NCBI GenBank assembly: GCA_017484005.1
Contig: JAFUTY010000051.1
Coordinates: forward strand, 1 to 64,000
Length of the DNA: 64,000 nt
Direction: 5' to 3'
From: Selenomonadaceae bacterium
GTDB taxonomy: Bacteria; Bacillota; Negativicutes; Selenomonadales; Selenomonadaceae
Both the position numbers and the translations under genes were made by a program. The notes beneath the pieces are model-generated. The model saw only the letters and a program-made list of their open reading frames with translations. It was not told the DNA's origin and made no database searches. How positions within the stretch are numbered: position 1 is the stretch's first letter; each line of letters opens with the position of its first letter. This document shows positions 1 through 64,000 of this stretch, one piece after another.

Positions 1-85
1 AGATCTTCATCGCGCGAAGAAAAAGTCATTTGGCTGGTATAAAAAAGTTATCGAGACAAATGGCGAGGATCTTTCGAACAACTGA
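1..85 (+). CDS. 6-phospho-beta-glucosidase (GH1), C-terminal end only
   Basis: The window opens inside a gene. Reading from base 2, the last 27 residues (beginning [15 protein letters not shown]) are nearly the same as the C-terminus of the complete GH1 enzyme at 1995-3437 ([15 protein letters not shown]), so this is the tail of a close paralogue. The family hydrolyses phosphorylated beta-glucosides taken up by PTS transporters. The stop is TGA at 83-85 and an intrinsic terminator follows. The catalytic part lies outside the window, so activity cannot be judged. Two GH1 paralogues separated only by short genes suggest local duplication. Confidence 0.85.
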   Translation, partial: DLHRAKKKSFGWYKKVIETNGEDLSNN

Positions 86-101
86 TATTTGAAAATTTTT
101 C

Positions 102-140
102 GAGTCGGGGATCTGAAAATGATCCTCGACTCTTTTTTTT
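102..140 (+). terminator. intrinsic terminator after the GH1 tail
   Basis: A 12-bp stem (102-113 with 121-132, one G-T pair) has a 7-base loop and is followed by eight T residues. Confidence 0.85.
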
Positions 141-153
141 TGAGGAGACAGCG

Positions 154-735
154 ATGAATTATTTTTTGATTGATTATGAAAATGTAAACGTCGCGGGATT
201 CGATGGATTATCGAATTTGACAGCGGAAGATGTTGTGATTGTTTTTTACACTGAAAACGCTGAAACTCTGACTTTCGATCTGCATACAAAAATCAATGAA
301 TCGAAGGCAAAGATTCAATTTCAAAAAGTTTCGGCGAAATCAAAAAATGCATTGGATTTTCAACTTTGCTCATATCTCGGCTATTTGATTCGCGACAAAA
401 TGGATAATTCGAATCAAAATAATTATTACATCGTGTCGAATGATAGCGGTTATGCAGTGTTGTCTAATTATTGGAAACAGCGGGCGGTCGATGTAAAAAT
501 TTTTCGCAATTTGAAAAATCAAGCCGTGCCAGTTCAAAAATCTACAAATAAACCGAGTGAATTGGAAAAGTCATTGAGCGGTATCGTGAAAAATAAAAAT
601 GACATCGCGGAGATTTCAAAAATTCTCAACGAATCGAAGGATAAAATTGAAGTCCATAATAGATTGCAGAAAAAATTCGATTCTCAAAAGGCTGGAGAAA
701 TTTATCGCGCGACAAAATCTCTGATTTCCAAATGA
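154..735 (+). CDS. NYN/PIN-like domain protein, putative ribonuclease
   Basis: This 193-residue protein starts at an ATG behind a GAGGAG ribosome binding site. Acidic residues expected for a NYN (PIN-fold) metal-dependent nuclease are visible: D7 in the LIDYEN motif near the N-terminus, D68 in NALDFQL and D97 in SNDSGY. The C-terminal 70 residues are charged and probably helical, and could bind RNA or a partner. NYN proteins often act in RNA processing or decay; no specific substrate can be read here. The gene stands alone between a terminator and a small downstream gene. Confidence 0.75.
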   Translation: MNYFLIDYENVNVAGFDGLSNLTAEDVVIVFYTENAETLTFDLHTKINESKAKIQFQKVSAKSKNALDFQLCSYLGYLIRDKMDNSNQNNYYIVSNDSGYAVLSNYWKQRAVDVKIFRNLKNQAVPVQKSTNKPSELEKSLSGIVKNKNDIAEISKILNESKDKIEVHNRLQKKFDSQKAGEIYRATKSLISK

Positions 736-854
736 TCCGCGAAATTTTTATTCGGAAATACGATCGTAATAAAATTCATGGCGAATTTTGATATTGAAAC
801 GCGTCGAAAAAATTTAAAATATCCTCGTCAGATTGAGATCGAGGAGTGAGTAAA

Positions 855-1016
855 ATGTTGAAAATGATTCGAAGTTTTCTGTTCGGAATTCAGACAAAAT
901 TTTCTAAACAGGAATCAAAAATCGCTCGAAAAAATCGCCGCATTAAAAAATTCAAATCGAAAGTTGAAGTCTCAAAATATCGCTATAGAAAAATTTTGAG
1001 TCTCGAATCGCGCTGA
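855..1016 (+). CDS. small basic protein of unknown function
   Basis: This 53-codon reading frame starts at ATG 855 behind GAGGAG (841-846) and ends just before the convergent exporter gene. The product is very rich in Lys and Arg and has no acidic cluster or membrane segment. It resembles a small nucleic-acid- or ribosome-associated protein in composition only; I recognise no family. The good ribosome binding site and the otherwise empty 285-base gap are the main support. Confidence 0.5.
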   Translation: MLKMIRSFLFGIQTKFSKQESKIARKNRRIKKFKSKVEVSKYRYRKILSLESR

Positions 1017-1020
1017 AAAT

Positions 1021-1854
1021 TTATGAATGCTGAACTAAAACGATTCCAGATAAAACCATCAGCATTCCAATCGCCATGGAAATTGTAAAAGGCTCGCCGA
1101 GAATCAAGACACCGCCGATAACTCCAACGACTGGCACGCCTAAAACTGAAATCGATGCTTTGCCGGCTTCCATGTGTTCCAAGATGTAAATCCATAGAAA
1201 AAACGCTAGAGCTGATGCAATGATTCCGTTATAAGCTAGGCATGCAATTCCGATGAAACTCCAATCGACATGATTTTCGACGAATCCAAATGTATAAACC
1301 GCTAAAAAGATCGCGCCGAATATCATTTGCCAAGTTGTCAGCGCGGTTGGATCACATTTTGCGAGCTTTTTCTTAGTGATAACATTCGATGCCGCCCAGA
1401 CAATCGCACCGAGAATCGCTAGAAAAACTCCAAAAATATCGCCGCTGATATCAACATTCATGAGAATCGCGACGCCTAAAATACTCGTGACAATCCCAAT
1501 GATTTTTTTCTTCGTCAATGGCTCACCGAGGAAAATTCGCGCTAAAATTATCACCCATAGAGGCATCGTGTAATTCAAAACTGAAACTAATCCCGCGCTC
1601 AAATATTTGAAACATGTTTGAACGATTGCCGCGCCGATTGAAATTTGCAATGCTCCAGTTATCGCAATCCAAATCCAAAATTCTCGCTTTGGAAGATGCA
1701 ATTTTCGAATCGATGCATATGCGAATAGAATCGATGCGCCGAGGATGAATCGCAGCGTCACGAATAATTCCGGCGAAAAATATTCATTGGCAGTTTTCAT
1801 CACGACAAAATTGAATCCCCAAATCAAACACAGCGCGAACAGTAATTGAAACAT
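1021..1854 (-). CDS. EamA/DMT-superfamily transporter
   Basis: This 277-residue polytopic protein has about ten hydrophobic segments arranged as two EamA repeats, roughly residues 5-135 and 145-275. Proteins of this family usually export metabolites or amino acids across the inner membrane. The start is taken at ATG 1854 because GGGGGA (1861-1866) is correctly spaced for it, whereas an upstream TTG would abut the ribosome binding site. It is divergent from the GH1 gene at 1995, and the 140 bases between them should hold both promoters. The substrate cannot be told from sequence. Confidence 0.9.
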   Translation of the reverse strand: MFQLLFALCLIWGFNFVVMKTANEYFSPELFVTLRFILGASILFAYASIRKLHLPKREFWIWIAITGALQISIGAAIVQTCFKYLSAGLVSVLNYTMPLWVIILARIFLGEPLTKKKIIGIVTSILGVAILMNVDISGDIFGVFLAILGAIVWAASNVITKKKLAKCDPTALTTWQMIFGAIFLAVYTFGFVENHVDWSFIGIACLAYNGIIASALAFFLWIYILEHMEAGKASISVLGVPVVGVIGGVLILGEPFTISMAIGMLMVLSGIVLVQHS

Positions 1855-1958
1855 TGACAATCCCCCGTAAAATTTTTTGAGAGATTATATCGCGCGCGGA
1901 AAAATTTTTAAAATTGAAGTTCAATCGAGATCTTTTATTTCTTCCGAATTGATTGTAA

Positions 1959-3437
<1,479 letters not shown>

Positions 3438-3459
3438 TTATTGATTTCCGAACAAAAAA

Positions 3460-3495
3460 AGATCCGAAGATCGATTTGATCCTCGGATCTTTTTC
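3460..3495 (+). terminator. intrinsic terminator, probably bidirectional
   Basis: A 13-bp imperfect stem (3460-3472 with 3478-3490) has T residues after it and A residues before it. It lies between the convergent GH1 and thioesterase genes and could serve both. Confidence 0.8.
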
Positions 3496-3498
3496 AAT

Positions 3499-3996
3499 TC
3501 AGATAACGATTTTCACTTCATTCGATTTAGACTGCGCACGCTGTTTTTTCCGTTCTTTATACATTTCATGACGCCGCTTGCCTTCCTCGAATGCTGTTTG
3601 TTCTTCCGGAGTTTCCAAAACCATCGGCGGAACATGCGTCGGTCTTGCATTTCTATCCAGCGCAACCATTGTGAAAAATGCACTGAGTGCCCGCTGTGGA
3701 TCTCGATCATTGTCAAGCTCATCGACGTCAACCGTGACAAAAATTTCCATTGAACTGCTTCCAACATAAACAATTTTCGCAGTGCAAATGACTAAATCGC
3801 CAATCATAATCGGCAGATGAAATTCCAATTCATCAACGCGCGCAGTTACAACATTCGTTCCAGAATATTTTCTCGCGGCAGCATAAGCTGTAGAATCCAT
3901 CATTTTCATGATGTCACCGCCATGAACATTTCCATTTGGATTCGTCTGATTCGGCATCATCACTTGACTCGTGATAATTTTAGTCTTCCTGCTCAA
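3499..3996 (-). CDS. acyl-CoA thioesterase, hotdog fold (YkhA-like)
   Basis: The product of about 165 residues has one hotdog domain with the family signatures NPNGNVHGGDIMKMMD and DELEFHLPIMIGDL. It should hydrolyse acyl-CoA esters in the cytoplasm. The charged C-terminal tail (EEGKRRHEMYKERKK) is common in this family. The start is placed at TTG 3996 because a G6 ribosome binding site (4005-4010) is 8 bases upstream and homologues begin near here; a longer ORF to 4056 has no comparable site. It lies between two terminators and is probably monocistronic. Confidence 0.85.
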   Translation of the reverse strand: MSRKTKIITSQVMMPNQTNPNGNVHGGDIMKMMDSTAYAAARKYSGTNVVTARVDELEFHLPIMIGDLVICTAKIVYVGSSSMEIFVTVDVDELDNDRDPQRALSAFFTMVALDRNARPTHVPPMVLETPEEQTAFEEGKRRHEMYKERKKQRAQSKSNEVKIVI

Positions 3997-4063
3997 TCGA
4001 GCCGCCCCCCATCCAATATTTTTTGAAATTATATTGGTAGAAAATCCAAAATTCAATGATTCG

Positions 4064-4106
4064 AGAAAAAAATAGATCCAAAGATCAACTGATCCTCGGA
4101 TCTATT
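4064..4106 (-). terminator. intrinsic terminator of the GTPase cassette
   Basis: A 16-bp near-perfect stem (4071-4086 with 4091-4106) is followed on the minus strand by a run of T residues. It sits directly after the last gene of the five-gene cassette. Confidence 0.85.
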
Positions 4107-4107
4107 T

Positions 4108-4764
4108 TTATTTTCCGTCGTTGAGAAAAAGTTTTCGACTAGCTGGTGCGATATACTGATTTGAATTTTCGATCGAATTCCTCGTGATTTGATCTACATT
4201 CGCTAGAAGATTTTTGAAATCCTCGTCGATTGTCTGCATAAAATGCGTCGCTGTATCGATTATATTACCGAGCTGCTTGCCAACTGCATCTTCCATAATT
4301 TCTCGAGCCTTGCTGCCTTCTGGAAATTTTTGAGAAATCGTTTCGAGTTGAGACATTGCCCGCTCCGATGCTCGATTTTGAGTCTCCTCATAATCGCGAC
4401 GCCGCTCCTCGACCAATTTCATCGCGCGATCTCTAAGTTCAATGCTCATAATTCCAAGACTCTCGCCGATTGAAATTGAACAATCTGCCATCGATTTTTG
4501 ATACGCCTCAATCGCATCCATAATTTTTTTCTGACGATCTAATTCCCGCGCCGCAATTTGATCATCGATTTCCGCGTTGAGCCGCCGATTTTCCAGCGCG
4601 AGATCCTGCATGAATTTTTCATCTTCATGACGCAGTTTTTGCTCAAGTTCCTTAGATTTTCTTTCATTACTCGCCGCGAGCTGTCGATCAATGATACTCA
4701 GCGGGCGCTCGATAATTGTCGCGCCAGCCCCCTGCAAAATTTTTATCAATAACGGATTAGCCAT
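4108..4764 (-). CDS. coiled-coil protein of unknown function, fifth gene of the GTPase cassette
   Basis: This 218-residue protein is largely helical. Residues about 30-90 and 100-150 are strongly charged heptad-like segments (for example KELEQKLRHEDEKF). A short hydrophobic N-terminus (NPLLIKILQGAGATI) might insert peripherally into a membrane. I recognise no family. The start ATG 4764 has GAGGAG upstream and overlaps the preceding gene by 8 bases, indicating translational coupling. As the distal gene of the cassette it could be a structural partner or effector, but that is only inference. Confidence 0.7.
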   Translation of the reverse strand: MANPLLIKILQGAGATIIERPLSIIDRQLAASNERKSKELEQKLRHEDEKFMQDLALENRRLNAEIDDQIAARELDRQKKIMDAIEAYQKSMADCSISIGESLGIMSIELRDRAMKLVEERRRDYEETQNRASERAMSQLETISQKFPEGSKAREIMEDAVGKQLGNIIDTATHFMQTIDEDFKNLLANVDQITRNSIENSNQYIAPASRKLFLNDGK

Positions 4765-5215
4765 TCAATACTGCCTCCTCGATTTTTTGATTCAAAATTT
4801 TCTCCTCTCGCAAAATCGAAATCTGAAATCGATCGAGAGTTTCCTTTAAATTCCGATTTGTCTCGAGCATTTTTTCGAGCGATTCAATTTTGGGATCGAA
4901 GAAAAATGCATCGCTAGATGAATATCCCCATGCCTTGACGAATTGCTGATACCACTGCAAAAATATTTTCAGCAGTTCAACTTTTGCCGCCCGAGAAAAT
5001 CGAGAATCATCGAGCGCGATTTGGCATTCTTCCCAATGAATTTTGAGCCAGCGCAATTCATATTTCTCTCGATAAAGCTGTCCGACGATCGAATTTTTCG
5101 GTGCATATAAAAATTGATAGAGCTCTGGATTTCCATTCAAAACATCGTCAATCAATCTCGCGCGGCAGTTTTTCATGATTTCGATAAAAGTTTCGAGCGA
5201 AAAATTTTCTGTCAT
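4757..5215 (-). CDS. helical protein of unknown function, fourth gene of the GTPase cassette
   Basis: This 152-residue protein is rich in Trp, Tyr, Leu and charged residues and looks entirely helical. A probable coiled coil covers the last 50 residues. It has no signal peptide or membrane span and no recognisable catalytic motif. The ATG at 5215 overlaps the previous stop by 4 bases (ATGA type) and the stop overlaps the next gene by 8, so it is embedded in a translationally coupled run. Function unknown; co-conservation with the GTPase would be the most telling test. Confidence 0.7.
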   Translation of the reverse strand: MTENFSLETFIEIMKNCRARLIDDVLNGNPELYQFLYAPKNSIVGQLYREKYELRWLKIHWEECQIALDDSRFSRAAKVELLKIFLQWYQQFVKAWGYSSSDAFFFDPKIESLEKMLETNRNLKETLDRFQISILREEKILNQKIEEAVLNG

Positions 5216-5538
5216 TGCGACATCCTCTTTCGAAATTCTGAAACGATTTCTTCGAGATTTTTGATTGTCAAAACGCCGAGAAAATGTTGACTCATCTCAA
5301 AACTATGACTCATGTGCTGCTCAAGATGTTTTATCCATAAATGTCGAATTTCGTCGTCGATTGGTTCAGATTCGAGCCGCTTTCGGATTTTTGGCAGCTC
5401 GTCTTGATAGAATCGCTCGATTTCCCCACGAAGATCCCGCTGAATTTGTTCAATGGATTCCAATTCTTGATCGAGGAGAAATTCATGCCGCGATCGTTTT
5501 TGGATTTTTGTTCGGAATGCATCGAAGGCTGTTTCCAT
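5212..5538 (-). CDS. small helical protein of unknown function, third gene of the GTPase cassette
   Basis: This 108-residue protein is highly charged and predicted helical, with heptad-like patterns from about residue 20 to 60 (EQIQRDLRGEIERFYQDEL). An AGAGGTG ribosome binding site lies close before ATG 5538. The end overlaps the next start by 4 bases. It has no membrane segment and no known domain that I recognise. Its size and composition suit an adaptor between the GTPase, the membrane-anchored protein and the distal coiled-coil proteins; that is inference from position only. Confidence 0.68.
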   Translation of the reverse strand: METAFDAFRTKIQKRSRHEFLLDQELESIEQIQRDLRGEIERFYQDELPKIRKRLESEPIDDEIRHLWIKHLEQHMSHSFEMSQHFLGVLTIKNLEEIVSEFRKRMSQ

Positions 5539-5542
5539 GAAT

Positions 5543-6160
5543 TCACCTCTTCGTTAGAATTAGAATGAATATCGCTAGGATTATCGCTCCGGCGATCGCG
5601 ATAATCGGAACGATCGATTTGTTTTGATCTTTCTCGATTCTCTGCGGAACATCCGGAGTTTTTTTTTGAATTGAATTGTTTGCATAATCTCGAAGTTTTG
5701 ATCTGAAATCTGAATCTCCAAAATTGATCTCGCTGGTAATTTCGAAATCTGAATCACTCGCTGATTTTGCATCGAAGAAACTTTTTCGATCCCAAACATC
5801 ATTGAGATATTTTGTGAATAGATCTGCACATCGATTCAAATTGAGATCTGGAATTTGTTTCGATCCTCGTTTGAAAATGCAGCCGATAAAAACTCGAATC
5901 GATCTTCCTTTATCGTCATGGAAAAATTTTTCATCGATCGATAGAGAACTTGTCAGACAAATCACTCCAGCCAAAACATCCTCGCCTTGAGTTTCGACGA
6001 TGTATCGAGGCGCGGAATTTTTATCGAATGACTCGACTGCCGATTGAATGATACTTCGAGCCCAGCGTTTTTGATCTGCCGTCAAAGTCGAATCGCAAAC
6101 TGCAAATTCTGGATTATAGTCGGCGACAAAATTTCGAGTGTGAATCAACGCTTTAATCAA
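5543..6160 (-). CDS. C-terminally membrane-anchored protein of unknown function, second gene of the GTPase cassette
   Basis: This protein of about 205 residues has a soluble N-terminal part of roughly 150 residues, a polar Lys/Asp-rich linker and one C-terminal hydrophobic helix of about 22 residues ending in TKR. It would be tail-anchored with the bulk in the cytoplasm. The start is best placed at TTG 6160: GGGAGG lies 5 bases upstream and the TTG overlaps the GTPase stop as TTGA, so translation is coupled. The reading frame is open to a TTG at 6178, but that start lies before the ribosome binding site. I recognise no domain. It may recruit the GTPase to the membrane (inference). Confidence 0.7.
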   Translation of the reverse strand: MIKALIHTRNFVADYNPEFAVCDSTLTADQKRWARSIIQSAVESFDKNSAPRYIVETQGEDVLAGVICLTSSLSIDEKFFHDDKGRSIRVFIGCIFKRGSKQIPDLNLNRCADLFTKYLNDVWDRKSFFDAKSASDSDFEITSEINFGDSDFRSKLRDYANNSIQKKTPDVPQRIEKDQNKSIVPIIAIAGAIILAIFILILTKR

Positions 6161-7155
6161 TGCCACCTCCCATCCCAAAATTGCAGATTGATTTTATCGG
6201 TGTGCGATTCAATCTCCGGCAAATATTGATTCATCGTTTTGATAAATTGCTCACGCTGATCAATTTCACTTTGATAATTCGAAATGTTTTGATCGAGTAA
6301 ATTAATCATCGCATCGCTGCGCCATAAAAAGAATCGATCTTTCTCAAAATCACGCATAAATCTATTGTTATCAATTTCTATTTTCAAATTTCGATTCATA
6401 TTTTCAAATTCATGCTGCTTATAATAAATCGCAATTTGAATTCCGTAAAAAATCGGGAGCTCAATATTGATTGGATCGAGTTCGCCGCGATTATCATCGA
6501 ATTCAATTTCTAAACCAATCGAAACCGGAATTATCGCGATAAATGTATCATCACGCGAAAAAATCGATTGAAATGATTCCTCGAAAATTTTTCGAAGTTC
6601 AGATTCATTCGTCTCTTGAGCATAGAGATCGTATTTTGTTACAATGATTGCAATCGGCGGAATATATTTTTTCTCTTCACGATATTCACTCAAAAACTGA
6701 TTCACATATCGACTGATCTTTTTGACTTTGCGAATTTTTTGATCGACAGATCCTCCCGCAAGTTTAGCTCCATCGATGCAGATGAATAAGACGCTCGAAT
6801 CGAACAAATTTTTCTTGAGATTCTCGCGCATCGCTGGATCGGCTTGACTTGGTTTCAATACAGAGCCTGGATAATCATACCAATCGAATTGCAAGACATC
6901 CTCATGCGCAATTTTCAAATTGAACGTGTATTTCTGAGTTGAATTTGTTCCTTCCGGAAATCGATCTACGCCGAGATCTTCTTCATCGAGCATTTCCGCA
7001 CGTCTCGCGAGCTGCTGTTCCTTTTGAAAATCTCCTTTCGGAATTGCGATTGTGAATTTGCCAACTCCTTCGAGCATTTTGAGATACATCGCGAGGAGAT
7101 AACATGTTTTTCCAGATCCAGTATCTCCCAGCATCGTGAATTGAGTTCTTTCCAT
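6157..7155 (-). CDS. P-loop GTPase, first gene of an uncharacterised five-gene cassette
   Basis: This 332-residue protein has the full GTPase signature set. The P-loop is GDTGSGKT at 10-17, a likely switch I threonine is in FPEGTNST around 67-74, the G3 Asp and Gly are in DWYDYPG at 91-97, and the G4 motif TKYD is at 173-176. The TKYD form indicates guanine specificity within the TRAFAC class. The last 80 residues are helical. It recalls the GTPases placed by Aravind and colleagues in predicted prokaryotic conflict systems, but I cannot confirm family membership. AGGAGGG precedes ATG 7155. The promoter upstream carries a 12-base C tract in its spacer. Confidence 0.85.
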   Translation of the reverse strand: MERTQFTMLGDTGSGKTCYLLAMYLKMLEGVGKFTIAIPKGDFQKEQQLARRAEMLDEEDLGVDRFPEGTNSTQKYTFNLKIAHEDVLQFDWYDYPGSVLKPSQADPAMRENLKKNLFDSSVLFICIDGAKLAGGSVDQKIRKVKKISRYVNQFLSEYREEKKYIPPIAIIVTKYDLYAQETNESELRKIFEESFQSIFSRDDTFIAIIPVSIGLEIEFDDNRGELDPINIELPIFYGIQIAIYYKQHEFENMNRNLKIEIDNNRFMRDFEKDRFFLWRSDAMINLLDQNISNYQSEIDQREQFIKTMNQYLPEIESHTDKINLQFWDGRWH

Positions 7156-7185
7156 GAAATCCCTCCTCTGAAAAAATTTGCATGT

Positions 7186-7216
7186 AGTATAAATTCTCGG
7201 GGGGGGGGGGCGTCAA
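7186..7216 (-). promoter_or_regulatory. probable phase-variable promoter of the GTPase cassette
   Basis: On the minus strand a -35 box TTGACG (7211-7216) and a -10 box TATACT (7186-7191) are separated by 19 bases, of which 12 are a pure C tract (7199-7210). Spacers near 17 bases are optimal for housekeeping sigma factors, so gain or loss of C by slippage should change promoter strength. Poly-C promoter spacers of this design control phase-variable genes such as opc in Neisseria. The start codon is about 30 bases downstream. Confidence 0.7.
7199..7210. repeat. 12-base G/C homopolymer tract
   Basis: Twelve consecutive G on the plus strand occur in an AT-rich intergenic region. It is by far the longest G or C run I see in the window; the next is a run of six in the thioesterase ribosome binding site. 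Confidence 0.95.
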
Positions 7217-7240
7217 GTTGAATTTTGATTTTGCACAAAT

Positions 7241-7280
7241 AAAAAAGATCCACCGATCAATTTAGATCGATGGATCTTTT
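7241..7280 (-). terminator. intrinsic terminator after the toxin-antitoxin-like pair
   Basis: A long stem (7243-7258 with 7265-7280, one mismatch) has T-rich ends on both strands. It separates the pair upstream from the GTPase promoter, supporting independent transcription of the cassette. Confidence 0.8.
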
Positions 7281-7285
7281 ATCGT

Positions 7286-7501
7286 TCAGTGGAAATATTC
7301 GTGGAAATGTTTTTTGACAACAGCTTCATTCTTGCGTTTGTAATCGAGAACGATGAATCCAACGATTTTGCCGGTATCATCGTTGCGAGTCACATAAACG
7401 CCGGGAAAATCCTCGTCATCAAATGCATTGATATCCGAATCGATGAAAACATGCATCACATCGTGCATATCATCATATTTGAAATATGGATCAGTCTTCA
7501 T
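7286..7501 (-). CDS. DUF2283-like small protein, possible antitoxin
   Basis: This 71-residue protein matches the general pattern of DUF2283: a YD...DVMHVFI strand at the N-terminus, then a turn and a D-x-x-GKIVGFIVLDYKRK strand near the C-terminus. DUF2283 genes are often found next to small RelE- or DUF4258-like toxins. Here the gene overlaps the end of the upstream gene by 11 bases and has GAGGAGG before ATG 7501. Antitoxin function is inferred from this pairing, not shown. Confidence 0.6.
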   Translation of the reverse strand: MKTDPYFKYDDMHDVMHVFIDSDINAFDDEDFPGVYVTRNDDTGKIVGFIVLDYKRKNEAVVKKHFHEYFH

Positions 7502-7865
7502 AAATTATATCCTCCTCATAAAATTCGCCTTGCAATCGATTCTGCGCCCCCCAAGTGACAACATCGAATTTCCCATCGTTGTCCTCAACTACAACTTTGA
7601 CGGTTTTCACTTTTTTTGGAAAATTTCCCAATCCAACGAGATCCGCTCGATAATAATGGGATCGATTTTTGAAATCCGGATCTTTCAAAATCAATGTTGG
7701 ATGTTGAAGAGTCTTTTTTACACTCGGCTCGATAGCACCACGAAACCTGGCATCTTTCGAATTGTGCTCTCCAATCAAATGAACATTAAAAATTTCATCG
7801 TACATAACGATTTCAATTCCGCGCGGATCAACAACTTTCCAGCGAACAATTTTTTCTTCCGCCAT
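7491..7865 (-). CDS. small basic protein, possible RNase-like toxin partner
   Basis: This 124-residue protein has an arrangement seen in small RelE/EndoU-like nuclease domains of the phage-barnase type. There is an N-terminal strand, a conserved His in NVHLIGEH, a helical stretch ending LQHPTLILKDPDF, and a Tyr/Arg-rich strand SHYYRADLVG. The match is by pattern only. The start is taken at ATG 7865 because GAGGTG lies 6 bases upstream, while the GTG and ATG further up overlap that site. The overlap with the DUF2283-like gene suggests a toxin-antitoxin pair; the order is toxin first. Confidence 0.55.
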   Translation of the reverse strand: MAEEKIVRWKVVDPRGIEIVMYDEIFNVHLIGEHNSKDARFRGAIEPSVKKTLQHPTLILKDPDFKNRSHYYRADLVGLGNFPKKVKTVKVVVEDNDGKFDVVTWGAQNRLQGEFYEEDIIYED

Positions 7866-7930
7866 CAGCATCACCTCAATTCGAATTTTATATCAAAACT
7901 TTTCCATATTCAATTTATATTTTCACAAAC

Positions 7931-7976
7931 AAAAAAGATTCCCGACAGATCTCAATTGATCTATCGGGGATTTTTC
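7931..7976 (-). terminator. intrinsic terminator, GATC-rich hairpin
   Basis: A long stem (7931-7951 with 7958-7976) carries the core CCCGACAGATC. The same core recurs in other terminators in the window. It lies downstream of the chemoreceptor gene on the minus strand. Confidence 0.75.
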
Positions 7977-7988
7977 TATCACAAATTA

Positions 7989-8022
7989 AAAAGATCGAAA
8001 CGAACGATCGTCTCGATCTTTT
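7989..8022 (-). terminator. intrinsic terminator after the chemoreceptor gene
   Basis: A 14-bp stem with one mismatch (7989-8002 with 8009-8022) is A-rich on the outgoing minus-strand side. With 7931-7976 it makes a double terminator. Confidence 0.65.
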
Positions 8023-8047
8023 CTGCCTCTTTGCGCTTCGAGGAGAA

Positions 8048-9772
8048 TCAGAATTTGAATTTTTGAAGAGTATTTTGAAGATCTTGAGCGATGTGTGCGA
8101 GCGAATCACTAGCCGATGCGATTTCTTCAGCCGATGCAGATTGCTGCTGCGATGCCGCTGAAACACTTTCCATTTCTGTGGAAACTTTACCGCTGTTCTC
8201 GGCGATTTTGTTCGAACGAGATTTGATTCGCGCGGTATCATCGGAAACATTCTTGATATCATTCGCCATGTCATTCGATTTCTGCGTGACGCCGTCTGAC
8301 GCGGTGCGAATGTTATCAAAATTCGTGCGGAGCTGTTCAACAGATTTTGTGCCTTCGCGAACTGCAACACTGCCTTCATGCATCGAGCTGACAGCTGTAT
8401 CGGTGTCATTCTGAATTGCAGTGATAAGCGCTGCGATTTGCTGCGCCGCGGCTTGAGATTCTTCCGCGAGTTTTCTAACTTCATCCGAGACAACTGCGAA
8501 TCCGCGTCCATGTTCACCTGCTCGAGCTGCCTCGATTGCCGCGTTGAGAGCTAACAAATTCGTTTGATCCGCAATTCCAGAAATCGTTTCGACGATCTGT
8601 CCGATTTCTTTTGAACGCTGTCCAAGTTTATCAACAGTTCCAGCTGAATTGTTGACGATTTTTTCAACGCTGAGAATTTGAGAAACTGCAGATTCGATAG
8701 CCGCTGAACCTGCTGCTGCCTGTTTAGCTGATGCTTCGACTTGAGTTGCAACGAGAGCTGCTGCATTGTTGAGGTTGTCGATTGAGACTGTCGCATGTTC
8801 AATTGCATCCATTGCTTCGGAAACATTCTGCTGCTGCTCGACGACTGCGCTTGCGGAATTTGTAACGGATTGAGCAACTTGTTCAGATGCTTGAGCCGAT
8901 TGATGTGCGCTTGCAGTCAATTCTTGAGACGATGCTGCCAATTGCTCGGTCGTCGTGGAAATTTTGCGGAAGAGATCGTTGAGTTTTTGTCTCATCTTAC
9001 CAATCTCATCGCTCATATGTCCAAATTCATCGAGACGGCTGTTCATGTGAGCTTTGCCATCGTCGCGGAAATCACCTTCACTCAAACGGCGGCAGGTATC
9101 AACCATGTCGCTCATTGATGAAGTCACGTCGCTCGAAACAATAGAGATGATGAAAATGAGCAAAGCGATAACGCCTGCGCAAAGAATAATGACGTTGCGA
9201 GTATTTGCATTTTCCTCTTCGACGCGAGCCTGGAGAGTCGCATGCGCACGATCGATAACAGCGGCACTGACAACATTGAACTGTTCCGCCATATCCAAAC
9301 CGATTGCCATCAAATGATCGTCAAAATATTTCAGTGATTCCGCATGCTGTCCCTGTTGAGAGAGCTGAATCATATGCTCGCCGGCTTGTTTCATCTGACT
9401 CCAAGATTGAGCGAGCCGATTGTATCGCGCAAGTGCATCTGGTACGCCAGAGACAAGTTTTTGATATTGAGCCATCGCTTCATCGCCGCCGGAAGTTGCA
9501 TCGCGGAAACGCTGGATTCGAGTTTGAAGGAGACTTGGATCTGTTGTCGTCGCAATCAAAACTGCCTGGAGCTGAGCATTGCGCATTGAATAACGCGTGA
9601 CGCCGGTATAATGAATCGTCATTGCCTCAGTTTCAAACATTTCTTCGAGAGCGACCTTGCTGACTTCCGTCGATGCATAACCAGCATAACCGACTAAGAT
9701 CATGCCGATGACACCGACTAAGCCGATGAGTAAGAGTTTGTACGCCACCTTGATATTGTTAAGAAAACTCAT
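8048..9772 (-). CDS. methyl-accepting chemotaxis protein
   Basis: This 574-residue chemoreceptor has a first membrane helix at about 12-32, a periplasmic four-helix-bundle type sensor at about 35-190, a second helix at about 193-214, a HAMP domain, and a long helical signalling domain. The highly conserved hairpin tip reads [19 protein letters not shown]. It should signal through CheW and CheA to the flagellar motor. There is no CheR-binding pentapeptide at the C-terminus. GGAGG precedes ATG 9772 and a double terminator follows, so it is monocistronic. Ligand unknown. Confidence 0.95.
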
Positions 9773-9904
9773 TAAACATTCCTCCTTGAAAATTTAGAAG
9801 CGCAATTTAGAGGCTGGGTTTTCGAATATGGAAAATTAATTTCAACGCTAAAATAAAATTCCCTTCAAATCTTCTAAATTTCCAAACGTCTAGAAAATTC
9901 ACAC

Positions 9905-9935
9905 ACAAAAAAAGATGGAAGCTCGCACTTCCATC
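9905..9935 (-). terminator. intrinsic terminator after the MarR gene
   Basis: An 8-bp stem (9914-9921 with 9928-9935) is followed on the minus strand by T residues. Confidence 0.75.
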
Positions 9936-9940
9936 CAGAT

Positions 9941-10399
9941 TCAATGAACGTTATACATTTTTGCGCGATCTGCCAGTGTCGAAAGTCCAATCTCCAGCGA
10001 TGTTAAATCTTTCTCGCTAAATCCAGCGAACAGATAATTTGTCCATCTGCTGAAAACTTCTTTGAGGAATTTTTCATGGCGCTGCGCTTCTTCCGTCAAA
10101 AAGATTCGTTTGATTCGGCGATCTTTCGAATCATGCTCGCGATACAGAAATTTTTTGTGTTCGAGCAGCGTGATTGTTCGCGTGACAACTGCCTTGTCGA
10201 GGAATAACACATCGGCAAGCTCATCCTGACTTTTGCCCTGCTCCTCAAACACCGCGAGCAGCAGTACACACTCCGGATATGACAGCGACAGTGGTGCGCA
10301 GGCTGCGACGATGAATTGCTGTGAACGCCGATGCAGAATTGAAAAGCATCTGCCGATTTTGAAATCCCTCATAACATTTCCCTTCGTGAAATCTTCCAT
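9941..10399 (-). CDS. MarR-family transcriptional regulator
   Basis: This 152-residue protein has a winged helix-turn-helix at about residues 50-105, with the recognition segment KAVVTRTITLLEHKKFL and the wing EHDSKDRRIKRIFLTEEA typical of MarR. Flanking helices form the dimer interface. GTGGGGA precedes ATG 10399. It is divergent from the MBL hydrolase gene at 10625, and the 225 bases between could hold its operator. Ligand unknown. Confidence 0.9.
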   Translation of the reverse strand: MEDFTKGNVMRDFKIGRCFSILHRRSQQFIVAACAPLSLSYPECVLLLAVFEEQGKSQDELADVLFLDKAVVTRTITLLEHKKFLYREHDSKDRRIKRIFLTEEAQRHEKFLKEVFSRWTNYLFAGFSEKDLTSLEIGLSTLADRAKMYNVH

Positions 10400-10624
10400 G
10401 AAACTTCCCCACTTCTAAAATCTTGAAATGTTTTGATTTTTAATTCGAACGGAAAATTTTTATCTTAATCTTTGGAATTGATTTCCGTGCTTGACTTTCG
10501 GAATCGAATTCGAAAGAATTTGATATGAATCGATTTGTTGATCTTTTCAATCAATGACAAGACTATCGAGATAATAGTAGCAAACTCCAAAATTCACGTC
10601 AACAATCAAGAAAGGAAAATGTAA

Positions 10625-11263
10625 ATGGTTTTGAAAATTGAAGTTGGAAATCTCATTGAAGAGAATTGTTATGTATATTTCGCGGAAGAAATTTCGAGCG
10701 ATGGATTTCATCATGGATTTTTGATTGATCCCGGCGATGAATCTGAAAAAATTTTGCGTGAGCTTGAATCGCATAAAATCTGTATCGAAAAAATTTTGAT
10801 CACTCACGGGCATCACGATCATATTGGCGCACTGAAAAGTTTGCAGCCGATTTTGAAATGTTCAATCGTGATGTCGAAATCCGGCAAAATATATTCGGAA
10901 GATCCAATTTGGAATTTGTCGCAGTTTTTTGGAAATCCAATTCGATTCGATGAATTGCCGATCGAATTTTTGGAGAATCATTCAAAGATCTCGACGGCGG
11001 ATCAAAATTTATCTCTGGAATTGATTGAGACGCCTGGACATACACTCGATGGCGCGATTTATTACAGTTCAAAAGATAATCTTGCATTCGTTGGAGATAC
11101 AATCTTCAAAAATTCATTTGGGAGGACTGATTTTCCGGGCGGTGATATGAATAAATTGATGAAATCGATTCGCGAAATCATTTTGAAATTGCCGGATGAA
11201 ACGATTTTGTATCCAGGACACATGGATTCGACGACTGTTGAATCTGAGAAAAATTTATATTGA
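10625..11263 (+). CDS. MBL-fold metallohydrolase, glyoxalase II-like
   Basis: This 212-residue metallo-beta-lactamase-fold protein has the metal-binding motif THGHHDHIG at about 59-67, a second-metal histidine in ETPGHTLDGA, and an Asp in FVGDTIFKNSFGRTD. The length and motif set fit the small YcbL/GloB2-like thioester hydrolases, which may hydrolyse hydroxyacyl-glutathione or a bacillithiol-type analogue. AAGGAAAA precedes the ATG and a strong terminator follows. The MarR gene is divergent, so co-regulation is possible but unproven. Confidence 0.88.
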   Translation: MVLKIEVGNLIEENCYVYFAEEISSDGFHHGFLIDPGDESEKILRELESHKICIEKILITHGHHDHIGALKSLQPILKCSIVMSKSGKIYSEDPIWNLSQFFGNPIRFDELPIEFLENHSKISTADQNLSLELIETPGHTLDGAIYYSSKDNLAFVGDTIFKNSFGRTDFPGGDMNKLMKSIREIILKLPDETILYPGHMDSTTVESEKNLY

Positions 11264-11275
11264 TTCGGAAATGAA

Positions 11276-11317
11276 AGACTCCCGAGGATCTCGAAAGATC
11301 TTCGGGAGTCTTTTTTT
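11276..11317 (+). terminator. intrinsic terminator after the MBL gene
   Basis: A 15-bp near-perfect stem (11276-11290 with 11297-11311) is followed by seven T residues. Confidence 0.9.
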
Positions 11318-11327
11318 ATTCGGTTAG

Positions 11328-11351
11328 AAAAATTTTCGGAATATCTTCCGA
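11328..11351 (-). terminator. possible terminator after the aldolase gene
   Basis: A 6-bp perfect stem (11336-11341 with 11346-11351) with a tetraloop is followed on the minus strand by AAAATTTTTC. It begins three bases after the aldolase stop. Confidence 0.45.
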
Positions 11352-11353
11352 GA

Positions 11354-12352
11354 TCATTTTGCGTTGACGAGATCCATGATCGCTGGTGCAGATCCATCAG
11401 AACCGAGAACATCTTTGATCTTATGCTCGACGAGCTCTTTGATGTAATCGCGGCCTGGTGCGATGTATTGGCGCGGATCGAAATGATCTGGATGCTGCAT
11501 GAAATGCTCACGAATTCCAGCGGTCATTGCGAGACGGAGATCTGAATCAATGTTGATTTTGCAGACTGCAGATTTTGCCGCTTTGCGAAGTTGATCCTCA
11601 GGAATTCCGACTGCATCTTTGAGTTTTCCGCCGTTATCATTAATGATTTTGACGTATTTCTGGATAACAGACGATGCGCCGTGGAGAACGATTGGGAAAT
11701 TCGGGATTTTCTTTTCGATTTCAGCAAGAACATCGAAACGCAGTGGAGGAGGAACTAGAATTCCAGTTTCTGGATCACGAGTGCATTGTTCCGGCGTGAA
11801 TTTGTATGCGCCATGGGAAGTTCCGATAGCGATAGCAAGTGAATCGCAGCCAGTACGCGAAACGAATTCTTCGACTTCTTCCGGACGAGTGTAAGCTTCA
11901 TTTCCATGCTCGACTTTGACGTCATCTTCGATTCCAGCGAGAGTTCCGAGCTCAGCTTCAACGACAACTCCATGAGCATGCGCATATTCGACGACGCGTT
12001 TTGTCTCTTTGATGTTGTCTTCGAACGAGAGTCCACTCTTATCGATCATAACTGAAGTGAAACCGCCATCGATGCAGGATTTGCAGGTTTCGAAATCCGG
12101 ACCATGGTCAAGATGCAACGCGATTGGGATATCCTCGACTTCGAGAGCTGCTTTGACGAGATGAACGAGGTACGCATGTTTTGCATATTTGCGCGCGCCA
12201 GCCGAACATTGGAGAATGACAGGCGATTTGAGAGCTGCTGCAGCTTCGGTGATGCCTTGAACGATTTCCATGTTGTTGACGTTGAATGCGCCAATTGCGA
12301 ATCCGCCCTCATAGGCTTTTTTGAACATTTCTTTGGTTCCGACTAATGGCAT
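11354..12352 (-). CDS. fba: fructose-bisphosphate aldolase, class II
   Basis: This zinc-dependent aldolase of 332 residues cleaves fructose-1,6-bisphosphate into dihydroxyacetone phosphate and glyceraldehyde-3-phosphate in glycolysis. Visible are the catalytic LHLDHGPDFETC segment, the EHGNEAYTRPEEV loop, the metal-binding histidine in FPIVLHGASSV and the phosphate-binding NINIDSDLR-type strand (seen as KINIDSDLR). The start is ATG 12352 with GGAGGA just upstream; the frame stays open to 12484 but lacks family similarity there. Monocistronic and divergent from the glycosyltransferase cluster. Confidence 0.95.
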   Translation of the reverse strand: MPLVGTKEMFKKAYEGGFAIGAFNVNNMEIVQGITEAAAALKSPVILQCSAGARKYAKHAYLVHLVKAALEVEDIPIALHLDHGPDFETCKSCIDGGFTSVMIDKSGLSFEDNIKETKRVVEYAHAHGVVVEAELGTLAGIEDDVKVEHGNEAYTRPEEVEEFVSRTGCDSLAIAIGTSHGAYKFTPEQCTRDPETGILVPPPLRFDVLAEIEKKIPNFPIVLHGASSVIQKYVKIINDNGGKLKDAVGIPEDQLRKAAKSAVCKINIDSDLRLAMTAGIREHFMQHPDHFDPRQYIAPGRDYIKELVEHKIKDVLGSDGSAPAIMDLVNAK

Positions 12353-12448
12353 TCCAATTCCTCCTCTGAAAAAACTGAGTGAGCTCGAAAATTTTTCAGA
12401 TCCGATCTCAAAATCTCCGCGCTCGATCTCGTTAATTAAGTTGCTTGA

Positions 12449-12457
12449 AGTATAGCA
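12449..12457 (-). promoter_or_regulatory. possible extended -10 promoter of fba
   Basis: On the minus strand TGC directly precedes TATACT (12449-12454), an extended -10 element. No good -35 box is seen. It is about 95 bases upstream of the aldolase start. Confidence 0.45.
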
Positions 12458-12557
12458 TGCGGCTCGAAAAAATTCTATACTCAAAAAAAATATTCTAACA
12501 ATTTCATTGAATCGAGATTAAAATACAAATCAAATTCAAAATTGAGGAGGATTCAAT

Positions 12558-13214
12558 TTGAAATTATCAGTTTTGTTGACGCTCAAACCGACGCCGATGA
12601 TCAAAGATTTGCTCGAGTGTATGTATGAATCGATTGAAAACGCAGTCGAGGATTATGAAATTTTATTTTCGACGGCAGATATTTCGGAAAAATCAATTCA
12701 GCGACTATCAAATTTGAAAAATGCTCGCCCTATCGATGTTGGAAATAATCGATCTCGCTCACATTTTTGGAATGTTGGATTCAAGCAAGTCTCACAGGAT
12801 TCCGATCTGATACTTTTTCTCGATCTAGATTCGATTCTATTTCAAAATTCAGTGCGGAAGATGATCGAGCTACTCGAAGTTGATTCTAAACTTAGTGCGG
12901 TTGGATCTTATATGAATTCTGGATTTTATGGAGTTCAACAATCATCTTTAAACGCTACAGATTTGGAAGATTTGGCAAATGCTGTAACAATTTTTGAGGA
13001 TGAACGAGTCAATTTAAAAACTTTCGCGATGTTTTTAGAAGGAAATTGCATGTTAATTCGTCGCGAGATTTTATCGAAAATTCAATCGCGATATGGATTT
13101 CTTATAGATGATCGATTTTCTAAAAATTTTTATGACGATATTGATTTGTCAGTGAAAAATTTTGCTCGAAGGATTTTTTATAGAAGTTGCACCGACTTAT
13201 ATATGGCGACTTGA
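12558..13214 (+). CDS. glycosyltransferase family 2, N-terminal part of a probably frameshifted fusion
   Basis: This 218-codon frame starts at TTG behind GAGGAGG. It has a GT-A fold pattern: SVLLTLKPTP strand, the DxD-like DLDS at 89-92 that binds the metal and nucleotide sugar, and an acidic DDIDLSVKNFARRI segment at its C-terminus. The end is abrupt, and the next frame continues with the sequence that normally follows this motif. A single-base slip in the T6 run at 13174-13179 would join the two frames. It probably transfers a sugar to a surface glycan or flagellin. Confidence 0.75.
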   Translation: MKLSVLLTLKPTPMIKDLLECMYESIENAVEDYEILFSTADISEKSIQRLSNLKNARPIDVGNNRSRSHFWNVGFKQVSQDSDLILFLDLDSILFQNSVRKMIELLEVDSKLSAVGSYMNSGFYGVQQSSLNATDLEDLANAVTIFEDERVNLKTFAMFLEGNCMLIRREILSKIQSRYGFLIDDRFSKNFYDDIDLSVKNFARRIFYRSCTDLYMAT

Positions 13215-13926
13215 TATCGAAAATTCAATAACTGACGCGGATAAATGGAATGCGGAAGAGAATTTTCAATCGATCTGGGGATTTTCGCCGAGATATTCTT
13301 TTCTCTTGCGAATGGAAATTTTGCAATTGATTCCAGATTTAACTCGCGATGGAATTGAAATTCTTGAAGTTGGATGTGCAGCGGGAGGAACTCTGTATGT
13401 TTTGAGATCCGAAAATCCATCAGCTAAACTTTATGGAATTGAAATCAATTCTGGAGCAACTCGAATTGCATCGATGTTCGCAGAAGTTGAAAATGTTGAC
13501 GTTGAAAAAGTGACTCCAGATCATTGGCGTGAGAAATTTGACTACATCATCTGCGGCGATGTCATCGAGCATCTTGTAGATCCCTGGACGGCTATTCGAA
13601 ACATGCGTAAGATGTTGAAACCTGGCGGTCATCTTTTAGCAAGCATTCCAAACGTTGCAAACATCGATGTTGTTGAAAATTTACTTCGTGGTTTCTGGGA
13701 TTATATGGATGCAGGAATTCTCGATCGAACTCATTTGCGATTTTTTACAATGGATAGCATCATAAAAATAATCCAGTCATCGAATTTTCAACATTTGGAA
13801 ATCATATATAAACGATTGAATTTTCAAAATCACTTGTTGCCACTAGCAGAAGAACTCAGTGCGCGATTCAATGTTAAATTGGAGCATTTTATGACTTACC
13901 AATATCTCGTTGACGCGACGAAATAG
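13162..13926 (+). CDS. SAM-dependent methyltransferase, C-terminal part of the same fusion
   Basis: This frame overlaps the glycosyltransferase end by 53 bases. It contains a class I methyltransferase with the SAM-binding motif EILEVGCAAGGTLY, the acidic post-II residue in LYGIEINSG, and DYIICGDVIEHLVDPW. About 40 residues precede the domain and look like glycosyltransferase C-terminus (a QSIWGFSPRYSF segment). The only upstream initiator is a TTG without a ribosome binding site, so independent initiation is unlikely. Removing one T at 13174-13179 would restore one protein of about 455 residues. Target of methylation unknown, probably a glycan. Confidence 0.75.
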   Translation: MLEGFFIEVAPTYIWRLDIENSITDADKWNAEENFQSIWGFSPRYSFLLRMEILQLIPDLTRDGIEILEVGCAAGGTLYVLRSENPSAKLYGIEINSGATRIASMFAEVENVDVEKVTPDHWREKFDYIICGDVIEHLVDPWTAIRNMRKMLKPGGHLLASIPNVANIDVVENLLRGFWDYMDAGILDRTHLRFFTMDSIIKIIQSSNFQHLEIIYKRLNFQNHLLPLAEELSARFNVKLEHFMTYQYLVDATK

Positions 13927-13938
13927 GAGGTTATCGAT

Positions 13939-14961
13939 TTGTCTCCGCGAGTTTCAGTGATAATTCCAGTCTATAACGACGAGCAATTTATCGAAGATTG
14001 TCTGTTGAGTTTGAAAATGCAGACATTTCAAGATTTCGAAGTGATTTTGATCGATGATTGCTCAACTGATTCGACATTCGATATCGTTCGAGAAAAATTT
14101 TCTGATCCTAGAATCAAAATCATTCGGAACGATGTGAATTTGAAAACTGCTGAATCTAGAAATCGTGGAATTGAACTTGCTCGCGGAGAATTCATTTTTT
14201 TCATGGATCATGATGATATGCTTGCACCAACAGCGTTGAAAAATCTTACAGATTATGCTCAAGAATTTAGAGCTGATGTGGTGCATACATCGATATTTTT
14301 TACAGTCAAGGAAGAATTTCATGCGACGGAGAAGGATTTCAATGATTGGGAGCATTTTAAAATCGATGAATATGCAAAGCAAGAAGATCGATCTGAACCA
14401 GAATTAATGACAATAGATCTCAACGAGCGACTTAATATAAATTTTGCGCAACATCAGACTCATTGCACGATTTGGATGAATCTCTATCGTCGCGAATTTA
14501 TTGAAAAATTTAATTTGAGATTCTTTGATTTAGTTGGCGAGGATACATTTTTTCTATTCGAAACATTGCTAACCGCTGAGAGATTTTTGAGCATCCCGGG
14601 CGGAATCTATATCTGGAGAAAAAATTCCCAATCGATTTCTCACAGTCCAAGCGTCAACATGATGGAAAAGATTTTTCGATCGATCGATTTTGCGGCTCGA
14701 AGAATGAGATCATATTTCGAGATTTTCAATCAAATTCCAAGCGCAACTCAATACAATTGCCTAAAATTCTTCATCTATTGTCACATGACTGATTATAAAG
14801 CTCGAGAATTCTATCGCAATGATTTGTCTTTCAATTCTTTCGATAAGATGTTGGAAGATTTTTTGAATCCAATATTTGGAGATCGCACTTTGTTGATGAA
14901 AACTCTATTTCATAATAGCAATTTGAATTTATTCAATTTGCTCGAAGCCGATGGAATTTGA
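13939..14961 (+). CDS. glycosyltransferase family 2
   Basis: This 340-residue GT2 enzyme begins with the classic VSVIIPVYNDEQFIEDCL segment and has the DxDD-type metal site in FFMDHDDML (D90, D92, D93). The C-terminal half carries the acceptor-side EDTFFLFE motif at about 195-202. It starts at TTG with AGGAGG 8 bases upstream, directly after the methyltransferase stop, so the three frames form one glycan-modifying operon that continues into rsmD. Donor and acceptor cannot be deduced. Confidence 0.88.
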   Translation: MSPRVSVIIPVYNDEQFIEDCLLSLKMQTFQDFEVILIDDCSTDSTFDIVREKFSDPRIKIIRNDVNLKTAESRNRGIELARGEFIFFMDHDDMLAPTALKNLTDYAQEFRADVVHTSIFFTVKEEFHATEKDFNDWEHFKIDEYAKQEDRSEPELMTIDLNERLNINFAQHQTHCTIWMNLYRREFIEKFNLRFFDLVGEDTFFLFETLLTAERFLSIPGGIYIWRKNSQSISHSPSVNMMEKIFRSIDFAARRMRSYFEIFNQIPSATQYNCLKFFIYCHMTDYKAREFYRNDLSFNSFDKMLEDFLNPIFGDRTLLMKTLFHNSNLNLFNLLEADGI

Positions 14962-14975
14962 GGAGGATTTTTTAT

Positions 14976-15527
14976 ATGCGAATCATTTCTGGAAGTGCGC
15001 GGGGAGTTCAATTGAAATCGCCAAAGGGAAATTCAACCCGCCCAACTTCAGATCGCGTAAAAGAATCGATCTTCAATATCCTCCGCAGCGATCTCCTCGA
15101 TTCTGACGTTTTGGATTTATTCGCAGGGACTGGAGCATTGGGACTTGAATCATTATCGCGAGGATCTAGATCTGCAGCATTCATCGATAATGCAACCGCT
15201 AAATTGATTCAAGAAAATTCGATCAAGACAAAACTCAACGATCGATCGCGAATTTTGAACATGGATGTAATTGCCGCGCTCGATTATTTTCAGCGTCACT
15301 ATGAATCTTTCGATTTGATTTTCTGCGATCCGCCATATTCAAAAACTCTATTCGATAAAATTTTTCCGACATTGAATCAATCCTCGATCCTTCGAATCGG
15401 CGGCAAATTGATCGTTGAACATGGAATCGCGGATAAAAAAATTCCCACGCTCGAGAAATTAACTCTCACGCGGGAAATCGATTATGGACATACGACTTCA
15501 ATTTGGATTTTTCAGCGGGAGGAATGA
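14976..15527 (+). CDS. rsmD: 16S rRNA (guanine966-N2)-methyltransferase
   Basis: This 183-residue RsmD has the SAM-binding LDLFAGTGALGLESLSRG motif and the catalytic FCDPPYSK (N/DPPY) motif. It methylates G966 of 16S rRNA during 30S assembly. The start is ATG 14976 behind GAGGAGG; the upstream TTG in frame overlaps the previous stop and lacks a site. The next gene, coaD, starts 3 bases after its stop, the usual rsmD-coaD pairing in Firmicutes. Confidence 0.93.
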   Translation: MRIISGSARGVQLKSPKGNSTRPTSDRVKESIFNILRSDLLDSDVLDLFAGTGALGLESLSRGSRSAAFIDNATAKLIQENSIKTKLNDRSRILNMDVIAALDYFQRHYESFDLIFCDPPYSKTLFDKIFPTLNQSSILRIGGKLIVEHGIADKKIPTLEKLTLTREIDYGHTTSIWIFQREE

Positions 15528-15530
15528 TCG

Positions 15531-16013
15531 ATGAAAGCAGTCTGTACAGGTTCATTTGATCCAATAACGCTCGGACATATCGATATTTTCAAACGCGCAT
15601 CGAAAATCGTCGATGAATTAATCATTTGTATCTTTCACAACGTTCGGAAGAAATCATTTTTGAGCGTGGAAGATCGAATCAAATTAATCGAAGAATCGCT
15701 CAAGGAATTCGGAATAAAAAATGCCCGCGTTGATTCATTCGATGGACTTGTCACGGAATATATGAAGTCGCAAAATATTCAATTGATCATTCGTGGAATC
15801 AGATCTCCTCAAGAGCTGCAATATGAATTGAACGAGGCTGATGTAATTCGAAAACTCGATCCGACGATTGAAACGATCTTTTTACCAACTGATCCTCAAT
15901 TTTCATTCGTGAGTTCCTCAATGGTTCGAGAATTGCATGCATTCGGTGCAAGTGTTAAAGATTTTGTTCCGAACAATATAGAAAAATTTATCTCAAATCT
16001 GTCTAAAAAATAA
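15531..16013 (+). CDS. coaD: phosphopantetheine adenylyltransferase
   Basis: This 160-residue enzyme carries out the fourth step of coenzyme A synthesis, joining 4-phosphopantetheine and ATP to give dephospho-CoA. It has the nucleotidyltransferase motif TLGH at about 13-16, the GIRSPQELQYE segment and the C-terminal SSSMVREL signature (canonical ISSTMVRE). GGGAGGA within the rsmD end serves as ribosome binding site. Length is normal for the family. Confidence 0.95.
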   Translation: MKAVCTGSFDPITLGHIDIFKRASKIVDELIICIFHNVRKKSFLSVEDRIKLIEESLKEFGIKNARVDSFDGLVTEYMKSQNIQLIIRGIRSPQELQYELNEADVIRKLDPTIETIFLPTDPQFSFVSSSMVRELHAFGASVKDFVPNNIEKFISNLSKK

Positions 16014-16058
16014 TAGCATCCTCGCCGCGAAAATCTATTTCGAAAGGATGGGAATTCT

Positions 16059-16913
16059 ATGTATAAAAAATTTCTAATCGCCGCATTGATTTTTTTGACG
16101 AGCTCAACTGTTCAAGCCGCTCAATCAGATTTTCATGGCTACACATTCAACGGACAAAGCATCGTCAATCAAAACAAGACATCGATCAAATTGAAAAAAG
16201 ATGAATCTCTCACCAGAACTTGCGACGATGGAACAATTATCACTGTTATTGCGAATATTGATAACAGCGGCACAGTTATCGTCAACAATGACGGCAGTAT
16301 CACTCTCAAACCGACTTCTGATAACGCGATGAATGCAGTTTTGAATTTCAATACCGTGATTCATACCTACAAAAAAATCGATGGAACTTTGACGATTTCG
16401 AACAATAAAGTTCTATTCGGCAAAAATACAAAAGTTGCTGGACATGTGCTGGTTCTAGGAACAGAAAGACCTTTCCATTATGAAAGCATTGGCGGGACTG
16501 GAAGTTTGGAACTCAGCGCAATTTCAAATCGAATCGTTTCCAATAAAAATACAAATTTGACTGGCGAAGTCAATAACGCTGGAACTTTGATTTTCACAGG
16601 CGAAGGATCAGCTTTCATTCAAGTCGATGCAGGAAGAACTTTTCACAATGCATTTCTGACTGAAGGAATTACACTCACTTCCGCCGCCGATGAATATCAC
16701 TTCGTCCTTGAAAAAATCGGAACTTACAATTTGAACGGAATGAAAATCGAAACGACTAAAGAAAATACCGTTGTATTTTTGATTAATCACAATACCATTT
16801 CATTCAAAGCCGATGCTGGAATCATTTGCAACGGCAACAGATTCGACGGTGACAGCTCAATCAATATTACAACTGACGGGAAATCGATTCGAATGACCGC
16901 CGCGCCGGAATGA
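16059..16913 (+). CDS. exported protein of unknown function, repetitive beta-rich
   Basis: This 284-residue protein has a clear signal peptide (residues 1-20, cleavage near VQAAQS). The mature part is rich in Asn, Thr, Ser, Gly and Ile with alternating short strands (NSGTVIVNNDGSITLKP), a composition typical of beta-helix or autotransporter-passenger-like proteins. There is no C-terminal barrel, LPXTG or SLH domain. It is preceded by AAAGGATGGG and follows coaD by 45 bases. Exported or surface function is likely; nothing more specific can be stated. Confidence 0.75.
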   Translation: MYKKFLIAALIFLTSSTVQAAQSDFHGYTFNGQSIVNQNKTSIKLKKDESLTRTCDDGTIITVIANIDNSGTVIVNNDGSITLKPTSDNAMNAVLNFNTVIHTYKKIDGTLTISNNKVLFGKNTKVAGHVLVLGTERPFHYESIGGTGSLELSAISNRIVSNKNTNLTGEVNNAGTLIFTGEGSAFIQVDAGRTFHNAFLTEGITLTSAADEYHFVLEKIGTYNLNGMKIETTKENTVVFLINHNTISFKADAGIICNGNRFDGDSSINITTDGKSIRMTAAPE

Positions 16914-16998
16914 TTAATATTGATTGAAAATTTCTCGTTGAAAAATTTCTTCCGATCTGTAAAATGAAATTCCCAAACGGGAGGAGGAATTTTCAACG

Positions 16999-17529
16999 AT
17001 GGCAGTTCGAGACACTCTCGATAAAATAGAAAATCTCGTGGCGGGAGCATCGCATGTTCCACTCACGGGCAAAGCAATCCTCGATGAAAACGAGCTCGTT
17101 CATCTCGTCGAAGAACTGCGCAAGGAACTTCCAGATGAACTCGAAGAAGCAGAGCGAGTTATGGGCGAGCGCGATGGAATCATTCAATCTGCGCAGGCTG
17201 AAGCCGATAAAATCGTTCAACAGGCAAAGGAATATGCCGAAAAATTGATTGAGCAGGAGGATATCGTAGTAAAAGCTCGCGAGAGATCGCAAGCCGTGAT
17301 TCAGCAGGCACAGCAGCAGGAACATGAAATCATGGAACGAACTCGCGAACAGTCTCAGCAGCTCCGTGACGATGCAGATCAATACGCAAATCAGGTTTTC
17401 GATCAATTAATCGCGCATGTCACAAATACATTTCAAGGAGTCAAGCAGGCAGAGCAGGGATTGGAGCAGGCGCGTCAGATTCTGCAGCAGGCAAAAGTGC
17501 AGATGAATCAACCGCATGGACAGTCATGA
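16999..17529 (+). CDS. coiled-coil protein, DivIVA/ATPase subunit b-like
   Basis: This 176-residue protein consists almost entirely of a Gln/Glu/Ala-rich helix from about residue 30 to 165. The stretch EADKIVQQAKEYAEKLIEQ resembles the b subunit of F-type ATPases or DivIVA-like proteins. Similar genes follow coaD in many Firmicutes and are often called ATPase only by this resemblance. It has no membrane segment. GGAGGAGG precedes the ATG and a terminator follows. The role is unknown; involvement in cell division or envelope organisation is a guess. Confidence 0.75.
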   Translation: MAVRDTLDKIENLVAGASHVPLTGKAILDENELVHLVEELRKELPDELEEAERVMGERDGIIQSAQAEADKIVQQAKEYAEKLIEQEDIVVKARERSQAVIQQAQQQEHEIMERTREQSQQLRDDADQYANQVFDQLIAHVTNTFQGVKQAEQGLEQARQILQQAKVQMNQPHGQS

Positions 17530-17563
17530 ATTGAGGGCGAGCGATCGTTCTCAATTTTTTTTT
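17530..17563 (+). terminator. intrinsic terminator closing the rsmD-coaD cluster
   Basis: A 10-bp stem with two G-T pairs (17530-17539 with 17546-17555) runs into a tract of nine T residues. Confidence 0.8.
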
Positions 17564-17584
17564 GCCTTGAACTAACTCCAATCG

Positions 17585-17613
17585 AGTAAAATTCAATCAA
17601 GTAAAATTCAATC
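17585..17613. repeat. 14-base direct repeat in the larB leader
   Basis: Two perfect copies of AGTAAAATTCAATC (17585-17598 and 17600-17613) lie just before the larB ribosome binding site. Each contains a TAAAAT that could serve as a -10 box. The repeat may be a duplicated promoter element or a regulator site. Confidence 0.7.
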
Positions 17614-17624
17614 GGAGGGATTTT

Positions 17625-18329
17625 ATGGATAAAATTGCATCGCTGAAAGATTTGGTCGAGGATTTAGGATTTGCGCAAGTCGATCACGCTCGAGAAATTC
17701 GCCAGGGATTTCCTGAAGTTGTATATTCCGCAGGCAAAACGAAGGAACAATTGCTCGCGATATTGAAATCTCTACACGCAAAATCGAATGGAAATTTGAT
17801 AGCATCTCGCGCATCGAAAGATCAGTTCGAATTCGTTTTGAAAGATCTTCCAGACGCAAAGTATTCCGAGGAAGCTCGAATGATCTATTTCGACAGAGAT
17901 CAAACCTGCGTGAGAGATCCGTCGCGAATGATATTGATAATGACAGCTGGCACGAGCGATATTCCAGTTGCGGAAGAGGCTCGACTCACTGCATATTTAT
18001 ACGGAAATCATGTCGAAAGCTGTTATGATTGCGGAGTTGCAGGAATTCATCGACTGCTTGGAAAATTGGATTTGATCGAACGAGCGAATGTTATCGTTGT
18101 CATTGCAGGAATGGAAGGAGCATTGGCGTCAGTCGTTGGAGGATTGACTGCCCGCCCAGTGATAGCAGTTCCAACGAGCATTGGATATGGCGCGTCGTTC
18201 AATGGAATCGCGGCTCTCTTATCGATGTTGAATTCATGTGCAGCAGGAGTTTCAGTTGTCAATATCGATAATGGATTTGGTGCTGGAGTTTTAGCGAGCA
18301 AAATCAATAAAACCAATTTAAAGGAGTGA
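17625..18329 (+). CDS. larB: nickel pincer cofactor biosynthesis protein LarB
   Basis: This 234-residue LarB has a PurE-like carboxylase domain in its C-terminal two thirds, with IMTAGTSDIPVAEEA, the YDCGVAG segment containing the catalytic Cys, and VVGGLTARPVIAVPTS. LarB carboxylates nicotinic acid adenine dinucleotide and hydrolyses its phosphoanhydride at the start of NPN (nickel pincer) cofactor synthesis. GGAGGG precedes ATG 17625, and larC follows 4 bases downstream. LarE and the client racemase LarA are not in the window. Confidence 0.93.
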   Translation: MDKIASLKDLVEDLGFAQVDHAREIRQGFPEVVYSAGKTKEQLLAILKSLHAKSNGNLIASRASKDQFEFVLKDLPDAKYSEEARMIYFDRDQTCVRDPSRMILIMTAGTSDIPVAEEARLTAYLYGNHVESCYDCGVAGIHRLLGKLDLIERANVIVVIAGMEGALASVVGGLTARPVIAVPTSIGYGASFNGIAALLSMLNSCAAGVSVVNIDNGFGAGVLASKINKTNLKE

Positions 18330-18333
18330 TTTG

Positions 18334-19526
18334 ATGAAAGCGATTTATCTCGATTGTTCATCTGGAATCAGCGGCAACATGATCCTCGGTGCGTTTTTGA
18401 ATTCTGGAGTCCCCGATAAATTTTTGCGTGATGAACTTGGAAAAATCGATTTGCCGGATCATTATGAAATCAAAATCGATTCGGTCAAAAAAAATGGAAT
18501 CGCGGCGACTTATCTCGATGTGAAAATCGAGCATCATCATGATCATGAACATCATCATCGCTCGATGAATGAGATTCAAAAAATGATCGAGTCGTCGAGT
18601 CTGAATGAAAATGTGAAATCGAAAAGTTTGGCGATATTCAAACGGCTTGCGGAAGTTGAAGGGAAAATCCATGCGATGCCAATGGAAGAAGTTTCATTTC
18701 ATGAAGTCGGCGCGATAGATTCAATCGTTGACATCGTTGGAACTGCAATTTGCCTCGATTATCTCGGAATCGAAAAAATTTTTGTATCGCGAATCCATGT
18801 CGGTTCAGGATTTGTGAATTGTGCGCATGGATTGATGATGATTCCAGCTCCCGCGACGGCTGAATTGCTCAAAGGATTTCCAACTTATCACGCGGATATC
18901 GAAAAGGAATTGGCAACTCCAACTGGTGCAGCAGTTATCGCGACGCTTGGAGAATATCGATCGAATCTGCCGGAGGATTTTGTCGCGGAAAAAATTTCAT
19001 ATGGCGCAGGAACTTGGGATCTTCCAATTCCAAACGTTTTGAGAATGTATCTTGGCGATTTTCATGGCACGGCAGATTTGAAACGAGTGATTCTCGAGGC
19101 GAACATCGATGACATGAATCCGCAAAATTATTCATACGTCACGGAAAAATTATTCGCCGCCGGTGCGCTCGATGTTTGGACGACGCCTATATTAATGAAG
19201 AAATCTCGTCCCGCGAACACATTGCACGTTTTGGTTGACGAATTGCATGAGGAGATTTGTGCTCAAGTCATATTCCAAGAGACAACGAGCATCGGAATTC
19301 GAGTCATGCCAGTTTTGCGGAGATATGAAGCGTCTCGACGAATTGCGAATGTTGAAACTCGATTTGGATCAGTTCGCTGCAAAATTTCCGCATATAAAGG
19401 ATCAATCGTCTCAATTTCCCCTGAATTCGATGATTGTCTAAAACTTGCTCGTGAAAATAATGTTCCTTTAAAAAATATTCAGCGCGAGGCACTTCGACGT
19501 CTCGAGTTGAAGTTAGGAGAATCGTG

Positions 19527-19527
<1 letters not shown>
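18334..19527 (+). CDS. larC: nickel insertion protein LarC
   Basis: This 397-residue LarC is encoded as one unbroken frame, unlike the Lactobacillus gene that needs a frameshift. The N-terminus DCSSGISGNMILGAF is characteristic. A histidine-rich loop at residues 67-75 (HHHDHEHHH) is the expected nickel-binding stretch. LarC inserts nickel into the sulfurised pyridinium ring in a CTP-dependent reaction. The start is ATG 18334 with AAGGAG upstream. Its stop overlaps the start of the aldo/keto reductase by one base. Confidence 0.94.
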
Positions 19528-20558
<1,031 letters not shown>

Positions 20559-20603
20559 TTCACAATTTATACTCGATCTCGAATTTGAGTATAAATTTTT
20601 CAA

Positions 20604-20632
20604 GACGGTCGAGAAATCGATCGTCCTTTTTT
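20604..20632 (+). terminator. intrinsic terminator after the aldo/keto reductase
   Basis: A 9-bp stem (20604-20612 with 20617-20625) with a GAAA loop is followed by CTTTTTT. Another 10-bp hairpin just upstream (20565-20574 with 20587-20596, then TTTTT) may be an additional terminator. Confidence 0.8.
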
Positions 20633-20639
20633 ATTCGGT

Positions 20640-20660
20640 CAAGCGTCACGCTTGTTTTTT
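20640..20660 (+). terminator. second small intrinsic terminator
   Basis: A 6-bp perfect stem (20640-20645 with 20649-20654) has a three-base loop and six T residues. It backs up the terminator at 20604. Confidence 0.6.
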
Positions 20661-20670
20661 GTTCGGAAAT

Positions 20671-20704
20671 AAAAAAAGAACCTCACAATTTCTCGTGAGG
20701 TTCT
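20671..20704 (-). terminator. intrinsic terminator of the type III R-M operon
   Basis: A 10-bp stem (20678-20687 with 20695-20704) is followed on the minus strand by seven or more T residues. Confidence 0.85.
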
Positions 20705-20708
20705 CAAA

Positions 20709-23699
20709 TTATTCCATTATCATTTTCAAGAGTTCGTGATAACTGCTCACAACGTCATAACGAATCGAATCGTTTGAAATCGATTTGAAATGCTCCCGTG
20801 CGCAATGAATCTTCGAATCTTCTATCAGCCGCAGCTGCACAGAATCCATTGAGCCCTTTGTTTCCGCGATGAAATAAATATTTTTGACGTCATCTTTTCG
20901 AAATACAATTGCCCAGTCTGGATTGTATTTACCGACTGGAGTTGGAACATAAAATCCACTCGGCAGTTTGACATAGATTATAACTTCGCGATCTGATTCA
21001 AGTTCCTCTGCAAATTTCTTCTCGATTGTTGAATCAAATACGAGATAATCATATAAATTTTTCTGAGTCAAAATTGCATTTCGATTCAGTATTCCATTGA
21101 GATTCGCGTCGATAAAAATTTTTGAATCATAAGTTTCATTCGTCACATGATATTTTATTTGTTCAATGACAATCTGAGCCTTTTGAGAATTGATCATTCT
21201 GCTCGCTTTCAAAATAAATTCTTCGGGATTTAATTTGAATCGCGCCAAAATTTTTTGATCGATCCCGCCGAGAATTTGAATGATCGTTTTGCGGCTCAAA
21301 TCAGTCATGCTCATCATTTTCCCAACAAGATCAGAGCGAGATTTTGATGCTGCTGTCATTATGTTTGAATGATCGCTCGATTCTTTTTCGAATGATTCGC
21401 CTGATTTCAATTCGTCTTTCGATCTGATTTTTTTGAGTTCACCTGTCTCAACGCTGAAAAAAATTTCCGTGACATGAAGATCGCGATTCAACAAATCGAT
21501 CGATCTTTTCACGAGTGATTCGGAATCGAAATTCACTTCATAGATCGTTTTCAAATTGATTTTATTCCAGAGTGATTGAAATTCTGGCTTTGCAAATCGA
21601 TCCGGTTCAAATTTTGCTGTAACATTTTGACTCCGCGAATTCTCGATTTCAAATTTCTGCGGCTGATAAATCATGTCGATCATTTCAACGATCGACTCTT
21701 TAAAATCTGAAACTTCGTCGATGAATTCAAGCGTTCCCGATTTTTTATCCTCAAAATATTTATCAGTCAAATTTCCATTGAGATCGAGATAATCGCGCTT
21801 GATCATTGAATAATCAATTTTTCGCGATAGATCCTCATCGATAACAGATCCATCCGGCAATTTTTTCCCTGTGAAGAAATTTTGATCGATTTGCCGCGGA
21901 CGATCAATCACTGCTTCCGCGATTTCAGTTTGAAGTTTTTGGGTGAATTCATCATAACCTTCCGATGCAATGATCGTCAGTTTGTTGATTTTATGAACTT
22001 CACCGCCGAGCAGATTTTCATCCATTCGCGCGCCGGTTTGATCAACACACAATCGAAGTCCACGACCAACTTCCTGACGCTTTCGAATATCACTATTGCT
22101 GTGTTTCAGCGTGCAAATCTGAAAAACATTCGGATTATCCCAGCCCTCGCGAAGTGCAGAATGTGAAAAAATGAATCTTACTGGCGATCGATTTGGATTT
22201 TGATCGAGCAGCAATTCTTTATTTTTCATGATCAGATCATACGCACTGACATCATCGGAAGTTTTTTCACCGCGATTCGAGATCTTTCCATTCGTAAATT
22301 TCCCTTTGCCATCGATTGAAAAATATCCCGCATGAGTTTTTTCCACTGGAATCGATTCGAGATATTTCAAATAATCCGGATTAAAAAGTTCAGGCTGGAT
22401 CTCTTTAACCGCTTGAGAATATTCTTCTTCGAACCAAATCGCAAAATTTCCATTCTGAGGATTTCCATGCGAATCGTAAATTCGATAATTTGCAACTTCA
22501 TCGATGAAAAACAGCGATAGAACTTTGATCCCTCGCGAGAAAAGCTGAGATTCACGTTTCAGATGTGCTTTGATTGTCTCGCGAATCTGAATTCGCCGCA
22601 ATTGATCTTCATCAACATTTCCAATCACATCGCCCGCAAAAATCTTGATTCCATTCAAAAATTCGATCGAATTGTCACGCCCATCGATGAATCTCACGAT
22701 AAAATTGTTCTGATATTCATCGAGCTCGCCGGAATTTTTATAAAGATCGAATCCCTCGCTGATAGTTTGAATCCTTTTTTGAATTCCATTTGAAGATTTA
22801 AAATCGAAATGAATCGTTGCAGTTGGTGCGCTCGACGATAAATTGATTCGCTCTAGATATACAAATCCTTCAGTCGCCATTGAACCGCTCGATTTGATTC
22901 CAACCACACAAATTTTTTTCACGAGATGTTTGTTGTATGCATCCATTGCATCGAGCCGATAAACCATGTTGAAAATTTCGCGATGTGTTGCGGAATATCG
23001 AAGTATCAGTATCGGATGAAAATCTCTCAAACCCTCGCGCGTCCTTCTTCCCTCGAGTGACTGCGGCTCATCGATTATCAAAATTGGATTTGTCTGTGCG
23101 ATTTTTTCAATCGGCTTCTCGCTTTGAAATTCATCCAATGCCATTCGAATTCGCCGAGCATCTTTGCCTGTCGAATTGAATGCCTGCGAATTGATTATCA
23201 TTGCACTGATTTCATGATCCGATACAAAGTTTTCAATCTCCTCGAGCCGAGTCGAGTTGTAGATGAAGAAATGAATTTTTGTTTCATATTCTTCAGCGAA
23301 ATGTTCCTCGGTGATTTGAAAAGTTTTGAAAACTCCTTCGCGAATTGCAACGCTCGGAACGATAATGATGAATTTTTTCCAGCCGTATTTCTGATTCAAT
23401 TCATGCATCGTTTTGATATATGTATAAGTTTTTCCGACGCCAGTTTCCATTTCGATTGTCAAATTGTAACTGCCATCGATCTTTTTCAATTCTTTCGACG
23501 GATCGATTTGATTTCGTCTCTGAACTCGATTCAAATTTTCGAGGATCATTTCATCGCTTAATTGAATCGGTGCATTTGCAGCGTATAAATTCGAAGTCCA
23601 TGTGAAATCGAGATTTGAGTTTGGCTGTCCATTGAAAACATCAATGACTGCTTTTGCCGCATCGATTTGAAACTGCTGATGTTTGAATTGTAATTTCAT
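20709..23699 (-). CDS. type III restriction enzyme, Res subunit
   Basis: This 996-residue helicase-nuclease has Walker A METGVGKT at 84-91, motif II DEPQ at 210-213, later superfamily-2 motifs including the SALREGWDNPNVF and QEVGRGLRL segments, and a C-terminal PD-(D/E)XK nuclease with PD at 927-928 and ETK at 946-948. With Mod it cuts DNA between two unmethylated, inversely oriented sites in an ATP-dependent way. It starts right behind the mod stop, so the two are cotranscribed. All key motifs are intact. Confidence 0.95.
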   Translation of the reverse strand: MKLQFKHQQFQIDAAKAVIDVFNGQPNSNLDFTWTSNLYAANAPIQLSDEMILENLNRVQRRNQIDPSKELKKIDGSYNLTIEMETGVGKTYTYIKTMHELNQKYGWKKFIIIVPSVAIREGVFKTFQITEEHFAEEYETKIHFFIYNSTRLEEIENFVSDHEISAMIINSQAFNSTGKDARRIRMALDEFQSEKPIEKIAQTNPILIIDEPQSLEGRRTREGLRDFHPILILRYSATHREIFNMVYRLDAMDAYNKHLVKKICVVGIKSSGSMATEGFVYLERINLSSSAPTATIHFDFKSSNGIQKRIQTISEGFDLYKNSGELDEYQNNFIVRFIDGRDNSIEFLNGIKIFAGDVIGNVDEDQLRRIQIRETIKAHLKRESQLFSRGIKVLSLFFIDEVANYRIYDSHGNPQNGNFAIWFEEEYSQAVKEIQPELFNPDYLKYLESIPVEKTHAGYFSIDGKGKFTNGKISNRGEKTSDDVSAYDLIMKNKELLLDQNPNRSPVRFIFSHSALREGWDNPNVFQICTLKHSNSDIRKRQEVGRGLRLCVDQTGARMDENLLGGEVHKINKLTIIASEGYDEFTQKLQTEIAEAVIDRPRQIDQNFFTGKKLPDGSVIDEDLSRKIDYSMIKRDYLDLNGNLTDKYFEDKKSGTLEFIDEVSDFKESIVEMIDMIYQPQKFEIENSRSQNVTAKFEPDRFAKPEFQSLWNKINLKTIYEVNFDSESLVKRSIDLLNRDLHVTEIFFSVETGELKKIRSKDELKSGESFEKESSDHSNIMTAASKSRSDLVGKMMSMTDLSRKTIIQILGGIDQKILARFKLNPEEFILKASRMINSQKAQIVIEQIKYHVTNETYDSKIFIDANLNGILNRNAILTQKNLYDYLVFDSTIEKKFAEELESDREVIIYVKLPSGFYVPTPVGKYNPDWAIVFRKDDVKNIYFIAETKGSMDSVQLRLIEDSKIHCAREHFKSISNDSIRYDVVSSYHELLKMIME

Positions 23700-23700
23700 C

Positions 23701-25530
23701 TCAAATCACCTTGAATCTTGTATTTGGCGAGTGGAGTTTAAAAATTTCTCGAGAATTGATCTTGTCTGAATCGCTCGAAAAACTTTCATCTCTAAACACA
23801 ACTCGATTTGGATTCTTCGACGCCATGAATTCAATGACACTCTTTGAAATATTTTTATCAAAACAGGCGATCAAATCTCCGGAATTGTAATTCAGAATCA
23901 TTGATCCCTCGAATTCTTCCAATTCCAATTTCAAATTCAATTCGATTCCCCAATCGATCAAACATTCGAATAACAAATCGAGAGGAGATCGATCCGATTT
24001 GATATTTTCAATCAGATCAAATAATTTCTCGCGAGTCAATTCTTCCGGTGAAATTGATACATCGCGAAAATTTGTAGAATCCAATTTTAGAACTCGAAAT
24101 CCTCTATCGATGTTTTGAAAATTAGATCCAGCACGTCTGATTCTTTCTTTACCGATCTCACAGATATTTTTGAATCCAGATTTAAACGCCTCGGAATTTT
24201 TTGGACAGATTTCCGGCAATTGAACCATGATAAACTTTCTCGATCCATGATCTTCAGAATTGAGCTGCATGACTGCATGAGCTGTTGTTGCTGATCCACT
24301 GAAAAAATCTAAAACGATCTCTCCATCTTTCAAATCTGCAAGTCGAATCAATTCCATAATCAGATTTTTATTTTTTGGATTGTCGAAAGGCAATTTGATT
24401 TCCTTTGCAATTTGAGAAACTTCTAGATCCATCCAATTACTCGTTCGAAGAATAGTGCTCGCCGGCGGCATCCAATGTTGAACTCCTCCATTTTTTCCAA
24501 CGCTATTTTCGATTCGACGAATAAAATCTTTGATTCCTGTTTTCTGATAATATTCTTCCAATGACATCTGATCAGAAAATTTTTCGAGATAGATTCGATA
24601 ATTTTCAATCGCAATTTCCGCTTTCTCTTTCGAATTTCTCCACTGTCCCGATGCTGGAGTAAATCCCAAGAGTTCATAACGCATTGTCGGGCGATCTGCA
24701 TTACTCCAAAAAGCATCCCAATGTCCTTTTTCTGGAATGACAGATTTTTCTGCGCGAATTGCTTTCATGAGAAATGAATTGCTTCTTGCATAAATCAAAA
24801 TATATTCGAATCCAACATTCAAAGTTGACAATCCATTATCGGCGAATTGAGCATTCAAACTTTTTACTCTGCGTCGAGTGATTATTGTATTTCTGAAATT
24901 TGATTCTCCAAAAACTTCATCACAAATCTTTTTCAAATTCGACTGCTCATTATCATCAATCGAGATAAATATGACACCATCATCACTCAACAAATTCCGC
25001 GCGAGCAATAATCGAGAATAGATCATTGAACACCAATCAGAGTGAAATCGAGGATTGGAATCTGAATTCTCAACAAACTTTCGATTCCCATTTTCATCGA
25101 ACAGATCAATCGCCTCTGCATACTCCTCCGAATCCATTTCAAATCGATCTTTGTAAATAAAATCGTGCCCAGTATTATATGGAGGATCGATGTAGATCAA
25201 TTTGATCTTCTTGAAGTAACTCTGCTGAAGAAGTTTCAAAACATCGAGATTATCTCCCTCGATATAAAGATTCTCTGTTGAATTAAAATCGAGACTCGAA
25301 TCGAAATCTGGACGCAAAGTTTTATTGATCTTTCGATAAGCATCGATTCGCGCTGAACTTTTTCCAACCCAGTCAAATCGATAAGCCTCTGGATCATCAG
25401 AAATTTCATCACCGAGAATCTGTCTCAAAACATCAAAATCGATCGAATGTTTGAGATTTCCATTATGATCTCTTGATTCAATCATACATTCGGGAAAAGT
25501 TTTCATGATCAGTTCAATTTTTGAATCCAT
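23701..25530 (-). CDS. type III DNA-methyltransferase, Mod subunit
   Basis: This 609-residue N6-adenine methyltransferase of the beta type has the catalytic motif IV DPPYNTG at 115-121 before the SAM-binding motif I FFSGSATTAHA at about 409-419. The target-recognition domain lies between, about residues 220-390. Mod modifies one strand of an asymmetric site and is needed for Res activity. GGAGG precedes ATG 25530. I see no homopolymer or tandem repeat in the gene, so unlike many phasevarion mod genes it does not look phase-variable. Recognition site unknown. Confidence 0.95.
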   Translation of the reverse strand: MDSKIELIMKTFPECMIESRDHNGNLKHSIDFDVLRQILGDEISDDPEAYRFDWVGKSSARIDAYRKINKTLRPDFDSSLDFNSTENLYIEGDNLDVLKLLQQSYFKKIKLIYIDPPYNTGHDFIYKDRFEMDSEEYAEAIDLFDENGNRKFVENSDSNPRFHSDWCSMIYSRLLLARNLLSDDGVIFISIDDNEQSNLKKICDEVFGESNFRNTIITRRRVKSLNAQFADNGLSTLNVGFEYILIYARSNSFLMKAIRAEKSVIPEKGHWDAFWSNADRPTMRYELLGFTPASGQWRNSKEKAEIAIENYRIYLEKFSDQMSLEEYYQKTGIKDFIRRIENSVGKNGGVQHWMPPASTILRTSNWMDLEVSQIAKEIKLPFDNPKNKNLIMELIRLADLKDGEIVLDFFSGSATTAHAVMQLNSEDHGSRKFIMVQLPEICPKNSEAFKSGFKNICEIGKERIRRAGSNFQNIDRGFRVLKLDSTNFRDVSISPEELTREKLFDLIENIKSDRSPLDLLFECLIDWGIELNLKLELEEFEGSMILNYNSGDLIACFDKNISKSVIEFMASKNPNRVVFRDESFSSDSDKINSREIFKLHSPNTRFKVI

Positions 25531-25590
25531 GTAAGAACCTCCAAAGATTTTTTCAAATTATATCAACGTGGAAAAATTTTTGCTTGAAAA

Positions 25591-25619
25591 TTGACTTCTA
25601 TCACTTCAATCGATATAAT
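25591..25619 (+). promoter_or_regulatory. strong sigma-A-type promoter of rpmF
   Basis: TTGACT (25591-25596), a 17-base spacer and a perfect TATAAT (25614-25619) lie 33 bases before the rpmF start. Confidence 0.85.
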
Positions 25620-25652
25620 CTCCCGCGATTCCTATGAAAGTGAGGATTGAAA

Positions 25653-25829
25653 ATGGCTGTACCAAAAAAGCACATGCCCAAATCATCGACGCGCAAACGT
25701 CGTTCGACTTGGAAACTTGACGCACCGAATTACATCGAGTGCCCGCATTGTCACGAGCCAAAGCTTCCCCATCATGTCTGCCCTGAGTGTGGATATTACA
25801 AGGGACGCCAGGTTATCGAGACTGAATGA
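25653..25829 (+). CDS. rpmF: 50S ribosomal protein L32
   Basis: This 58-residue L32 has the typical basic N-terminus MAVPKKHMPKSSTRKRR and a zinc ribbon with CPHC and CPEC pairs. It is a structural protein of the large ribosomal subunit. The start is ATG 25653 with TGAGGA upstream, since homologues begin MAVPK. The usual upstream yceD neighbour is absent: the divergent type III R-M operon stands there instead. A strong promoter precedes it and a terminator follows. Confidence 0.96.
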   Translation: MAVPKKHMPKSSTRKRRSTWKLDAPNYIECPHCHEPKLPHHVCPECGYYKGRQVIETE

Positions 25830-25839
25830 TTTCAAAAAG

Positions 25840-25870
25840 AAGGCGAGGATTGATTTCCTTGCCTTTTTTT
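25840..25870 (+). terminator. intrinsic terminator after rpmF
   Basis: A 10-bp stem with one G-T pair (25840-25849 with 25856-25865) is followed by seven T residues. Some read-through could feed the folate genes, which start only 20 bases later. Confidence 0.8.
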
Positions 25871-25889
25871 CGTTGAGAGGAGGATTCGA

Positions 25890-26207
25890 ATGGAAAAATA
25901 TGAAGTCGCAATCAGTTATAAAGACGATCTCGGCGTGATTGTTTACGATCCAGAAAAAAAATCTGCGGAGATCGAGCTTGCAAACGATGAAGGCAAATCG
26001 CTCGTCACAGATTTTTTGAATCAGACGCATGAAATTCAAATCCCGCATCAAACTTTGATGGATTTCACCGATGAAAAAATCGAGCCGCTCGCAAGTGTCG
26101 AGAATCTGCAGCTGACATTGACTCGACTTTGGGAGGCGACTGGAGTTCATGTCGATTGGTCGCGTCCAGTCGATTATGTGCGTGAACATCCGAGATATAC
26201 AGAATGA
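25890..26207 (+). CDS. conserved protein of unknown function, first gene of the folate operon
   Basis: This 105-residue acidic soluble protein begins MEKYEVAISYKDDLGVIVYD and has no membrane segment or known catalytic motif. It ends with a Trp/Pro-rich segment (HVDWSRPVDYVREHP). GAGAGGAGG precedes the ATG, and the stop overlaps the folP start by four bases, so the two are translationally coupled. I do not recognise the family. Position suggests a role connected with folate or translation, but nothing in the sequence shows it. Confidence 0.7.
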   Translation: MEKYEVAISYKDDLGVIVYDPEKKSAEIELANDEGKSLVTDFLNQTHEIQIPHQTLMDFTDEKIEPLASVENLQLTLTRLWEATGVHVDWSRPVDYVREHPRYTE

Positions 26208-26935
26208 AAACTCAAATCGTCGGCATTCTGAATCTCTCTCGCGATTCATTTTCCGGAGATTTTGTCGAAGATTCGAAATCCAAATTGCTCGAATTGATTC
26301 GCGACGGCGCAGATATCATTGACATCGGTGCGCAATCAACTCGACCGAATTACAAAGAAATTTCGATTCAAGAAGAAATCGATCGTCTCAAAATTCTCCC
26401 GGAGTTGATAAAAATCTCGAGCGTTCCAATTTCAATTGATACTTATCGATCGGAAGTCGCTGAATTTGCTTTTAAATCCGGTGCGAAAATTCTCAACGAT
26501 ATTCGAGGACTTCGCGATTCAAAAATGATCGATACCGCCAAAAAATTCGATCGAGTTATTGCGATGCATGATGGATCTCTTTCGACGATGAAAGATCGAT
26601 TCCGATCAATTCTCAATTCTGGAGTCGATCGATCGAAAATCATTCTCGATCCTGGAATTGGATTTGGAAAATCAGCAGAAGAGGATTTACAAACGATCGC
26701 GAATCTCGATGAATTGCGGACGATTGATGATGAAAAAATTCCAATGTTATTAGCTTGCAGTCGAAAATCTTTCATTGGAAAAACTTTAGGATTGGATGTG
26801 GCGAATCGAGTCGAGGCGACTGGAGCAGCTTGTGTCATTGCGATTTGCTCGGGAGTCGAATTTTTGAGAGTTCATGACGTTCAAGCGATTTCTCGAATGG
26901 CTAAAATGACTGACGCGATTCTCAATTCGAGGTGA
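26204..26935 (+). CDS. folP: dihydropteroate synthase
   Basis: This 243-residue DHPS joins p-aminobenzoate to hydroxymethyl-dihydropterin pyrophosphate. The N-terminal motif GILNLSRDSFSGD at 7-19 corresponds to the canonical GIxNxTPDSFSDG with Arg replacing Pro. DIGAQSTRP at 40-48 and ILDPGIGFGK match the family. It is somewhat short but contains the full TIM barrel. The start overlaps the preceding stop by four bases. Sulfonamide-binding loops are present. Confidence 0.93.
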   Translation: MKTQIVGILNLSRDSFSGDFVEDSKSKLLELIRDGADIIDIGAQSTRPNYKEISIQEEIDRLKILPELIKISSVPISIDTYRSEVAEFAFKSGAKILNDIRGLRDSKMIDTAKKFDRVIAMHDGSLSTMKDRFRSILNSGVDRSKIILDPGIGFGKSAEEDLQTIANLDELRTIDDEKIPMLLACSRKSFIGKTLGLDVANRVEATGAACVIAICSGVEFLRVHDVQAISRMAKMTDAILNSR

Positions 26936-26950
26936 ATTCGAGGTGATTTC

Positions 26951-27307
26951 ATGGATAAAATCGTTTTGATTGGACTGGAATTTTTTGGAAGGCATGGATG
27001 CAGTCGCGAAGAACAATCGCTCGGTCAAAAATTTCTGATCGATTTGGAATTGACGCTCGATCTTTCGAATCTTCACGATGAAATTTCCGAGACGGTTGAT
27101 TATGTTGAAGTCGCGAATCTCACCAAAAAAATCGTTGAGAATCAGCCGCGCAAATTGATCGAGACAGTTGCAATTGAAATCGCTGAAAAAATCCTCGAGC
27201 AGTTTTCAAAAATTGAATCGGTGCGAGTGATTCTTCATAAACCACATTCGCCAATCGAATTTTCGTTGAAAGATGTTGCCGTTGAGATTTTTCGGGGGCA
27301 TCAATGA
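26951..27307 (+). CDS. folB: dihydroneopterin aldolase
   Basis: This 118-residue FolB cleaves dihydroneopterin to hydroxymethyl-dihydropterin and glycolaldehyde. It shows the family start (DKIVLIGLEFFGRHGCSREEQ), the DYVEVANL segment, and the catalytic Lys region in VILHKPHSPI. The octameric tunnelling fold is assumed from the family. GAGGTGATTTC precedes the ATG and the stop overlaps the next start by four bases. Confidence 0.93.
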   Translation: MDKIVLIGLEFFGRHGCSREEQSLGQKFLIDLELTLDLSNLHDEISETVDYVEVANLTKKIVENQPRKLIETVAIEIAEKILEQFSKIESVRVILHKPHSPIEFSLKDVAVEIFRGHQ

Positions 27308-28203
27308 AAAATGTATATTTGAGTCTCGGTGCGAATCTCGGCGATCGATTCAAAAATATTTGGCGGGCGATCGAGAAAATTCGCGAGCATGAAAAAATCA
27401 AATTGATTCGACTGTCTTCGATGTATGAAACTGAGCCATGGGGAGTTGACAATCAGCCAAAATTTATCAACGCGGCAGCATGGATTCAGACGGATCTCGA
27501 GCCGATTGAACTACTCGATTCGACGCAAAAAATCGAGCGAGAGTTTGGATTTCACGAGCATAATCAAGCTCGAATGATCGATATCGATATTTTGGAATTC
27601 GAAGAAGTCAAAATCGAATCAGATCGACTGACACTCCCGCATCGATTCATGAATCAGCGTCGATTTGTCCTCGAGCCGCTCATTGAAATTTGTCCATCGA
27701 AAAAATTTCTCCTCGAAAATTGTTCAGATTCTCTCGAAGTCAAAAAAATTCCATCGATCGAATTCGTATTGATCGCGTGTGTCGATCAAAATTGGGGAAT
27801 TGGTTTTGAAAATGATCTGCTGTTTCGAATTCCGAGGGATCTTCATCGATTTCGCGAAATGACGATCGATCAAAATGTGATTATGGGGCGGAAGACTTTT
27901 GAATCGATTGGAAAATTTTTGCCGGATCGAAATAATTTTGTATTGTCGCGATCTGGATTGAAAGTTGAAGATCTATTTGAAAAGCTGGATCGATCGAAGA
28001 AAAGTTTTGTGATTGGAGGATCTGAAATATTTTGGGAATTTCTTCCAATAACATCGTGCGCGGAAATTACATTTGTTCATGAAACTCGAATCGCCGATAA
28101 ATTTTTGGAAAATCTATTTGATCGTGAGGATTTCAAATTGATCTCCCGCGAAAAATTCCATGATGATTTTGATTTTGAATTTCTAACTTTTATACACAAA
28201 TAA
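27304..28203 (+). CDS. bifunctional HPPK / dihydrofolate reductase fusion
   Basis: This 299-residue protein joins two folate enzymes in one frame. Residues 1 to about 150 are HPPK (FolK) with SLGANLGDR at the N-terminus, YETEPWG at 41-47 and the Mg-binding DID at 93-95. Residues about 153-299 are DHFR (FolA) with ACVDQNWGIG at 158-167, the catalytic acid D179 in RDLHRF, MGRKTF at 194-199 and VIGG at 236-239. HPPK pyrophosphorylates hydroxymethyl-dihydropterin for FolP, and DHFR makes tetrahydrofolate. The fusion is not one of the well-known folate fusions. All key residues look intact. Confidence 0.9.
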   Translation: MKNVYLSLGANLGDRFKNIWRAIEKIREHEKIKLIRLSSMYETEPWGVDNQPKFINAAAWIQTDLEPIELLDSTQKIEREFGFHEHNQARMIDIDILEFEEVKIESDRLTLPHRFMNQRRFVLEPLIEICPSKKFLLENCSDSLEVKKIPSIEFVLIACVDQNWGIGFENDLLFRIPRDLHRFREMTIDQNVIMGRKTFESIGKFLPDRNNFVLSRSGLKVEDLFEKLDRSKKSFVIGGSEIFWEFLPITSCAEITFVHETRIADKFLENLFDREDFKLISREKFHDDFDFEFLTFIHK

Positions 28204-28206
28204 AAA

Positions 28207-28251
28207 AGATCCCCGACAGATCAATTCAGATCTATCGGGGATCTCTTTTTT
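28207..28251 (+). terminator. bidirectional intrinsic terminator between the folate operon and rpsO
   Basis: A 16-bp stem with one G-T pair (28207-28222 with 28229-28244) has A residues before it and seven T residues after it. The core CCCCGACAGATC recurs in other terminators here. Confidence 0.9.
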
Positions 28252-28267
28252 TGTTCGGAAATTTAAA

Positions 28268-28534
28268 TCACTTGCGGAGATTCAAGCTCGAAATGATCGC
28301 ACGATAACGCTCAACATCTTTATCATAGAGATATGCGAGAAGTCTGCGGCGATGTCCAACCATTTTGAGAAGTCCGCGGCGCGAATGATGATCCTTCTTG
28401 AACTGCTTGAGATGCTCGGTGAGATAGGTGATTCGCGCGGTGAGAAGTGCAATTTGAACTTCCGGCGAACCAGTATCTCCCTCATGCACAGCATATTTTT
28501 TGATGATTTCGGTTTTCTGTTCTGGCGTCAACAT
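28268..28534 (-). CDS. rpsO: 30S ribosomal protein S15
   Basis: This 88-residue S15 has the usual motifs [19 protein letters not shown] and the [10 protein letters not shown] and [11 protein letters not shown] helices that bind 16S rRNA helices 20-22. It is an early assembly protein of the small subunit. AAGGGAG precedes the ATG. In many bacteria rpsO is followed directly by pnp; here pnp is about 4.4 kb away and on the other strand, so that pairing has been broken. Confidence 0.97.
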
Positions 28535-28630
28535 TTGTAGAAAATCTCCCTTTCAATTTTTTCCTGCAACGAAGAAATCGTCGACGCGATCGAATTCCTG
28601 CGTTACGGTTGCGAAGAATCTAACTCGGAA

Positions 28631-29188
28631 TCAATCCTTCCGCAAGCGTTTTTGATCTTCCTTCGACAGCTCACCTTTCGATCTCGCGATCAATTCATCC
28701 TGATGCTTGGCGGCATAATCGAGAATTGCGCGATAGAATCTGCCCTCGACGCTTGAAACTGAAAGATCGTCGAGATTCACCGGCTCAAGATTTTCCTCGA
28801 AATCGAGAATTCCCCATGCATAATCGAGATCTTCGTGCCGAGTGACTGTCACGGTGTGCTTCGTCAAATCAAACAATAAATATTCCGCCCGCCCGACTAA
28901 AAGATTGTAATTCTGCGTCGATTGATTTCTCCAGCGGCGTTTTTGAATCACATCTTGAATCTGAACTTGATCATATGTGCAGAGCGTTGGAACTTCAAGC
29001 TTCGTGAGATCGATTTTTCCCTTCGAATCAACCAAATAGCCCATCTGTTCCTTGTTGAAATAATAATTCATGCGCTCGGAACTTTGCACCCATTGATAAA
29101 TTTCCGGCGGAATTTGTTGATCTGCATAAGTTATCCCATTGAAAAAAATCAGACAGAGAATCGTTAAAAAAATTTTTTTGCCAACCAT
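28631..29188 (-). CDS. exported protein of unknown function
   Basis: The 185-residue protein starts at ATG 29188 (GGAGGAG upstream) with a signal peptide of about 23 residues ending GITYADQ. The mature part opens with a pattern, Trp-x2-Ser-x4-Tyr-Tyr-Phe, also found after the signal peptide of the exported protein at 30146-31063. Both also end in a similar FYRAILDY / FYAAIIDE segment, so they look like members of one family. It is the last gene of the metA operon. No catalytic motif or lipobox is visible. Role unknown, probably periplasmic or surface. Confidence 0.75.
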   Translation of the reverse strand: MVGKKIFLTILCLIFFNGITYADQQIPPEIYQWVQSSERMNYYFNKEQMGYLVDSKGKIDLTKLEVPTLCTYDQVQIQDVIQKRRWRNQSTQNYNLLVGRAEYLLFDLTKHTVTVTRHEDLDYAWGILDFEENLEPVNLDDLSVSSVEGRFYRAILDYAAKHQDELIARSKGELSKEDQKRLRKD

Positions 29189-29201
29189 AGAACTCCTCCT
29201 C

Positions 29202-30131
29202 TCAAAATTCGACCGGCTTATACAGCGTATCAAGCTCGAATGGAGTTTCTTGATAAACGTAGTAATTCAACCAATTTGCGAATAGCAGATGCGCGACGGA
29301 TCTCCAGCGAACGATCGGCTTTTTGCGTGGATTGTCATCCGGAAAATAATTCGCGGGGATTTTGGGATTCAGTCCTGCCTTTGTATCTCGATCGAATTCG
29401 TTTTTGAGTGTCAGCGGATCATATTCAGCGTGCCCAGTGATAAAAAATTGCCGCCGATCGAGATTCGCAACGATTGTCGATCCAACTTCACCTTCGACGA
29501 GAATCGACAGCTCCGGATGCTTTTTGATATCAGATTTTCGAGTTTCAGTGTTTCTCGAATGTGGAATGAAAAATTCATCGTCGAATCCTCGCAATAATTT
29601 TTCATTTTCGACGCACTTTCGATGCCGATATACTCCCGAAACTTTTTCAGATAGAGTTTTTTTCGGAATACCATAATGATAATAGAGTCCCGCTTGAGCT
29701 CCCCAGCAAATGTGAAACGTGGAATAGACATGCGTCTTGCTCCATTCAAAAATTTCTGTGAGCTCATCCCAATACGCGACTTTCTCGAAATCCATCAATT
29801 CAACTGGCGCGCCGGTGATTATGAATCCATCAAACTTTCGATTCCGAACTTCTGCAAACGTTCCATAAAATTCCGAGAGATACTGCTTGCTCGTATGTCT
29901 CGGCTGATAACTCTCGGTGTAAATGAAATCAACTTCAACTTGCAGAGGAGTGTTGCCGAGGAGTCTGAGCAATTGAGTCTCGGTGACTTCTTTGAGCGGC
30001 ATGAGATTCAGAATCAGAATTTCGAGCGGACGAATATCCTGTTCATATGCGCGGTCAGCATCCATTACGAAGATATTTTCGCGCTCGAGGATATTGGCTG
30101 CCGGAAGACGATTTGGAATTTTGATTGGCAA
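29202..30131 (-). CDS. metAA: homoserine O-acetyltransferase (MetA type)
   Basis: This 309-residue enzyme activates homoserine for methionine synthesis. The nucleophile is C142 in HICWGAQAG, and the catalytic His and Glu are H234 and E236 in TGHAEYD. E111 in [11 protein letters not shown] predicts acetyl-CoA rather than succinyl-CoA as donor, since Glu at this position marks acetyltransferases and Gly marks succinyltransferases. It starts at TTG 30131 behind AAGGAG. It sits between two related exported proteins. No S-box or T-box leader is visible upstream. Confidence 0.93.
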
Positions 30132-30145
30132 TTTAAAAAATCTCC

Positions 30146-31063
30146 TTAGTCAACGCTGTATCGATTGATCCAGTCTGGATTTTGTTTTGCATATGCGCGG
30201 AGTCGAATCAAGCCTTTATATGCTGGCTCGTCGCTTTGAATCATGCGATAGCCGCCATTCATTTCATCATTATATTTTGTCCAGCCATTGTGAGGAGTCC
30301 ATTTTTCACCGGATGCAGTTTTTTCAGTTCCCTGCGGAAGATTGATCATCTTTTTAAGGAAGAAAATTTCGATCGTTTTATCTTCGGAATTTTTTGTCTC
30401 GATCCATTCCCAAAAAATCAAATTATTATTGCGAAATCTGAAAGTGGTTGTATCAGCGGCGACAGTTGTAGTTCCATTTTCATCGTTGACAGTCCAAAGA
30501 TCAATCCAGCGATCCTCTGCAGTTCTTCGATTCGTTTCTCCCTGGCGAAAGACTTCATCGATAATCGCGGCGTAAAAATCTTCGTCGAATGATTGCGAAT
30601 TGATCTCTTTGACGCGCCCATCATTCTTCGACCAAATGATCTTTCCTTCAGGATTGTAAAAATCCTCGCGAGCATATTGAATCGTACGATTCTGTGGATC
30701 GATTTTGAGCAGCGCGAGACTGTATGATAATTGCGTTGGATCTGGAATCAATTTTTCGATTCCATAATTTTGAATCGTTTCAACTGCGCCCTCGAATGAA
30801 TAAGTTGTTTTTGTCCAGCCTTGAATCTCCGTTGGAACTGAACCGGTGTCAGTAATGATTCGCGAATTGATCTGCAGTGATTCCGGATCAAAATATTTGC
30901 TGTATTTTGCATCGGAATTCAGCCAATACCAATTCACATCATCAAGGAGAGAATCTTCCACTTCTTTAGCGGGAGATTCTTCGGGCGGAGATGCTTGAGA
31001 GATCGCGGAAAAGTTTCCGAGGACAAATGAACAAATGATTGCGGCGAGGAAAACTTTTTTCAT
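30146..31063 (-). CDS. exported protein of unknown function
   Basis: The 305-residue protein has a signal peptide of about 24 residues (ending [11 protein letters not shown]). After the acidic linker it carries the pattern [18 protein letters not shown], similar to the N-terminus of the exported protein at 28631-29188, and later [16 protein letters not shown]. The second half has another domain ending NRYSVD. It has no transmembrane helix or lipobox. It is translated just upstream of metA with a 14-base gap. Function is unknown; the family looks lineage-specific. Confidence 0.75.
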
Positions 31064-31110
31064 GAACTCACTTCCTTAGATGAATTTGTTGACTGTCGAA
31101 TTTTCTACGA

Positions 31111-31974
31111 TCAATCTGAAATCTCGACGAAAGATCGCTCTCGTTTTGAGAATCTAAGCATTTTTTCATAACCGAACGATTTCACATATTTTCGCGCCTC
31201 GTCATTGAATCTTCCAACATCCTCTGGCTGATGAGCGTCTGAAGTGATTATCACCGGCAGATCATATTCATGCGCGGCTTGCATGAAATCTGGATATGGT
31301 GAAATTTCTTGAATTGGATATCGATACATCGTTCCAGTGTTCACATCGATCCCCATGTGATTGTGTCGAAGTGCTAATGCAACTCGATCGAGATATGGAG
31401 TCACATCAAATTTTTTCGGAAAATATTTGAAAAGCCGAATGTTGAATGGATGTCCCAAAACGTCATAACATCCACCGCTCGCGAGCTTTTCAACTTCATG
31501 CGCGTAAGTTTCATAAATCCATTTCATGCTCCGCTGATTCCATTCTTCGACAATCTCGGAAGAATCGAAAGCCCATCCATCGAGAAAATGAATCGATCCA
31601 ATGATGTAATCAAAATCGTAAGAGTCGAGAATCTTTTTGACTGCAGATTGATTTTTAAAATTGCAGACCTCGATTCCAATTTTGATCGGGAAATCTGGAT
31701 TCGCACGCTGGAGCTTCAACATGAATTCGAAATATTCCTCGATAGAATGTTTGAATTTATTCCGCTTGAGCCATCGACGCTGAAAATTCCCGACCAATGA
31801 ATCATCGAGAATCAAATCATCATAATAAAATTGCTCGAACTCTGGAAATGTGTGAGAGTGCTCGCTGATTCCAATTTCATCGAGTCCTCGAGATTTTGCC
31901 GTCTCGATGAATTTTTTCACGGAATCGAGATCATAATCAAAATATTCGAAGTGCATGTGATAATCGATTTTCAT
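31111..31974 (-). CDS. PHP-domain histidinol phosphatase-like protein
   Basis: This 287-residue PHP protein has metal ligands in DYHMHFEY at the N-terminus, EHSH at about 38-41, the Glu in IGIEVCNF, H in IIGSIHFLD, H in DVLGHP and the C-terminal ITSDAHQPEDVG. This matches HisK-type histidinol-phosphate phosphatases, step 8 of histidine synthesis. No other his gene is nearby, so a related phosphoesterase role is possible. The start is three bases after the HAD gene stop. Confidence 0.85.
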   Translation of the reverse strand: MKIDYHMHFEYFDYDLDSVKKFIETAKSRGLDEIGISEHSHTFPEFEQFYYDDLILDDSLVGNFQRRWLKRNKFKHSIEEYFEFMLKLQRANPDFPIKIGIEVCNFKNQSAVKKILDSYDFDYIIGSIHFLDGWAFDSSEIVEEWNQRSMKWIYETYAHEVEKLASGGCYDVLGHPFNIRLFKYFPKKFDVTPYLDRVALALRHNHMGIDVNTGTMYRYPIQEISPYPDFMQAAHEYDLPVIITSDAHQPEDVGRFNDEARKYVKSFGYEKMLRFSKRERSFVEISD

Positions 31975-31977
31975 TTT

Positions 31978-32796
31978 TCAGATTAAACCTTCCTCGATCA
32001 ATTTTTGAATTCCAACGATAACTCCAGATTCGGAATTGCTCGAAGTCTCGAATCGCGCGATTTTTTTAATTTCTGGATGAGCATTCGCCATCGCAAAACT
32101 GTAATAAACCGATTGAAGCATTTCAAAATCATTCATATAATCTCCAAACGCGGCACATTCATCCGGCTTGATTCCGAGATGCTTTTGAATCGCTTGAACT
32201 GCTGAACCTTTACTGACTCCGAGATTCGCGATATCAATCCAAAAATCTGAACTTTGAACGACATGAATCGAATCACTCTCGAATTTCGACAGCGGTTTGA
32301 AGATCGATGTTTCAGCATGTCCAGTTACATCGAAGAATGCCAATTTGATCGGTTGATCATGAAATTTTTGAGTGACTTCATCGAAATTCGCGACGGCTTG
32401 ATGATTTGGATAATATTTTTCCAATTCCATCAGATGTTCCGGAGATTTTTGCGATTCGAGATAATATCCATTTTTCTTTCCACAGAAGACACTGAAGATG
32501 TTCGGGAGCTCGATTGCAGTTTTCATGATCGCCGTGACTTCATCGAGATTCATGACGCTCGAGAAAATTTCTTGATCATTTTGAAAAACCATTGTGCCGT
32601 TGTCGGAAATGAAAATGAATTCATCGAGATGCTTTTCGAAAAGATTCCGAAGCGATTTGTATTGACGTCCGGAAGCTGGTGCAAAGATCACTCCGCGGCG
32701 TTTCAATTCGATCATTGTCTCTTCGAATTTCGCTGGGAGTTTGGAATTTTCATCGAGCAAAGTTCCATCCATATCGCTTAAAATGATTTTGATCAT
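31978..32796 (-). CDS. HAD-superfamily Cof-type phosphatase
   Basis: This 272-residue Cof-type HAD hydrolase has motif I SDMDGTLLDE near the N-terminus, motif II in FAPASGRQ, a Lys (motif III) in GVSKGSAVQ and motif IV AAFGDYMNDFEM. These enzymes dephosphorylate sugar phosphates, flavin or pyridoxal phosphate. The start is ATG 32796 with AGAGGTG upstream; a GTG three codons earlier overlaps that site. It forms an operon with the PHP gene. Confidence 0.92.
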   Translation of the reverse strand: MIKIILSDMDGTLLDENSKLPAKFEETMIELKRRGVIFAPASGRQYKSLRNLFEKHLDEFIFISDNGTMVFQNDQEIFSSVMNLDEVTAIMKTAIELPNIFSVFCGKKNGYYLESQKSPEHLMELEKYYPNHQAVANFDEVTQKFHDQPIKLAFFDVTGHAETSIFKPLSKFESDSIHVVQSSDFWIDIANLGVSKGSAVQAIQKHLGIKPDECAAFGDYMNDFEMLQSVYYSFAMANAHPEIKKIARFETSSNSESGVIVGIQKLIEEGLI

Positions 32797-32927
32797 TCGA
32801 TTCACCTCTGAAAATTTTTTGAGATTATATCATGGATTCTGTAATTGAAAGGAAATCACTTCATTGCGTCGAATAAAATTTCTCGGAAGGAAAGATTAAA
32901 AAGTTTTAGCCTAAGGAGGCAGCGCAT

Positions 32928-35042
32928 TTGGAAAACACATTCAGAACTTTTGAAATGGATCTCGGCGGTCGAAAGCTCGTCATTGAAAATGGAAAGATGG
33001 CGAAGCAGGCTAATGGATCTGTCCTCGTTCGATATGGAGATACAGCGGTTTTAGTCTGTGCAACTGCATCGAAAGAGCCGCGCGAAGGTGCAGATTTCTT
33101 CCCATTGACTGTCGATTTCGAAGAGAAAATGTATGCAGGCGGAAAAATTCCTGGAGGATTTATCAAGCGCGAGGGACGTCCTCAAGAATCAGCGATTCTA
33201 TGCTCGCGATTGATCGATCGTCCAATTCGTCCGCTATTCCCCGAAGGTTTTCGAAATGATGTTCATGTCATGGCGACAGTTTTATCATTCGAGCCGGATA
33301 ACGCTCCAGAACTTCCCGCAATGATTGGAGCATCTTGCGCGTTGGGAGTTTCAGATATTCCATTCAACGGACCAATTGCGGGAGTTCGAATCGGAAGAAT
33401 CGATAAAAAATTCATCGTGAATCCAACTGAAGAGCAGCGCGACAAATCAGATCTGAATTTGACGGTTGCAGGATCGAAAGATGCTGTGATGATGGTTGAA
33501 GCTGGTGCGAATGAATTGCCGGAAGAAGTGATTCTCGACGCGATTCTATTCGGGCATGAAGTTATCAAAACGATCGTCGAATTCCAAGAAAAGATCATCG
33601 CGGAAGTTGGCAAGGAAAAATTCGAGCCGAAACTTTCTAAACCAAATGAAGAAATTTCTCAAGCAGTTCGAGAATTTGCCGCGGAAAAAATCAATATTGC
33701 AGTTAGAAATCCCGATAAACTTGCGCGTGAGGATGCAATCTCGGCAGTTAAAGATGAAACGTTCGAAGCTCTATCGGAAAAATTTTCAGAGGAAGAATTT
33801 CCAGATGCCTCGAAAGAAATCGCAACATGTTTTCAAAAATTATTGAAGGAAACTGTTCGTCGAATGATCTCCAAAGAAAAAATTCGTCCAGATGGCAGAG
33901 CACTCGATGAAGTCAGACCTATCTCCTGCGAAATCGATCTTTTATCTCGGACGCATGGATCTGCACTTTTCACTCGAGGACAAACTCAAGTTTTGACACT
34001 CACAACGCTCGGCTCAATGGAAGATGAACAGATAATCGATGGACTCGCGCCGGAATATACAAAGCATTATTTACATCACTACAATTTCCCAGGATTTTCA
34101 GTTGGAGAAGCTCGCCCAGCTCGAAGTCCTGGACGCCGCGAAATTGGTCATGGAGCATTGGCTGAACGCGCATTAGTTCCAATGATTCCGTCGATCGAAG
34201 TCTTTCCATATACAATTCGACTTGTCTCGGAAGTTTTAGAATCGAACGGCTCGAGCTCCATGGCATCAGTTTGCGGATCAACTCTTTCATTGATGGCGGC
34301 GGGAGTTCCAATCAAAAAACCAGTTTCAGGCGTCGCGATGGGATTGATTTCGATTGTCGATGAAAAAAATCGCCCAACTGAATTTTCAATTCTCACCGAT
34401 ATTCAAGGAATGGAAGATGCGCTCGGCGATATGGATTTCAAAGTTGCAGGAACTTCCGATGGAGTCACCGCGATTCAAATGGATATCAAAGTCGCAGGAA
34501 TCACTCGCGAGATTTTATCGCAAGCTCTGGCTCAAGCTAAAAAAGGTCGAGCTTTCATTCTCTCGAAAATGCTCAAAGTCATTTCTGAACCTCGCAAAGA
34601 ACTTTCCAAATATGCACCGCGAGTCGAGCACATCAAAATCGCTGTTGATAAGATTCGCGAAGTCATTGGTGCGGGCGGAAAAGTTGTCAATAAAATTATC
34701 GAGGCGACTAATACAAAGATCAAAATTGAAGATGATGGAAACATTTTTATCACCGGCGGAGAAGATGCAGATCTTCAGCTCGCGTTGAAAATGATTGAAG
34801 AAATCACGCATGAAGTTGCAGTTGGCGAGATTTTCACGGGACATGTCACGCGTCTGATGAAATTTGGAGCATTCATCGAGATTCTTCCAGGGCGCGAGGG
34901 ACTCTGTCATATTTCCCAGCTATCGAATAAACGAATCGAAAATGTTGAGGATATTGTGGAAATCGGCGACGATATTCAAGTTGAAGTCACTGAAATCGAT
35001 GACAAAGGGCGAATCAATCTCAGTCATAAAAAATTTGCATAA
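32928..35042 (+). CDS. pnp: polyribonucleotide nucleotidyltransferase (PNPase)
   Basis: This 704-residue exoribonuclease degrades RNA phosphorolytically from the 3' end and works in the RNA degradosome. It has two RNase PH domains (residues about 10-230 and 310-540) with the signature [14 protein letters not shown] and [20 protein letters not shown], a KH domain (about 555-615, [13 protein letters not shown]) and an S1 domain (about 620-700, [18 protein letters not shown]). It starts at TTG behind AAGGAGG. A small gene follows 19 bases later. Confidence 0.97.
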
Positions 35043-35061
35043 TAAATTGGAGGCGCAATTC

Positions 35062-35433
35062 ATGTCCAATAGCGTCATTGAACGTTTCAAAACAATCTCT
35101 GCTAATGGAAAATTCGGCGATCAAATGCTCGATGCACAGATGAAATATGATGTGCTCGCGGCGATTCATTCGATGGAGGAGCTCGAATCAGTTATCAATG
35201 CACTTGATGCTCATGCGAAAAAGCGTGAATCACTTCGCAAAAAACTCGTCACGAATGCTCAAGCTGCGCTCGGAAATTTAATCGATTTGGAAGAATGGAA
35301 AATTTCAGATGTCGATGCAGCTCTCAAAGTTTTGAATTCATGCCGCAACGAGATGGCTCGAATCGAAGGTGAGGAGACAACTGAAAAAGTCTTCCGCAAA
35401 CTCGTTGTCGATGGAATTTCCGCTGGAAGATGA
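35062..35433 (+). CDS. small helical protein of unknown function
   Basis: This 123-residue protein is helical and charged (SVIERFKTISANGKFGDQM at the start) with no membrane segment or known motif. ATG 35062 is preceded by GGAGG. It is between pnp and a flavoprotein gene, whose start overlaps its stop by four bases. I recognise no family. Confidence 0.65.
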   Translation: MSNSVIERFKTISANGKFGDQMLDAQMKYDVLAAIHSMEELESVINALDAHAKKRESLRKKLVTNAQAALGNLIDLEEWKISDVDAALKVLNSCRNEMARIEGEETTEKVFRKLVVDGISAGR

Positions 35434-35903
35434 GAAGATCACGTCAAAAACTTCCGCTCGAGGATTGTTTAGAAATTCTCAAACGCGGGAGTCATGGAAT
35501 TCTTGCGTTGAATGGAGAAATTTTTCCATATGCAGTTCCGTTGAGTTTTGTACTTGACGAATCGGGATCAAAGATCTATTTTCATTGCGCACTCGAGGGA
35601 TTCAAGCTCGATTTGATCCGGCAAAATTCGCATGCATCGTTTTGCGTTGTGGATTGCGACGAAGTGATCGAAGAAAAATTCACGACGAAATATCGATCTG
35701 TGATTTGCTTTGGAAAAATTCGATTCGCCGATGATTCTGAAAAGCATCTCGGATTAGAATTGCTCGGAAAGAAATATTCGCCGAGTGTCGATGAAAAATC
35801 TCTCGATGCAGAAATAGATCGCGGATTCGATAGATGTCTCGTGCCGATTTTTGAAATTGAAAATCTCACGGGCAAGCAGGCTATCGAATTTCTCAAGGAG
35901 TGA
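35430..35903 (+). CDS. pyridoxamine 5'-phosphate oxidase-like flavoprotein (NimA type)
   Basis: This 157-residue split-barrel flavin-binding protein matches the Nim/PNPOx-like family: GILALNGEIFPYAVPLSFVL, then KIYFHCALEGFKLDLIRQN and a FCVVDCDEV strand. Family members bind FMN and some reduce nitroimidazoles; many have unknown natural substrates in anaerobes. The start overlaps the previous stop by four bases. Whether it confers resistance cannot be told from sequence. Confidence 0.87.
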   Translation: MRRSRQKLPLEDCLEILKRGSHGILALNGEIFPYAVPLSFVLDESGSKIYFHCALEGFKLDLIRQNSHASFCVVDCDEVIEEKFTTKYRSVICFGKIRFADDSEKHLGLELLGKKYSPSVDEKSLDAEIDRGFDRCLVPIFEIENLTGKQAIEFLKE

Positions 35904-35915
35904 ATCGCTGTATCG

Positions 35916-36308
35916 ATGGAAAATTCTCTGTTGAAACATCTATCCGGTTTGCATGGAATGGTTGATAGAAATCTCGTCGCGTTTATCGTTGGAGATGTAG
36001 ATTTGGCGCGTCGAATTTCAAATCTCTCGCAAAGTCCAACAGTTCTTCTTGAAGTTGAAGATGAATTTGATTCAGATAAACTTGCCGAAGATATTCGAAA
36101 AGTTCGCCGCGATGAAGATGATGCGATTGTGATTGTCGCAGGAAATCGATTGCTCGATGATTCATTCATTCGAGCTTTTGCAGATTACACATTGGCAATC
36201 AATTCGGAAGAAGAATCGCGAGCTGATGAAACATGGCGTCGAATCGACAATGGATTCGAGTTTGTATCGAAAACTGAAAATCGAAATTTCCTTGACAGTG
36301 ATTTCTGA
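35916..36308 (+). CDS. protein of unknown function
   Basis: This 130-residue acidic protein has a P-loop-free alternating alpha/beta pattern (RNLVAFIVGDVDLARR, then DAIVIVAGNRLLDD). It follows the NimA-like gene by 12 bases, and the nearest AGGAG is about 16 bases upstream of the ATG, so translation may rely on coupling. No recognised family. The promoter of the downstream tRNA gene overlaps its last codons. Confidence 0.6.
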   Translation: MENSLLKHLSGLHGMVDRNLVAFIVGDVDLARRISNLSQSPTVLLEVEDEFDSDKLAEDIRKVRRDEDDAIVIVAGNRLLDDSFIRAFADYTLAINSEEESRADETWRRIDNGFEFVSKTENRNFLDSDF

Positions 36309-36319
36309 ATCGATATAAT
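36292..36319 (+). promoter_or_regulatory. strong promoter of tRNA-Lys
   Basis: A perfect TTGACA (36292-36297), a 16-base spacer and a perfect TATAAT (36314-36319) lie 26 bases before the tRNA. The -35 box lies inside the last codons of the upstream gene. Confidence 0.9.
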
Positions 36320-36344
36320 TCCCGAGGTCAGACTTTTACTTTTA

Positions 36345-36420
<76 letters not shown>

Positions 36421-36439
36421 TTTTTTTGAAATAACAAAG

Positions 36440-36477
36440 AGATCCCTTCCGAAAAAATCGGGAGGGATCTTTTCTTA
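36440..36477 (+). terminator. intrinsic terminator after tRNA-Lys
   Basis: A 13-bp stem with one G-T pair (36440-36452 with 36458-36470) is followed by TTTTCTTATTT. Confidence 0.9.
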
Positions 36478-36512
36478 TTTGTGACTAAAAATTTCTCACA
36501 ACTTCTATTTTC

Positions 36513-36541
36513 TTGCGAGTCAATTTCCCTTGCGATAAAAT
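36513..36541 (+). promoter_or_regulatory. promoter of the activase gene
   Basis: TTGCGA (36513-36518), a 17-base spacer and TAAAAT (36536-36541) lie about 30 bases before the start of the 1,423-residue gene. Confidence 0.65.
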
Positions 36542-36572
36542 CTCAACATAATTTTTCAAAGGGGGAATTCCC

Positions 36573-39500
36573 TTGAGTCTTTTAAATCTCACCGAGTCAG
36601 ATTCCGATTGGCGCGTCGGAATCGATATCGGTTCAACGACGATCAAACTCGTCGTGCTCGATAAAGAGAAAAATCTGATCTACAAAAATTACGCTCGACA
36701 TTTTTCTGAAATCAGTCGATCTCTATCAGAAAATATTTCTACGCTCAAAGAAATCGTCGGGCAAAAAAAATTCTCACTAGCTCTGACAGGTTCAGCCGGC
36801 ATGGGAATCGCGCAGAAAATTGGACTTCCATTCGTTCAAGAGGTTATCGCATGTGCATCGGCAGTCAAATCGCTTATTCCTCAAACCGATACAGTTGTCG
36901 AACTCGGCGGCGAGGATGCAAAGATCACATATTTCGGTGACGCGCCGGAACAAAGAATGAATGGAGTTTGCGCCGGAGGAACTGGATCTTTCATCGATCA
37001 CATGGCGGCTTTGTTATCGACTGACGCGCCAGGTCTTAACAAGCTCGCAGAAGTTGGAAAGCGAATCTATACAATCGCGAGCCGATGTGGAGTTTTTGCC
37101 AAGACTGACATTCAAGCGTTGATGAATGACGGTGCGGAAAAAGCTGATATCGCAAAATCGATCTTTCAAGCTGTCGTGAATCAGACGATTGGAAATCTCG
37201 CGCAAGGTCGTCCGATTTCTGGAAAAGTTGCATTCTTGGGAGGACCTCTGCATTTTCTTCCGGAACTCAAAAAGCGATTCATCGAAACTCTCAAATTGGA
37301 TTCAGATCATGTTGTCGAAGTCAAAGATGGAAATTTTTTCGTCGCGATGGGAGCAGCATTATCTGATGAAGCCAAAGATCTCGAAGTGAAAGATCTCGAG
37401 GCGTCAATCGAAAAATCGAATCGCGAATCCTCGAAGGAAACTCGATCTGCAGATTTCACTTTGTTTGAAACTCCAGAGGAGCTCGATGAATTCAAAGCTC
37501 GACACTCAAAATCGAAAGTCAAACGCGGATCGCTCAAAAATTATCGAGGCAAAATTTTCGTCGGAATCGATGCAGGATCTACAACGACAAAATTAGTCGC
37601 AATCGGAAATCAAAAAGAGATCCTCTACACTTCATACGGAAGCAATCAAGGATCTCCCCTCAAAACGATTGTCGCCGAACTCAAAAAATTTTATGAATCG
37701 ATTCCGCCCGAATCTCAAATCTCGAGCGTTTTCACGACTGGATATGGCGAATCATTGATCAAAGCGGCTCTCCATGCTGACGGAAGTGAGGTTGAGACGT
37801 TCGCACATCTTCGCGCGGCGCAGGAATTCTGTCCAGATGTCTCATTCGTTTTGGATATCGGCGGGCAGGATATGAAATGTTTCTTCGTTCAAAATGGAAC
37901 GATTGGAAATATCACTTTGAACGAGGCATGTTCGGCGGGATGTGGATCTTTCATCGAAAATTTTGCGCAGGGATTGCATATGACTGCCGGCGAATTTGCT
38001 CAAAAAGCTCTCGAATCCAAATCGCCAGTTGATCTTGGAACGCGATGCACAGTTTTCATGAATTCGAAAGTTAAGCAGGCTCAAAAAGAAGGTGCGAGCG
38101 TTGCAGATATCTCGGCAGGTATCGCGCTGTCAATTATCAAAAATGCATTGTTCAAAGTCATGCAGCTCAAAGATGTTTCGAAACTCGGCGCGAATGTTGT
38201 AGTTCAAGGCGGAACTTTTTACAACGATGCAGTTTTGCGATCCATGGAAAAAATTCTGAATCGCGAAGTCATTCGTCCAGATATCGCAGGACTGATGGGA
38301 GCTTATGGCGCGGCAATTCTTGCATTGGAATCAGGAATCGAAGAATCGAGTTTGATTTCTCCAGCGGATCTAGAAAATTTTTCAGTGACAACGAAATCTC
38401 ATCGATGCAACGGCTGTGGAAATAAATGTTTGATAACTACTCAAATTTTTTCAGACGGTCGGAAATTTTTCACTGGAAATCGATGCGAACGAGGAATCGG
38501 TGCTAAAAAAATCGATCGCGATCTCGAAACTCCAAATCTATTTTCTTACAAATATAAACGCGTTTTCGATTATCAGCCGCTCGAAAATCCAACGCGAGGA
38601 TCGATTGGAATTCCTCGAACTTTGAATCTTTACGAGGAATATCCATTCTGGTTTACATTTTTTACTAAGTTAGGATTTCGAGTCGAGCTATCGAGCAAAT
38701 CGACGGCGGAGATCTATTTCAAAGGCATGGCAACAGTTCCGAGCGATTCACTATGTTATCCAGCAAAATTAGCGCATGGACATGTCATGGATTTGATCGA
38801 GCGCGGAATCACTCGAATTTTTTATCCATGCGAGCCTTACAATTTTCCAAACGATCCAAAGTCAGACGACAATCATTTCAACTGTCCAATCGTTGCATCG
38901 TATGCTGAAAACATTCGCGGCAACATGGATATCATTCGCGAAAAAAAGATTCAATTCATACAGCCATTTCTTCCAATCGCGTCGCAAAAAAGACTCTCGG
39001 AAAGAATTTTCGAGGAGTTTCAAAAATCATTTCCGAAGGAAAAAATCTCGAAGTCAGAAATCATTGACGCAATTCAATCAGCGTATCAAGAATTGGAGAA
39101 TTATCGTCGCGACGTCAGAAAATATGGCGAGAAGATTTTGGAGAGAATCGAAAAGACTGGTGAACATGCGATCGTTTTAGTCGGCAGACCATATCACATC
39201 GATCCAGAAATCAATCATGGAATTCCAGAAATGATCCAGTCATACAACCTGCCAATAATTTCGGAAGATGCGCTGTATCATCTGCCAACGCGTGAGAATC
39301 GTCTGCACATCGTGAATCAGTGGAGTTATCATGCGAGACTCTATCACGCGGCGCAATTTGTTTCCGAACGAAAAAATTTGACACTGATTCAGCTTTCATC
39401 ATTCGGCTGCGGGCTCGATGCAATAACAGTTGAACAAGTCAAATCGATTCTCGAGTCGCACCAGAAAATTTATACAATGATCAAACTCGATGAAGTTTCG

Positions 39501-40844
39501 AATCTCGGCGCGGCAAAAATTCGAATTCGATCTCTGATGGCAGCTTTGTCACGTCGCGAAGAAATTCCGTATCAAAATTCAAAACTGATTGAGCGTCCTC
39601 GATTCACGGAGGATTGTAAAAAGACTCACACGATTCTCGCGCCGCAAATGGCTCCAATTCATTTTGAACTCGTCGAAACTGTTTTGCGAAAGTATGATTA
39701 TAATGTAGTGATTCCGAGCATGCCCGATCGGGCGGCAATCGATCTTGGTTTGCGATATGTCAACAATGATATGTGTTATCCGGCGATTGTTGTCATTGGT
39801 CAATTGATCTCCGCACTGAAATCTGGAAAATGTGATCCGGATCACACATCGATCGTTTTGTTTCAAACCTGCGGCGCATGTCGAGCGACAAATTACATTT
39901 CAGTTTTGCGGCAGGCGTTGAAATTCGCAGGATTCCCTCAAGTTCCAGTCTTTGCATGTTATGGATTGCCCGATGAAACTGATGCCTTCGATTTGAGTCG
40001 CGACTGTCTAATCGATGCGATAAAGGCGAGCGTTTATGGCGATCTTTTAATGAATGTAAAAAATCGAATCGAGCCGTATGAAATTGAGCGAGGATCGACT
40101 GAAAAACTCTATCGAATTTGGATGGATCGCGCGAAAAAAGATCTGATCGATGGAAATTATTTCTCTTATAGAAAAAATGTTCGGGAAATCGTTCGTGATT
40201 TTGAAAAACTTCCGATAAATCATGTGAGCAAGCCGAAAGTTGGGATTGTCGGGGAAATTCTGGTGAAGTATCATCCTGTCGCGAATAATGACATCGAAAA
40301 AATTCTGATTCGCGAGGGAGCGGAAGTCGTCATGCCGGAGTTTGTCGATTTCTTCCTCTACAGCGCGTATGATTCAATCGCTAAAAGACAGTTGCTCGAT
40401 GGAACTCGGAAGGAAAAATTCTTCGGGCAGATTTTTATCAAAGTGATAGAATTTTTCCGCTCGCCAATGAAAAAAGCTCTCGAAAAATCAAATCGATTCC
40501 GCGCACCAAAATCGATTTATGAAACCGCTGAACTTGCATCGCGTCATGTGAGTGTTGGAAACATGGCGGGAGAGGGCTGGTTTTTGACTGGCGAAATGGT
40601 CAAATTGATCGAAGAAGGAGTTCCAAATGTGATCTGTCTGCAGCCGTTTGGATGTCTGCCGAATCACATCACTGGCAAGGGAGTTTTGCATTCGCTCCGA
40701 GAATCATATCCCGGCTCGAATTTCGTCGCGATTGATTGCGATGCCGGCGCGTCTGAAGTCAATCAACTCAATCGAATCAAATTAATGCTTGCCGTCGCGA
40801 AGGAGAATCTGGAAGTCAAAGGGGAAATTCAAAATGCAAGTTAA
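36573..40844 (+). CDS. large acyl-CoA dehydratase activase-like protein (BadF/HgdC tandem plus DUF2229)
   Basis: This 1,423-residue protein has two ASKHA ATPase domains: VGIDIGSTTIKLVVLD at about 15-30 and VGIDAGSTTTKLVAIG at about 327-342. The second keeps the cysteines of an activator [4Fe-4S] site (CSAGCGSF and RCTVFMNSKVKQA). A cysteine cluster (CNGCGNKC) follows, then DUF2229 regions ending with FGCLPNHITGKG. By analogy with HgdC it would couple ATP hydrolysis to low-potential electron transfer. No dehydratase A/B subunits are beside it, and the physiological partner of these giant proteins is unclear. It starts at TTG behind AAAGGGGG. Confidence 0.9.
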   Translation: MSLLNLTESDSDWRVGIDIGSTTIKLVVLDKEKNLIYKNYARHFSEISRSLSENISTLKEIVGQKKFSLALTGSAGMGIAQKIGLPFVQEVIACASAVKSLIPQTDTVVELGGEDAKITYFGDAPEQRMNGVCAGGTGSFIDHMAALLSTDAPGLNKLAEVGKRIYTIASRCGVFAKTDIQALMNDGAEKADIAKSIFQAVVNQTIGNLAQGRPISGKVAFLGGPLHFLPELKKRFIETLKLDSDHVVEVKDGNFFVAMGAALSDEAKDLEVKDLEASIEKSNRESSKETRSADFTLFETPEELDEFKARHSKSKVKRGSLKNYRGKIFVGIDAGSTTTKLVAIGNQKEILYTSYGSNQGSPLKTIVAELKKFYESIPPESQISSVFTTGYGESLIKAALHADGSEVETFAHLRAAQEFCPDVSFVLDIGGQDMKCFFVQNGTIGNITLNEACSAGCGSFIENFAQGLHMTAGEFAQKALESKSPVDLGTRCTVFMNSKVKQAQKEGASVADISAGIALSIIKNALFKVMQLKDVSKLGANVVVQGGTFYNDAVLRSMEKILNREVIRPDIAGLMGAYGAAILALESGIEESSLISPADLENFSVTTKSHRCNGCGNKCLITTQIFSDGRKFFTGNRCERGIGAKKIDRDLETPNLFSYKYKRVFDYQPLENPTRGSIGIPRTLNLYEEYPFWFTFFTKLGFRVELSSKSTAEIYFKGMATVPSDSLCYPAKLAHGHVMDLIERGITRIFYPCEPYNFPNDPKSDDNHFNCPIVASYAENIRGNMDIIREKKIQFIQPFLPIASQKRLSERIFEEFQKSFPKEKISKSEIIDAIQSAYQELENYRRDVRKYGEKILERIEKTGEHAIVLVGRPYHIDPEINHGIPEMIQSYNLPIISEDALYHLPTRENRLHIVNQWSYHARLYHAAQFVSERKNLTLIQLSSFGCGLDAITVEQVKSILESHQKIYTMIKLDEVSNLGAAKIRIRSLMAALSRREEIPYQNSKLIERPRFTEDCKKTHTILAPQMAPIHFELVETVLRKYDYNVVIPSMPDRAAIDLGLRYVNNDMCYPAIVVIGQLISALKSGKCDPDHTSIVLFQTCGACRATNYISVLRQALKFAGFPQVPVFACYGLPDETDAFDLSRDCLIDAIKASVYGDLLMNVKNRIEPYEIERGSTEKLYRIWMDRAKKDLIDGNYFSYRKNVREIVRDFEKLPINHVSKPKVGIVGEILVKYHPVANNDIEKILIREGAEVVMPEFVDFFLYSAYDSIAKRQLLDGTRKEKFFGQIFIKVIEFFRSPMKKALEKSNRFRAPKSIYETAELASRHVSVGNMAGEGWFLTGEMVKLIEEGVPNVICLQPFGCLPNHITGKGVLHSLRESYPGSNFVAIDCDAGASEVNQLNRIKLMLAVAKENLEVKGEIQNAS

Positions 40845-41346
40845 AATTTCTGAGGGATTCGTGCGCCAGCAAATTCGAAACGCTGCAAGACTCGGCTCGA
40901 ATTCTGAACCAATTTTCTGTTTCTCTCCAAAAAATTCAATCGAGCCGCCCGCCGATGAAAAAATTCTCGGGCAATGGCTTCTCGATCTCACGGAAACAGA
41001 TTTCGATTCCGCCAAGAGAATGCTCGAGCGTCTCAAGCTGTTCAGACCGACGATCATTTGCGGCTCAGAAGATGAAATTGTGAATCTCGCGCGAATTTGG
41101 AAACTCAACGCTGACAATTCTCGACGCGCGGCGATAAATGTTGCGCATGACACTGGCGGAGCTGTTGCGATGAAACTCGACGAGGACAAAAATCTCGTGA
41201 CAGATGGAAACATCATCGCGATTATCGGCGGCTCTTCTCGCGACTTCGAAAAAATCGCTCGATATGCTTCCGCGACAACTCCATTAATCGCTGCATTGAT
41301 AATTTTCGACGATTCAAATTTGACTCTCGAAATCGCTGGACAGTAA
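40834..41346 (+). CDS. protein of unknown function
   Basis: This 170-residue soluble alpha/beta protein starts at ATG 40834 (GGGGAAA upstream), overlapping the activase gene by 11 bases. Segments include RPTIICGSEDEIVNLARIW and GGAVAMKLDEDKNLVTDG. I recognise no family. Coupling on both sides, with a one-base overlap with the next gene, suggests cotranslation with the activase-like protein and YigZ protein. Confidence 0.68.
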   Translation: MQVKISEGFVRQQIRNAARLGSNSEPIFCFSPKNSIEPPADEKILGQWLLDLTETDFDSAKRMLERLKLFRPTIICGSEDEIVNLARIWKLNADNSRRAAINVAHDTGGAVAMKLDEDKNLVTDGNIIAIIGGSSRDFEKIARYASATTPLIAALIIFDDSNLTLEIAGQ

Positions 41347-41963
41347 TGAAAGATTTTCAAACGATCGATGGATTTTCCGAGGCGAATTTTGAAATCAAGC
41401 GATCGAAATTCATCTCTCACGCCGAACATGTTGAATCGGAAGATCAAGCTCGCGAAATTTTACAATCGATCAAGAAAAAGTTTTTCGATGCGCGTCACAA
41501 TTGTTCAGCATGGATTCTCGATGATCAAAAAATGAAATTCAATGATGATGGTGAGCCGGGCGGAACTGCTGGAAAACCGATTCTCGAATCGATCAAAGAG
41601 AAAAAATTGATTCAAGTGATAGTAGTTGTCACGCGATATTTTGGAGGAATCAAACTCGGCACGGGAGGATTAGTCAGAGCGTATCATCATGCCGCAACTC
41701 TCGCGCTTGATTCTGCAAAACTTTTGACAGTGAAATCGATGTTGAAATTGCGAATCGAGATTGATTATCCAATGTTCAATTCGGTCGAGCGATTCATTCG
41801 TCAGAAAAATTTTCCAATCGAATCGGTGAAATATGAGGCGAATGTTTCAATCGAAGTTTTGATTCCGCCGGATGAAAAAGATCGATTCATTGAAAATTTA
41901 ACAGAGATCACTTCTGCGAAATTCAAACTCGAAATCCTCGATGAACTTTTCCATTCTGAATAG
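41346..41963 (+). CDS. YigZ/IMPACT family protein (UPF0029)
   Basis: This 205-residue protein has the family signature FNDDGEPGGTAGKPILE and the following VVVTRYFGGIKLGTGGLVRAY. The N-terminal domain has the ribosomal S5-like fold and the C-terminal domain an elongation-factor-like fold. The family is linked to translation regulation or peptide metabolism, with no settled reaction. The start overlaps the previous stop by one base and a strong terminator follows. Confidence 0.92.
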   Translation: MKDFQTIDGFSEANFEIKRSKFISHAEHVESEDQAREILQSIKKKFFDARHNCSAWILDDQKMKFNDDGEPGGTAGKPILESIKEKKLIQVIVVVTRYFGGIKLGTGGLVRAYHHAATLALDSAKLLTVKSMLKLRIEIDYPMFNSVERFIRQKNFPIESVKYEANVSIEVLIPPDEKDRFIENLTEITSAKFKLEILDELFHSE

Positions 41964-41967
41964 AAAA

Positions 41968-42005
41968 AGATCCGAATCTCACAACGAGGTTCGGATCTCT
42001 TTTTA
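41968..42005 (+). terminator. intrinsic terminator after the yigZ-like gene
   Basis: A 13-bp stem (41968-41980 with 41986-41998) is followed by CTTTTT. Confidence 0.85.
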
Positions 42006-42048
42006 ATTTGTGATAAGATATCTAAAAATTTTTTTGGAGTGATCAATC

Positions 42049-43476
42049 ATGAATTTATCTAAGAAAATTTTATTGGGAATTTCAATGATCTCGATTTGTT
42101 TCTCGTCGAATGTGTCTGCAGATCAAAGAATCGTCACAGGCGATGGGGAATATGTTATTGGCGATGGAATCGATGAAAATTTTTCTGTCGCTAAAAAACT
42201 TGCACTGGAAGATGCGATGCAAAATGCAGGTTTACAGGCGAGTGTCTATGTCAAAAGGCAATCGAAGTCGGTTGATCATATAATCGAAGAAGATGTTGTC
42301 GAAATGATTTCAGCGAATGTATTGCATTTGACTCGTGAGCCTGAATATATCAAAGATGTTACAGTCGATAAAAAAGCATTCATCATGAAATGTCATGTTG
42401 AGGCGATTGTGGATGATGATAACATCGCGGAAGAAATTTCGAAGGATAAAGGAAATCAAGATGAATTGGTGCGACAGAATAAAGAGTTGATGAATGAGCG
42501 AGATCGATTGCGTCGAGAGATGGACGAACTTCAGAAGAAATATGAAAAAGCTACGAGCAAAAATGAAATCGCTGAATTGAATGCCGAAGTCAAGAAGATC
42601 GATGCAGGATTAACTGCGATGCAATATTACAAAATTGGAAATCAAAAATATAATGAGACAAAATATTCCGAGGCGATTAAGAATTACAATAAAGCGATTG
42701 AATTAAATCCAAAATTCTTGTGGGCATACGTCAATCGAGGAGTTGCATATAAAGATCAAGGAAATTTTGATAAAGCCATTGCGGATTATTCAAAGGCAAT
42801 TCAAATCGATCCGAAAGGTTCTACAGCGTATGTCAATCGTGGAAATGCGTATCAGGATCAAGGAAATCTGAATCAAGCAATTAAAGATTATGGCAAAGCA
42901 ATAGAAATTGATCCGAAAGATACTGATGCATATTACAATCGAGGAGTTGCATATGCTAAACAGGGAAATCTAAATAAATCAATTTCTGACTGGACAAAGG
43001 CTATCCAGATCGATACTAGAGACTTTATGGCATATGACAGTCGAGGACGTGCATATGCTAAACAGGGAAATTTAAATCAGGCGATTTCTGATTATACGAA
43101 GGCAATTGAGATCAATCCAAAATTCGCGGGAGCATATAACAATCGAGGACTTGCGTACGCAGATCTTGGAAATTTAAATAAAGCGATCGCTGATTACAAT
43201 AAAGCAATTCAGATCAATCCCAAGTTGGCATCTGCATATTACAATCGAGGACTCGCATACGATGATCAAGGAAATCTGCTTCAAGCGATTAAGGATTATA
43301 CAAAGACAATCGAACTCGATCCGGATGACGTCGATGCATACAGTAATCGTGGAGTTGCATATGCAAAACTTGGAAAAATTTCTCAAGCGATTGCTGATTT
43401 TAAAAAGGTTCTTACACTAGATCCAAACAATCAATTGGCGCGCGAAGTTCTCAATCGAGTTCAGAATCAATATTGA
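42049..43476 (+). CDS. exported TPR-repeat protein
   Basis: This 475-residue protein has a signal peptide of about 24 residues (ending NVSADQ), then an LPP20/FlgT-like domain (EDAMQNAGLQASVYVKRQ region), a coiled coil at about 130-185 and eight 34-residue tetratricopeptide repeats from about 190 to 470. The repeats are very regular (AYxNRGxAYxxQGNLxxAIxDY), and at DNA level the 102-base units are close to each other. TPRs act as protein-binding scaffolds, here in the periplasm or at the envelope. Promoter not clear; the ribosome binding site is TTGGAGTG. Partners unknown. Confidence 0.9.
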   Translation: MNLSKKILLGISMISICFSSNVSADQRIVTGDGEYVIGDGIDENFSVAKKLALEDAMQNAGLQASVYVKRQSKSVDHIIEEDVVEMISANVLHLTREPEYIKDVTVDKKAFIMKCHVEAIVDDDNIAEEISKDKGNQDELVRQNKELMNERDRLRREMDELQKKYEKATSKNEIAELNAEVKKIDAGLTAMQYYKIGNQKYNETKYSEAIKNYNKAIELNPKFLWAYVNRGVAYKDQGNFDKAIADYSKAIQIDPKGSTAYVNRGNAYQDQGNLNQAIKDYGKAIEIDPKDTDAYYNRGVAYAKQGNLNKSISDWTKAIQIDTRDFMAYDSRGRAYAKQGNLNQAISDYTKAIEINPKFAGAYNNRGLAYADLGNLNKAIADYNKAIQINPKLASAYYNRGLAYDDQGNLLQAIKDYTKTIELDPDDVDAYSNRGVAYAKLGKISQAIADFKKVLTLDPNNQLAREVLNRVQNQY

Positions 43477-43489
43477 TCTCACAAATAAA

Positions 43490-43531
43490 AAAAGATCCCC
43501 GATAGATCAAAACGATCTGTCGGGGATTTTT
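43490..43531 (+). terminator. bidirectional intrinsic terminator
   Basis: A stem of about 16 bp (43493-43508 with 43514-43529) has A and T tails on both sides, between the convergent TPR and rpiB genes. Confidence 0.85.
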
Positions 43532-43538
43532 ATGTTCC

Positions 43539-43988
43539 TCAATTCTTAGATTCGATTTCAGTAAGTTTATCGATTCGACGCTGATGTCTTCCGACTCCTT
43601 CAAATTCATTATCAAGCCATGCTCGAACAATTTCTCCAGCGAGTCCAAATCCAATAACTCGAGCACCAAGCGCGAGAATGTTTGCATCGTTATGCTTCCG
43701 AGCCATTTTTGCACTGAAAACATCGGAGCAAAGCGCACATCGAATTCCATGAATTTTGTTCGCCGCGATTGAAACTCCAATCCCAGTTCCGCAAATCAAA
43801 ATTCCAAATTGCGAGCGTCCCGATGCAACTTCATTCGCAACTTTCTCCGCGATATCTGGATAATCAACCGGCTCATTTCCAAACGTCCCAACATCTTTGA
43901 CTTCGAGATTGTCGCGCTCCATCAACACCATCTTGACTTCATCTTTGAGAGCAGTGCCCGCGTGATCCGAACCAATCGAAATTCTCAA
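43539..43988 (-). CDS. rpiB: ribose-5-phosphate isomerase B
   Basis: This 149-residue RpiB/LacAB-type isomerase interconverts ribose-5-phosphate and ribulose-5-phosphate. It has ISIGSDHAG at the N-terminus, the DYPDIAEKVA loop, the catalytic cysteine in ILICGTGIGVSIAANK and RCALCSDVFSAKMARKHNDANIL. The start is TTG 43988 with GAGGAGG 8 bases upstream; a longer frame to 44015 reads into the previous gene. It follows the AAA+ gene directly, so the two are probably cotranscribed. Confidence 0.93.
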   Translation of the reverse strand: MRISIGSDHAGTALKDEVKMVLMERDNLEVKDVGTFGNEPVDYPDIAEKVANEVASGRSQFGILICGTGIGVSIAANKIHGIRCALCSDVFSAKMARKHNDANILALGARVIGFGLAGEIVRAWLDNEFEGVGRHQRRIDKLTEIESKN

Positions 43989-44001
43989 TTTTTCAACCTC
44001 C

Positions 44002-46065
44002 TCATGAAAATGCAAAACCGATCTTCGAGCTGTCTTTGAGATAGAGTTTACTGATATTGACTTGAAAATCCTCTTCCGTCAATTGAGCCAATTCCTGTTT
44101 CGAAACCGTTTCACCTTCGCGATTTGCCAAAATTCTCTTCGATTGTTTGATAATCGCCTGCTCGAGCAGATTTCTCACGAATCTTCCGTTGCCAAAATTT
44201 TTATGACCGCAGGCTTTATCGAAAATCTTTTTACATGCTTTCATCGCGTCAGCTGGAATTTCATATCCCTCGCGACGCGCCATCAATTTCAAAATTTCCA
44301 AAAGATCATTCGTCTTGTAATCTGGAAAATCGACATGGAACGCGATTCGAGATCTCAATCCCTCGTTCCGCTCGAGAAAATCTTTCATCTTGTCTGTATA
44401 TCCCGCGAAAATCACAATGACATCTTGCCGATGATTTTCCATTTCTTGAACAATCGTCGAAATCGCTTCATCTCCATACAATCCCGCCCGATCGTCAAGC
44501 AATGAATACGCCTCGTCGATGAAAAGAATTCCGCCATTCGCTTTTCGAAATTTATCTCGAACGATTTTCGCTGTCCAGCCAACATATTTCCCGACAAGAT
44601 CAGCTCGCCCACATTCGATGAAATTTCCAGTCTCGAGCAATCCTTCCTTACTCAAAATCTCGGCGAACAATCGAGCGACAGTCGTCTTGGCACTTCCAGG
44701 ATTTCCAGTGAAAACCATATGCATCGACGCTCGCTTAGTTTTCAATCCAACCTCGCGACGCATTTTTTGAACTTTGAACGAGGATAAAATCTGTCTTAAG
44801 ATCTCTTTCTGCTCGACCAATCCAACCATTTCATCGAGCTTTTTCTTTGCATCTTTTTTATCAATATCATCATCTTCGATTTTCACATACTCGGCAGATT
44901 TATACGCTCGATAGATTTTATTTTTGAGTCCCTCGTTATACAGTTTTTCAAAAATCTGATGAATATCTGACGCGCGGAATGTCAATTTCTCACCGAGAGC
45001 TTCTTCGAGATCCTCGTCTGAATAAAATTCCAGATCCGAAGATTTTTTCAGTGAGATCAGATAATCGAGGGCCTGCTGCCTCGATCCAGCTCCTTCTTGA
45101 ATCTCGATCATTGGAAGATCGTCCTGCAATCCGGTAATGAAATTCCGCGCAAATCCAGGCTTGTCAATCAATTCGACGAAAACAAATAGAGTGTTGCGTT
45201 GATATTTCAAAACCGTCGAAGTTACAAATCGAATGACTTCATCATAACTCGTTGCATAATTTTCGAGATCGTCTCCAACTCCTCGCGTCTCGATAACTAC
45301 AACACCGCCATCAGCCCGCCGAAAAACATTTTCAAGATCCACTTCATCGAAACAGCAGTCTGTGACGTTCGAAATTCGATTGATTCTCTGACTCACGACG
45401 CGATTATTGACAAACAGCGCGTTCGATAACAGTTCAATCATATCCATTGCCGCGCCATGATTTCCGGCTAAAATTTTGTAATGAACTGGATGCCCAAAAA
45501 ATTTTTCGCGATTGTTATCTTCCGAATAGATCCGCTTGATTTCGTCCAAAAAACTAGAATCAGCCATCAATTTTTTAGCGCGGCGGCAGACTTGATCATA
45601 AGAAAGTTTTTCATCTTTGAACAAAGTCTCGGTGAGTTTGAAAGTCGAATTGTCGCGATAATTAAGTTTCAATTCTTGACTCAATCGATAAAAGTTTAGA
45701 TATTCCGATCTCTCAACGAATTTGCTCAATTGCTCAACCGTGATTTCTTTGAGCGATGTGACTTTCAAATTTTGAACGCCATAATCCTCCTCGAAAAGTT
45801 CAGTCAAAAAACTTTCCAATTCAGATGAAGTGATTCGCTCGAGCCGATCGACTGCCGCAAACATCGATAATTCTTTAGATGAAGTTTTATAAATGAATGC
45901 ACAAATTTCTTCCGCTAAATTTTCGAAGCCGCAAATTTTATTGAGCTCCTCGACTTCATCGTCACAATTTGAAGAGGAGCGAAAAATTTTCGAAAAGATC
46001 CCCCGACGATAATTGGCTGCTTTGCTCGAGACACTGCAAGTAACTCTAAAATCGTAGAGCAGCAT
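44002..46065 (-). CDS. AAA+ ATPase of the CbxX/CfqX family with a second, degenerate ATPase domain
   Basis: This 687-residue protein has a C-terminal AAA+ module with Walker A GNPGSAKTT at 454-462, Walker B ILFIDEAY at 513-520, the RSRIAFHVDF arginine-finger region and a lid. Residues about 190-340 look like a decayed first module: the P-loop reads GNHGAA at 201-206 and the Walker B site is VVVIETRG. The tandem design recalls EccA/SpoVK-like proteins and CbbX, which remodel protein complexes. The start is ATG 46065 with GGAGG upstream. Partner proteins are unknown. Confidence 0.88.
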   Translation of the reverse strand: MLLYDFRVTCSVSSKAANYRRGIFSKIFRSSSNCDDEVEELNKICGFENLAEEICAFIYKTSSKELSMFAAVDRLERITSSELESFLTELFEEDYGVQNLKVTSLKEITVEQLSKFVERSEYLNFYRLSQELKLNYRDNSTFKLTETLFKDEKLSYDQVCRRAKKLMADSSFLDEIKRIYSEDNNREKFFGHPVHYKILAGNHGAAMDMIELLSNALFVNNRVVSQRINRISNVTDCCFDEVDLENVFRRADGGVVVIETRGVGDDLENYATSYDEVIRFVTSTVLKYQRNTLFVFVELIDKPGFARNFITGLQDDLPMIEIQEGAGSRQQALDYLISLKKSSDLEFYSDEDLEEALGEKLTFRASDIHQIFEKLYNEGLKNKIYRAYKSAEYVKIEDDDIDKKDAKKKLDEMVGLVEQKEILRQILSSFKVQKMRREVGLKTKRASMHMVFTGNPGSAKTTVARLFAEILSKEGLLETGNFIECGRADLVGKYVGWTAKIVRDKFRKANGGILFIDEAYSLLDDRAGLYGDEAISTIVQEMENHRQDVIVIFAGYTDKMKDFLERNEGLRSRIAFHVDFPDYKTNDLLEILKLMARREGYEIPADAMKACKKIFDKACGHKNFGNGRFVRNLLEQAIIKQSKRILANREGETVSKQELAQLTEEDFQVNISKLYLKDSSKIGFAFS

Positions 46066-46187
46066 AAATCTTCGACCTCCATTTGAGAATCGCCTAAAAC
46101 TTTTCCTTCGAGGGATTATAACATAACTCGCGGATAAATTTACTTTCCTCGACAAAATTCAGAATCATTCCGCAAGCAATTTTGAAC

Positions 46188-46216
46188 TTGCAAAATTCAA
46201 CTTTCGCGATTATACT
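46188..46216 (+). promoter_or_regulatory. promoter of the zinc-ribbon protein gene
   Basis: TTGCAA (46188-46193), a 17-base spacer and TATACT (46211-46216) lie 66 bases before the start codon. Confidence 0.6.
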
Positions 46217-46282
46217 TGCGAAGGATTTTGAAGTTCAAGGGAACTTCGGGGAATCACTTCAATACAAAGGGGTTTTTTGGTA

Positions 46283-46573
46283 ATGGCAGAATTCGAAGAC
46301 AAAACTCTCGTCTGCAAAGAATGCGGCAAGGAATTCATCTTCTCCGCGGGAGAACAAGCGTTCTATCAGGAGAGAGGATTTGAGAACGAGCCGGCACGCT
46401 GCAAAGATTGCCGCGATAAACGTCGTCGTTCTCGTGATGGCGGTGAAGAGCGTCAGATGTTCAAAGTCGTCTGCGCTGATTGCGGGAAAGAGACTGAAGT
46501 TCCTTTCGAACCGAAGAATGATCGTCCCGTCTATTGCCGCGATTGCTTTGCAAAACATCGCAGCGCACGCTGA
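46283..46573 (+). CDS. double zinc-ribbon protein
   Basis: This 96-residue protein has two zinc-binding ribbons: CKEC with CKDC in the first half and CADC with CRDC in the second. A basic linker (RDKRRRSRDGG) joins them. Such small zinc-ribbon proteins are frequent and highly expressed in Negativicutes and clostridia and may bind nucleic acid. The start is ATG 46283 with AAAGGGG upstream, and a strong promoter and terminator make it a single-gene unit. Exact role unknown. Confidence 0.85.
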   Translation: MAEFEDKTLVCKECGKEFIFSAGEQAFYQERGFENEPARCKDCRDKRRRSRDGGEERQMFKVVCADCGKETEVPFEPKNDRPVYCRDCFAKHRSAR

Positions 46574-46636
46574 GGATTCGAAACAAGATCGGTTCAGGTT
46601 TTGAGACGATCTGAATCGTGATCATCACAACACAAA

Positions 46637-46672
46637 AAAAGAGCTCGAGCGATTGTGTCTCGGGCTTTTTTT
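46637..46672 (+). terminator. intrinsic terminator or attenuator before the receptor array
   Basis: An 8-bp stem with one G-T pair (46642-46649 with 46659-46666), with A residues before and T residues after, ends only 6 bases before the AAGGAGG of the first receptor gene. No promoter is visible between it and that gene. An upstream hairpin (about 46588-46620) could compete with it, so it may attenuate receptor transcription. Confidence 0.7.
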
Positions 46673-46691
46673 ATTTCAAGGAGGAATTTTT

Positions 46692-47504
46692 GTGAAACTC
46701 AACAAAATTTTCGGTGCTCTTTCAATTTTTACAATTGCAGCGATTGGACTCACTGGCTGCGGCGAAGATCCTCAAGCAAATTCAAACACGCTGAAAGTCG
46801 GCTCGACAATCGATTTTGCACCGTTCGAATTCCAAGACGAAAAGCAGACTGATTATCAAGGATTCGACATGGATTTGATTCGCGCGATTGGCAAAGAGAT
46901 GGGCAAGGAAGTTCAAATCAGCAATATCGGTTTCGATGGATTGATTCCTGCTCTGCAAGCGAAAAATATCGACGTCGTTATCTCTGGAATGACAATCACT
47001 GACGAGCGCAAAGAGAATGTCTTGTTCTCTGATCCATATTATCAATCAGGACTTCAAATCGTCGTGAGATCCGATGAAACTTCAATCAATTCGTTCGAGG
47101 ATCTCAAAGGCAAAAGTTTAGCAGTTCAAATTGGAACGAGCTCTTCTAATGAAGCTAAAAAAATCGAAAATGCAACAGTCAAAGAGCTCAATACTCCGGC
47201 TGACTGCTTCATCGAATTGCAAAATAAAGGCGCGGATGCAGTTATCAACGATCGCCCTGTCAATGACTATGCAATCAAAGAGGGCGGAATCACTGGATTG
47301 AAAGCACTGCCTGAACGTTTGACTGCGGAAGATTATGGAATTGCAATGGCTAAAGACAATGTCGAGCTCCAAAAACAAGTCAACGATGCATTGAAAAAGA
47401 TCCGTGACAATGGTGAGTATGACAAGATTTTCGAAAAATGGTTCGGTGGACAAGTTCCTCAAGCTCAACCAGAATCTCAACCGGAATCCCAGGCTCAACA
47501 ATAA
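46692..47504 (+). CDS. amino-acid ABC transporter substrate-binding lipoprotein, copy 1 of 8
   Basis: This 270-residue type 3 solute-binding protein has a lipoprotein signal with lipobox LTGC. The ligand pocket motifs are present: DFAPFEF, the carboxylate-binding Arg in ITDERK and the amino-binding Asp in DAVINDRPV. It should capture a polar amino acid at the outer face of the inner membrane for the permease at 53148 and ATPase at 53850. It starts at GTG 46692 behind AAGGAGG. The C-terminus is a Pro/Gln-rich tail. It is closest in sequence to copy 2. Confidence 0.93.
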   Translation: MKLNKIFGALSIFTIAAIGLTGCGEDPQANSNTLKVGSTIDFAPFEFQDEKQTDYQGFDMDLIRAIGKEMGKEVQISNIGFDGLIPALQAKNIDVVISGMTITDERKENVLFSDPYYQSGLQIVVRSDETSINSFEDLKGKSLAVQIGTSSSNEAKKIENATVKELNTPADCFIELQNKGADAVINDRPVNDYAIKEGGITGLKALPERLTAEDYGIAMAKDNVELQKQVNDALKKIRDNGEYDKIFEKWFGGQVPQAQPESQPESQAQQ

Positions 47505-47524
47505 TTTTTAAAGGAGTGTAGGTC

Positions 47525-48328
47525 ATGAAAATTTCCAAATTGATCGCGATTTCCGCACTCACCACTTTCGGAATCGCTGGACTCACTGGCTGCGGTGAAG
47601 ATCCTCAAGCGACTTCAAACTCGTTGAAAGTCGGAATGACTGCTGACTTTGCGCCATTCGAATTCCACAGCGACAATCAAAAAGATTATAAAGGATTCGA
47701 CGTCGATTTGATCAATGCTGTCGCTAAAGAGATGGGCAAGACTGTTGAAATCCAGGATCTCGCTTTCGATGGATTGATTCCTGCAATTCAGTCCAAAAAT
47801 ATTGATGTCGCGATTTCCGCAATGACAATCACTGAGGAACGTCAAAAACATATTGGATTCTCAGATCCATATTACAAATCGGGACTTGCGATTCTTGTCC
47901 GCGCAGATGATACGACAATCAACACGCTCGACGATCTCAAAGGCAAAACTATCGCGGCTCGAGTCGATACAACTGGATTAGATGAAGCTAAGACGGTCGA
48001 AAATGCAACAGTCAAACCATTCAAAACTCCGCAGGACTGCTTCAAAGAATTGCAGGCTGGAAACGTCGATGCAGTTATCAACGATCGCCCAGTCAATGAC
48101 TATGCAATCAAAGAGGGCGGAATCACTGGATTAAAAGATCTTCCTCAAATGTTGACTGAAGAAGAATATGGAATCGCGATGGCTAAAGACAATTCCGATC
48201 TGAAAAAACAAGTCAATGACGCGCTGAAAAAACTCCATGAAAATGGTGAGTATGACAAGATTTTCGCAAAATGGTTCGGTGATAAAGCTCCTCAGCCTGA
48301 AAATCAATCCGAACCAGCTCAACAATAA
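47525..48328 (+). CDS. amino-acid ABC transporter substrate-binding lipoprotein, copy 2 of 8
   Basis: This 267-residue lipoprotein (lipobox LTGC) is clearly paralogous to copy 1: identical ITxER and DAVINDRPVNDYAIKEGG segments and the same Pro/Gln tail. The pocket region reads DFAPFEF and differs mostly in the second lobe (RVDTTGLDEAK). AAAGGAGTG precedes the ATG. Conservation with copy 1 is the highest in the array, suggesting a late duplication. Confidence 0.93.
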   Translation: MKISKLIAISALTTFGIAGLTGCGEDPQATSNSLKVGMTADFAPFEFHSDNQKDYKGFDVDLINAVAKEMGKTVEIQDLAFDGLIPAIQSKNIDVAISAMTITEERQKHIGFSDPYYKSGLAILVRADDTTINTLDDLKGKTIAARVDTTGLDEAKTVENATVKPFKTPQDCFKELQAGNVDAVINDRPVNDYAIKEGGITGLKDLPQMLTEEEYGIAMAKDNSDLKKQVNDALKKLHENGEYDKIFAKWFGDKAPQPENQSEPAQQ

Positions 48329-48362
48329 TTTCCATTTCTGATTTTCCAAAGGAGTGTCATTA

Positions 48363-49163
48363 ATGAAACTTTCAAAAAAACTCTCGGCAATGCTCGCAAT
48401 TTTCGCAGTTTCAACATTCGCACTCACTGGCTGCGGCGAAAATCCAGATCAAAACCAAAACTCGGCAAATCCTCCAGCAAATTCCACCGCTCTCAAAGTC
48501 GGAACTGCTGCCGATTATGCTCCATTCGCTTTCCAAAATGAAAATCAAGTTCAAGGATTCGATATCGATCTTATCAATGCTATCGGAAAAGAGATCGGCA
48601 AAAATGTTCAAATCGAGGATGTTAAATTCCAAGAATTGATTTCATCTGTCGAATCCAAAAAAATCGATGTTGCAATTAATGGTATAACTATCAATGGTGA
48701 ACGCAAAGCATTGGTTGCATTTTCAGATCCATATTTCAAATCGGGACTTCAAATTCTCGTGAAAGAGGATAACACTGACATCAATTCGCAGGCAGATCTC
48801 AGCGGCAAAAGAATCGCGGTTCAAGAAGGAACAACTTCCGAGACTTTGGCAAATGGAATCGAAAATGCTGCGGTTACAAAATTCGCAACACCGGATGAAG
48901 CTTATAAAGCTCTTCAAGATGGACAAGCAGATGCAGTTATCAACGATCGTCCTGTCAACGAATATTTGATCAAAGAGAATAAACTCGCTGGAGTCAAAGC
49001 TCTTCCGGAATCTTTGAATGAAGAAGAATATGGAATCGCAATCGCTAAAGATAACGCGGATCTTCAAAAACAGATCAATGACGCTCTCAAAAAACTTCAA
49101 GACAATGGTGAGTTTGGTAAGATTACCGAAAAATGGTTCGGATCTCAACAAACGCAGCAGTGA
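48363..49163 (+). CDS. amino-acid ABC transporter substrate-binding lipoprotein, copy 3 of 8
   Basis: This 266-residue lipoprotein (lipobox LTGC) has an Asn/Pro-rich linker (NQNSANPPANS) after the Cys. The pocket reads DYAPFAF and the hinge motif INGERK replaces ITDER, keeping the Arg. DAVINDRPV is retained. The start is ATG 48363 with AAAGGAGTG upstream; a GTG three codons earlier overlaps that site. It is the most divergent of the first three copies. Confidence 0.92.
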   Translation: MKLSKKLSAMLAIFAVSTFALTGCGENPDQNQNSANPPANSTALKVGTAADYAPFAFQNENQVQGFDIDLINAIGKEIGKNVQIEDVKFQELISSVESKKIDVAINGITINGERKALVAFSDPYFKSGLQILVKEDNTDINSQADLSGKRIAVQEGTTSETLANGIENAAVTKFATPDEAYKALQDGQADAVINDRPVNEYLIKENKLAGVKALPESLNEEEYGIAIAKDNADLQKQINDALKKLQDNGEFGKITEKWFGSQQTQQ

Positions 49164-49172
49164 TTTTGAATC

Positions 49173-49931
49173 ATGAAGTTCGCTAAATTATTAGCAATTT
49201 TCTCGATCTTCGTTTTATTAACTGGCTGCGGCGATGAATCAGCATCTGAATCGGAAGCCGAACCGATTAGAGTTGGCATTTCGAGCGTATTTCCACCTTT
49301 CGATTTTGTAGATGAAGCAAATCAAGATTATCAGGGATTTGATATCGATTTAATTCGCGCGGTTGGCAGAGAAATCAATCGTCCAATTCAATTTACTTCA
49401 GTCGATTTCGATTCAATTATTCCTATGATTCAATCAAACGATATCGATATCTCAATCTCAGCTATCACAATCAATGACGAGCGAAAAAAATCTGTGCTAT
49501 TTTCAGATCCATATTTCGAAACGGGCTTACAAATCGTCGTGAAAGATGACAACACTTCGATAAATTCGCTTGCGGATCTCAAGAATAGGCGAGTTGCAGT
49601 TTATATCGGGACGACTGCAGATGCTAAAGCTCATCAAGTCGAAAGTGCAGCTATCACGCGGTTAAATGATCCCGCAAAATGTTATGACGAGCTGGAAGAT
49701 GGAAATGTTGACGCGGTTATCAATGACAGTCCATATAGCGCATATCTGCTCGCGCAAGGACAAATCGCAAATGTAAAAATTCTTCCGGAACTTTTGACTT
49801 ATGAAGAATATGGAATCGCGATTCAAAAAGATAATGTTGAATTGCAAAAACAGATCAATGACGCGCTGAAAAGAGTTCATGAAAGCGGCGAATATGATCA
49901 AATTTACTCAAAATGGTTCGGAGAAAAATGA
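49173..49931 (+). CDS. amino-acid ABC transporter substrate-binding lipoprotein, copy 4 of 8
   Basis: This 252-residue lipoprotein (lipobox LTGC) has pocket motif SVFPPFDF, ITINDERK, and DAVINDSPYSAY with Ser replacing Arg after the Asp. It shares with copy 7 the segments LxxGQIANV, ELLTYEEYGIA and GTTxDAxAxQ, so these two are sister copies. There is no clear AGGAG before the ATG, only 9 bases after the previous stop; translation is probably coupled to copy 3. Confidence 0.9.
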   Translation: MKFAKLLAIFSIFVLLTGCGDESASESEAEPIRVGISSVFPPFDFVDEANQDYQGFDIDLIRAVGREINRPIQFTSVDFDSIIPMIQSNDIDISISAITINDERKKSVLFSDPYFETGLQIVVKDDNTSINSLADLKNRRVAVYIGTTADAKAHQVESAAITRLNDPAKCYDELEDGNVDAVINDSPYSAYLLAQGQIANVKILPELLTYEEYGIAIQKDNVELQKQINDALKRVHESGEYDQIYSKWFGEK

Positions 49932-49947
49932 TTCGGAGAGTTGAGTC

Positions 49948-50721
49948 ATGAAAGATTTTGCTAAAAAATTGCTGGCGATATTCTCGATTTTTTCACTGAC
50001 TATCTTTTCATCCGGATGTCTTGGCGATGATGAAGTTGAAAATCCCAAAATGTCACTTCGAGTTGGAACGAGACTTGATAGTCCTCCATTGGAATTTTAT
50101 GCTGAAAATGGAAAAGATTATCTGGGATTCGAGATTGATTTGATTCGCGCAATCGCTAAAAAGATGAATGCTCGTGTTGAAATCGAGGATATAAATTTCG
50201 ATGCACTAATTCCTGCACTTCAATCAAATATGATCGACTTAGCAATTTCTGGAATGACAATCACTGACGAACGAAGTCAGATTGTCGTATTTTCAGATCC
50301 ATATTATGAATCGGGATTGACTGTTCTTGTGAAAGCGAATGATGGCTCAATCAATTCGTTCAATGATCTAAGAGGCAAACGAATCGCGACGAGATTTGGA
50401 TCAACTGGTTATGCAGCGGCAAGACAAATCGCAGGTGTAGATATCATAGAGTTCGGCGAAGCAAATGAAGCTGTCGAAGAACTTCAAAATGGTGAAGCGG
50501 ATGCAGTTATTGGCGACCGTCCAGTCAATGATTATTTGGTAAAAAACAATGCAGATCTTGGACTCAGATCGCTCCCAGGAACTTTATCAGCGGAATATTA
50601 TGGAATTGCAGTTGCAAAGGATAACGAAGAACTTCTGCAGAAAATCAATGAGAGTTTACAGTATATTCGCGACAGCGGTGAGTATGACAAGATCTATTTG
50701 AAATGGTTCGGGGAAAATTGA
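49948..50721 (+). CDS. amino-acid ABC transporter substrate-binding lipoprotein, copy 5 of 8
   Basis: This 257-residue lipoprotein (lipobox SSGC) has the most altered pocket, RLDSPPLEF, where most copies have EFAPFDF-like residues. ITDERS and DAVIGDRPVNDY are kept. It may have a changed ligand preference. The upstream gap contains CGGAGAGTTGAGTC, which is repeated before copies 6 and 7. Confidence 0.9.
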   Translation: MKDFAKKLLAIFSIFSLTIFSSGCLGDDEVENPKMSLRVGTRLDSPPLEFYAENGKDYLGFEIDLIRAIAKKMNARVEIEDINFDALIPALQSNMIDLAISGMTITDERSQIVVFSDPYYESGLTVLVKANDGSINSFNDLRGKRIATRFGSTGYAAARQIAGVDIIEFGEANEAVEELQNGEADAVIGDRPVNDYLVKNNADLGLRSLPGTLSAEYYGIAVAKDNEELLQKINESLQYIRDSGEYDKIYLKWFGEN

Positions 50722-50751
50722 TTCGGAGAAAGTGATTTGTAGAGTTGAGTC

Positions 50752-51531
50752 ATGAAAAATTTTGCTAAATTGCTCGTGATTTTCTCGATTTTCATCCTCT
50801 TCATCGGCTGCAAAGATGAGCCTGAAACTAAAGTCGAGCCGCTCAGAGTTGGCTCAGCTCTTGAATTTGCTCCATTCGATTTTCAAACGCCGGACGACAG
50901 AAATTATCAAGGATTCGATATCGATTTGATTCGCGCGATTGGTAAAAAGATGGGGCGAGAAGTCAAAATCAGTAATCTCGGCTTTGAATCGGGATTCGAT
51001 GGATTGATTGCCGTGCTGCAGACTAAAAACATCGATCTTTTCATCGCGGGAATGACAATCACTGATGAACGCCGTCAAAAAGTTCTATTTTCAGATCCAT
51101 ATTTCAAATCGGGACTTGCAATTGCGATTCGAGCAAATGATTCAACCGTCAATTCATTTCAAGATTTAGCGGGAAAAAGAATCGCCGTTTTGATTGATAC
51201 AACTGGAAATCTCGAGGCTCAAAAAATTCCGAACGTCACGATTAAAGAATTTGGAACGCCGACGGAATGTTTCGAGGAGCTTGCAAAAAATCAAGTCGAT
51301 GCAGTTATCAATGATCGTCCAGTCACCGATTACATGATTCATCGCGGCGAAATTTCGAATGTGAAAGTTCTGCCGGAATTGTTGACTGAAGAAGAATATG
51401 GAATCGCGATTGAAAAGGATAGTGTCGAATTGATGCTGCAAGTCAATCTCGCACTGCAGCAGATTCGTGACAGCGGCGAATATGATCGAATTTATGAAAA
51501 ATGGTTCGGAGCAAAACATTCGGAGAGTTGA
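50752..51531 (+). CDS. amino-acid ABC transporter substrate-binding lipoprotein, copy 6 of 8
   Basis: This 259-residue lipoprotein (lipobox FIGC) has pocket motif EFAPFDF and a four-residue insertion giving LGFESGFDGLI, shared only with copy 8. DAVINDRPVTDYM and RGEISNVKVLPELLT also match copy 8, so these are sisters. A 57-base stretch (51264-51320) is identical to copy 7, although copy 7 belongs to a different sub-lineage. The ribosome binding site is weak (TAGAGTTGAG). Confidence 0.9.
   Translation: MKNFAKLLVIFSIFILFIGCKDEPETKVEPLRVGSALEFAPFDFQTPDDRNYQGFDIDLIRAIGKKMGREVKISNLGFESGFDGLIAVLQTKNIDLFIAGMTITDERRQKVLFSDPYFKSGLAIAIRANDSTVNSFQDLAGKRIAVLIDTTGNLEAQKIPNVTIKEFGTPTECFEELAKNQVDAVINDRPVTDYMIHRGEISNVKVLPELLTEEEYGIAIEKDSVELMLQVNLALQQIRDSGEYDRIYEKWFGAKHSES
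51264..51320. repeat. 57-base segment identical to 52047-52103
   Basis: The same 57 bases occur in copies 6 and 7 and encode part of the second lobe including CFEELAKNQVDAVINDRP. Flanking sequence diverges at once, which fits gene conversion. Confidence 0.9.
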
Positions 51532-51534
51532 ATC

Positions 51535-52308
51535 ATGAAAATTTTTACTAAATTACTCGCAATTCTCTCGATCTGTATATTTTTCACTGGCTGCGGCGAT
51601 GAATCGAAATCTGAATCGGAAGTCAAAGTCGAACCGCTCAAAGTTGGCGCATCGATAGCATTTCCGCCGTTTGGATTCAAAGATGATTCGAGCCGCGATT
51701 ATCAAGGATTCGATATCGATTTGATTCGCGCAATTGGTCGAGAGCTCGGTCGTCCAGTTCAATTGAGCAGTATCAGTTTCGACGGATTAGTTCCGACAAT
51801 TCAATCTAAAAACATCGATCTTGCGATTTCTGGAATTACAATCACTGACGAACGGAAGAAATCGCTGTTGTTTTCAGATCCATATTTTGAATCGGGACTT
51901 CAAATCGTCGTGAGAGATGACAACACTTCGATAAATTCGCTCGAGGATCTCAAAGGCAAACGAATCGCAGTTCAAATCGGGACAACTTCAGACGCTCAAG
52001 CCCAGCAGATCGAAGATGCAATTCTCACGAAGCTTGATACTCCCGTGGAATGTTTCGAGGAGCTTGCAAAAAATCAAGTCGATGCAGTTATCAATGATCG
52101 TCCGTCAAATGCATTCATGCTCGCTCGAGGACAAATCGCAAATGTTCGAATGATTCAAGAGCTTTTGACTTATGAGGAATATGGAATCGCGGCGATGCCA
52201 GATCGGGCGGAATTGATTCAGCAGATCAATGACGCGCTGAAAAAAGTTCGTGACAGTGGAGAATATTATCGGATTTATGCAAAATGGTTCGGTGAGCAGA
52301 AGGATTAA
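51535..52308 (+). CDS. amino-acid ABC transporter substrate-binding lipoprotein, copy 7 of 8
   Basis: This 257-residue lipoprotein (lipobox FTGC) has pocket motif SIAFPPFGF like copy 4 and ITDERK. It shares DxLxxxxNSLEDLKGKRIAVQ with several copies. The Asp motif DAVINDRPSNAF combines the copy 6-like block with a copy 4-like continuation. It starts three bases after copy 6 stops, behind CGGAGAG. Confidence 0.9.
   Translation: MKIFTKLLAILSICIFFTGCGDESKSESEVKVEPLKVGASIAFPPFGFKDDSSRDYQGFDIDLIRAIGRELGRPVQLSSISFDGLVPTIQSKNIDLAISGITITDERKKSLLFSDPYFESGLQIVVRDDNTSINSLEDLKGKRIAVQIGTTSDAQAQQIEDAILTKLDTPVECFEELAKNQVDAVINDRPSNAFMLARGQIANVRMIQELLTYEEYGIAAMPDRAELIQQINDALKKVRDSGEYYRIYAKWFGEQKD
52047..52103. 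repeat. 57-base segment identical to 51264-51320
   Basis: Second copy of the identical block, located in receptor copy 7. Confidence 0.9.
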
Positions 52309-52313
52309 TAAAG

Positions 52314-53084
52314 ATGAAATTCATAAAATTACTCGCAATGCTTTCGATCTTCCTAATTTTCACCGGATGCAGTTCTGAAGAAAAATCTTCCCAGCCGCCT
52401 TTGAGAATCGGTTCAGCCATGGAATTTGCGCCGTTTGATTTTCAAGAGGAGGGCAGCAATCAATATCAAGGATTCGATATCGATTTGATTCGCGCGGTCG
52501 GTCGAGAGCTCAATCGCGAAGTTCAAATCAGCGATATTGGATTTGAATCTGGCTTTGATAAACTGATTCTCACGCTTGATTCGAATAACATCGATGCTAT
52601 CATTGCAGGAATGACAATCACGGAGGAGCGGAAGGATAAAGTTCTATTTTCAGATCCATACTATCGCTCGGGATTGACAATTGCAGTTCGCGAGGATGAA
52701 ACAGGAATCAATAAATTCGCGGATCTCGCTGGGAAAAGAGTCGCAGTGTTGATTGAAACAACTGGCGGAGCTGAAGTTCAAAGACTTCCAAACGTCACGA
52801 TTCAAGAATTCGAATATTCGCCTGGATGTTTCGAGGCACTGGCAAATGGTGAAGTCGATGCAGTTGTTCAAGATCGTCCAGTCACCGATTATATGATTGC
52901 CCGCGGCGAGATTTCGAATGTGAAAGTTCTCCCAGAACTTTTGACTCAGGAAGATTATGGAATTGCAGTCAGAAAAGATGACGTCGAACTGCAGCAGCAG
53001 ATTAATGACGCGCTGAAAAAAATTCGCGAGAGCGGGGAATACGATCGCATCTTTGACAGGTGGTTCAGAAAACCCAAGCAATAA
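52314..53084 (+). CDS. amino-acid ABC transporter substrate-binding lipoprotein, copy 8 of 8
   Basis: This 256-residue lipoprotein (lipobox FTGC) has pocket motif EFAPFDF, the ESGF insertion shared with copy 6, ITEERK and DAVVQDRPVTDY with Gln before the Asp. Its C-terminus ends RKPKQ, unlike the KWFG ending of the others. It starts five bases after copy 7 and is followed by an intrinsic terminator that separates the receptor array from the permease gene. Confidence 0.92.
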   Translation: MKFIKLLAMLSIFLIFTGCSSEEKSSQPPLRIGSAMEFAPFDFQEEGSNQYQGFDIDLIRAVGRELNREVQISDIGFESGFDKLILTLDSNNIDAIIAGMTITEERKDKVLFSDPYYRSGLTIAVREDETGINKFADLAGKRVAVLIETTGGAEVQRLPNVTIQEFEYSPGCFEALANGEVDAVVQDRPVTDYMIARGEISNVKVLPELLTQEDYGIAVRKDDVELQQQINDALKKIRESGEYDRIFDRWFRKPKQ

Positions 53085-53093
53085 TCTTTTTAG

Positions 53094-53129
53094 AAAGTGA
53101 GTGGGCAAATCGTTCCGCTCACTTTTTTT
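53094..53129 (+). terminator. intrinsic terminator inside the transporter operon
   Basis: A strong stem (53094-53105 with 53114-53125, including two G-T pairs) is followed by a run of T residues. It lies between the receptor array and the permease gene and should reduce permease/ATPase expression relative to the receptors. Confidence 0.8.
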
Positions 53130-53147
53130 CGTTCGGAGGTGCAAATT

Positions 53148-53810
53148 TTGACTTTCAATCTCGATTTGATTCTGAATTCATTCCCCCTGCTGTTAATCGG
53201 CGCGGGAGTCACAGTTCAAATCACACTTCTATCAGTTCTCGTCGGCGTCGTGATTGGATTATTCGTCGGCATAATGAGAATTTCGAGTTTCAAACTTCTT
53301 CGATTTCTCGGGGCGGTGTATGTTGATTTTTTCAGAGGCACACCGCTCCTCGTTCAAATCTTTTTGATCTATTTCGCAATTCCGGCGATAACAGGGCAGC
53401 GAATGGATCCATTTGTCGCGGCGATTTCAGCCTGCGGAATCAATTCCGGTGCATATGTCGCGGAAATTTTTCGAGCCGGAATTCAATCAATCGATAAAGG
53501 ACAAATGGAAGCTGGTCGATCTCTCGGCATGACATGGATTCAAACTATGCGATTCATCATTGTCCCTCAAGCATTCAAACGAGTCATTCCACCGCTCGGC
53601 AATGAATTCATCGCGCTGTTGAAAGATTCATCGCTCGTTTCGGTCATTGGATTCGAAGAATTGACTCGCCGCGGACAATTGATCATCGCAAAAACTTATG
53701 GATCGCTCGAAATTTGGTTAAGCGTTGCAATTATCTATTTGATAATGACTTTGACGATTTCGAGATTCGTTGCATTCCTCGAGAAAAAATTCAACACGGA
53801 GCGCAAATGA
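53148..53810 (+). CDS. amino-acid ABC transporter permease
   Basis: This 220-residue inner-membrane permease of the His/Glu/Gln/Arg family has about five membrane helices and the EAA loop EAGRSLGMTWIQTMRFIIVPQ that contacts the ATPase. DFFRGTPLLVQIFLIYF is typical of the family. The start is TTG 53148 with GGAGGT upstream, giving the length usual for this family; the frame is open to 53097 but that part overlaps the terminator hairpin. It is probably a homodimer, as only one permease gene is present. Confidence 0.94.
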   Translation: MTFNLDLILNSFPLLLIGAGVTVQITLLSVLVGVVIGLFVGIMRISSFKLLRFLGAVYVDFFRGTPLLVQIFLIYFAIPAITGQRMDPFVAAISACGINSGAYVAEIFRAGIQSIDKGQMEAGRSLGMTWIQTMRFIIVPQAFKRVIPPLGNEFIALLKDSSLVSVIGFEELTRRGQLIIAKTYGSLEIWLSVAIIYLIMTLTISRFVAFLEKKFNTERK

Positions 53811-53849
53811 ATCTCAAAAATTTTTCAATATAGATCGGAGATGAATTGA

Positions 53850-54575
53850 ATGAGTATCATCGAAATTCGCGGACTTCAAAAATCATTCGGCGATTTGCAA
53901 GTCATTCGCGGAATCGATCTCAACATCGAAGAAAAAGAAGTCGTTGTAATCATTGGACCATCGGGCTCTGGAAAATCGACACTCCTTCGATGCATGAATT
54001 ATCTTGAACAGCCGACGGGAGGATCGATTGTTGTCGATGGAATTCCACTCGATGGCGAGGCGAATATCAATAAAGTTCGCGAAGAAGTCGGAATGGTTTT
54101 TCAGCGATTCAATCTGTTTCCACATATGACGGTGCTCGATAATATAACTCTCGCACCGATGAAAGTTCGCGGGATTGATAAAACTCAAGCGGAACATACA
54201 GCGATTGATCTTTTAACTCGCGTGGGATTGGCAGATAAAGCTCAATCATATCCAGATCAATTGTCTGGAGGACAGCAGCAGCGAGTCGCAATTGCTCGAG
54301 CTTTAGCGATGCAGCCCAAAGTCATGCTCTTCGATGAACCGACGTCAGCTCTCGATCCAGAAATGGTTGGCGAGGTTTTGGATGTTATGAAACGGCTTGC
54401 GGAATCTGGAATGACAATGGTGATTGTGACTCACGAGATGGGATTTGCTCGCGAGGTTGGAGATCGATTGTTATTCGTCGATGGCGGATATATAGTTGAA
54501 CAAGGCGCACCGAAGGAAGTCTTTGAGAATCCCAAGGAAGAGCGCACCAGATCTTTCCTGTCCAAAGTGTTATAA
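53850..54575 (+). CDS. amino-acid ABC transporter ATP-binding protein (GlnQ type)
   Basis: This 241-residue ATPase has Walker [13 protein letters not shown], the Q-loop in [12 protein letters not shown], the signature [15 protein letters not shown], Walker [14 protein letters not shown] and the H-loop in VTHEMGFA. It powers import through the permease at 53148, with any of the eight lipoproteins upstream as donors. GGAGATGAATTG precedes the ATG, and a strong terminator follows. Confidence 0.96.
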
Positions 54576-54595
54576 GGCTGAATTTATGCAGAAAA

Positions 54596-54643
54596 AGATC
54601 CCTCGACAGATCGCTTTTGATCTATCGAGGGATCTTTTTTTTT
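54596..54643 (+). terminator. intrinsic terminator of the transporter operon
   Basis: A 17-bp stem (54596-54612 with 54619-54635) is followed by at least eight T residues. The core CTCGACAGATC resembles the other GATC-rich terminators. Confidence 0.92.
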
Positions 54644-54776
54644 CGGAATTTTAAAAGTCAAACATATCGATTTTTGAGCAATTTTTCAGAATAAAAACAT
54701 TGCAGATTCATGACTGCATTATCTAACTAGACTATGATCTTATCGGTTGATCAAATTGAATTTAGGAGTTGATCAA

Positions 54777-55181
54777 ATGAAAGATGCAGTGTTAGCTCCA
54801 ATCGCAATTCCAATCGGGCTCGTGATTTATGTAATTTCATTCGCGCTTGCATCAATATTTTTGTACTGGTTTTTCGATAGACCACAAGACTGGTCATATG
54901 TGATTCCGATACTCACATCGTTTACTTCGTTGATAATTGCGTGCGAAACCATTAGAGGTAAATTCGGCAATATTTCGGCAACAATCACTGCATGGATTGT
55001 CGCGGGATTTTGGATTTTCATGGTTGCCGCAGATATCTTTGGATTTATGAACGATATCGCCGGCGTGATTCAAGGAACTTATCAGGAAGAAGATCCTGGA
55101 TTCGTCGATATTGTCAACGCGTTATTGAACACAAAGATATATGCTGTGACATCTGCATTATTGGCGTTTGGCGATAAGTAG
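54777..55181 (+). CDS. membrane protein of unknown function, first gene of a six-gene operon
   Basis: This 134-residue protein has three or four hydrophobic helices (about 8-35, 45-60, 70-95) and a soluble acidic C-terminus. ATG 54777 follows AGGAG. It has no known domain. It opens a tightly packed operon of six genes that all encode membrane-associated or lipid-anchored products. The promoter region 54644-54776 is AT-rich without an unambiguous box. Confidence 0.7.
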   Translation: MKDAVLAPIAIPIGLVIYVISFALASIFLYWFFDRPQDWSYVIPILTSFTSLIIACETIRGKFGNISATITAWIVAGFWIFMVAADIFGFMNDIAGVIQGTYQEEDPGFVDIVNALLNTKIYAVTSALLAFGDK

Positions 55182-55194
55182 GAGGCGAAAATCG

Positions 55195-55650
55195 ATGGCT
55201 GATGAAACGATACAATCGATGTTTTTGTCAAGCGAGCGACGACTCAATCGACTCAAATATTTCAAAAGAACTCTCGTGATTGGAGTAGTGGCTATCCTCC
55301 TCAACGTTTTATTTTCAAATGAAGATGGTAGCGATAATGCATTTACACTTCTGTTAAGCATTTTTTTCTTAGTTCCATCGTATTTTTTGGATGTTCAACG
55401 CCTGAAGGATCTAGACAAAGATTCAACAATTGCGATTTTGAATGTGATTCTCGGATTGGTTTTTATGGTATTCGCTCAAGATTCGCTTTCAATTGAAATG
55501 ATGAATTACGGAATCATAACTGGCGAGGCTAGAGTTTACATTTTTGTCAGCTTAATTCAAACAGCGATTTGGGTGTATCTATGTTTTGCGGAGGGGACAC
55601 ATGGCAGAAATAAATATGGTGAAGATCCATTGGAGGCGAATGAGTCATGA
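55195..55650 (+). CDS. DUF805-like membrane protein
   Basis: This 151-residue protein has about four hydrophobic segments and, near residue 60, the DVQRLKDLDKDS pattern that follows a helix in DUF805 proteins (canonical RRLHDxGxS). The match is partial, so the family assignment is tentative. GGAGG precedes ATG 55195. The stop overlaps the next start by four bases. Confidence 0.6.
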   Translation: MADETIQSMFLSSERRLNRLKYFKRTLVIGVVAILLNVLFSNEDGSDNAFTLLLSIFFLVPSYFLDVQRLKDLDKDSTIAILNVILGLVFMVFAQDSLSIEMMNYGIITGEARVYIFVSLIQTAIWVYLCFAEGTHGRNKYGEDPLEANES

Positions 55651-56006
55651 TGTGTCAAAATTGTGGCAACACACTCAAATCTGGAGATACAGTTTGCCAA
55701 ATTTGTGGATCACCAGTCTCACCTCAACAAAATTCATCAACTTATCAATCCGGCGGTGATAATACTTTTTTATTGATATTTCTAACTGTATTGTTTTTCG
55801 TTTGGAGTTTCATGTATTTGAATATCAATTGGATTAAAGAAATACGTGAAGAGCTTTATCAAAGTGCTTTCGAAGAAATTCTTACCAAATCTGGTTTGTT
55901 TGGATTTCTTTCTAAATCTGGTGCTGCAGTGGCTAAAAAATCTGGTGTAGTTTTAGCTGCGGGAGCTGCAGGAATCGGTGCAGTTGTGCTTCGAAAAAAA
56001 TCTTGA
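55647..56006 (+). CDS. zinc-ribbon membrane protein
   Basis: This 119-residue protein starts with a zinc ribbon (MCQNCG with CQICG), as in zinc_ribbon_2/DUF-type proteins, then a Ser/Gln linker, one membrane helix at about 40-58 and a small C-terminal hydrophobic hairpin rich in Ala and Gly. Two in-frame ATGs occur at the start; the first overlaps the upstream stop. Role unknown; such ribbons often accompany membrane proteins of stress or envelope systems. Confidence 0.75.
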   Translation: MMCQNCGNTLKSGDTVCQICGSPVSPQQNSSTYQSGGDNTFLLIFLTVLFFVWSFMYLNINWIKEIREELYQSAFEEILTKSGLFGFLSKSGAAVAKKSGVVLAAGAAGIGAVVLRKKS

Positions 56007-56018
56007 GGATGTTTTTAC

Positions 56019-56564
56019 ATGAAAGCAAAATTTGTCGTGATATTGCTTGCGATATCTATCATTTTGAGCGGATGCGGTTCAGATAATATTTACGTGAGAT
56101 ATTATCATAATCATCCGGATGCAAACATCTGGCGAGACGATCAAATTTTGTTGATTTATGAAGGAGTTGGATCGTTGACTAGACCATTAATGGACGAGAA
56201 TGGAAATATATACGATATCCCTAAGTTTCGCCAAGCTAGTACTGATGCGGACATGGAATTCGTTGACGCTTTTTTTATGAGCATTTTGGAAGTCATTTAT
56301 TTGAGGGAGGAGTTGCATGGATTTATCAACAATATTGTGACAAACAATCTGAAAATGAGTGATTTGACAATTCAAGAAACTCATCGAAAAGAGAGCGAAA
56401 TATACATCTATGAAAAAACTTTTGAAAGAGCAATTCAAGAATATAACAGCCATGAAACTGGATTGAATGAAAATTTTTTCACTCCGACTTATCTTCAACA
56501 AGTTGGCAATGAAATTTACTACACACAATTGAAAGATAAATTTCCCGATGAATATTCTCGGTGA
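56019..56564 (+). CDS. lipoprotein of unknown function, paralogue of the last gene of the operon
   Basis: This 181-residue protein has a lipoprotein signal with lipobox LSGC. The mature part opens VRYYHNHPDANIWRDDQILL and later has HRKESEIYIYEKTFERAIQE. Both segments recur in the protein at 56915-57541, so the two share one domain of about 150 residues. I do not recognise the domain. It is anchored in a membrane by its lipid. Confidence 0.75.
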   Translation: MKAKFVVILLAISIILSGCGSDNIYVRYYHNHPDANIWRDDQILLIYEGVGSLTRPLMDENGNIYDIPKFRQASTDADMEFVDAFFMSILEVIYLREELHGFINNIVTNNLKMSDLTIQETHRKESEIYIYEKTFERAIQEYNSHETGLNENFFTPTYLQQVGNEIYYTQLKDKFPDEYSR

Positions 56565-56576
56565 GGAGGAATTTTT

Positions 56577-56918
56577 ATGGGTTTGATATCTTGCGCTGGA
56601 TGTGCAATTTTGACAACGTTTATTGCGTTCAAAGTTTTCGATTATCCATTTCACAAAGAGGGCGGAAATTTTTTCGAATATACCGAAATGACGTGGATCA
56701 TGTCTATAGCTAATCTTTCATCGATATACCAAATTCGCTACGAGGAAAATATCGTGATTCTTGTAGCAATTATCCTCGGTGGTGCTCTCGGTGGACTGAT
56801 GCTTTGGGTGTTTTATGGAATTGTTGGCATCTTCAATGAAAACCTGTCAAAAATGGAAAGAAAACAAATTGCAATTTTAATAATTATCGTATTGAATGTT
56901 TTGGGGATGATTTTTTGA
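56577..56918 (+). CDS. small membrane protein of unknown function
   Basis: This 113-residue protein has three hydrophobic segments, at about 3-20, 58-85 and 95-113, and short soluble loops. GAGGAGG precedes ATG 56577. It ends with the next start overlapping its stop by four bases. It has no known domain. Confidence 0.68.
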   Translation: MGLISCAGCAILTTFIAFKVFDYPFHKEGGNFFEYTEMTWIMSIANLSSIYQIRYEENIVILVAIILGGALGGLMLWVFYGIVGIFNENLSKMERKQIAILIIIVLNVLGMIF

Positions 56919-57541
56919 ACGATCTTTTGAAATATGTAAAAAATTTTGCATTCTACATCGCGCTATTTTTCGGAGTTCAAATACTCACGCGAATTTTGTT
57001 GACGTGGCAATTAAATGATTATTACGTTGCGCATAAATTTATCAGCATTCTCGTCGCGGCAATTGTTATAGGGATCGTTTTCTATTTCAGACAACCGAAG
57101 GCTAATGTTCAGATACAATATTATCGCAAATATCCCAAGCTTAATATTTGGCGCGATGATCAATTGTTTCTGATTTACAAGGGAATTGGAAAAATCGATG
57201 CTAGCGATCCTCAATCGGCTTTCAAAGAGTTGAATATTCGAGAACCTATCACTGACGCCGATAAAGAGTTTATCGAAAAATTGTTTCTATCTAAAATTCA
57301 TATTTTGGAACTTCGAGCCGATTTGTGCGAAGAAATCAATGAGGCAATCAAGCTCAATAGATCGATGAATAAACTGATGGCAAAATCAGTTCATCGCAAA
57401 GAAACTGATGTCTATGTTTATGAAAAAATTTTTGAAAGAGCGATTCGAGATTTCAATCAACACAAAAATGGATTGGATCAAAATTTCTTAGATGTGGATT
57501 ATATCAAAAAAGTTGGGAATGAAATTTATCCACACGAATAA
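56915..57541 (+). CDS. membrane-anchored protein of unknown function, paralogue of the lipoprotein at 56019
   Basis: This 208-residue protein has two N-terminal membrane helices (about 8-28 and 40-58), then a domain opening IQYYRKYPKLNIWRDDQLFL and containing HRKETDVYVYEKIFERAI. That matches the lipoprotein upstream, so the same domain is anchored in two ways. The start is TTG 56915 with GGGGATG upstream and a four-base overlap with the previous gene. Possibly a heteromeric envelope complex; inference only. Confidence 0.75.
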   Translation: MNDLLKYVKNFAFYIALFFGVQILTRILLTWQLNDYYVAHKFISILVAAIVIGIVFYFRQPKANVQIQYYRKYPKLNIWRDDQLFLIYKGIGKIDASDPQSAFKELNIREPITDADKEFIEKLFLSKIHILELRADLCEEINEAIKLNRSMNKLMAKSVHRKETDVYVYEKIFERAIRDFNQHKNGLDQNFLDVDYIKKVGNEIYPHE

Positions 57542-57581
57542 AAAAAGATCCCCGATCATTTTCAGATCGAGGATCTTTTTT
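57541..57581 (+). terminator. bidirectional intrinsic terminator
   Basis: A stem with one mismatch (57541-57557 with 57565-57581), A-rich before and T-rich after, lies between the convergent membrane operon and the SH3-domain gene. Confidence 0.85.
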
Positions 57582-58662
57582 ATTTCCGGATTTCTCCAAC
57601 GCTCGTTGTCCATTGAAGAATACTTGAGCCTTTGGAATTTAAAAAATCGAGATTTGAAATCACGACGCGATCGATTGAATTTTTCGTTCGAATTCCATAT
57701 TCGTCAAATGTGAAATAGGCATCGAGCGATTGAATCACAATCGGTTTGTTTGAATCCATTCCGAGAAACATCATCGCATGTCCTGGTGCAAAAATTATTG
57801 CTCCAGGTCTTGCAACTGAAATTCGAGTTGATTTTTCAGCGGGCGAGAGATTTGTGAACTGCATTCGAATCGGCAAAGCTCGCTCCTGTCGATAATCTCG
57901 AGGCAGCTCCAATCCCATCGTTCGATAAACTGCCGCGGTGAATTCATATGAATCAAGTTGATTGTCGCCGAGACATTGAATCGCCTGCCGAATGAAATTG
58001 TTTTCCGTGCAATCGAGATAGCCAAGATGAATTGAATCATCGTCATTGATTCGCACGGGGATTTCATTGAGCGTTTGATTCACATCGAAAATCATTCGCG
58101 CGATGTATTTTCCAGATTTTGCGTCGAATGACTGAATTGGAATTTTTGATCCCATTCGAAATTCGATTTGGAAAGAGCTTCCGATGTTGACGATTTTTTT
58201 ATTGGAAGTCACGACGAGAAATTTTTCCGGCTCGAGAAATTTCAGCCAGGTCTCGCGATTTGTGAATGAAACCGCTCGAGCATTAATCCATCCCGCAAGA
58301 TCCTTCGTCTCGATTCTATAAAAAGTTCCCTCGGGATTTTTTTCCAAAACTACAATCGGTTCGAGAGGATCTAGCGTTTTGAATTCGAGATCTGGATTCG
58401 GCTCGGATCTCAATTCTGCAGATTCAGACGTCACGGCGAATTGAACATTTTCATCGTCGTAAGATTTGAGCGCGTTGAATTGAAATCGAGAATTGATTTG
58501 TGAAATTTCTTCTTGAGTTAAAAGAATCTGCTCGCCATCTGAATTTTTAGAGATCCAAAATTCCGTGCGCGATCGATCGTCATGAATTTCGACTGGATCA
58601 AATGCAAATGATCGAGCTGTCAATAAAATCAATGCGGCGATCGTCAAAAAAATTTTTTTCAT
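57580..58662 (-). CDS. exported SH3b / NlpC-P60-like protein with a lost catalytic cysteine
   Basis: This 360-residue protein has a signal peptide (about 1-20), one or two SH3b-like domains (residues about 70-205) and a C-terminal NlpC/P60-like domain. Where the family has the catalytic Cys in a D-C-S-G motif, this protein reads DSYEFT at 237-242, so Cys is replaced by Ser238. The following VYRTMGLELPRDYRQE and the His in PGHAMMFLG (H295) are kept. It may bind but not cut peptidoglycan. Its start overlaps the upstream gene by four bases. Confidence 0.8.
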   Translation of the reverse strand: MKKIFLTIAALILLTARSFAFDPVEIHDDRSRTEFWISKNSDGEQILLTQEEISQINSRFQFNALKSYDDENVQFAVTSESAELRSEPNPDLEFKTLDPLEPIVVLEKNPEGTFYRIETKDLAGWINARAVSFTNRETWLKFLEPEKFLVVTSNKKIVNIGSSFQIEFRMGSKIPIQSFDAKSGKYIARMIFDVNQTLNEIPVRINDDDSIHLGYLDCTENNFIRQAIQCLGDNQLDSYEFTAAVYRTMGLELPRDYRQERALPIRMQFTNLSPAEKSTRISVARPGAIIFAPGHAMMFLGMDSNKPIVIQSLDAYFTFDEYGIRTKNSIDRVVISNLDFLNSKGSSILQWTTSVGEIRK

Positions 58663-58850
58663 GCTTGAATATCGACGAGAGTTCCGAGATTTGGATCGAC
58701 TGCATCGACTGCGATCTCCTCGAGCAGATCTGATGTGCTTGCAACTTGAGCATTCATCGCCTCTTTCAACACTGCAACTCCGAGATTCTGCTCGACTCTC
58801 TGCTGCGACATCGAAACTGACAACGCCGCGATGCTCATGTAATCATCCAT
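58659..58850 (-). CDS. YjfB-family putative motility protein
   Basis: This 63-residue protein matches the YjfB family (IAALSVSMSQQRVEQNLGVAVLKEAMN region), a small protein often found with motility genes but of unknown mechanism. The start is ATG 58850 behind AAAGGAGTG. The stop overlaps the start of the SH3 gene by four bases. With the chemoreceptor at 8048 it supports a motile organism. Confidence 0.85.
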   Translation of the reverse strand: MDDYMSIAALSVSMSQQRVEQNLGVAVLKEAMNAQVASTSDLLEEIAVDAVDPNLGTLVDIQA

Positions 58851-58864
58851 TGATAACACTCCTT

Positions 58865-60688
58865 TCAAAACCACTTTCGAGCGTTTTTAGCATTGCGCCC
58901 GCGAATTGTTCGATCGAGGATCATTTTTCTTAATCGAATATGTCCCGGCGTAACTTCAACCAATTCATCCTCTTTGATGTATTCGAGAGCCTGTTCGAGC
59001 GACAGAATTTTCGGCGGAGTCAATCGAATCGCTTCATCTGATGCAGTTGTTCGCATATTCGAGGCATGTTTTGCTTTGCAGGGATTGATATCCATATCCA
59101 TTTCGCGAGTATTTTCGCCGATGATCATTCCTTCATAAACCATTTGTCCCGGCGAGATAAACATCGTTCCGCGATCTTGCAGCGTGAAAATTCCATATCC
59201 AGTCGTTTCGCCTTCTTCAAATGCAACTAGAGATCCTCGCGTGCGCCCTGGAATATCGCCTTTATATGGAACATAGCCGTGGAAAATGTGATTCATGATT
59301 CCATTTCCCTTGGTGTTCGTCAAGAGTTCAGATCGAAATCCAATCAATCCGCGCGCGGGAATGACAAATTCCATTCGCATATATCCCGACAGCTCGCTCA
59401 TATTCAGAAGTTCAGCTTTCCGTCGACCGAGCGATTCCATGACTGTTCCCATATATTCCTGCGGAACTTCGACAGTCAAATTTTCCATCGGCTCGCATTT
59501 TTGTCCATTGATCGTCTTATAAACGACTTCCGGCTTGCCAACTTGCAATTCATAACCTTCGCGACGCATCGTTTCAATCAAAATCGAAAGATGTAATTCG
59601 CCGCGTCCAGAGACTTTGAAAACTTCCGTTGAATCAGTCGGCTCAACTCTCAACGCGACATTCGTTTCAGCCTCTTTGAAAAGTCGATCGCGAATGTGTC
59701 GGCTCGTTACAAATTGACCATCTCGACCAGCGAAGGGACTCGTATTAACTCCAAAAGTCATTTGCAAAGTCGGCTCATCGATTTTGATCGACGGAAGAGC
59801 TTCTGGAGCGTCAGCATCTGCAACTGTGTCGCCGATTCGCACTGAACCTAATCCAGTCAACGCAACGATTTCGCCCATCGATGCAGATTCAACTTCCGCG
59901 CGAGATAATCCTTGATAAGTGAAAACTTTTCCGACTTTTGATTTTGTCGATTGATCCCCATTGATCAAAATTACATTCTGATTCGGAAAAATTTTGCCGC
60001 GCTGAATTCTTCCAATCGCAACTCTACCAACATAATCATCTGCCTCGACGGTTGTCACCATCATCTGCAGCGTTCCATCGGGATCTCCTTCCGGCGCAGG
60101 AATTTTTTCAATGATCGTGTCGAGCAATGGTTTTAGATCCTCAGAATCATCTTCCATTTTTAAATGCGCGATTCCAGTTCGAGCCGATGTGTAAATCACT
60201 GGAAAATCGAGCTGATCGTCATTCGCATCGAGCTCCATGAACAATTCGAGCACTTCATCTTCGACATCCTCGACGCGCTGATCTGGACGATCGATTTTGT
60301 TTATCACGACAATCGGTTTCAATTTCTGCTCGAGAGCTTTTCTCAAAACATATTTCGTCTGTGGCATTGGTCCTTCAAATGCATCGACGAGCAATAAAAC
60401 TCCATCAACCATATTCAGAACGCGCTCAACTTCTCCACCGAAATCAGCATGTCCTGGCGTATCGACGATGTTGATTTTGATTCCGTTGTAAAGAATTGCT
60501 GTATTTTTCGAGAGAATTGTGATTCCACGTTCGCGCTCGAGATCATTTGAATCCATGACTCTTTCAGCGACTTGCTCATTCGCGCGGAAGATGTGACTCT
60601 GTTTCAACATTGCATCGACGAGAGTAGTTTTGCCATGGTCAACGTGCGCAATGATTGCGATGTTTCGAATTTTTTCATTGATACTCAA
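58865..60688 (-). CDS. typA: ribosome-associated GTPase TypA/BipA
   Basis: This 607-residue elongation-factor-like GTPase has G1 AHVDHGKTT near residue 11, G3 [13 protein letters not shown]4 NKIDRP, an EF-G-like domain II, domain V and the BipA-specific C-terminal domain ([16 protein letters not shown]). It acts in ribosome assembly and stress adaptation. It starts at TTG 60688 behind GGAGGA, overlapping the stop of the phosphonopyruvate decarboxylase gene by four bases, which makes it the last or next gene of the phosphonate operon. Confidence 0.95.
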
Positions 60689-61758
60689 TCTGATTCCTCC
60701 AAAAATTTCATGAATGCAAGTTTGTTTTCGAGTGGTGAAGCTGCTGGTCTGCCGAGATTTTTTCGAGATCCAATCGAGCAACGAATCTCGATGAAACTCA
60801 ATTTGTTTTGAGATCTGATTTCTTCGAGAATTTTGGTGAGATCCTCCTCACGATCAATTCGTCGAATGATTTCATATCCAGATCCTCTCGCAATTGATTC
60901 GAGATCCAAACTTTTAGCGACAGTTGGCATTCCTCCGACAGATTCATGCGCTCCATTATTCAACACGACATGAATCAAATTTTGCGGCTTGATCGATCCC
61001 AAAATTGCGAGCGATCCCATATGCATTAAAAGAGATCCATCGCCATCGAGACACCAGATTTTTCGATTCGGTTTTTGAATTGCGATTCCCAGCGCGATTG
61101 AGGATGCATGTCCCATCGAGCCGACTGTCAAAAAATCGTGAGAATGATCAGTTCGATTTTCAAAGACTTCTCGAGAAATTTTTCCAGTCGTTGAAACAAT
61201 GACATCATTGCGAGAAATTTTCAAGATTGATTTGATAGCAGTTTCGCGATTGATTCCATTTGAATTTTCATAGCTTCGCGATTCATATTCCAGAGATCCC
61301 TTGCAAATCACCAATGCAGATCGCCGCGAGAGTTTTGGAATCTCGACAGTTTCCTTCCTTATAATATGCGTCTCGAAATCCATTGTTTTGAGCAAATCGA
61401 GTGTCACCAATCCCTGATGTGCATGCTGCGGTTCATCGGGAATTCCAGGTTCACCGCGCCAGCCGATTATCAAAATCAGCGGCAGATCATAAACTTTTTC
61501 GCTCGATAGAGACAGAATTGGATTGACGATGTTTCCCTCTCCAGAATTTTGCAGATATACAACTGGAGTTTTTCCAGTCGCAAGATGATATCCCGCTGCG
61601 ATTCCGATGCAATTTCCCTCGTTCGCCGCGATTATATGATGTTTCGAATCGATTCCATATGTATCGAGGAGGTAACTGCATAGCGGTTTGAGTTGAGAAT
61701 CTGGAACTCCAACAAAAAAATCTGAATTCAATTTTCGAATTAGATCTGTGACTTTCAT
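60685..61758 (-). CDS. aepY: phosphonopyruvate decarboxylase
   Basis: This 357-residue thiamin-diphosphate enzyme decarboxylates phosphonopyruvate to phosphonoacetaldehyde, the step that pulls the PEP mutase reaction forward. Both halves are present: the N-terminal pyrimidine domain with FVGVPDSQLKPLCSYL and ANEGNCIGIAAGY, and the C-terminal TPP domain with GDGSLLMHMGSLAILG and NNGAHESVGGMPT. It overlaps the alcohol dehydrogenase by four bases and typA by four bases. Confidence 0.94.
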   Translation of the reverse strand: MKVTDLIRKLNSDFFVGVPDSQLKPLCSYLLDTYGIDSKHHIIAANEGNCIGIAAGYHLATGKTPVVYLQNSGEGNIVNPILSLSSEKVYDLPLILIIGWRGEPGIPDEPQHAHQGLVTLDLLKTMDFETHIIRKETVEIPKLSRRSALVICKGSLEYESRSYENSNGINRETAIKSILKISRNDVIVSTTGKISREVFENRTDHSHDFLTVGSMGHASSIALGIAIQKPNRKIWCLDGDGSLLMHMGSLAILGSIKPQNLIHVVLNNGAHESVGGMPTVAKSLDLESIARGSGYEIIRRIDREEDLTKILEEIRSQNKLSFIEIRCSIGSRKNLGRPAASPLENKLAFMKFLEESD

Positions 61759-62819
61759 TCGCTCATCTCCCGATACAAATTTTTCAGCGTTTCATGCTCA
61801 AGTCGAATCGGGTGATTTTTTATTCGAATTGGATTCACGGAACTTGCGAGTATCTCGATTTGATCTTCGGAAAGTTTTCGAGTAAGTCTGATTTTCCATT
61901 CATCGAGAATTTTTGTGAATTGATTCATCGTCGGCTCGAGCTTTTCAAAAATTTTTTCTAAATATTTTTCGCCGCGAGGATCAATGCAAAGTTTCAAATG
62001 ATCTTTCATGAAATTCCAAAGCACTCGATCGCAAATCGCGACAGATTCTCCATGCGACAATCCAAATTCGCTCGTGAGTTTGTAACTCATTGCATGTCCC
62101 GCCGTCGTTTGAGAAATATTGATCGCGCGTCCTGCAAGATTCGAGGCGAGGAGCATTTCATCGAGCTTTCGATTCTCCAAATATTCCTCGTAATTTTCCA
62201 AAATCGTTCGGATCGATTCCGCCGAATATTTTTGAGATTCATCAGTCGAATTCACTGACCACGTCGATTCAATCGCATGGCACAACGCGTCGAGCATCGA
62301 GACTTTGCGCTGTCGATCTGATAATGATTCGAGCGTTGTCGGATCTAGAAAGACTGCATCGGGCAAAATCGAATCGTCAGTAAGAGATTGTTTGACTCCA
62401 TCTTTATAAACCACAGCGAATCGAGTTGATTCAGATCCAGAGCCGGCTGTCGTTGGAATTGCTAGCAGTGGATTTTTATATTTCAAATGACCTTCCGCAT
62501 ACAGTTTGATTCCCTTGGCAACATCGATAGCACTTCCGCCACCGATTGCAACGATCAGATCGAATTTTTTCTTTCGATATTCCTCGACGCCGAGATTCAC
62601 TGATTCGATTCGAGGATTCGGCTCAAAATTCGTGAATGACACTGATTCAAGATCTAAAAATGGATGCTCGCTTGGAGTTTCAGTTTGAAATGTTTCTACA
62701 AACGATTTCCAAATCTTGAGATGTCGGGCGGAATTTCCATGAACGATGAAAATTTTTCGAGCGTCTACAGATTCTAAAAATTGATCGAGTTCCTTGTAAT
62801 TTCTCAAAAATTCCTGCAT
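61755..62819 (-). CDS. iron-containing alcohol dehydrogenase, probable phosphonoacetaldehyde reductase
   Basis: This 354-residue group III dehydrogenase has the NAD(P)-binding GGGSAIDVAKG motif and the metal ligands in DALCHAIES (Asp and His) and FGLSHGESVA (His). Placed between PEP mutase and phosphonopyruvate decarboxylase genes, it most likely reduces phosphonoacetaldehyde to 2-hydroxyethylphosphonate, the reaction known for PhpC-type enzymes. Context rather than sequence gives this specificity. It starts one base after the upstream gene stops. Confidence 0.88.
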   Translation of the reverse strand: MQEFLRNYKELDQFLESVDARKIFIVHGNSARHLKIWKSFVETFQTETPSEHPFLDLESVSFTNFEPNPRIESVNLGVEEYRKKKFDLIVAIGGGSAIDVAKGIKLYAEGHLKYKNPLLAIPTTAGSGSESTRFAVVYKDGVKQSLTDDSILPDAVFLDPTTLESLSDRQRKVSMLDALCHAIESTWSVNSTDESQKYSAESIRTILENYEEYLENRKLDEMLLASNLAGRAINISQTTAGHAMSYKLTSEFGLSHGESVAICDRVLWNFMKDHLKLCIDPRGEKYLEKIFEKLEPTMNQFTKILDEWKIRLTRKLSEDQIEILASSVNPIRIKNHPIRLEHETLKNLYREMSE

Positions 62820-64000
62820 TCATTCGCCCTCCGGAATCAGTCGAATTATATCTTTGAACGGCATCAGATCCTCGTCACATTCGAGCGACCGATGATTCTC
62901 CAAAATTTTTCGAGCTGTTTTTTGAGCCGCTAAAACTTCTGCGCGAATCAAATGATTTGCATAAATAACGACATTGACTCCGCGAGATTTGAACTCCTCT
63001 TCCGTGACAGAATTGAAACTCGTCGGAACTACAACGATGTATGTTGTCGAATTTTTAGCTCTGAATTTTTCTACAAACTCGAAAATCTCCGCTGGATCTT
63101 TCTTCCGGCTGTGAATCATTATCGCATCTGCTCCCGCATCGACAAATGCAAACGCTCGATTCAATGCATCATCCATTCCCCGCTCGAGAATCAAACTCTC
63201 GATTCTTGCGCAAATCATGAACTCGCGAGATTTTTGAGCCTTTTTACCTGCGCGAATCTTTTCCGAAAAATTTTCGATCGAATCTTGAGTCTGTTTGACT
63301 TCCGTTCCAAATAGAGAATTTTTCTTGAGCCCAGTTTTATCTTCGATTATCACCATCGAGACACCAATTTTTTCGAGCGACCGAACTGAATAAACAAAAT
63401 GCTCAGTCTTTCCACCAGTATCGAGATCGAAAATGATTGGTTTTGTCGATGCTTCAGTTATATCGTTGACGATTCGAAGCCGCGATGTGAGATCGACCAA
63501 TTCGATATCCGGCTTGCCTTTAGATGTTGAATCGCAGAGTGACGAGCACCAGATCGCGTCGAATTTATGAGCCCCGCCATCTTGATATACGACGGAATTT
63601 TCAACGATCAATCCAGTTAATCCATCGTGAGCCTCCATCGCTGTGATTAAACCTTTCATCTCGATCAACTTCCGGAGCATTCCGCGGCGAAAATCTGGAA
63701 GTGATATCGAATCGCGAGCTCTCGATTCAATGCTGGCAAATCGATCGTCTTTGGAATATGGAAATTCGACGAGCCTCCCGCCATATTCCGCGAGGAGAGA
63801 TACAACTTCATCGCGCAATGGTCGCTGAAATCCAGATCGCCAATCGTCGCCATGAACTACATAAGTTGGATGAAATTTTTCAATACTCGATTTGCAGCTT
63901 AACTCAGTCTGCTCAACGACTTTATAAACTCCCGAAATATTTTCGAACATCATCTTTCGTTCAGCCGTCGAGAGAATCGGAAATCTTTTATAACTCGCGA
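62820..64000 (-). CDS. cytidylyltransferase / phosphoenolpyruvate mutase fusion, partial at the window edge
   Basis: The frame is open to the end of the window, so the N-terminus is missing. The first part (beginning SYKRFPILSTAERK, then VVHGDDWRSGFQRPLRDEV) is the C-terminal half of a TagD-like nucleotidyltransferase domain. The rest is a PEP mutase barrel with the active-site IIEDKTGLKKNSLFG and FDLDTGG. PEP mutase makes the C-P bond of phosphonopyruvate, and the fused domain probably activates the end product with CTP. An ATG at 63953 is not needed as a start. The operon would decorate a lipid, glycan or protein with a phosphonate. Confidence 0.9.
   Translation of the reverse strand, partial: ASYKRFPILSTAERKMMFENISGVYKVVEQTELSCKSSIEKFHPTYVVHGDDWRSGFQRPLRDEVVSLLAEYGGRLVEFPYSKDDRFASIESRARDSISLPDFRRGMLRKLIEMKGLITAMEAHDGLTGLIVENSVVYQDGGAHKFDAIWCSSLCDSTSKGKPDIELVDLTSRLRIVNDITEASTKPIIFDLDTGGKTEHFVYSVRSLEKIGVSMVIIEDKTGLKKNSLFGTEVKQTQDSIENFSEKIRAGKKAQKSREFMICARIESLILERGMDDALNRAFAFVDAGADAIMIHSRKKDPAEIFEFVEKFRAKNSTTYIVVVPTSFNSVTEEEFKSRGVNVVIYANHLIRAEVLAAQKTARKILENHRSLECDEDLMPFKDIIRLIPEGE

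Follow-up and report, generated by a model that had tools for sequence, protein, structure and literature searches.

Most known cases of phase variation driven by slippage come from pathogens adapted to a host. In the Neisseria meningitidis porA promoter the tract lies between the -10 and -35 boxes, whereas the poly-C tract of opc encompasses the -35 box; for the porA promoter and for that of tp0126 in Treponema pallidum, the spacing optimum is 17 (PMC7864442). The opc gene is low at C11 and high at C12, and the study of it observed no variation in 89 parental colonies and variation in a mutS mutant (PMC3447861). In Campylobacter and Helicobacter a single genome carries many G/C tracts, both within genes and in the spaces separating them (PMC8355987, PMC2823697). 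Text searches of the literature turned up no account of phase variation by poly-G in Negativicutes.

We found that a C12 homopolymer in the 64,000-nt stretch of Selenomonadaceae DNA analysed here (the window) is probably a slipped-strand-mispairing phase switch in the predicted sigma-A promoter of a putative five-gene GTPase operon. The features of this putative promoter (window positions 7186-7216) and of the cassette behind it are listed in minus-strand order.

7243 to 7280, minus strand: intrinsic terminator behind the two genes upstream, isolating the tract promoter
7211 to 7216, minus strand: -35 box TTGACG, matching TTGACA at 5/6 positions
7199 to 7210, minus strand: C12 homopolymer (G12 on the plus strand), the proposed variable element
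7192 to 7198, minus strand: GAGAATT, the fixed portion of the spacer
7186 to 7191, minus strand: -10 box TATACT, matching TATAAT at 5/6 positions
7161 to 7168, minus strand: Shine-Dalgarno sequence GAGGAGGG of the GTPase gene
6157 to 7155, minus strand: GTPase of 332 aa, DO-GTPase2 (PF19993), 34.4 bits against a cut-off of 27
5543 to 6178, minus strand: protein of 211 aa with a C-terminal transmembrane helix, overlapping the GTPase stop; syntenic homologue in genome G031
5212 to 5538, minus strand: protein of 108 aa; an 82-aa alignment with the third cassette gene of G031 shows 50% identity
4757 to 5215, minus strand: protein of 152 aa, no recognised Pfam family, overlapping its neighbours
4108 to 4764, minus strand: coiled-coil-like protein of 218 aa, final gene of the putative operon

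Read on the minus strand, the order is 5'-CAACTTGACG-C12-GAGAATT-TATACT-ACATGCAAATTTTTTCAGAGGAGGGATTTCATG, with a spacer of 19 nt (7210-7192) that opens with the 12 C residues. A sequence-only reading had reported TTGACG and TATACT 19 bases apart with 12 C between them, and exactly these coordinates were recovered on the minus strand; its arithmetic, 19 now and 17 once two C are lost, is also right. The homopolymer between the two boxes is longer than the minimum of 8 nt that we used to define such tracts. Behind these good boxes the Shine-Dalgarno sequence and the GTPase ATG, at 7155, come at a normal distance. The C12 tract is the only G/C run longer than 6 in the 64-kb window, and Markov models predict 3e-6 to 2e-5 G/C 12-mers, about 1e-5 per 64 kb. 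When flanks were shuffled and both strands searched, a box pair with at most 2 mismatches arose around a single tract in about 2% of cases; the boxes by themselves are therefore moderately significant, and their assignment is strengthened by the Shine-Dalgarno sequence and ATG downstream and by the terminator just upstream. This level of chance, together with a promoter predicted from sequence, leaves some room for coincidental boxes and a tract that acts by regulator binding, by DNA structure or at another start of transcription. We consider such a role improbable, because the leader, Shine-Dalgarno sequence and ATG fit TATACT and a scan found no alternative -35 box 16-18 nt from it or near the tract. 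A frame-shift switch within the GTPase was rejected, as the tract lies upstream of both the Shine-Dalgarno sequence and the ATG. Further upstream, a gene at 7491-7874 gave a weak match, below cut-off, to PBECR2 (a phage-type nuclease) and stands beside a DUF2283-like small gene.

Under the spacing model, a C gained or lost at C12 during replication would shift the distance between -35 and -10. A spacing of about 17 (C10) is predicted to be strong, and the present 19 (C12) to be weak or off. Since gain or loss of C would alter promoter spacing, the population would be a mixture in which some cells have the GTPase system and others lack it. Given its position in a promoter spacer and its membership of a set of at least 86 tracts, C12 very probably works as a random on/off switch, one member of what would be a genome-wide contingency set, some of whose tracts fall in promoters and many within coding regions. 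Our claim for the GTPase locus rests on this anatomy and on the behaviour of its tract class; from these we infer switching at 7199-7210, its direction and any benefit.

The five cassette reading frames overlap or are closely spaced. The GTPase belongs to the DO-GTPase family, scoring above the PF19993 cut-off, and its sequence contains a P-loop (GDTGSGKT), DYPG (DxxG) and TKYD (TKxD). Searches of the cassette proteins with PADLOC gave weak matches and no credible defence match; the best, to ZorA at 19.8 bits, probably reflects a coiled coil, and NCBIfam and PADLOC together supplied no usable name. A search of the genome contigs with the GTPase as query returned no match. The role of this DO-GTPase2-type GTPase is putative. 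DO-GTPase systems have been put forward as conflict systems in which GAP1 is the partner (Kaur et al. 2020, PMC7159879), and the cassette resembles them in its fit to the DO-GTPase2 profile and in its transmembrane partner; it differs in that Pfam detected a GAP1 domain in none of the four proteins encoded downstream, which have no recognised family. The suggestion of a surface or defence function is only half right for the cassette: the family has been proposed for conflict systems, but GAP1, their defining partner, did not turn up here. Elsewhere in the window (46653-53084), about eight paralogous solute-binding lipoproteins of amino-acid type stand in tandem ahead of a single permease gene and a single ATPase gene.

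The source genome (2.44 Mb in 72 contigs) has a PNPase closest to those of uncultured Selenomonadales/Veillonellaceae metagenome-assembled genomes, several from rumen, with a best identity of 73%. It carries at least 86 G/C tracts of 10 or more (mode 12), the most among 253 sampled genomes of the class. Tracts of at least 11 number 82 in this genome, compared with 37 in the runner-up among the remaining 252 and 0-2 in most; in the same sample, genomes of this genus were generally richer in tracts than other genera. In another genus of the family, fifteen G11+ tracts lie within 1.1 kb, all on one strand (G185:C9:3589-4676). MutS and MutL are both encoded in the source genome, so loss of mismatch repair was rejected as the source of its tract richness, and their presence would restrain slippage, so that the switching rate could be modest.

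We examined all 86 tracts in stretches of 2-13 kb and read their flanks. Tract placement was taken from a heuristic dicodon caller, a 150-nt codon-usage test being too weak to classify tracts; by this caller, about half of the tracts lie inside or at the edge of one called reading frame and the others between same-strand frames. Many tracts are found in or at glycosyltransferase, TonB receptor or methyltransferase genes. Representative tract-bearing genes of typical phase-variable kinds encode GT2, GT8, GT61, DUF4422, FkbM methyltransferase, TonB receptors and RTX-repeat proteins; others encode radical SAM/SPASM and an AAA ATPase. Tract genes are strongly biased to surface-modifying functions. 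In four GT2 genes the start codon is closely followed by the tract; read from sequence, one is in frame (L031, C12) and three are out (L030; C11, C12 and C12), the kind of mixture expected of on/off alleles. In G orientation (L009-L074, all 86 tracts), C directly precedes 67/86 tracts and follows 69/82, mostly as CTC-Gn-CA. This flank is alike in genes and promoters; neither promoter nor frame explains it.

Poly-G reads could also produce such tracts as sequencing or assembly artefacts, and five of the 86 lie less than 100 bp from a contig end (C8, C36, C42, C45 and C55 of G000), where 0.5 would be expected; because length mixtures would cause breaks, assembly may itself break at tracts. We nevertheless regard an artefact as very improbable and rejected it for the 7199-7210 tract, which is internal, 7.2 kb inside its contig, and has meaningful sequence to its left and right. 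The frame and promoter context of other tracts is likewise coherent, and the same architecture occurs in assemblies of other species.

Within the source genome, 8 of the 86 tracts lie between -35 and -10 boxes at no more than 1 mismatch, compared with 0.13 in shuffled flanks, and 11 do so at no more than 2 mismatches, compared with 1.5; the 7199-7210 tract is in the latter set, and in the strict set it is the only case in its genome with C on the coding strand. The 11 spacers measure 16, 17, 19, 20, 21, 21, 21, 22, 22, 22 and 22, and a promoter with a 14-bp tract-containing spacer also occurs. From what is generally known of sigma-A promoters, most of these would be weak as assembled, and those at 16-17 would be strong.

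To place these promoters in the genus, we searched its 66 genomes for TTGAC..G8+..TATAAT, which occurred in 13/66, and for the poly-C version, which occurred in 8/66; a reversed control pattern had 0 matches in all 66. Most of the promoters found are followed by a Shine-Dalgarno-like sequence and then a long reading frame, often of an RTX-repeat protein. At one locus, G002 and G010 are 97% identical over 1.68 kb and their promoters differ by exactly one C, with C9 and a spacing of 20 in G002 and C8 and 19 in G010. AAA ATPase orthologues (76% identity) have G15 and a spacer of 22 in the source genome, in two paralogues, and G8 and a spacer of 16 in G016. Radical-SAM orthologues (51% identity) have G13 and a spacer of 20 in the source genome, and C8 and a spacer of 14 in G100. 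Genes under tract-spaced promoters include AAA ATPases at L039 (1995-2937), L068 (2001-3025) and L160, and radical-SAM genes in three species at L058 (633-2005), L186 and L161. The repeated occurrence of homopolymer spacers at the same genes, with length or base changed, is the strongest argument for selection acting on the switch.

Cassettes in relatives lack the tract. The first three cassette genes are conserved in G031, and reading frames like those of the cassette follow the GTPase in G016; G032 has one that resembles the second gene. No poly-C tract was found upstream in G031 (1.5 kb), G016 (150 bp seen) or G032, a comparison that covers the full upstream region in G031, so the switch at this cassette appears to be limited to the source lineage. 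One possible explanation is that the promoter is real and weakly constitutive and the tract a passenger, in a genome that tolerates or generates G/C runs everywhere, with no selected switching. The relatives' cassettes agree with this, as does the CTC-Gn-CA flank shared by the 86 tracts whatever their context, which points to a general birth process. A passenger tract would not, however, account for the excess over shuffles of tracts lying exactly between boxes, for orthologous genes that keep tract-spaced promoters while length and even base differ, or for the strong bias of tract genes to surface-modifying functions, and we consider it unlikely. The phase switch proposed by the sequence-only reading is well supported by analogous tract promoters in genome and genus and by the one-C difference between G002 and G010; against it count the relatives' cassettes, the presence of MutS and MutL, and the lack of a second coding-strand C case in the strict set of its genome.

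With its 86 tracts, this Selenomonas-like genome and the promoter tracts across its genus would extend slippage phase variation to outer-membrane-bearing Firmicutes, a major rumen group whose surface glycans are likely to be under pressure from phage and host. If the DO-GTPase-type cassette has a stochastic promoter, this would offer a handle on its role, as a costly or protective system held by only part of the population. More tentatively, and with considerable doubt, we suggest that this uncultured genus may run a poly-G/C contingency system that ranks with the largest known, epsilonproteobacteria and Neisseria aside. In it, spacer tracts of either base would appear time and again at the same genes, would control not just surface genes but also intracellular modules (GTPase, AAA ATPase, radical SAM), and would work with mismatch repair; the CTC-Gn-CA flank of the source species would then hint at a specific tract-creating process.

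Among known systems, the Neisseria parallel drawn by the earlier reading holds for porA, where the tract (poly-G) likewise lies wholly in the spacer and 17 bp is optimal (PMC7864442), but it is loose for opc. The GTPase promoter differs from porA in its coding-strand poly-C, its Firmicute host and its target, an intracellular GTPase cassette and not a porin, and its length effect is a predicted one. With opc it shares a poly-C of similar length (PMC3447861), whereas its tract leaves a good -35 box free. The tp0126 promoter of Treponema pallidum, with poly-G in the spacer, has the same geometry and a predicted optimum of 17 (PMC7864442), in a different phylum and with an outer-membrane target. 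The poly-G contingency loci of Campylobacter and Helicobacter are similar in their many G/C tracts in and between genes, and the source genome is unlike them in having MutS and MutL; it holds 86 tracts, compared with the 29 tract-associated coding regions given for Helicobacter canadensis (PMC8355987, PMC2823697).

Follow-up and report, generated by a model that had tools for sequence, protein, structure and literature searches.

Whether HPPK (FolK) and DHFR (FolA), two folate enzymes between whose steps FolP and FolC act, can form a single protein, and why they should be joined, is the question raised by one open reading frame in the 64,000-nucleotide stretch of Selenomonadaceae DNA analyzed here (positions 1 to 64,000 of contig JAFUTY010000051.1; referred to below as the window). 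The frame, a folK::folA fusion gene at 27304..28203 on the + strand, begins with ATG, ends with TAA and encodes 299 amino acids without an internal stop. Pfam searches placed an HPPK domain at residues 5-131 (27316..27696, +; PF01288, E 9e-36), with the whole profile covered (positions 1-116 of 116) at 123.2 bits against a cut-off of 25.7, and a DHFR domain at residues 154-295 (27763..28188, +; PF00186, DHFR_1, E 9e-34), with profile positions 2-156 of 159 covered at 116.9 bits against a cut-off of 25. The NCBIfam folK model TIGR01498 scored the same protein at 130.6 bits, compared with a cut-off of 54.1. An earlier note on this DNA had proposed a FolK-FolA fusion in one frame, with an apparently complete DHFR domain, that bridges non-consecutive steps of the pathway; the two domain matches and the in-frame relatives described below bear out each of these points. 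Its own genome (2.44 Mb in 72 contigs, 100% complete according to its record) yielded no other HPPK and no other DHFR.

The fusion gene stands last in a folP-folB-fusion operon. It is overlapped by 4 bases by folB, which encodes a dihydroneopterin aldolase of 118 amino acids (26951..27307, +; PF02152, E 6.9e-32), and this gene follows folP, which encodes a dihydropteroate synthase of 243 amino acids (26204..26935, +; PF00809, E 2e-51; TIGR01496, 216 bits, cut-off 162.6). Upstream of folP is the gene for ribosomal protein L32 (25647-25829), and a frame without a Pfam family lies between the two (25890-26207). Downstream, rpsO runs in the opposite direction, and a terminator-like inverted repeat is situated between the convergent genes (28202..28249; no strand assigned, the tool having reported the - strand), although the scan that returned it gave no excess of such sites over shuffled sequences. 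A promoter scan of the operon showed no excess over shuffles. The order folP-folB-fusion recurred in most loci with enough flanking sequence. A type III restriction-modification pair, consisting of a Res protein of 996 and a Mod protein of 609 amino acids, adjoins the folate operon in the window (20709-25530, -).

The distribution of the fusion was surveyed in 189 genomes of the order, which are identical to the 189 of the family Selenomonadaceae and represent 30 genera. A profile built from 23 fused proteins matched 182 of these genomes, and loci were fetched from the 131 in which the match extended into the DHFR part. HPPK and DHFR occupied one frame in 130 of the 131 loci, the sole exception being G176 (L277), in which the halves lie in two frames. 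In total, 15 of the 30 genera contained the fusion. A search for the DHFR family found it in 134 of the 189 genomes, comprising the 131 fetched, one with only a stand-alone DHFR (G117) and two with short fragments (G068 and G151); G154 carries the fused gene plus a second, stand-alone DHFR.

Among the 380 genomes of the class, Selenomonadaceae were the only family to give full-length fused matches, as judged from the matches listed in order of E-value, with the full-length ones at the head of the list; in those genomes of Veillonella-like families that were inspected and had two matches, the two genes lie apart. A genome scan detected 590 related stretches. Among the best 80 of these, the long matches included Selenomonadaceae MAGs, Quinella sp. 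1Q7, Selenomonas flueggei ATCC 43531 and S. ruminantium, and the HPPK-only matches included Schwartzia and Anaerovibrio. Three apparent long matches were rejected as instances of the fusion: in Castellaniella caeni (L074) folK and folA are separate neighbors, in an Anaerolineae MAG the partner of HPPK is FolE2 rather than DHFR, and in a Saprospiraceae MAG (L126) HPPK stands alone. The Anaerolineae gene (L094:2983-4440, +) is in its own right another step-skipping folate fusion, of HPPK with the GTP cyclohydrolase FolE2 (PF02649). As these results come from the top 80 of the 590 stretches, rare fusions may exist outside the family. Neither 72,556 plasmid records nor 50,697 phage records contained a stretch that covered 80% of the query, and IMG/VR contained no relative. 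The trait is old, belongs to the family as a whole and can be found in publicly available genomes of named species.

Inspection of thymidylate synthesis in the same genomes revealed ThyX in 182 of 189, covering all 30 genera, and ThyA in 2 of 189. The genome of the window contains ThyX (G000:C22) and yielded no ThyA. Both ThyA loci (G117:C305 and G154:C179) adjoin a stand-alone DHFR, and the contigs that carry them may be foreign. ThyA yields dihydrofolate, for the recycling of which DHFR is needed (PMC5954106), and organisms that use ThyX are described as not needing a high reduction capacity, with some still required (PMC1971073). With ThyX and without ThyA, DHFR would therefore have no dihydrofolate to recycle and would only complete newly made folate, at a flux matching that of HPPK. 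That the two fluxes would be equal offers a reason for the fusion, as we infer from the co-occurrence of fusion and ThyX in this family, a link that comes from one family and thus from one or a few evolutionary events. Fourteen of the 30 genera (for example L048-L052) possess HPPK and ThyX and gave no DHFR match, as would be expected if demand for DHFR is low; these sister genera revive a long-standing question, namely which enzyme produces their tetrahydrofolate.

The explanation that we consider probable is that the protein is a bifunctional HPPK-DHFR, joined once in Selenomonadaceae, which suits the flux of cells that have ThyX and no ThyA. The N-terminal HPPK would activate 6-hydroxymethyl-7,8-dihydropterin for FolP, and the C-terminal DHFR would reduce the dihydrofolate produced by FolC, which is present in the window's genome. 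ThyX would return tetrahydrofolate and, ThyA being absent, DHFR would be left without recycling work; it would be needed once per new folate molecule, which equals the flux of HPPK, such that a fixed 1:1 dose encoded in the operon would be enough. The join itself would have taken place in an ancestor within the family, with a Negativicutes-type DHFR appended directly behind HPPK in a folP-folB-folK operon.

Phylogenetic analysis of the DHFR part (51 rows) separated 26 fused sequences, together with the split L155, from 24 others with support of 88/95, a branch that is not starred. This grouping fits one fusion event. In the FolP-FolB-HPPK tree (56 rows), fused and unfused members were mixed, requiring five changes, at least three of which are forced by starred branches, and this mixing suggests that DHFR may later have been lost in several genera. 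A single fused clade was not recovered in this tree and was not rejected either (AU p 0.275), so the order of gain and loss cannot be set. A search behind 26 unfused HPPK genes gave no decayed DHFR (best E 0.59), a result that lends no support to loss.

HPPK passes almost directly into DHFR, without a long linker. The stretch from HPPK Phe123 to the first DHFR strand measures 35 to 64 residues (median 46), compared with the 35 that follow Phe123 in E. coli HPPK. The 27 codons of the junction include ATG in 44 of the 130 fused genes and GTG or TTG in 57 more, and contain none of these in 29. A conserved internal start from which DHFR might be translated separately thus appears unlikely, given the 29 genes without any start codon at the junction; in the window, the nearest candidate seen by eye is a TTG within the first DHFR strand. 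An AlphaFold2 model computed with 23 fused homologues had a mean pLDDT of 93.5 and a pTM of 0.87, and structure comparison showed that its halves resemble solved HPPKs and DHFRs. Among the 60 of 157 matches listed, no solved chain spanned both halves.

Active-site residues were compared by using E. coli FolK and E. coli FolA as numbering rulers. In HPPK, Mg is bound by Asp95 and Asp97, and Arg92, His115 and Arg121 are further residues of the active site; in DHFR, Asp27 is catalytic, and Arg57, Gly95-Gly96 and Thr113 also belong to the site. The Mg-binding DID motif of the window protein lies at residues 93-95 (27580..27588, +) and the equivalent of DHFR Asp27 is Asp179 (27838..27840, +); the earlier note had described the motif and the catalytic acid as in place. 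The two motif aspartates and the catalytic aspartate are kept in 130/130 fused proteins. HPPK Glu77, Arg92, Asp95, Asp97, His115, Arg121 and Phe123 were invariant in all 130, as were DHFR Asp27, Thr46, Leu54, Arg57, Gly95 and Gly96. HPPK Asn10 and Asn55 were kept in each of the 128 proteins with letters at those positions, and DHFR Thr113 was found in 126 of 130, including that of the window, with Ser in three and a gap in one. With the catalytic residues invariant in 130/130, selection appears to maintain both active sites throughout the family.

The exception to this pattern is catalytic loop 3 of the window's own HPPK (residues 82-90, 27547..27573, +). This loop, including Arg82 and Trp89, is important for HPPK catalysis. 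It is two residues shorter than in relatives and lacks the equivalents of Arg82, Arg84 and Trp89, with Arg92 kept; the HPPK domain, described beforehand as apparently complete, is therefore complete at the level of the profile but not in this loop. Arg84 and Trp89 were missing from the window protein alone (Trp89 being present in 129 of 130), whereas Arg82 was kept in 126 of 130 fused proteins, the others being that of the window and three more of the same genus. In those three (L020, L021 and L254), Arg82 is replaced by Thr or Ile and Arg84 and Trp89 are retained. All 94 unfused HPPKs, a smaller set, kept Arg82. Confidence in the structural model was lowest in the block 81-90 (pLDDT 67).

The activity of the window's HPPK is in doubt because most of loop 3 is missing. 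One reading, which we regard as possible yet distinctly less probable than a working bifunctional enzyme, is that in this species HPPK is dead or nearly so and is decaying, such that the protein would serve mainly as a DHFR for salvaged folate or for little new folate. The deletion and losses unique to this copy among 130 point in that direction, as does its long branch in the trees. Furthermore, although the genome contains folP, folB, folK and folC, it yielded no match to a FolE-type GTP cyclohydrolase I (PF01227), which leaves the beginning of the pathway unproven there. Crystal structures have been deposited for the E. coli HPPK mutants R82A and R92A (1hq2 and 1f9h). Against decay, the frame is open, this copy is the only HPPK of its genome, FolP, FolB and FolC are present with good scores, and Arg92, Asp95, Asp97, Glu77, His115, Arg121 and Phe123 are all retained. 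On the preferred reading of a bifunctional enzyme, the shortened loop 3 may leave the HPPK half weak in the species of the window.

Trp22 is usual in DHFR active sites but is not a strict criterion. Its position is occupied by Phe174 in the window protein (27823..27825, +), and Trp was found in none of the 130 fused proteins, which instead contain Phe (75), Val (21), Thr (12), Ala (9), Tyr (7), Leu (3), Glu (2) or Met (1). This universal replacement may affect the binding of antifolates. It could also mean that the substrate of the DHFR domain is a different pterin, such as dihydropteroate, or that the domain is a folate sensor that tunes HPPK, and in Helicobacter pylori a flavin-dependent dihydropteroate reductase is indeed reported to be fused to dihydropteroate synthase (PMC1971073). 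We consider this unlikely, as Asp27, Arg57 and Thr113 of the folate site are kept (Thr113 in the 126 noted above) and as 9 of 20 stand-alone DHFRs from other families of the Negativicutes were likewise without Trp22. The latter comparison ruled out Trp22 loss as a hallmark of the fusion and indicates that the loss is older than the fusion or independent of it.

That the frame is an artefact, either two genes joined by a sequencing error that removed a stop, which had been named beforehand as a possible refutation, or a rare frame without a product, has a negligible chance of being correct, because against the single relative with halves in two frames (G176) stand 130 in-frame copies from separate genomes, including those of isolates such as S. 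flueggei ATCC 43531 (L066).

No paper naming a FolK-FolA fusion was found among 5.39 million open-access papers, so that the other refutation named beforehand, a wide existing record, does not hold either; this is consistent with the view taken at the outset that this pair is not among the well-described fusions. No bifunctional HPPK plus DHFR model appeared among the 25 of 30 NCBIfam matches listed; the sequences themselves are public and databases may carry the pair. The pairing of HPPK with DHFR_1 matches none of the known classes (FolB-FolK, FolK-FolP, DHFR-TS and FolP-DHFR2). In DHFR-TS, the DHFR is N-terminal. Papers on folate enzymes describe FolB-FolK, FolK-FolP and DHFR-TS fusions and the FolP-reductase of H. 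pylori. Each resembles the present protein in part. FolB-FolK (structure 2cg8) also contains HPPK, but joined to the preceding step, and FolK-FolP, as in Francisella tularensis (structures 3mcm and 4pzv; PMC2994781), likewise has an N-terminal HPPK, but joined to the next step, whereas here FolP and FolC intervene before DHFR. DHFR-TS of plants and protozoa (PMC6451014) similarly links DHFR to another folate enzyme; that partner, however, is a ThyA-type synthase that makes dihydrofolate, and ThyA is absent here. FolP-DHFR2 of H. pylori shares with the present protein the fusion of a folate synthesis enzyme to a reductase (PMC1971073) and an organism that uses ThyX, although the partner is FolP rather than FolK and the reductase depends on flavin and lies outside the FolA family.

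The same two enzymes have also been reported to meet in E. coli, where DHFR binds FolK weakly (Kd 22 μM by Raman, with split YFP) through its C-terminal hairpin (PMC12583656). There the proteins are separate and the contact is weak and transient, and the tether described here would fix a contact already reported. The fusion can thus be regarded as a natural tethered version of the E. coli interaction, which makes the idea of a folate metabolon testable. An extension of this idea, to which we assign only a slim chance, is that in bacteria with ThyX alone DHFR has become a purely biosynthetic module tethered to the entry kinase as a covalent form of the E. coli-type contact, that the folate state of DHFR sets HPPK activity, and that the window's HPPK, with loop 3 truncated, relies on the DHFR domain for a complete or ordered active site. 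The locus adds to the folate fusions a new one that skips steps, is conserved in 15 genera of a family that is common in gut and rumen, and is apparently tied to the use of ThyX rather than ThyA.

Three further regions of the window were noted. Eight tandem paralogous solute-binding proteins with pairwise identities of 44-65% are encoded at 46653-54575 (+); the four that were scanned in Pfam were all SBP_bac_3, and the eight are followed by one permease, recognized by eye, and one ABC ATPase, giving many binding proteins and one transporter. A protein of 1423 amino acids with BadF/BadG and DUF2229 domains, similar to CoA enzyme activases, is encoded at 36573-40844 (+). Finally, genes for PEP phosphomutase, an iron alcohol dehydrogenase and a TPP enzyme lie in a row at 60685-63953 (-), an arrangement that we take to resemble a phosphonate synthesis cluster.
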